From positions 1-21,779 of the IMG/VR virus record IMGVR_UViG_3300009786_002901: DNA of 21,779 bases; one strand, given 5' to 3'. Made by a program: the position numbers and the translations under genes. Shown here one piece after another: positions 1 to 21,779 of this stretch. The stretch is from a virus. The notes under the pieces are model-generated. The model saw only the letters and a list, made by a program, of their open reading frames with translations, was not told where the DNA came from and ran no database searches. Positions within the stretch are counted from its first letter, which is position 1. Every line of letters begins with the position of its first letter.

Positions 1-2191
1 CTAAATCTTCACCAGAAACCGTTTCCGTTAAATCTACTGAACCAGTAATACCACCACCAGTTGCAGGTTTGGGACGATTTGCTTGTTTTTCAGCCTCATC
101 CGCATCTATCTCTGCCTCAGTAAGTGGTTTCCTAGCAACTAACGTACTATAATGGTCACCTGTGCGATGAGGTACAATAAATAATTTATCAGGAGAAAGA
201 GGGGTTTTCCACTCTCTCGTGGAAGAATATGTACCTTCAGGATATAATGCTTGTCCTTCTCCAAAAGACTCAACACTGGAGTTTAGGGCTTCAACATCAG
301 CCCTTCTAGCATAGATGGTGACATCCCCAGGATAACCTCCGCTCTTACCGCCAATACCAAACACTCCCTTTTTCATGCCTTCTTTGTTTATCTGGAACGC
401 ATTAGGGAAGGAAGTATGGTGCCAAACATACTTCTTGTTAAATTCTTTTCGTGTTAAATCCCAAGGATTATCTTCCTTAGGAGCTTGATCCATTTCTTTA
501 GGGCGTATCCATCTACCAGGGGCTTCTGTATCTCCTGTTTGGGGGACAAGTCCTTTAGCTCTTGCTGCCATACCTTCAGGAGTAATATCCTTAAGCAAGT
601 CTTTAAACTGTTGAAAAGAACTCTTAGCAACAAAATTTTCTGAAACGAATTTCATAGCTTCTGCTTTGTTTGTAAGACTGCCATCCTCTTGTTGAGAACG
701 CACAGCTCTTAAAATTTTTCCTAGCTCCGGCCCTTCCTTAAATCCGGCCCCAAGTAACTCATTTCCAGTAATTAATGAAGCAATTTTTCCCTCAGGCGTA
801 ATAACAATTGCTTCAGAAATTTCTTTCAGCTTTGCTTCGAACCAATCAATTTCTTCTGTTCCAGGTTCCACCAGGGTACCAGCTTCATTTTGGTGAAGTC
901 TTCCAGTTACATCTGCTCTGGATACAGCAGATAATAATTTTAACCGACGCATTCCATACTTGTTAATCATCTTTCTAAATCCTGTGTCTTTAAGCCCATT
1001 TCTATGGGAATTCATAGGAAGTAGATGATGTTCAACTAAGAAGGATACATCGGCTATAGTTTCAGTTTCAGTTGTTAATTTCCCCAAAAAAGCCTTGGTT
1101 GGCTCTACACCAGCCGCTTCATGTCCATGTTGAGTAATTGTCCCCTCTGGGGAGTGCTCCGTAGTATTTGGTTTGCCAAAATCATGCACAAAGGCCGCTA
1201 GCATAATTGTCTTCTGATCTTGGTGAGAACGGAAGTTTTTAATTATATTTGCAGCCTTATCAATTACCATGTTTGTGTGTATGTACACATTTCCTTCTGC
1301 ATGATAATCCGGGCGTTGCTCAGTGGTTTTCAACACAGAGACTTCAGGAAAATACTTATCCAATACTCCCATATCATCAAGAGCACGGATACCAACAGAA
1401 GGTTTAGGGGACTTTAAAAATAGTTTCTTAAACTCCTCATAAAGCCTTTCTGGTGGTAAGTGGCTTAAATCCATAGATGCTGCCAATTTTTGTGTTTCCG
1501 GATGAATGGTAAAACCAAATCTTCCTGCAAATTGAGCAGCACGATATACCCTAAGAGCATCTTCAACAAAAGTATTATCATCAATATGCTTTAGAAGTTT
1601 ATTTTCTAGGTCTTGTAGTCCACCAAAGAAATCCGATATTTGCCCAGTCTTTGGGTTATACATCAACGCATTAATAGTAAAATCTCTACGCCTAGCCCCA
1701 TCGTGAGGAGCTAAATTTTCATCAAACTCTACATCAAAATCAGTATGTTTTTCCCCAGTTTTTACTTCTTTTCGTGGAAGAGATATATCAAAATCTCCAA
1801 ACTTAAATACTCCAAATTGTTTACCAACCTGTTGAGGTTTTTCGCCCAATTCGGACTCTAAAATGTGCCCAAGTTTTTCCGATGATATTCCATAAACTTC
1901 AATATCAAAATCCTTGGATTTATGACCAAGAATAATATCCCGCACACTTCCTCCAACCATATAGGGAGTTCCATGCTTCCCAAGAACAGAGAGAACCTTT
2001 TTTAATTCTGGCTCACTTTTAATTATTTCTTGAATTTTTTCAGAATGCGATAGCTCATCAACGCGAGAAAACCACGCAGGATGGTCTTTTACTCTCACAG
2101 GATGTGAAGGCAAAAGATTCTCATGATCGTGGTAAGCTCGTTGATTAGCTTTTGAAAGTTCGTTTGTAAAATCTTCCAGTCTAGACGCCAT
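1..2191 (-). CDS. cca: CCA-adding tRNA nucleotidyltransferase with HD domain and long C-terminal extension (partial)
   Basis: The frame is open from an ATG at 2189-2191 to the left edge (730 residues seen, no stop), so the C-terminus is missing. Residues 1-520 match class II CCA-adding enzymes / poly(A) polymerases, which add or repair the 3' CCA of tRNA: GGSVRD at 80-85, the metal-binding pair D94/D96 (DFDIEV), RRRDFTINAL around 167-176, EDALRVYRAA at 210, then an HD phosphohydrolase domain with H297, H305 and H336-D337 (HDFGKP), as in bacterial Cca. The enzyme body usually ends after a motif like ITGNELLGAGF (near 472). Here about 200 further residues follow, with WHHT at 590-593, KEGMKKGVFG and YARR; I cannot assign this part, but the His-Thr and EGM pattern loosely recalls ADP-ribosyltransferase folds. 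It is the last gene seen after the portal, and its ribosome site (AAAGAGA) is weak. Enzyme call is firm; extension is unknown. Confidence 0.9.
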   Translation of the reverse strand, partial: MASRLEDFTNELSKANQRAYHDHENLLPSHPVRVKDHPAWFSRVDELSHSEKIQEIIKSEPELKKVLSVLGKHGTPYMVGGSVRDIILGHKSKDFDIEVYGISSEKLGHILESELGEKPQQVGKQFGVFKFGDFDISLPRKEVKTGEKHTDFDVEFDENLAPHDGARRRDFTINALMYNPKTGQISDFFGGLQDLENKLLKHIDDNTFVEDALRVYRAAQFAGRFGFTIHPETQKLAASMDLSHLPPERLYEEFKKLFLKSPKPSVGIRALDDMGVLDKYFPEVSVLKTTEQRPDYHAEGNVYIHTNMVIDKAANIIKNFRSHQDQKTIMLAAFVHDFGKPNTTEHSPEGTITQHGHEAAGVEPTKAFLGKLTTETETIADVSFLVEHHLLPMNSHRNGLKDTGFRKMINKYGMRRLKLLSAVSRADVTGRLHQNEAGTLVEPGTEEIDWFEAKLKEISEAIVITPEGKIASLITGNELLGAGFKEGPELGKILRAVRSQQEDGSLTNKAEAMKFVSENFVAKSSFQQFKDLLKDITPEGMAARAKGLVPQTGDTEAPGRWIRPKEMDQAPKEDNPWDLTRKEFNKKYVWHHTSFPNAFQINKEGMKKGVFGIGGKSGGYPGDVTIYARRADVEALNSSVESFGEGQALYPEGTYSSTREWKTPLSPDKLFIVPHRTGDHYSTLVARKPLTEAEIDADEAEKQANRPKPATGGGITGSVDLTETVSGEDL

Positions 2192-2204
2192 TTAATTAAT
2201 CTCT

Positions 2205-2633
2205 TTAAACGTTTATTAGTATCTCTTTCAAAGCATCGGAAAATGAAGTACCTGTTCCAATTAGCCAAGTACCTTCATTATTTTTTTCAAAATTAGCTGC
2301 AGATAGGATAATTTCACAAGGAAGTTCTTCTTCATTATGGTTTATTCTAACTGTATACCTAACAAAGGTTTTATCTAACCATCGTTTTCCCGCCTCATAA
2401 TTAAGTATAACACTATTTGAAACATTAGTCAATGTATAATTTTCTTTATAGTCAAAATCTATTTCAGGTTCTGCTAGGGCAGTTTCCGTAGATTTAATTG
2501 TTTTCATATCTGATAGGAGTGTTAGTAACTTTTCGATCCCTTCTTTACTTTTATCTTGTCCGGTTCTTTTGTTGTGTCCACGTAAAAATCTACTTCCACA
2601 CTCTTGACCACAACCGCATTCACAAATATTCAT
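2205..2633 (-). CDS. Small zinc-binding protein with CxCGCG...GHN N-terminus
   Basis: A 142-residue protein of unknown function. The N-terminus reads CECGCGQECGSRFLRGHN (C4, C6, C8, C12, H20). This Cys/His signature occurs at the start of many short phage proteins and some phage HNH nucleases and probably holds one zinc. The rest (about 45-142) shows no HNH or other catalytic motif; alternating hydrophobic stretches suggest a small beta-rich domain. The start is well placed: AGGAG lies 6 bases upstream, inside the end of the preceding gene, whose stop is 2 bases from this ATG, so the two are translationally linked. The CCA enzyme gene follows after 13 bases. Not recognised beyond the zinc motif. 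Confidence 0.75.
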   Translation of the reverse strand: MNICECGCGQECGSRFLRGHNKRTGQDKSKEGIEKLLTLLSDMKTIKSTETALAEPEIDFDYKENYTLTNVSNSVILNYEAGKRWLDKTFVRYTVRINHNEEELPCEIILSAANFEKNNEGTWLIGTGTSFSDALKEILINV

Positions 2634-2635
2634 TT

Positions 2636-3052
2636 CTAACTCCTAAGTTGTTGTTGTAAAGCATTATTAATTATTTCTTTAACATCTGATATTGGCTCTT
2701 TATATTCTTCCTTTAACCATCGAATACGTCCCACTGGATGTACATTAGATGCAAAAATATTGTCCATTTCTTGGGAAAGCTCTTCTAACATAAGATATTC
2801 TTCCAATCCATCATGAACACCTAATAAAATCCCTTTCATACAGCGTCCCCAATTTTCATCATCATCTTCCCATTCAGCCCATATAGCTAAATCCGCCGGT
2901 TTGCCTGAGGGGGATGCCATTACTGATGAAGTAAAGAACTCCCCAACTCCTTGTACTCGTTGCTCACTAAATTGTTCCTTAATTTCTGTGGAACTATACC
3001 GTTCTTTAAGGTTTTCTACCGCTACTCCGTAAATAATTCTCCAAATTTGCAT
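2636..3052 (-). CDS. Hypothetical protein downstream of portal
   Basis: A 138-residue soluble protein that I do not recognise. It is Trp- and acid-rich in the middle (AIWAEWEDDDENWGR near 76-90), with predicted amphipathic helices in the C-terminal half and no signal peptide, membrane segment or Cys cluster. A GAGGA ribosome site lies about 5 bases before the ATG. It sits between the portal gene and a small zinc-motif gene with 18 and 2 bases of spacing, so it is co-transcribed with the head/packaging genes. Its position suggests a head-assembly or virion accessory role, but that is inference from context only. Confidence 0.7.
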   Translation of the reverse strand: MQIWRIIYGVAVENLKERYSSTEIKEQFSEQRVQGVGEFFTSSVMASPSGKPADLAIWAEWEDDDENWGRCMKGILLGVHDGLEEYLMLEELSQEMDNIFASNVHPVGRIRWLKEEYKEPISDVKEIINNALQQQLRS

Positions 3053-3070
3053 ACTATTCCTCGTTTCTTA

Positions 3071-5056
3071 TTAACCTAAATCTGGTGTTACAGGCTCTTC
3101 CGCATCAAACTGATTACCCTCACTTCTGGGTTTGCGATCAAGTCCTGCCGAATGTTTTATGTTTGTATCATGATGTGGCCTACCACTATGGACATGCATC
3201 CTCGCAGGTACATACTTCTCTATATCCAGCACATTACCATTGTGTAATGTTGCTTTATATAATGGAGAATCATTAACATTAAAGATTACATGATCCGCTG
3301 TTACTTCATGCATTGCTGGAAAGGCGTATCCTTTATCTGCTAATTGTTTATATAAGGGAACAAACTCAGAGGAGCCCATTTTACTTAAAGTAAGGTTTGG
3401 TTCTTGAGCAACGTCCCCGCCAGCATCTTCTTCCGTTTCACTGTCTTCATCTTCAGGCCAGGGGGCAGCAGCGTCTCCAAGATCGCCGCCACCCATAGTA
3501 GATTCCATCATAGCTTTCTGTTGTTCAATTGGGTTTAGAGCTTCACCAGAAATTTCGAATTCAACATTATCTATACCCATCTTTCCCGCTTTAATTTCTA
3601 TATTGAAACCCATTTGGAGAAGCATGTTTGCTACCGATACTCTTTGTTGAGCGAAAGCGATTCTAGTTGCTTCAGCCTTTTCTTCCGGTTGTTTCAATTC
3701 TAGAACCCAATCTGTAATACCAAAAGCTTCTAGAAGAGGTGGAAATACTTGTTCATGTAGAATACGTTGATCGCCTTCTACAACCCTAGACATCACTGTT
3801 AATTGTTGTGTTTGTGAAGACATACCACCATATGCATCGGGGGAACCCTGCCAAGCAGGAGTAACTCCCCACATTGCGGCAATTCTTTCACGAATTTCTT
3901 CTCTAACCGGTAAATAATCCATTTCCTGAAGGGTGTGGAAAAGTCTAACCATATCTACTCTTCCTCTACCCTGTTTCGTACCTACAGCCACCATTGGGAT
4001 GTAGTTTGGATCATAGCGCATTTTAGCTGCAATGTTATCCCTTTCTCTACGTAAGGATTCAGGATCATCTGTAAATACTAGTAACATAGAGGCAGGCATT
4101 CTACGCTCAAAGAAATACCTATAAACGTTTAAGTCCATTCCTCTAATTGTTAAAATCTTGTGCATTAAGGTTAGAAGTGGACTATAACCATAGGTTTCGG
4201 AATGATAAAATTTACTTGCGTGAATAACCTCAGAATCTAGAAGGTAGAATGGGTGTGCACGATAATTATATTTATACATGGCCGCTACTAGAGGTCGATC
4301 ACATTCGCCACAATGTCCAGGGCTTTCTGCAGGCTCGATATCTCGATGGATATAACAAAGCCAGTGAGAGTTTTTAGGTAAGCCTTCAGGACTTAAATCC
4401 CATTCCATATAAGCTGGGTTTAAACGTCTAATTTCAATCGGTTTAGAACGTACTGTTCCTTCAGCCCCTTCAATATATTCTTTAACAATATGTAAAAACA
4501 TATCATCGAGAGAATTTATATCAAACCAAAGAGCTCGTAAAATAGATTCAAAAGACATGTCAAAAACATTTGAATCTGACATAAATTGATCAAAATTCTT
4601 CTTTTGGACTAGAGAAGGTTTAATAAGTTCGCCTTCCTCTACCTCCTCTCCTTTTTCCATCGCTGCTTTTTTCCTGGCGGATAGAGATTCTTTACACTCT
4701 TCGCATTCTTCGATTGGTGATGTATATTCTGTACTACACAAAGTACATTTAACGGCAAATTTAGGCTTCCATTCGATCCCTCGACGGAAAACCTCATTAA
4801 TAATATGATTAATTGGGGCGCGTACTTCTTCAGTGTTTTTTGCAAACTCAATTAATTGAAAAACTTGCTGTTGTCGATATTGTAGTTGTTGACTAACATA
4901 CCCACCGTAAAGTAAATCTAAGCCAAGGGTAGGGGAACGGTATGTATCAGCACCTTCGGCACTTTTCATTAACGATACTGTATTAAACAATTGGTTCATT
5001 TGCGCCTGTTGTTTAATAACGCCTGGTAATTCTGGAAGATATTTTTTTAAATCCAT
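3071..5056 (-). CDS. Phage portal protein with Cys-cluster insertions and extended C-terminus
   Basis: A 661-residue protein that I call the portal, the dodecameric ring at the capsid vertex through which DNA is pumped. Support: location one gene group after the terminase, and a portal-type core with an N-terminal helical region, EVIHASKFYHSETYGYSPLL around 278-297 (the usual wing/clip motif giving GxSPL), a long stem helix region and VTPAWQGSPDAYGGMSSQ around 400-420. Two Cys/His clusters are unusual: C104-x2-C107...C118-x2-C121, and C234, H237, H248, C249, C252; both look like zinc ribbons inserted in the N-terminal half. After the core an acidic linker (PWPEDEDSETEED, near 540-552) leads to about 100 more residues ending in a His-rich stretch. 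The ribosome site is AGG about 7 bases before the ATG. No protease domain is visible. Confidence 0.85.
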   Translation of the reverse strand: MDLKKYLPELPGVIKQQAQMNQLFNTVSLMKSAEGADTYRSPTLGLDLLYGGYVSQQLQYRQQQVFQLIEFAKNTEEVRAPINHIINEVFRRGIEWKPKFAVKCTLCSTEYTSPIEECEECKESLSARKKAAMEKGEEVEEGELIKPSLVQKKNFDQFMSDSNVFDMSFESILRALWFDINSLDDMFLHIVKEYIEGAEGTVRSKPIEIRRLNPAYMEWDLSPEGLPKNSHWLCYIHRDIEPAESPGHCGECDRPLVAAMYKYNYRAHPFYLLDSEVIHASKFYHSETYGYSPLLTLMHKILTIRGMDLNVYRYFFERRMPASMLLVFTDDPESLRRERDNIAAKMRYDPNYIPMVAVGTKQGRGRVDMVRLFHTLQEMDYLPVREEIRERIAAMWGVTPAWQGSPDAYGGMSSQTQQLTVMSRVVEGDQRILHEQVFPPLLEAFGITDWVLELKQPEEKAEATRIAFAQQRVSVANMLLQMGFNIEIKAGKMGIDNVEFEISGEALNPIEQQKAMMESTMGGGDLGDAAAPWPEDEDSETEEDAGGDVAQEPNLTLSKMGSSEFVPLYKQLADKGYAFPAMHEVTADHVIFNVNDSPLYKATLHNGNVLDIEKYVPARMHVHSGRPHHDTNIKHSAGLDRKPRSEGNQFDAEEPVTPDLG

Positions 5057-5077
5057 TTAATAACCTGTTTTTGCTTC

Positions 5078-5596
5078 TTAGGCTCCTGAATTATTGATTA
5101 GTTCCGCGACTTGTAAATCTAGATTCCCTTTATTACTCATTGTCTCATAAAGATCTAATTTTCGCATACGATATTCATGATCATCAGAAGAATATTGAAC
5201 CTCTGTTTGACCTTCCAGTAAGACAATATTAGCAATGTTTAAGTCAGCTACTTCTTGTTGTAGTTCTGCAATTGTTTTAAGTAGTTCTTCTTCTCTACTT
5301 AGATCAAGCCCTTCATCTGCAATATTAAAAAGGGGCTTTTCTCCATTAGCGGCTGGCATATAATTTTGTACTTCTACTTCATGCATTAAAGCAAGAAATT
5401 GACCTTCTTTAAGGATTAGTACGGCATCTGAATCATCCGGAATATCTAAATCATCTGTCAATTGGATGGTCGTCATTTCTGGGTGCCAAGTATCTAAAAT
5501 ACGCCAAATTCCATAATCATCTCGATTTGCTACGTATTGTACTTTTCTTTCTCGTAAACTATTTCCAATTTCAATATTCCCAAAATCTGTGGACAT
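5078..5596 (-). CDS. Hypothetical coiled-coil protein upstream of portal
   Basis: About 172 residues; function not recognised. The N-terminal half is beta-like (GIWRILDTWHPEM), then a heptad-like segment SREEELLKTIAELQQEVADL (about 101-120) predicts a coiled coil, followed by a charged helix. I chose the ATG at 5594-5596 because AGGTGA lies 5 bases before it. A GTG at 5603-5605 would add three residues (MKK) but overlaps that ribosome site and has none of its own. It is the first gene after the promoter at 5638-5667 and is followed by the portal gene after 21 bases, so it leads the portal transcript. A scaffold or portal-associated role is possible but unsupported. Confidence 0.75.
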   Translation of the reverse strand: MSTDFGNIEIGNSLRERKVQYVANRDDYGIWRILDTWHPEMTTIQLTDDLDIPDDSDAVLILKEGQFLALMHEVEVQNYMPAANGEKPLFNIADEGLDLSREEELLKTIAELQQEVADLNIANIVLLEGQTEVQYSSDDHEYRMRKLDLYETMSNKGNLDLQVAELINNSGA

Positions 5597-5637
5597 TTTC
5601 TTCACCTATTTATAAACTTTTCTTTCTATACTATTAT

Positions 5638-5667
5638 ATTATACCTTATATGGGTATATAGATGCAA
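5638..5667 (-). promoter_or_regulatory. Sigma-A/sigma-70-like promoter before portal operon
   Basis: On the minus strand, TTGCAT (5662-5667) is followed after 18 bases by TATAAT (5638-5643). The -10 box is tandem: a second overlapping TATAAT occupies 5633-5638. The element fills the gap between the ribonucleotide reductase stop (5671) and the coiled-coil gene, and would start an mRNA about 30 bases before its ribosome site. It implies that portal and downstream genes can be transcribed independently of nrdJ. Confidence 0.65.
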
Positions 5668-5670
5668 TTT

Positions 5671-7962
5671 TTAATCGCATTTACCATACCCACAAGATTC
5701 ACATTCCGCGCAACCACTTCTTTGAATTATTCTTCCATTACATTTTTGACATTTTGGACTCTTTTCTGCCAATTTAAGAGGTTGTTCTTGCATAGAAGCA
5801 AATTTATTAATTTCCCTTCCTTCAAAATTCTTCTTCATGCTTTTTGCAACTCCATCTGAAGGAGATAGAACCAATTGACCTTTATGCCAAGCAGGACAAC
5901 ATGTAATACCCGTTAATTGATAAACAATATCCTCGTATGAAATTCCCTTTTGTAAGCTCATCGAAATCAACCTTGCAATTGTTTCAAGAAAGGCTGTATC
6001 ACACCCACCAGCTTTTCCACCAGTAAGAATCACCTCATGAGGCTTACCATTCCAATTCGTCGTAACCAATAATCTACCGTGTCCAGTATTCCACTTAGAG
6101 GTAATTCCTTCTAAATCATCAGGTCGTTCTATATTCCCAGGCTCAGGAAAGTTACTCTCATTAATCCCCCAATCACTTTCAAGCTTTTCCTCTAATTGCC
6201 CTATAAGAGCTTCCGTTTTCCCAGTTTCTACAGTTGAAGATAGCACTTCTACCTCTCTAGTACCAGAACGGTACACCGTAACACCTTTGCACTTTAATTG
6301 CCACGCCTGAAGATAAATTTCTCGTATTTCGTCTGCAGTAAGATCATTTGGGGCATTAATAGTTTTAGACACCGCATTTGAAGTATGTTTTTGCCACATT
6401 GCTTGCATATTAAGGTGCGCTTTTGGCGTAATATTAAGTGCGGTTTGATAGATCTCCGGATCAAGGAACTCTCGAAGTTCTGCTAGTAATGCCTTTGGCT
6501 CGTTTTTATGAGTTTCTAATAAATCGAGGCTTACACGGCCACCTTCTTTATCGGAGTCATATTTTCTAACTAAAGCTTCTCTAATACCTTTAGCACAATC
6601 CACCATCTTTGTTGTATTTTCTCCAGTATCATCTTTCCAAAGGATATTAGATTCCCACACAAGGTCAAATAGCGGCTCAATACCGGAAGAACAGTCTGCT
6701 AATCTACTAATAGTTCCTGTAGGCGCAATAGTAATTACTGATGAGTTTCTTACTGGACGTGCACCTGGAATATTAAAAGCTGAATTTTTCCATTCAGGAT
6801 ATGGGCCATCTTTAATAGCCAAGTTTGCTGAAGCATCCCAAGCACTTGTACTAATTGCGGAACCAATATTATCCGCTTCATTAAGAGCCTCTTGAGAATC
6901 ATAAGGAATACCAAGAGAAATTAAAGCATCGGCCCATCCCATAATACCAAGACCAATTCTGCGTGTGGCTAAATTAACATCTCTTAACGCTTGAAAGGCA
7001 AATTCATTTACATCAATAACACCATTAAGGAAACCAACGGCTGTATGAACTGCTAAATCAAGCCTGGCATAATCCCATTGACCATTAACAACAAACTTAG
7101 ATAAATTAATAGAGCCTAAGCAACAGCTATTACCATCCTCCAAATACTCCTCACCACAAGGATTACTGGTCATTATATCCCCAAGTTGAGGATTTGGTTG
7201 TGTTTCCCAAACACGGTCTATAAAAGCAATACCAGGGTCACCAGTGGCATGTGCTGAATCACATAGCTCTTGCCACAATTCCTTAGCCATTAAAGTCTCT
7301 GTAATTAAACCGGTATGGGGATCAATTAAATCCCATTGCAAATCCCCAATAACAGCTTCCATAAAAGCATCAGTAATTTGTACTGAAATATTAAAATTCT
7401 GTAAAGAATCAAACCCATCTTTACAGTGAATAAATTCTCGAATATCAGGATGAGATATAATAAGTTGTCCCATATGTGCTCCTCGACGGAAACTTCCCTG
7501 TGTAATCATGGAAGCATTATAGGAAATCATTTTAAGTACGTTTACTGGCCCAAGAGCTTGCCCATGAACAGTACCAATATGCGCCCCTTTACTTCGAAGT
7601 TTACTTACACCAACGCCAATACCGCCCCCCCATTTTTCAATCATGACAATATCCTTTAATACATCCATGATTGAATTCATATCATCTTCAGGGCTACGGA
7701 CAAAACAAGCACTCAAACAACCTTTATTTGCTCCCGCATTTACTAAAGTAGGAGAATTAGGATGAAATTCACCAAGAGCCATCATCTTATAATAAGAATC
7801 CTCTAAATCAGTTTGTCCATTGGCTACATGCTTGGCTACTCTTAAATACATTTGATCTGGGGTTTCTACTAACTTTCCTTCACTGTCTTTCATTAGGTAT
7901 CGATCTTCTAAAATTGTAATTATATTGGGGGTTATTCGTTGCTCAGCTAAATTATATTCCAT
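5671..7962 (-). CDS. nrdJ: Class II (adenosylcobalamin-dependent) ribonucleotide reductase
   Basis: A 763-residue vitamin B12-dependent ribonucleotide reductase, which makes deoxyribonucleotides from ribonucleotides without oxygen or a separate radical-generating subunit. Key residues: first redox Cys in SACFV (C86), radical-site NPCGE (N267, C269, E271), second redox Cys in SCCLGSINL (C280), and the phosphate-binding APTGTIS (413-419). After the barrel comes a TSCPD-type domain (around 615-710, with GGCDTAFLETIARLIS and GITCCPAW), then a C-terminal zinc ribbon (CQKCNGR...CAECESCGYGKCD) with the terminal Cys pair expected to re-reduce the active site. There is no N-terminal ATP-cone: the barrel begins almost at once. 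AGGAG lies 6 bases before the ATG. It lies 14 bases after the large terminase gene, inside the packaging module, an unusual place for a nucleotide-metabolism gene. It likely works with a host thioredoxin system and imported B12. Confidence 0.95.
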   Translation of the reverse strand: MEYNLAEQRITPNIITILEDRYLMKDSEGKLVETPDQMYLRVAKHVANGQTDLEDSYYKMMALGEFHPNSPTLVNAGANKGCLSACFVRSPEDDMNSIMDVLKDIVMIEKWGGGIGVGVSKLRSKGAHIGTVHGQALGPVNVLKMISYNASMITQGSFRRGAHMGQLIISHPDIREFIHCKDGFDSLQNFNISVQITDAFMEAVIGDLQWDLIDPHTGLITETLMAKELWQELCDSAHATGDPGIAFIDRVWETQPNPQLGDIMTSNPCGEEYLEDGNSCCLGSINLSKFVVNGQWDYARLDLAVHTAVGFLNGVIDVNEFAFQALRDVNLATRRIGLGIMGWADALISLGIPYDSQEALNEADNIGSAISTSAWDASANLAIKDGPYPEWKNSAFNIPGARPVRNSSVITIAPTGTISRLADCSSGIEPLFDLVWESNILWKDDTGENTTKMVDCAKGIREALVRKYDSDKEGGRVSLDLLETHKNEPKALLAELREFLDPEIYQTALNITPKAHLNMQAMWQKHTSNAVSKTINAPNDLTADEIREIYLQAWQLKCKGVTVYRSGTREVEVLSSTVETGKTEALIGQLEEKLESDWGINESNFPEPGNIERPDDLEGITSKWNTGHGRLLVTTNWNGKPHEVILTGGKAGGCDTAFLETIARLISMSLQKGISYEDIVYQLTGITCCPAWHKGQLVLSPSDGVAKSMKKNFEGREINKFASMQEQPLKLAEKSPKCQKCNGRIIQRSGCAECESCGYGKCD

Positions 7963-7976
7963 TAAGTTCTCCTATA

Positions 7977-9701
7977 TTATGTATTAATTTGCATTGTGTT
8001 GCTTAACTCTGTTTCATCCTCAGAGTTATCAGTATTTAGAGGGGCGGAATTTATCATAGCCATAGTAGCGGTTTCTTCATCCTCATTTAATTTTTGAGAA
8101 TGGCAAACAATACAAAGCTGATTTTCAAATACCCAACCCACCCCACTATGCTCACAGATTGGGCAAGCAAGTTTACGTTTATCCCCTTCTGCTAAGCCCT
8201 CTTCCTTACGTTGGAAATCTAGAGATTCCATTGCTGCTGAATCATCTCCCATACTAACCATGTCTAATAGGTTTCCTACATCTTGGGTGTGTCCTTTTAT
8301 TGATTCAACGTGAGCAAAAACAGCCATCGCAATTGACCAGAAAGAATCACCATGTCCTGCTGGAGTTTCTGCGGCTGTTAAAGTGTTATCAACACATACA
8401 ATTTGAGAGCGTTGACGATGATCTACAATTAATTTAAGGTTGCCTTTATTGACATATTCTTCAAATTTAGAAGACATATATCTACGTTGTTTTGGTGTAA
8501 AGATAATAGGTTCCCAAACTGAATTTATTTCCCGATCTTCTAACATTGGCATAGTATTATCAAAGAAACCTTTATCGATATCAAAGTTCTCCGCCACTAA
8601 GTTTAGGAAATCAGCTTGCGTAGTAAAATCAACCCCATCTAGGAAGGTGCTATTTATTTCAATAAGATCCGGTTTCCCTATTTGGCTTTTAAATACACAT
8701 AAATGTGATGGATGCCGTTTTTTACCAATATCAAAACCAGCGACTGTTAAATCACTTTTTAGGTCATGATGATAAGCATATGGATCTAAATTTGCTAATT
8801 CTATATCTTCAACAGATTTAATTTCTTCAATACTTAAGAAAGCATTAATAGTAGAAACTGGATTTAACATGAACTCAGCAGAGAAAATCTTAGGTCGCTG
8901 ACTTTCATATTGTTCTAACCACTCCCTACTGCGTATCTCAGGAGCTAAAACATCTCTCCCTGGTACTGGATTAAAGACTGGGAGCACACACGTATCAAAC
9001 GCATCATCATTTTGAAGATCTGATAATAAGTCATTTGTATCCATTGGTGTTCCCATAACAATAATAGGAGCACCAGGGTTAGGAACAAGCATCGTTTCTT
9101 TCATAAAGAAATCTTTTGCTTTTTCTAATTCCCCAGTATTAAGAGGGTTTTCAGCGTCTCTTAATATATCATCCGCAATTAATCCGCCATCGACGTGCAT
9201 CCCTCGCTTAAAGTTAAACAAGCCTGCTGGAACAATCTCAATATGAATGCCATTAACTAAGTATTTAAAAACACCGTCAGCATCAGACGATCTATCCTTC
9301 ATTAAAGGATAAAGAACCGGATTATTTCTAATTTCTTTTTTAATTTCTGAAATATGATACCTAGTCATTTTTTCAGTGAAACTGACATAGACTATTTCAG
9401 TATCTTTTGTAGCCTTTAAAAGTCGCCACACGGCAAAGCCATGTCCTAGAATAGTACTCTTGTAGTGACCTCTAGGGAGTACGGCAACATAATGCTGTCC
9501 TGTTTCCATACATTCTTCTACATCACGACATATTTTTTTTACATGCCATGCTTGAAAATGTTCTGGTTTCTCAAAACCTTGCGACCAAATATCCCGTATA
9601 AATTCATAAAAGGTACCAATATGTAACGTTTCTTCATTAATTAGGGTGCTAGCCAGCCTATCAAAAGCGTCTACAAACCCAACTTCGGTTGTTTTTACCA
9701 T
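7977..9701 (-). CDS. terL: Terminase large subunit (packaging ATPase and nuclease)
   Basis: 574 residues. This is the motor that pumps DNA through the portal and cuts the concatemer. The N-terminal ATPase has Walker A LPRGHYKST (75-83), Walker B GLIADD (173-178) with catalytic acids D177/D178, and a coupling-type MGTP motif (216-219). The C-terminal RNase H-fold nuclease has D324 (AGFDIGKKRH), a middle acid region near 381 (FDNTMPMLEDRE) and D452 (HGDSFWSIAMA). A further zinc ribbon follows the nuclease: C513-x2-C516...C530-x2-C533, then an acidic tail. Typical large terminases are 400-600 residues without this ribbon. The start is the only near option (a stop lies 6 codons upstream in frame) but it lacks a clear Shine-Dalgarno. 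A stem-loop separates it from terS. Confidence 0.95.
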   Translation of the reverse strand: MVKTTEVGFVDAFDRLASTLINEETLHIGTFYEFIRDIWSQGFEKPEHFQAWHVKKICRDVEECMETGQHYVAVLPRGHYKSTILGHGFAVWRLLKATKDTEIVYVSFTEKMTRYHISEIKKEIRNNPVLYPLMKDRSSDADGVFKYLVNGIHIEIVPAGLFNFKRGMHVDGGLIADDILRDAENPLNTGELEKAKDFFMKETMLVPNPGAPIIVMGTPMDTNDLLSDLQNDDAFDTCVLPVFNPVPGRDVLAPEIRSREWLEQYESQRPKIFSAEFMLNPVSTINAFLSIEEIKSVEDIELANLDPYAYHHDLKSDLTVAGFDIGKKRHPSHLCVFKSQIGKPDLIEINSTFLDGVDFTTQADFLNLVAENFDIDKGFFDNTMPMLEDREINSVWEPIIFTPKQRRYMSSKFEEYVNKGNLKLIVDHRQRSQIVCVDNTLTAAETPAGHGDSFWSIAMAVFAHVESIKGHTQDVGNLLDMVSMGDDSAAMESLDFQRKEEGLAEGDKRKLACPICEHSGVGWVFENQLCIVCHSQKLNEDEETATMAMINSAPLNTDNSEDETELSNTMQINT

Positions 9702-9746
9702 GTGGAAAACACTGTATTAAGTAGCTTTAACTATGCCTTAAAATAG

Positions 9747-9785
9747 ATATAGATAGGCCGACCTATTGTGCCAGCCTATCTATAT
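9747..9785 (-). terminator. 12-bp perfect stem-loop between terS and terL
   Basis: ATATAGATAGGC at 9747-9758 is perfectly complementary to GCCTATCTATAT at 9774-9785, with a 15-base loop. In the minus-strand RNA it comes 33 bases after the terS stop and is followed by CUAUUUU, a short U-rich tail. This could be a weak intrinsic terminator that lowers terL read-through, or an mRNA stabilising or processing hairpin. The stem is A+T-rich, so termination would be inefficient. It could also be DNA-level structure such as a packaging recognition site. Confidence 0.5.
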
Positions 9786-9794
9786 ATTTTACCA
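9786..9794 (-). promoter_or_regulatory. Possible extended -10 promoter for terL
   Basis: On the minus strand, TGG-TAAAAT (9786-9794) fits an extended -10 element (TGn plus a -10 box with one mismatch). No good -35 box is present. Transcription would start about 9779, so the terL mRNA would begin with the 9747-9785 hairpin as a 5' stem-loop. Weak support; it is an alternative reading of the same gap. Confidence 0.25.
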
Positions 9795-9817
9795 TAAATT
9801 AGCCTAAGATGGAAGCC

Positions 9818-10342
9818 TTATTCTTTAGAATATTTTTGAAATATTTTACGTAGCTCAAGGCCAATCTTTCTTTTCATATCGTCATCAGTAATAATAGTAG
9901 TGATAGCCGATAACACATCATCAATAAACTGTAAATTAATAGTTTCTTTCGCAATTTTACGTTGTCCGTTAATTGCTAATTCAATTGCTTTTGATGCTTC
10001 CATAGCAGAGGTAAACTCCATTTCTGGAAGCTCATCAGTACCTTTCTTTAGAATAATTTCTAAAGCTTTTTCATGCTGTTCTTTTTTAGCAACCTGCTCC
10101 TCAATTTCTCTACTACGTGTCCTAGAAATAACTTCAACTTCCATGTTTTTAATAACCTCTGGAAGCATATTATTTTCTACCCATTTACGAATAGTAATTT
10201 CTTTAGGGAGCCCCTTTTCACCTAAGACAGGAATATATTCCTTACATATCTTTTCATATACTTTGTGTACAGATTGTAATTCTAGGTAAAGTTCAATTGC
10301 TCGTAATCTAATCCCCGGTGCGTAAGCCATGTTTTTTCTCAT
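9818..10342 (-). CDS. terS: Probable terminase small subunit
   Basis: 174 residues directly before the large terminase, the usual place for the DNA-recognition subunit that starts packaging. The N-terminal third reads like a helix-turn-helix (RLRAIELYLEL...HKVYEKICKEY...EITIRKWVEN, about 12-56), the middle is charged and helical (RTRSREIEEQVAKKEQHEKA, a likely oligomerisation coiled coil), and the C-terminus is helical and ends in KYSKE, as in small terminases. No catalytic motif is seen, as expected. Two starts are possible: ATG at 10340-10342 without a ribosome site, or ATG at 10328-10330 (MAYAPG) with a weak GAGAAA in front. The gene overlaps the preceding small gene by 35 bases in another frame. 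The call rests on position and architecture rather than on strong sequence motifs. Confidence 0.75.
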   Translation of the reverse strand: MRKNMAYAPGIRLRAIELYLELQSVHKVYEKICKEYIPVLGEKGLPKEITIRKWVENNMLPEVIKNMEVEVISRTRSREIEEQVAKKEQHEKALEIILKKGTDELPEMEFTSAMEASKAIELAINGQRKIAKETINLQFIDDVLSAITTIITDDDMKRKIGLELRKIFQKYSKE

Positions 10343-10550
10343 ATAAAATAGCTTCGTCTTGTAGCTCTTCTAACTTAGTTATTAAGCCTTCTTCAACTGC
10401 TCTATATACCTTCCAATGTACATTATCTGGTGGGTATCCATCCGAATGTTTTTTTATTGCTGCCTTAAATATCTCTATCTCAGACAGCATTTTTTTATAT
10501 TGTTCCTGTCCTGTTACTTGAGGATGAGAAAGAGGGTCACGAAACTTCAT
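10308..10550 (-). CDS. Small hypothetical protein before terS
   Basis: 80 residues, charged and mostly helical (EQYKKMLSEIEIFKAAIKKH and ITKLEELQDEAILYEKKHG), with no Cys, signal or membrane segment. Its ATG shares a base with the stop of the preceding gene (TAATG), so translation is coupled. Its 3' end overlaps terS by 35 bases. The tight packing into the terS transcript suggests a DNA-packaging accessory, but I do not recognise a family. Confidence 0.65.
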   Translation of the reverse strand: MKFRDPLSHPQVTGQEQYKKMLSEIEIFKAAIKKHSDGYPPDNVHWKVYRAVEEGLITKLEELQDEAILYEKKHGLRTGD

Positions 10551-10774
10551 TATTCTTCGCGCTTCATATTATCAGTGTTGAACGTTGTTCCATGAGGGCA
10601 AGTGATCGAAAACCCTCCTGGAAACAGTAAATTCCATCCTTCCTTTTCTTCGTTAGGTGAGTCCATAATAAAGATACAACCATCATCTAAAGGAATTTCT
10701 ACTATATAAGGCATCGCCTCTTTAGGAAGGGTTACTTCAATTATAGGTTTCTTCTCTTCTTCATCAGTAACCAT
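10550..10774 (-). CDS. Small acidic hypothetical protein
   Basis: 74 residues, acidic, probably a small beta domain (IIEVTLPKEAMPYIVEIPLDDGCIFIMDS). Contains only two Cys (C33, C59), the second in TCPHGTTF. It is coupled at both ends by 1-base stop/start overlaps (TAATG): its start overlaps the stop of the Cys-rich gene upstream and its stop overlaps the start of the next small gene. The three genes thus form one translational chain leading into terS. Family unknown. Confidence 0.65.
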   Translation of the reverse strand: MVTDEEEKKPIIEVTLPKEAMPYIVEIPLDDGCIFIMDSPNEEKEGWNLLFPGGFSITCPHGTTFNTDNMKREE

Positions 10775-11208
10775 TATCTTATGCCGAAAGCCCCCGCGTC
10801 AAAATCAGAATCCTTAGGATCATCATAAACATGGTGTTCAATCTTATCAGGATCAGGCATATGTGGAGTAGTTGTTGTACGGTCAGCGCGTACTCGACAA
10901 GAAGTAAATTTTTGTGCTTCTGTTACTTTAATACTAGAACGTATTACTTGTCTAGCCATTCCTACATCCCCACGACCACAGACACCAGTAAAGTAATCAT
11001 CAGCAAAGGGCTTATGGCCTCTACCCCTATATACTTCATACTTGTAAGGAAGGTCAATATTCCACTTACATTCCTTATCATTGCAATAGAGAAGCTTTGC
11101 ATTAGCAAATGCTAGCTCTACACACCCCTTTCCTTCAGGATCACAGTGACACGTTACCCCTTCCTTATACCAACACTGTCTTTCTTCTAGTTTAATCTCT
11201 TTACTCAT
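10774..11208 (-). CDS. Cys-rich hypothetical protein
   Basis: 144 residues with eight Cys: C12, C20, C22, C29, C42, C47, C77 and C104. The spacing CxC...C and CNDKEC suggests at least one zinc-binding or Fe-S knuckle in the N-terminal half. The C-terminal quarter is polar and low in structure (TTTTPHMPDPDKIEHHVYDDP). AGAGGG lies 7 bases before the ATG, a good ribosome site. The 69-base gap upstream is A+T-rich, with TATAAA-like stretches but no convincing -35. It begins the translationally coupled chain that ends at terS, so it is expressed with packaging genes. I do not recognise the family; DNA binding or a virion role are both open. Confidence 0.7.
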   Translation of the reverse strand: MSKEIKLEERQCWYKEGVTCHCDPEGKGCVELAFANAKLLYCNDKECKWNIDLPYKYEVYRGRGHKPFADDYFTGVCGRGDVGMARQVIRSSIKVTEAQKFTSCRVRADRTTTTPHMPDPDKIEHHVYDDPKDSDFDAGAFGIR

Positions 11209-11277
11209 CAGTTTCCCTCTACAATTCTTTTATATTTATAAGTTAGTTATCGTATTTAAAAGCCAATTCCAAATGTA

Positions 11278-11748
11278 TTACAATATAATAAACCCTTCTG
11301 TACAGGTATACATTCCACTACCAATTTTATTGGTAACAAAGGTATCACTTTGTGGTTCAAATAATTCAGCCGTTCCATCAGAGAATATTACACAATTATA
11401 AGCGTGTCCTCCCGAATAGTCAACCACCAATCCAACATTGTTTAGGTGAAACTTCCTATCCATCCTGGCTTTAAAGCTAAAGGCGAAGTTATCGCAGTCA
11501 TATTTCTCTGCTACATATGTCTTTTCATCTGTCCAATCCCAATTAATAATAGCTTCAAAATCTAGCCTACTACAGGCCCAGTATTTATTATCAAGTCGCT
11601 TACGACTCATTCCGGTATGGTTTACCATTTTTCCGGAATGCAACGCCAAATTAATTTCCCCGTTAGTTAACTCTGTATATCCTTCAACCAGTTCAGGAGG
11701 TGTTAAATGGTCACATAGGTTTTTAAGTCTATCTGCTATGATTCCCAT
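11278..11748 (-). CDS. Probable papain-fold (Cys/His/Glu) phage protein
   Basis: 156 residues. The layout C85-D-N-F-A, then GGH115-AYN, then LFE131-PQ is the order of a papain-like (transglutaminase/NlpC-type) Cys-His-Glu triad. Similar CDNFA...HAYN...EPQ proteins occur as small unassigned genes in other phages. No signal peptide or cell-wall-binding domain is present, so an endolysin role is not indicated; a peptidase, amidase, transferase or inactive scaffold all remain possible. It overlaps the preceding coiled-coil gene by 13 bases and has GAGG 10 bases before its ATG. The motif order is seen directly; the fold is inferred. Confidence 0.65.
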   Translation of the reverse strand: MGIIADRLKNLCDHLTPPELVEGYTELTNGEINLALHSGKMVNHTGMSRKRLDNKYWACSRLDFEAIINWDWTDEKTYVAEKYDCDNFAFSFKARMDRKFHLNNVGLVVDYSGGHAYNCVIFSDGTAELFEPQSDTFVTNKIGSGMYTCTEGFIIL

Positions 11749-11969
11749 TTCTTAATAACCTCTTCTAATTCATCTAGCATAGCTAATGCTTCTTGATGAT
11801 CTTTATTTAAAAGGGCTACATTATTTTGTAATCCTATAATATGGGCATTTAAATCTGCATTTACCAAAATTAATTCCGAGAATTTTTCATTCTCTTCATT
11901 GCCAGATATTTCCACCTTGAGGAAAATCTTTTTTAATCTTATAATCAAGTCAAGAAGTTTCTCAACCAT
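11736..11969 (-). CDS. Small coiled-coil hypothetical protein
   Basis: 77 residues, almost entirely helical. A hydrophobic N-terminus (MVEKLLDLIIRLKKIFLKVEI) carries regularly spaced Lys/Arg, so it looks amphipathic rather than membrane-spanning; a Leu-rich heptad-like second half follows (NVALLNKDHQEALAMLDELEEVIKK). A GGGGGT ribosome site lies 6 bases before the ATG. It lies 12 bases after the 57-codon Cys-rich gene and overlaps the next gene by 13 bases. Size and helicity resemble small spanin-like or regulatory phage proteins, but nothing decides its function. Confidence 0.6.
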   Translation of the reverse strand: MVEKLLDLIIRLKKIFLKVEISGNEENEKFSELILVNADLNAHIIGLQNNVALLNKDHQEALAMLDELEEVIKKWES

Positions 11970-11981
11970 TTATAACCCCCA

Positions 11982-12155
11982 TTAAATTTTTAGTAGTTTA
12001 TTTGCCGTGGTTGCCATCGCTTGTAAGAATGGGGAAGGGGTAATTCGAGCTGGAATTACTCTGCTACCAGTATCCTTATGGCAAATACAATCACATTGGC
12101 TTGGAGTGTGTCTACATCTAGTATGTAATGTTTTTATACAAAAGGGTCTTGTCAT
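11982..12155 (-). CDS. 57-residue Cys-rich microprotein
   Basis: A short gene that gap filling reveals. ATG at 12153-12155 shares one base with the resolvase stop (TAATG), and AGAGGA lies about 11 bases upstream. The 57 residues begin MTRPFCIKTLHTRC and carry C6, C14, then QCDCICHK (C21, C23, C25, H26), enough ligands for a small zinc or metal knuckle, followed by a basic polar tail. The same 1-base coupling is used by two other gene pairs nearby (10774 and 10550), which supports reality. It fills most of the 185-base space between the resolvase and the coiled-coil gene. Function unknown; a DNA- or protein-binding knuckle acting with the resolvase is conceivable. Confidence 0.6.
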   Translation of the reverse strand: MTRPFCIKTLHTRCRHTPSQCDCICHKDTGSRVIPARITPSPFLQAMATTANKLLKI

Positions 12156-12721
12156 TATGCGACTTTTCCTCTTTTCTTTTTAGTTACCACGGTTTTCTTC
12201 TTTTTTGGTTCCGCTTTTACAGGGATTACATTTATGGTACCATTTAATAATATATATTGATGAAGGGCTAAACAAGCCGCATCTTTGAAGTCCTGTATTT
12301 CGAATGGGTGCTTTTTCCATTTAGTTTCAGCAAATTTTGCTATATCTTCTTTGCTTGCATTACCTCTACCAAGAATTGATTTCTTCCAAGTAGTATTAGC
12401 ATAACTAAAACAATGCACTCCGACATTCAAGGCGGCTATTTCACAAACCACCACTGAACGATCTAGTGCGAAAGACACTTTAATATTATTTAAATATAAT
12501 GGCTCTTCAATCGCTAGTGTTACATCATCTGCCGTTATTTCTTGAGCATCAATGAAAGCAATGAGCCAATCTTCTACTGCTTCCATCATCAAATGCCCCC
12601 GTTCTATATCCTTTTTTTCTGTAACTTCTATTTGTTTTTGTGTATAAATATTTGAGCCTTCATCTAAAACTGAGAAAAATAAAGAATACTTACCCACGTC
12701 TACCCCTATAGTAAATTTCAT
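12155..12721 (-). CDS. RuvC-like Holliday junction resolvase
   Basis: 188 residues with an RNase H-like fold of the RuvC type: D8 in GVDVGKYS (strand 1), acidic pair in AIEEPLYL (E72/E73), and the C-terminal helix QDFKDAACLALH with D144 and D147, giving the four-acid active site. A lysine-rich tail (KAEPKKKKTVVTKKKRGK, about 169-186) probably binds DNA. Phage resolvases of this class cut branched DNA left by replication and recombination so that concatemers can be packaged. It is the first gene behind the strong promoter at 12783-12811 and leads the unit that runs to terS, which fits a job just before packaging. AGG lies 6 bases before the ATG. Length is close to bacterial RuvC (about 170). 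Confidence 0.85.
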   Translation of the reverse strand: MKFTIGVDVGKYSLFFSVLDEGSNIYTQKQIEVTEKKDIERGHLMMEAVEDWLIAFIDAQEITADDVTLAIEEPLYLNNIKVSFALDRSVVVCEIAALNVGVHCFSYANTTWKKSILGRGNASKEDIAKFAETKWKKHPFEIQDFKDAACLALHQYILLNGTINVIPVKAEPKKKKTVVTKKKRGKVA

Positions 12722-12782
12722 CCTAAACCTATTATTTTTTATACTTGGTCTAATACTATGACTTTACTTGTATTCACTTCTT

Positions 12783-12811
12783 ATTATATCACGTTTTATC
12801 GCTTTTGGCAA
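12783..12811 (-). promoter_or_regulatory. Near-consensus sigma-A/sigma-70 promoter before resolvase
   Basis: On the minus strand, TTGCCA (12806-12811, one mismatch to TTGACA), a 17-base spacer, and a perfect TATAAT (12783-12788). Transcription would start near 12776, giving a leader of about 55 bases to the resolvase gene. It lies 10 bases past the hairpin that ends the replication operon, so this gap is a terminator-promoter boundary. The match to consensus implies use of the unmodified host polymerase. Confidence 0.8.
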
Positions 12812-12821
12812 TAGGTATTAA

Positions 12822-12857
12822 GGGCCATAAAGTTAAATTGTTGTTTTCTTATGGCCC
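12822..12857 (-). terminator. Hairpin closing the replication/recombination operon
   Basis: GGGCCATAA (12822-12830) pairs perfectly with TTATGGCCC (12849-12857) around an 18-base loop. In minus-strand RNA it begins 10 bases after the stop of the coiled-coil gene and is followed by UUAAUA, a poor U-tract. It is probably a weak terminator or a 3'-end stabilising hairpin; location just before a strong promoter supports a transcription-unit boundary. Confidence 0.5.
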
Positions 12858-12867
12858 AATTATTCTT

Positions 12868-13359
12868 TTACACTTGGTCTGAGGATGCCGCTCTAATGGC
12901 AATTACTCTGGACACTGTAGCATATTGGGATACATACGCATCCCTCAACCCCTTTATTCGTGTTGCTAAGGCTTCTTTTTCTATTAAGTGTTTCCTTAAA
13001 GCGTTTAATTCCTCATTCCCATCTAACGCTTCCCCACGTAAAAAATCTTTAGTTGGTTTCTTTACGCTTGCGGCCACATACTCTTTTTCAGTAAAATACA
13101 TTGATTGAGATAGTGCAGCCTCGTAAGAAGCTTCTATAGCACCTTTTTCCGATTCAACTTCACCTAATTGTGCTTCTAGATAGCTTTTATACCCACCAAA
13201 AAATGAAAGTTGCTCCTCTAAATCCTTATTTGATTTATCTTGTAAATTTTCAAGAGCAATCGTTTCTCTTTCTAGTTTTTCTATTGAAAACTCCGGTACT
13301 TTTAACTGCGCTACAAAAACATTAATTCTAGCTTTAACATCATCGGTAAACCTACTCAT
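12868..13359 (-). CDS. Coiled-coil protein at end of recombination operon
   Basis: About 163 residues, nearly all helical, with long charged heptad-like stretches (IEKLERETIALENLQDKSNKD and EALATRIKGLRDAYVSQ), no Cys and no catalytic motif. I place the start at ATG 13357-13359 because GAGGAG lies 9 bases before it and the overlap with the exonuclease gene is then only 8 bases. An in-frame ATG at 13407 would add 16 residues but has no ribosome site and overlaps by 56 bases. It is the last gene before the hairpin. Position after a Cas4-like exonuclease and RecA hints at a recombination accessory or exonuclease partner, but no family is recognised. Confidence 0.7.
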   Translation of the reverse strand: MSRFTDDVKARINVFVAQLKVPEFSIEKLERETIALENLQDKSNKDLEEQLSFFGGYKSYLEAQLGEVESEKGAIEASYEAALSQSMYFTEKEYVAASVKKPTKDFLRGEALDGNEELNALRKHLIEKEALATRIKGLRDAYVSQYATVSRVIAIRAASSDQV

Positions 13360-14110
13360 CGTCTTCGACTCCTCGGCAATTACACCAATTCGGATGATTT
13401 GGGCCATCCACTGACTTCAGTGTTGGCATCTTCTTTGTACTCATAATTCTTTCAGCCCTATCTATAACCAGTTGCCAAGCGGCAGGATCTTTATCTATTT
13501 GAAACATTTTCACTTTTTGAGTATCTTTATTTTCATATAATACAATTCCGAATGGATAATCTAGCATATTTAAATAAGATTGCAATTGAATTTCATGTTC
13601 TGGTTTTGGGGTACTCAAGCCATCAAAACCTCGACTATTAATAGTTTTTAATTCTACTACAAAACGTTTAATGCCTGCTTTAGCTGACGTTAGTATAAAA
13701 TCAGCCCGTCCACTGATGGGAGGATTTTCATTTGTTGCCCTAACTTCACGCTCTATATACATTATACCATGTTCAAAGTACTTTGTATATCTCTCTTCTG
13801 CGGCACTTCCATGATCAAAAATACGTTGCTTTACTTGATCTATATCTTCGTCTGGTAATAATCTATTCCAATGCAACCATAAATAACGATCACAAGGATT
13901 ACCTATTGCCGAACAGTGAAATGATTGAACCCCACTTGATACGTGAGGATTTACATTTGCTGTCTTATAAATACCTTCTTCAAGCTGATCAGCAAACCAT
14001 AAAAGACCCTTATCTCTTGAATACCTACTTTTTTTTGCTTGGGTTTCCAAAGGTTTTGGGTGGGTCTTCGATAATAGTTGCATTAAGCTTGATTCTTGTT
14101 TTTCTGGCAT
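13352..14110 (-). CDS. Cas4/RecB-like PD-(D/E)XK exonuclease
   Basis: 252 residues. The nuclease core is visible in order: H100 with E106 (DHGSAAEE), D137 in ISGRADFIL, E153-x-K155 in VVELKT, and the Q175...Y179 motif (HEIQLQSYL), as in Cas4/AddB/RecB-family exonucleases. Cys at C66 and C73 (HCSAIGNPCDRYLW) and a C-terminal CNC (C243, C245) may hold the Fe-S cluster typical of Cas4, though the C-terminal spacing is tighter than the usual three-Cys pattern. The likely role is end resection for RecA-mediated recombination. It overlaps the small nuclease gene upstream by 28 bases and the coiled-coil gene downstream by 8. No close ribosome site precedes the ATG, so translation is probably coupled. 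No CRISPR genes are nearby. Confidence 0.85.
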   Translation of the reverse strand: MPEKQESSLMQLLSKTHPKPLETQAKKSRYSRDKGLLWFADQLEEGIYKTANVNPHVSSGVQSFHCSAIGNPCDRYLWLHWNRLLPDEDIDQVKQRIFDHGSAAEERYTKYFEHGIMYIEREVRATNENPPISGRADFILTSAKAGIKRFVVELKTINSRGFDGLSTPKPEHEIQLQSYLNMLDYPFGIVLYENKDTQKVKMFQIDKDPAAWQLVIDRAERIMSTKKMPTLKSVDGPNHPNWCNCRGVEDDE

Positions 14111-14385
14111 AAAAAGTTTTGTAACTCCGAATAAATTTCTGGTTTTGTTTGTCCTTTAATATGGAATATTTCTTCAACCCCCATTTCAAGTAAGGCGGCA
14201 TCCCTATCTCGATCAGCTTGTAAAAAATGCCCAAAAACACCATCGGCCTCAACCACAATAGTATCTTCCACTAGGAAGTCTACATAATATTTCCCAATTT
14301 GTCTTTGTTCATGATACCGTAAGCCCATTGCATCGAGACATTCACCAACTATTATTTCTTGTTTTGTAAAATCTGAATCAGGCAT
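14083..14385 (-). CDS. Small Vsr/DUF559-like nuclease
   Basis: 100 residues matching the restriction-endonuclease-like fold of the DUF559/very-short-patch-repair group: an N-terminal helix with E15, then QRQIGKYYVDFLVED (D36), IVVEADGVFGH (E46, D48, H53) and the following RDRDAALLEMG with R61. Such proteins cut or nick DNA, and phage copies may act in recombination, repair or host DNA attack. The domain fills the whole protein, so there is no fused partner. Its ATG directly abuts the macro-domain stop (TAAATG) and its end overlaps the exonuclease gene by 28 bases. The two nucleases are thus coupled, which suggests joint work in recombination. Substrate unknown. Confidence 0.75.
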   Translation of the reverse strand: MPDSDFTKQEIIVGECLDAMGLRYHEQRQIGKYYVDFLVEDTIVVEADGVFGHFLQADRDRDAALLEMGVEEIFHIKGQTKPEIYSELQNFLCQKNKNQA

Positions 14386-14811
14386 TTATTTCATCACAAT
14401 AAAACGTTCATCTAATAAATATTTTTCCATTAGTGGCTTAACATCTTTCCACTTTAATTGCCCATTACTACACCCTAATTGAGGGAGATATACTTCTTCT
14501 TGAATGATACTCATTAAGAAAGAAAGGTCGTGACAAGATTTTATAATTAGATTTACATCACTCGGTTTTCTCCATTCATATTTAGTAGGAATAGTGATTA
14601 TTTTATGTTTATTCCATACGGTAACCGTAGATAAATCTTCCTTATAATGTCCCAATTCAAAGGGAAGTGAGGGAATTCTTTTTTTTGCTTCTTTCGCAAT
14701 TCCAGCCCCCATTATGGCTTCCCCTTTCTTATTGAGCTCACAATTAGTCGTTATCCCAATATAGTATCCTTCTTCCCACTTATCCCATATATTCCCCGCA
14801 ATTATTTTCAT
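14386..14811 (-). CDS. Macro-domain protein (ADP-ribose binding or hydrolysing)
   Basis: 141 residues, a stand-alone macro domain of the ALC1/Poa1p-like type. Hallmarks: ITTNCELNKKG (N23), the loop MGAGIAKEAKKRIP (34-47), IPTKYEW (74-80), and YLPQLGCSNGQLKW (108-121), equivalent to the PPLGCGNGGL loop that holds the distal ribose and phosphate. Such domains bind ADP-ribose and often remove it from proteins, nucleic acids or ADP-ribose-1''-phosphate. Its start overlaps the RecA stop by 4 bases (ATGA) and its stop abuts the small nuclease gene, so it is expressed with recombination genes. A phage could use it to undo host ADP-ribosylation defences or to recycle ADP-ribose; this role is inference. 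No ADP-ribosyltransferase gene lies beside it. Confidence 0.8.
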   Translation of the reverse strand: MKIIAGNIWDKWEEGYYIGITTNCELNKKGEAIMGAGIAKEAKKRIPSLPFELGHYKEDLSTVTVWNKHKIITIPTKYEWRKPSDVNLIIKSCHDLSFLMSIIQEEVYLPQLGCSNGQLKWKDVKPLMEKYLLDERFIVMK

Positions 14812-15863
14812 TGATAAGAGTTCTCTCCGGTAGGTGATACTGCTGTAGTATTTTCTTCCTCTGGAATAAGTTCAGCAAAGGATTTATCTTTATTATTTAT
14901 TTGTTCAGTTAGTTTATTAAATGCGTCTGGATTCTGTACATAATACTCTTTCACACTACCCATTCCTTGAAAGCTCTCGTCAGTGTCAGGAATCGAATAC
15001 CATGAACCACTTTTAGAAACAAGATCATGGCTTATAGCTTCTCTAATATAGGTTTCAATTATATCAAAACCGCCACCAAACTTGAAAGGTACAATACAGT
15101 CCCCTTGGTGAACACTATTTATTTTGGCTTTCCGATTACGAATTTGTACATCAAAACCAACTTTAACATCCTTCTCTGTAATCCAACCATTACGTCTTAC
15201 TTCTAAAACTAGATGCGAGAAAAATCCTTGTCCTTGTCCTCCAGGCATACGTTGTAAGAAGTCAATAGGCCCAATACCCGCCCTCATTTGATTAATGAAA
15301 ATAACTGCACTACCGTGCTTAAGGTGCGGAATGATACGCGGAAGAGAGCGATTCATAAAACGTGCTTGCCAGGCCATAGGATTATGGTCGTAATCTTCTT
15401 CCGTAATTGCTTTGGGAACGAGTCCGGCAATACTATCAAGAACAATTAAGTCCACTCTATCAATCATAAGACTTTCCATTAGATCAAATGCTTCTTCACC
15501 ATTAGGTGGTTGGACAACAAGAATCTTGTCAACATCAATTCCACATTTTTCGGCCCATTCTGCGTCCCAAGACATTTCTGCATCGATCCACACAACAGAG
15601 CCACCAGTTTTTTGTATTTGTACTACTGCTTGCATTGCTAAATATGATTTACCGGCATTTGATGCACCAGCAAAAATACTTAACCTTTTCTTAGGTACTC
15701 CACCACCAAGCATTTTATCTAGAGCTGGAATACCAAAAGGAATGCGTTCATACAGAAAAAGTTCAGAGTTTCCGAAATCTAAACTGCCGGAATGTTTTTT
15801 AATTAATTCATCAATAGTCGCTTTATGTTCACTTTTTATTTTAGTAGTTTTTCCTTTTGCCAT
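14808..15863 (-). CDS. RecA/UvsX-like recombinase
   Basis: About 351 residues. RecA core: Walker A GASNAGKS (66-73), strand and acids in VVWIDAEMSWD (91-101), Walker B DLIVLDS (138-144), and FINQMRAGIG with the following PGGQGQGFFSH (DNA-binding loop 2 region). It forms filaments on ssDNA and promotes strand exchange for phage recombination-dependent replication and repair. I chose ATG 15861-15863 (MAKGKTTK), preceded by GGTGG at 6 bases and lying just past the stop of the small gene upstream. A longer reading from 15926 would overlap that gene by 62 bases without a ribosome site. The C-terminus is acidic (LIPEEENTT), as in RecA. The stop overlaps the macro-domain start by 4 bases. Confidence 0.9.
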   Translation of the reverse strand: MAKGKTTKIKSEHKATIDELIKKHSGSLDFGNSELFLYERIPFGIPALDKMLGGGVPKKRLSIFAGASNAGKSYLAMQAVVQIQKTGGSVVWIDAEMSWDAEWAEKCGIDVDKILVVQPPNGEEAFDLMESLMIDRVDLIVLDSIAGLVPKAITEEDYDHNPMAWQARFMNRSLPRIIPHLKHGSAVIFINQMRAGIGPIDFLQRMPGGQGQGFFSHLVLEVRRNGWITEKDVKVGFDVQIRNRKAKINSVHQGDCIVPFKFGGGFDIIETYIREAISHDLVSKSGSWYSIPDTDESFQGMGSVKEYYVQNPDAFNKLTEQINNKDKSFAELIPEEENTTAVSPTGENSYQ

Positions 15864-15864
15864 G

Positions 15865-16095
15865 TTATGCCACCACGCGAATATTTTCTGTAGCTTCAGT
15901 GAGGGCTTCCCGTACTTGATTCTCAAGTCTATTTTTTAGAGAACCATAGACTTTATCCTGAGCCTCATTAGCTTCTCTAATCTGATTTTCGATATCTTGT
16001 TCTGTATCAATTCCTTCAAGTTTGATTACAATTTTTGCCCATGCGTCATTCGGCATTCTAAATGTGGCCGACATTTCTTGTGATATTAATGACAT
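15865..16095 (-). CDS. Small hypothetical helical protein before RecA
   Basis: 76 residues. An N-terminal stretch (MSATFRMPNDAWAKIVIKLEGI) looks beta-like, followed by a long charged helix from about 30 to 75 (QDIENQIREANEAQDKVYGSLK) rich in Gln/Glu/Asn. A full consensus AGGAGG lies 11 bases before the ATG, inside the end of the deaminase gene, so strong expression is expected. It sits between dCMP deaminase and RecA. A RecA-loading or regulatory role is only a guess from position. Confidence 0.65.
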   Translation of the reverse strand: MSLISQEMSATFRMPNDAWAKIVIKLEGIDTEQDIENQIREANEAQDKVYGSLKNRLENQVREALTEATENIRVVA

Positions 16096-16096
16096 A

Positions 16097-16591
16097 TTAT
16101 TTTATTCCTCCTAAATAATTCTCTATGATTTGATCCCCATCTATTTCTACTATTTTGTGAATAATTCCATTAGCTTTTAAATAATCAAGACCATCGGTAT
16201 CGGCATAAACTGACGATGTAACCACAGCCTTAATTAAGGAATTTTCTACAATAGCTTCCGCACAAGGAAGGCACGGTGTTACCGTAACATACGCTGTTAA
16301 TGCACTATTTGCTTCATCTAATTGTTGTAAAGCATTAATCTCTGCATGGACAGCATAACAATACTCCAGCATCGTGCCAGATGGAGCCTCTGCGCCAGGA
16401 CAAGGGGAGTCTAAGCAGTGGGGTGTACCAGAAGGCACTCCATTGTATCCCGTACTACGAATGTGCTTCTGATCATTAACTAGGATACATCCCACCCGTC
16501 TTCGAGAGCATGTAGCTCTCATTCCTACAACATGAGCTAAAAAGAGAAAGTATTCATCTGGATTCTCTAATCTTTGTGTCACCCGTCTCAT
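16097..16591 (-). CDS. dCMP deaminase
   Basis: 164 residues of the cytidine/deoxycytidylate deaminase fold. Catalytic zinc motif: VHAEINAL (H82, E84) with PCLPC (C107, C110). The N-terminal half has VGCILV, STGYNGVPSGTPHC and the extra Cys/His set (C59, C64) typical of phage and ComEB-type dCMP deaminases, which often bind a structural zinc. It makes dUMP from dCMP, feeding dTTP synthesis; with NrdJ and the kinase it forms the visible dNTP supply set, though no thymidylate synthase lies in the window. GGAG sits 6 bases before the ATG, 3 bases after the DNA polymerase stop. Confidence 0.92.
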   Translation of the reverse strand: MRRVTQRLENPDEYFLFLAHVVGMRATCSRRRVGCILVNDQKHIRSTGYNGVPSGTPHCLDSPCPGAEAPSGTMLEYCYAVHAEINALQQLDEANSALTAYVTVTPCLPCAEAIVENSLIKAVVTSSVYADTDGLDYLKANGIIHKIVEIDGDQIIENYLGGIK

Positions 16592-16594
16592 TTT

Positions 16595-18511
16595 TTACTC
16601 CGCTTTATGTGCCCAAGAAGGGTGCACTAATTCTGCATCTACTTCCATTGGGATACCTAAATTATTTTGCTCAAGGAAGGTTGAGATATTTCCCATGTAG
16701 TAATCAAGTTTATCTTCTCTAATTTCACAAAGAATCTCATCATGAATCTGAAGAAGCATTCTACATTCCTCACGTCTCCCTTCTAGTTTTTTATCTAATT
16801 CTATCATCTTCTCAGTTAGAAGGTCAGCACTACTACCTTGAATTAAGTAGTTAACTAACTTATATTCTTCCCCATCAGGGGCTGAATACCGTCTCCCAAA
16901 TAAATTGGTGACAAACTTATTCCTTCTTCCCCGCTTACGGACTTCACTAATAAACTCTTCCGATCCTAAAATCTCTGCGAAATAAATTCGTCGATATTCT
17001 TTAGTATCTTCAAGAGACATATTTAAAGTCCCTGAAAGCCTCGCTAACCCAATACCGAAAATTAAGCCAAAGGTAATACCTTTTGCCAACTGACGGAAGT
17101 ATTTGAATTGAGGATGTTCTTCATCCACTTTGAAAGCAATTTTAGCGGCTTCAGTATGAAAATCGAAACCTGTTTTCTTCATCATTTCAAAAATAGCTGG
17201 GTTATTAATATAGGCTAAGAATACCCGTACTTCCATTTGAGAATAGTCAAAGGAAACAAACCGATAACCAGGGCGTGGAACAAACATACGTCTAATGGAG
17301 ATAAAATCTTCCGAATCATCCGTAAAGTCTGTCTCTTTATCCCGAGCCCAAGCCCTTCGAGCATTGGGAGGGATAATAATTGATTTCCCTTTAGAGGCTT
17401 GGAAACCACCTTGAACTCGTTTAATAGATGCCTCAATTTCCTCTTCAGTTAAGGTTACATCATCTACGGCGATTAAGCCACGAGGGATAGTCTGTACAGC
17501 GGGTTCAGCAGAAGAAAGCCTACCCGTTATCGTTCCATAATTCTTATAAAAAGTATGTATAACTTCATTAGCTAAGAAGGGTTCTAAATAAGTGTTTCTC
17601 CGTTTTTCTAAAGTGCGGAATTCACTTATCATCCCACCTAAAGGGTGGTCAACTTGTGCTAGCGAAATGACATCCCAAGAATCATTACCTTTTTCTGTTT
17701 GTTGGGGGCATGATATGTCAAGCTTAGCAAACATTTCCCCAATTTGTTTGGGGCTACTAATTAGGAACTCCTCTCCAGCATCTTTATAGATTTGTTGTTC
17801 TAAAACTTCTCTACGAGCAATGATTTTTTGATTGGCCCATTTACCGTAAGTATGGTCAACAGCAATACCTGTTTTTTCCATCCGTAATAGAACTTTAGTA
17901 AACTCTTGTTGAGTTTTCCAAACCTCTTCTTGCTTAGTTTTAATAATTTTTAGCTCTCTATCCGCACGTTCTTTACGTGTCCAAAAGGTATCTTCTTCAC
18001 AATATGGCCCAATAAGGGAAATGGGAGCTAGAGCGTAGTTCTTTTTGTATTTATTTTTCCGCAATTCAATATCTGTGTTTCGATCATAATCTCCTGATCT
18101 AGGGCCATAATCTCGATCAATTGTAGGAGTTAAACCTAAGGCTGTATATTGTCCCATTTCGGTCATTCGTACAAGCACCATTACATCCACTAAATTAATA
18201 GGCCAGGGAATAAGCCCTTCAAGCATCATCATATGAAGATCGAACTTAAAGTTATATCCAACAAGCTCTTCCATTTGATTTAATATAGAAATTAATTTTG
18301 TAAGATGAGATTCAGGTAGGTTTTCAGACCCTGGGTATAAATGCCGAAAGGGGAAGTAGAATTCAGTTTCTGCGTCAGTGCTGATACCTACACTAAACAA
18401 TCTATTTCCATTATGTGGATCTAGACCATCAGTTTCAACATCAGCTACTACAGAAGTACAAGCGGCTACTGTGGCTATTGCTTCTTCAAAGTTTTGCTCC
18501 GTTACAATCAT
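16595..18511 (-). CDS. Family-A DNA polymerase with 3'-5' exonuclease
   Basis: 638 residues, the replicative polymerase of this phage. Proofreading domain: ADVETDGL (D24, E26), GYNFKFDLH (D91), and Y170-x3-D174. Polymerase domain: motif A VSFDYSQMEVR (D422), motif B RQLAKGITFGLIFG (R473, K477, F481, F485), motif C QIHDEIL (H590, D591). There is no 5' nuclease domain, as in other phage Pol A enzymes. Two oddities: the motif B residue usually Tyr (Y671 in Taq) is Phe (F485), and about 60 residues (346-404, Lys- and acid-rich) are inserted between the QTIPR motif and the RRMFVPRPGY strand that normally follows quickly. It follows the kinase gene by 3 bases and precedes dCMP deaminase by 3. The start has GGTG upstream. 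Confidence 0.95.
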   Translation of the reverse strand: MIVTEQNFEEAIATVAACTSVVADVETDGLDPHNGNRLFSVGISTDAETEFYFPFRHLYPGSENLPESHLTKLISILNQMEELVGYNFKFDLHMMMLEGLIPWPINLVDVMVLVRMTEMGQYTALGLTPTIDRDYGPRSGDYDRNTDIELRKNKYKKNYALAPISLIGPYCEEDTFWTRKERADRELKIIKTKQEEVWKTQQEFTKVLLRMEKTGIAVDHTYGKWANQKIIARREVLEQQIYKDAGEEFLISSPKQIGEMFAKLDISCPQQTEKGNDSWDVISLAQVDHPLGGMISEFRTLEKRRNTYLEPFLANEVIHTFYKNYGTITGRLSSAEPAVQTIPRGLIAVDDVTLTEEEIEASIKRVQGGFQASKGKSIIIPPNARRAWARDKETDFTDDSEDFISIRRMFVPRPGYRFVSFDYSQMEVRVFLAYINNPAIFEMMKKTGFDFHTEAAKIAFKVDEEHPQFKYFRQLAKGITFGLIFGIGLARLSGTLNMSLEDTKEYRRIYFAEILGSEEFISEVRKRGRRNKFVTNLFGRRYSAPDGEEYKLVNYLIQGSSADLLTEKMIELDKKLEGRREECRMLLQIHDEILCEIREDKLDYYMGNISTFLEQNNLGIPMEVDAELVHPSWAHKAE

Positions 18512-18514
18512 TCA

Positions 18515-19033
18515 TTACACCGGAGTATTCATAGCCGTTGTAGGCCATGAAGGGAGTTCATTCATATGACGTTCAAGGATATCAAAAGTACTTAATTGGG
18601 AATATTCCCAATCAAATACAGTATAAGGTTGTTGTAGAACTGTTAGTACACGCTTGTAATCTTGTAACAAGTCGTAGTGTTGCTCTGACGTAGAAAGTTG
18701 TTCTCTATCATCAAAATTAGGTGCTTGATTAGTACATAAAATAATGAGGGGCTTGTATAACTTAGTTAAAGCATTTAAGATATGTATTTCTTGGTACGAG
18801 TATTTTGATGTTTCTTCTTTTCGAACTATCTTAGCATACGGAATGTCACAGAAAAACCAACGATCAAATACTGTTACACCTAAGGTACTAGGAACCGCCA
18901 ACCAATTATAATACTCTTCAAATTCAGTATGTTGGGTACAATGAATGGAATTTAAAACATTTCCTGATTCATTTATAAGTTGTTTTGCTAATGTGGATTT
19001 ACCAGTATTATCTGGCCCTAACAGGATTATCAT
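18515..19033 (-). CDS. P-loop (deoxy)nucleotide kinase
   Basis: 172 residues. Walker A GPDNTGKST (6-14) at the N-terminus and VFDRWFFCDIPYAKI (D57, R58), the DR motif used by deoxynucleoside and dTMP kinases to hold the substrate; then ILCTNQAPNFDDRE near 98-111, a lid-like stretch. It probably phosphorylates a deoxynucleotide and supplies the DNA polymerase encoded immediately downstream. A polynucleotide-end kinase cannot be excluded, but no phosphatase domain is present. The gene overlaps the zinc-finger gene by 26 bases and its Walker A codons lie in the overlap region's edge. Substrate cannot be read from the sequence. Confidence 0.8.
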   Translation of the reverse strand: MIILLGPDNTGKSTLAKQLINESGNVLNSIHCTQHTEFEEYYNWLAVPSTLGVTVFDRWFFCDIPYAKIVRKEETSKYSYQEIHILNALTKLYKPLIILCTNQAPNFDDREQLSTSEQHYDLLQDYKRVLTVLQQPYTVFDWEYSQLSTFDILERHMNELPSWPTTAMNTPV

Positions 19034-19364
19034 CTTCCTTTGCCCTCGACTTTTTTACTTCTTTGTGCACTTTTACGTAATGCTTCCCCAAAGCTTGGGG
19101 ACTCCCACAGCCATAAGTACATTTCGTATACTTACATTTGTGGGAAGTCCTTTTATTGAGTATTTCTCTAGTGGTATCTGGAATATGTATATCCCACGTA
19201 TCCACCACTAGAGAAACATCATCATCTTTGAAGTATGCAACACAACCGAAGGTACCTATTTTAGTTAGAGTGCAGGGGTATTTCCCCTTCCACAAATATG
19301 TAAGTTTACGCTCTAAAAAGTAAGAATGCTCTTCGTATTTTTTTGCCCATACATCAGTTTCCAC
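19008..19364 (-). CDS. Zinc-finger protein (C2H2-like C-terminus)
   Basis: 118 residues starting at GTG (19362-19364), 2 bases after the SSB stop. The N-terminal 65 residues form a probable beta-rich domain (LTKIGTFGCVAYFKDDDVSLVVDTWDI has alternating hydrophobics). The C-terminal part has C77, C82, C86, H95, H100: C82-x3-C86-x8-H95-x4-H100 resembles a classical C2H2 finger, with a basic tail after it (KEVKKSRAKEDD). Placement between SSB and the nucleotide kinase suggests a replication-linked nucleic-acid binding role. Overlaps the kinase by 26 bases. Family not recognised; the finger call is moderately secure. Confidence 0.7.
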   Translation of the reverse strand: METDVWAKKYEEHSYFLERKLTYLWKGKYPCTLTKIGTFGCVAYFKDDDVSLVVDTWDIHIPDTTREILNKRTSHKCKYTKCTYGCGSPQALGKHYVKVHKEVKKSRAKEDDNPVRAR

Positions 19365-19366
19365 TC

Positions 19367-20134
19367 TTAGAAATCGAAGGGAGCAGTTTTACCTGTGCTT
19401 TCAGTTACAGAATCTTCTTCCTCACTGTCTAAAGTGACAGAATCTTCTACAATTGCATTCTTAGCAGTTTCCCGTTCCATGAAATAATCATTTAATCCTG
19501 CTAGTTCTTCAACACCCACACCAATCTCCTTCCAATTGATAGTGGGCTCATTAACAGTCTTTAGGCCCCAAACTGTCTCTCGTCCTAAACCGCTTCTTGA
19601 TACACGAACAGCCTTTTTGTTTAGGCCCTTCTCTTCATAGGAGATATCAAGTAATAGCTTCCAATACATATCGGTCTTACCGAAAGGTAGAGAGATAATA
19701 CGAAAATCATTAATTTCTTGTTCCCACATAGTTTCGCCTGAGGCGGTTTGAACCTGTTCCCAATTGTCAGTGCTTTGGGGCTTGCTTTGGACACGTCTGT
19801 TGTAGACATAGGCCCAAAATGCAAAGCGATATTGCTTATAAACACCTCGATCACAATGGCTACATTCTCCTGTAACCGCAAGGGTACAAAAGTAAAAACG
19901 GAATCCTTTATCAGTTGGGCTAGTTGGGGTTACTGTCTCGTTGTGTACGTGATAGTCGAGTAGGAGGGTTTCTGTGTCTGCTTCTTTGGTATCTCCACTA
20001 GGTACGATTGCCATGTTAGCAAGATCTCCATCCCCTTGAAAAAAGAGTTCCTTTCCACCAGCGTTACTAGTGTTTCGCTTAAAATCCTCTCTTCTCGTTT
20101 GTGCGCGTTCTCCGATTTCTTGTAAGTTGGGCAT
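19367..20134 (-). CDS. ssDNA-binding protein, T4 gp32-like
   Basis: 255 residues. Zinc ligands match gp32: H64 (YHVHN), C83 (YFCTL), C91 and C94 (ECSHC), compared with H64, C77, C87 and C90 in T4 gp32. Around them lies an OB-like region rich in aromatic residues (FRFYF, YRFAFWAYVYN, DMYWKLLLD). The C-terminus is an acidic tail that ends in a hydrophobic tip (DSEEEDSV...TAPFDF), as in SSB proteins that recruit partners through the tail. It covers ssDNA at the fork and would touch helicase, primase and polymerase encoded in the same cluster. It has its own promoter (20162-20170) and an AGAGG ribosome site about 10 bases before the ATG, fitting a protein needed in many copies. Confidence 0.88.
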   Translation of the reverse strand: MPNLQEIGERAQTRREDFKRNTSNAGGKELFFQGDGDLANMAIVPSGDTKEADTETLLLDYHVHNETVTPTSPTDKGFRFYFCTLAVTGECSHCDRGVYKQYRFAFWAYVYNRRVQSKPQSTDNWEQVQTASGETMWEQEINDFRIISLPFGKTDMYWKLLLDISYEEKGLNKKAVRVSRSGLGRETVWGLKTVNEPTINWKEIGVGVEELAGLNDYFMERETAKNAIVEDSVTLDSEEEDSVTESTGKTAPFDF

Positions 20135-20161
20135 AATATAAAACCTCTAAAAAATAAAATT

Positions 20162-20170
20162 ATTATAACA
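20162..20170 (-). promoter_or_regulatory. Extended -10 promoter for the ssDNA-binding protein
   Basis: On the minus strand, TGT-TATAAT (20162-20170) is an extended -10 element with perfect TATAAT. A -35-like TTTAAT lies 19 bases upstream of TATAAT and is poor. Start of transcription would be near 20155, about 20 bases before the SSB ATG. The gap (20135-20199) is A+T-rich, with no terminator-like hairpin. Confidence 0.6.
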
Positions 20171-20199
20171 AATTAAAATATACGTAATTAAACGAATTT

Positions 20200-21093
20200 T
20201 TAAAAATATAACCGTGAATTAATGGCCTCTTTCAAAACCTCTGGAATCTTTACCTCTTGTACATCTTTAAAACCCTGGGGGAGATTCACTACGCTTATTA
20301 TATACCTTTTTTCTAACTGTGTCAAGGCTTTTTTAGCCATTTCTGTGCCCCGTTCATCAGTATCTAAGCACAGTATAATTTCTTTAAGCCTTGGCAGACT
20401 TTTTAAAAGATTAATGTGATGTGATGTAATTGTTACACCAAAAAGAGCAACTGCAGGAAATCCGTGTTGGTCTAACCATATAGTATCTAAAGCCCCTTCA
20501 GTAATACAAAGGGTTTCTACCTCGTTCTCTAGTTGATTAAAACCAAATAAAACTCTACTTTTCTGAAAAGCCGCCGGTATATGATACTTTGGTTTAACTC
20601 CTTCTGGTTGCCTTCGATTCTCGGATACAAACCTACCCAGTTCATCATACACAGGGATTACCAAAGCCCCAGTAAAGAGGTCTAAACCACATCCCCATCG
20701 TTTGAGTACTTTAGGCGTAAAGCCCCTCTCTAAAGCGATTGCGGGAACCCGAGAAGTGTCATAGGTTTGTTCTATGACAGGTAATGGCAATAAGGCTTCC
20801 TTTTTTTGTGATGCAGTAAATTCAGGAAACAGGTTTAAATTTTCCAAATCATTTGGAAGTATGAAACTTAATTGTTCAGCCTCAAATAGAGGAATATTTA
20901 AGTATTTCGCCAAAAATGCGGCAATCTTACCACCGCCGCAACCTGCTTGACATATCCAAACCCCCTTTACAGTGTTTATAGATAAAGAAGGGGACTTATC
21001 ATTATGCCAAGGACATACAATATTAAACTCTGTTTTATTGCTAGGGATATCTATTCCTGCTTCTAATAAAGCTATGCCCCAATCTCTATCCAT
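20200..21093 (-). CDS. DnaG-type DNA primase
   Basis: 297 residues. N-terminal CHC2 zinc finger: C27-x2-H30 (CPWHNDKSPSLSI) and C48-x3-C52 (ICQAGCGGG). Toprim domain: E199 (CITEGALDTIW) and D244-x-D246 (CLDTDERGTEMA) bind the metals for RNA primer synthesis. The protein is shorter than bacterial DnaG (about 600) and lacks the helicase-binding C-terminal domain, so it is a compact phage primase. The stop of the helicase gene lies 2 bases before its start, making a helicase-primase pair. It makes primers for the lagging strand for the family-A polymerase. No clear promoter lies between it and the helicase. Confidence 0.92.
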   Translation of the reverse strand: MDRDWGIALLEAGIDIPSNKTEFNIVCPWHNDKSPSLSINTVKGVWICQAGCGGGKIAAFLAKYLNIPLFEAEQLSFILPNDLENLNLFPEFTASQKKEALLPLPVIEQTYDTSRVPAIALERGFTPKVLKRWGCGLDLFTGALVIPVYDELGRFVSENRRQPEGVKPKYHIPAAFQKSRVLFGFNQLENEVETLCITEGALDTIWLDQHGFPAVALFGVTITSHHINLLKSLPRLKEIILCLDTDERGTEMAKKALTQLEKRYIISVVNLPQGFKDVQEVKIPEVLKEAINSRLYF

Positions 21094-21095
21094 TT

Positions 21096-21779
21096 TTACC
21101 TATCCTTAAACGCATCTGTTTCTGCAAAAATTCCTCTATCTCCATCGAACTGAACAATAACTGAATCTTCTTTTGGATACGGCTTGCCCCTAAATTTCTG
21201 AAAACTCACTACACGCTTATTCTCTTCATCTTCAAGTAAGCACATTGATAACGCCGCATCAGAGAAACGAATTAAAGCATCTCCACCCGACACTTCAGAT
21301 GATTGTGGTGGGCGAAAAACATCTGCCGCTGCACGGTTAGCTTGATGTGCCACTAAGCCTGCAATCTTCATCGAGGTACAAAGAGATTTAACTTGCGCAT
21401 ATAAAATGCTTAATTTTTCCCATTGCGCACTATATTTTTCATTACGCCCTAAATTAATTAACTCCATGCCATCAATAATTAATAGGTCGGGTTGATGCCT
21501 TCTAGCTAGCGAGGCGATACCTGGGAAATTTATATTTGCATTTTCCATATGATCGCAAATTAACACACTTCTATTTGAATTATCGGAAAGAAACTCAGCA
21601 TATTCTTTTTGATCAATTGGGTTTCCTGCAATTAAATTCGTAAGGGAGAAACTATGTTGTTGCATTCGTCCAACAACTACATCTAAACGAAGTGAAATTT
21701 GATCTTCAGGCATTTCTGGAGTTATAAATAATACCTTGTACCCGTGTGACATGGCAATTGCCGCTGTTTTAATAAGGTA
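21096..21779 (-). CDS. DnaB-type replicative helicase (partial, C-terminal part)
   Basis: The frame is open to the right edge, so the N-terminus and Walker A are outside; 227 residues are seen (YLIKTAAIA precedes the first internal Met). RecA-like motor elements: VLFITPEMPEDQISLRLD (motif 1a with the catalytic Glu), DLLIIDGMELI (Walker B), GLVAHQANRAA (motif 3, sensor), SGGDALIRFSDAALSM and VVSFQKFRGKP (motif 4, arginine-finger region). This order is that of hexameric DnaB helicases that unwind DNA at the fork. The primase gene follows by 2 bases. The internal Met at 21750-21752 is not the real start, as the conserved motor clearly continues upstream. Confidence 0.9.
   Translation of the reverse strand, partial: YLIKTAAIAMSHGYKVLFITPEMPEDQISLRLDVVVGRMQQHSFSLTNLIAGNPIDQKEYAEFLSDNSNRSVLICDHMENANINFPGIASLARRHQPDLLIIDGMELINLGRNEKYSAQWEKLSILYAQVKSLCTSMKIAGLVAHQANRAAADVFRPPQSSEVSGGDALIRFSDAALSMCLLEDEENKRVVSFQKFRGKPYPKEDSVIVQFDGDRGIFAETDAFKDR

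Follow-up and report, generated by a model that had tools for sequence, protein, structure and literature searches.

This locus raises the question of why a phage would encode a complete CCA-adding enzyme next to its portal gene, and of what protein that enzyme forms part. The stretch analysed here, referred to as the window, is a whole linear viral fragment of 21,779 bases. The gene lies at its edge (2..2191, minus strand), where it has an intact ATG start and no stop and runs off the contig end at base 1. The 730 aa that remain are the 5′ part of a large modular polyvalent-protein gene.

Domains and relatives of the CCA-adding enzyme

The class II tRNA nucleotidyltransferase and its HD domain together occupy residues ~64-520 of the window ORF. 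The head, a Pol-beta nucleotidyltransferase (residues 77-200; 1592..1963, minus strand), carries a GGxVRD motif at residues 80-85 and the DxD pair at D94/D96, and matches PF01743 with E 1.7e-22 (E 9.8e-26 over the whole record). A conserved EDxxR template motif (E210-D211-x-x-R214) stands just ahead of the neck or RNA-binding domain (residues 226-284; 1340..1516, minus strand; PF12627, E 1.3e-10, 41 bits). The HD phosphohydrolase domain that follows (residues 302-429; 905..1288, minus strand) has its metal ligands conserved and was recognised by PF01966 (32 bits) and by TIGR00277 HDIG (28.8 bits, over the cut-off). The head, neck and HD matches all exceed the Pfam cut-offs; that to the CCA-enzyme tail domain (residues 454-513; 653..832, minus strand; PF13735, 23 bits) lies below the cut-off of 27. 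PHROG 2244, 'tRNA nucleotidyltransferase', matched residues 77-499 with E 4.6e-76, and the top NCBIfam model was the multifunctional CCA addition/repair protein (NF008137), at 194 bits against an equivalog cut-off of 451 bits.

The class II nucleotidyltransferase motifs and HD domain reported in the initial annotation were thus borne out by Pfam, by PHROG 2244 and by an alignment of 18 sequences. In that alignment, D94/D96, GGxVRD, EDxxR, H305, H336-D337 and D427 match their counterparts in CCA enzymes of cells. All are intact and invariant or nearly so, R84 and D85 and the D94 and D96 that had already been singled out among them, and H305, H336, D337 and D427 are invariant. The dN/dS of the CCA module, estimated by the Nei-Gojobori method among close relatives, was 0.07-0.12, and that of the portal 0.10. 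Because of these domain matches, the conserved DxD, EDxxR and HD residues and the low dN/dS, we regard the CCA/HD enzyme as real and predict an activity that is very likely functional. Matches to PcnB-type NCBIfam models and to poly(A)-polymerase PDB entries were also present, and a poly(A) polymerase is disfavoured, as the head motifs and the neck are of CCA type and the best PHROG and NCBIfam matches are CCA enzymes.

A chance or frame artefact was ruled out by the highly significant ORF and domains and by the occurrence of the same gene in independent contigs. The CCA start is identical in kind in five related phage contigs (L003, L005, L012, L013 and L016), two of which (L005 and L012) carry alternative downstream modules. 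Ahead of the enzyme lies an N-terminal motif, AYHDHENLLPSHPVRVKDHPAWF (2066..2134, minus strand), of the form HPVRVxDHxxxF. It recurs as KHKHDNFPKHPVRVIDHIKYF in a kinase-like protein of the related phage L004, which has a PI3/PI4 kinase match of 28 bits.

A search with an alignment query recovered twelve loci in the viral collection, some of them contigs found earlier, and eighteen in the genome collection. In a tree of 26 sequences, all eight polyprotein-borne phage CCA domains formed one group with support 99/100, a clustering that is partly built in because the relatives were sampled through patterns of the same phage clade. Every complete phage ORF of this group spans 1,100-2,500 aa and lies beside the portal. 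Relatives of cellular origin belong to Campylobacterota, Verrucomicrobiota and other phyla and are in most cases standalone proteins of about 460-525 aa.

The polyvalent gene and its reusable linker

The contig IMGVR_UViG_3300009706_001761 (L002) overlaps the window over 6.4 kb at 99.8% identity, which, along with the CCA start shared by the five contigs above, rules out an assembly chimera, and encodes the same 730 residues without a difference. It holds the full-length gene (4233-11819), of 2,528 aa, so that the extension of >200 residues (read as ~210) assigned to the enzyme at first was far too short. The contig of the window ends inside the gene, and for this reason the modular polyvalent nature of the protein and its recurring linker had been missed. 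The modules of the L002 protein are, in order, CCA/HD, the WHHT region discussed below, a ParB-like module, a methyltransferase, DUF192, three GNATs and a Cys-rich end. The CCA, HD, DUF192 (52 bits) and GNAT matches exceed the Pfam cut-offs, the methyltransferase match falls below its cut-off, and the ParB-like module is a weak PHROG match. This single ORF therefore joins at least two catalytic domains with dissimilar activities, as polyvalent proteins do. The next ORF encodes a topoisomerase IB, and the one after it a NUDIX domain and a weak match to 2H phosphoesterases. Among the stretches examined, none had a recognisable RNA ligase.

A segment of about 38 aa, LKDITPEGMAARAKGLVPQTGDTEAPGRWIRPKEMDQA (residues 533-570; 482..595, minus strand), follows the CCA enzyme in the window. 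With the consensus SxESIAEAKRKGLVPQSGDWxxPxRWVRPED, it parts most modules of the L002 protein and serves there as a reusable inter-module linker. Two different degenerate DNA patterns were derived from it, and scans of 2.9 million viral contigs with them yielded 17 and 13 matching stretches. Most of these were true linker copies in long ORFs, several per protein, in about ten records. The remaining handful resemble chance hits, of which we estimate that about five would be expected from the information content of the patterns. The linker was also recovered by an HMM, giving about ten viral records overall. It is absent from the cellular CCA loci, and tblastn with the 38-aa query, a search of low sensitivity, did not find it in phage isolates.

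The modules bounded by the linker in other viruses include zincin-type metallopeptidases, ART-like domains, GNAT, an SNF2-type helicase, topoisomerase IB, NUDIX and a DNA methylase. In one ORF of 1,683 aa they also include an S78 prohead protease domain. A linker-bearing ORF of about 1,700-1,860 aa (L052, 2-5050, and L076) fuses topoisomerase IB, NUDIX and DNA methylase to the S78 prohead protease; the stretches with S78 protease ORFs examined in three related phages are without the linker. The 92-kb contig concerned, IMGVR_UViG_3300037722_000409, has at least ten linker copies in the variant form PPRPGLVPQSGDW.

Elsewhere in the CCA clade, different short stretches are used at the N-terminus. 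In L004, NPNLVPKKIHEVVHRGGTTFERDRVIMV precedes the CCA domain, and similar stretches precede other modules: an element resembling LVPKKxxxxxxGKxFxxxxWVxPEE was observed ahead of ART-like, CCA, NUDIX and kinase-like domains (6814-7521, 7893-12974, 13000-13722 and 13972-15243). This short element is possibly a second linker type with an equal job.

The layouts of related phages differ at these boundaries. L005, whose CCA module is 84% identical, has a version of 1,429 aa from which the WHHT, ParB-like and methyltransferase modules are absent, so that DUF192 comes directly after CCA. In L012 (81%), one linker leads from CCA directly to the methyltransferase, and in L006 the WHHT module sits in a separate protein without CCA, behind a different linker. 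Because the layouts of L002, L005, L012 and L006 differ there, we read entire modules as having been kept or lacking with breaks at linker boundaries or close to them. In L002, the linker copies on either side of the WHHT region share 73% DNA identity over 124 bases, and it is therefore conceivable that recombination between them would allow the module to be lost. Insertions of a different kind, apparently intein/HNH-like, are present in L005 in both the ribonucleotide reductase (847-4524) and the prohead protease homologue (17865-19181); the ribonucleotide reductase of the window (5671-7962) is without one.

The WHHT module and the ADP-ribosyltransferase question

The part of the gene that follows the first linker is the WHHT region. 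Its first half, the WHHT module (residues 572-696; 104..478, minus strand), contains the WHHT sequence at residues 590-593, where it had been placed from the start, and has a 71% identical counterpart in the L006 protein without CCA. The second half begins at 2..103 (minus strand), is cut by the contig end and runs to residue ~870 in L002. The module has a dN/dS of ~0.18. L006 was its only relative in two viral scans, and none was found in isolates or plasmids.

An ADP-ribosyltransferase (ART) had been suggested for this extension, which would couple tRNA-end synthesis to an ADP-ribosylating domain and would be compatible with a polyvalent protein. Several observations point in this direction. 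The same linker precedes ART-like modules elsewhere (PF18760 in L049; KptA and DUF7002 matches, both sub-threshold, in L047). An ART-like strand-helix motif is suspected in the first half of the WHHT region, where 'YVWHHTSFPNAFQINKEGM' aligns with the 'YHGTSSAAIASIKKHGL' strand-helix of linker-borne ART-like modules in other phages; hhalign places WHHT on their YHGT strand, though weakly (P 0.017, probability 2.7%). The order of helices and strands predicted for the first half is also compatible with an ART.

The suggestion was nevertheless not borne out by the searches: up to E 10 the module matched nothing in Pfam, it had no PHROG match, and none of the PDB sequence matches was convincing. 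Structure prediction followed by Foldseek, the check proposed in the initial annotation, lent it no support either. The AlphaFold models were built from 2 and 8 aligned rows and had mean pLDDT of 37 and 59. These low-confidence models, too poor to exclude an ART, matched no fold by Foldseek (PDB, BFVD) or VIA-align. Beyond the first strand motif, the remaining residues of an H-Y-D/E (or R-S-E) triad are not placeable and a third catalytic residue is not identifiable; the second half of the region had no similarity to the ART-like modules. We therefore treat an ART identity of the WHHT module as plausible, with a chance that falls a little short of even.

Head-gene context and a proposed role in tRNA repair

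The initial annotation had placed the CCA enzyme next to the portal, and this holds: the portal gene (3071..5056, minus strand; phrog_18178, E 1.4e-42) lies only two small genes away. The terminase large subunit (7977..9701, minus strand; phrog_38, E 8.7e-33) and the portal are upstream of the CCA gene in the window. Portal, scaffold-like and capsid-like ORFs surround the corresponding gene in phage L020, and in L005 a prohead protease homologue lies downstream, sharing 47% identity with the S78 protein of another phage (G011). The gene is thus encoded among the late virion genes of a portal-terminase phage, again as polyvalent proteins are.

L020 and its kin encode topoisomerase IB and then CCA in one protein, directly after the portal and with a one-base overlap with the portal stop. 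The C-terminal domain of the window portal (3074..3373, minus strand) is found in L020 at the C-terminus of this TopoIB-CCA protein instead (BLASTP E 2e-7), and the L020 portal itself is without it. The alignment of the two ends scored 66, compared with a mean of 24, SD 4.3 and a maximum of 48 in 1000 shuffles; similarity of the domain to the L004 portal was not significant. We take the swap, seen directly in this one relative, as a hint, and the most direct sign in these sequences, that the CCA protein would belong at the portal or in the head.

The genes of the window give a mixed picture of the domain to which its host belongs. The closest isolate portals are those of the haloarchaeal tailed viruses HCTV-5/HVTV-1 and a Methanomassiliicoccales virus, at 22-27% identity, whereas RecA and DNA polymerase A resemble those of bacterial phages. 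A macro-domain protein without a Pfam match (14386-14811, minus strand) resembles 5m3i and 5m31 ('RNase III inhibitor', 'Appr-1-p processing domain protein'; E 1.9e-6), chains that we take to be DarG macro domains, and it could remove ADP-ribose added by a host DarT-like defence. A small protein (11278-11748, minus strand) has a lectin/agglutinin C-terminal domain match (PF18022, 34 bits).

The reading that we consider reasonably probable is that of a giant modular polyvalent protein with CCA/HD as its first catalytic module, which is probably packaged in the head and injected, and which mends the 3′ ends of host tRNAs early in infection. Modules strung together by the short reusable linker would be gained or lost at linkers between related phages. 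Made from the head-gene cluster, the protein would most likely be packaged in the head near the portal, perhaps be proteolytically processed, and be injected together with the DNA. Once inside, the CCA/HD module would repair host tRNAs whose 3′ ends had been trimmed or altered by host toxins, keeping translation alive before phage gene expression. If the protein is packaged, such repair would be available from the moment of DNA entry, before tRNA-end toxins of the host halt translation. Repair of tRNA ends had been suggested at the outset and remains plausible, backed by an intact class II CCA enzyme with HD in the head-gene cluster beside the portal. What is new here is the likely delivery route in the particle, for which we infer packaging, injection, processing and substrate. 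We know of no described phage strategy of virion-delivered tRNA repair. Damage of the kind that it would counter is documented: MenT3, a toxin that elongates tRNA 3′ ends, is countered by the CCA enzyme PcnA (PMC11541572), and toxSAS toxins, implicated in antiphage immunity, pyrophosphorylate tRNA CCA ends, which a phage-encoded hydrolase reverses (PMC11559606).

A more speculative idea, to which we give rather low credence, concerns the linker itself. As a standard interchangeable element, it might act as a packaging and/or cleavage tag that loads a library of enzyme cassettes, including the full CCA/HD, into the capsid. The result would be a tRNA 3′-end repair kit delivered by the virion, at work ahead of all phage gene expression and directed at host toxins by which CCA ends are trimmed, extended or pyrophosphorylated. 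Whatever its job, be it as cleavage site, packaging tag, spacer or recombination site, the conserved linker is a sequence signature by which injected effector cassettes could be traced in uncultivated phages, and it lets one ask how modular virion proteins get sorted into capsids.

Three other explanations of the fusion were weighed. The enzyme could be an ordinary late-expressed phage CCA enzyme that matures phage tRNAs, its fusion being functionally meaningless. CCA enzymes are common in phages, with matches in 459 isolate records, and tRNA genes are present in relatives of the window. The tRNA gene search proposed in the initial annotation, which had offered such maturation as its alternative, turned out against it. 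The window has no tRNA genes, and ARAGORN found nine in related phages, seven of them in CCA carriers and two in a phage that has the linker but no CCA enzyme; each of the nine encodes CCA. Since the relatives' tRNA genes already encode CCA, maturation of phage tRNAs is unlikely as the main role of the enzyme. The head-cluster location and the linkers held in common with effector-type modules also speak against this explanation as a whole, which we judge improbable; early tRNA 3′-end repair fits the data better. One relative (L068, G003:C1, 122-1732) carries three tRNA-Thr isoacceptors and one tRNA-Pro, all CCA-encoding. Because the tRNA-targeting toxin FaRel2 selects tRNA-Thr and tRNA-Gly (PMC11559606) and L068 carries tRNA-Thr, it is conceivable that these tRNAs are decoys or replacements.

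The module might instead be an offensive effector which, after injection, adds nucleotides to host tRNAs or tags them, halting or reprogramming translation in the manner of MenT-type toxins. It does sit among effector-type modules (ART, GNAT, zincin), and MenT toxins modify tRNA acceptor ends (PMC11541572). What the gene encodes, however, is no minimal toxin-like nucleotidyltransferase: the canonical class II CCA residues are all present, together with the HD domain, and purifying selection on them is strong, which makes this explanation unlikely. It is more unlikely still that the protein is mainly structural, a component of the portal or head vertex with incidental or inert enzymatic modules. 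The gene position beside the portal and the portal C-terminal domain on the TopoIB-CCA protein would suit such a part, but the catalytic residues are conserved, the CCA module has a dN/dS of ~0.1, and entire modules come and go between close relatives, a variability hard to reconcile with a structural part.

Among known systems, the nearest enzymes are themselves unremarkable. A phage CCA enzyme alone is ordinary, and restoration of tRNA ends has already been proposed for those of jumbo phages (PMC7824862). The standalone CCA enzymes of Sinorhizobium phage phiN3 (gp270) and Vibrio phage eugene 12A10 share the class II domain order of the window's. The isolate genes inspected encode unfused proteins of 411-447 aa and are not beside the portal, whereas the window's is fused and near it; since these enzymes are standalone and lie away from the portal, a virion role is not required for phage use of the activity. 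The bacterial multifunctional CCA protein (NF008137) has head, neck, tail and HD as in the window enzyme, but is standalone. What is new is the CCA/HD as a cassette of a linker-built polyvalent protein, probably delivered by the virion. T4 Alt, a head-packaged ADP-ribosyltransferase (PMC5512222), is a model for an enzyme injected with phage DNA, though the window protein, whose packaging is predicted, is of another enzyme class. The closest parallel is the class of polyvalent proteins described by Iyer et al. 2017 (PMC5512222). These are large proteins of several domains whose genes lie close to the virion genes of portal-terminase phages, and for which packaging and injection along with the DNA are predicted. 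They combine ART, GNAT, zincin, ParB-like, methylase and SNF2 modules with capsid proteases. Their Pol-beta domains are minimal NTox45-like NTases from Firmicute mobile elements, and CCA-adding enzymes, DUF192 and inter-module linkers are unmentioned in the main text of that paper. The window protein is like these in its multidomain layout and its location among virion genes, and unlike them in having a full class II CCA-HD enzyme at its N-terminus and a conserved linker between most of its modules.
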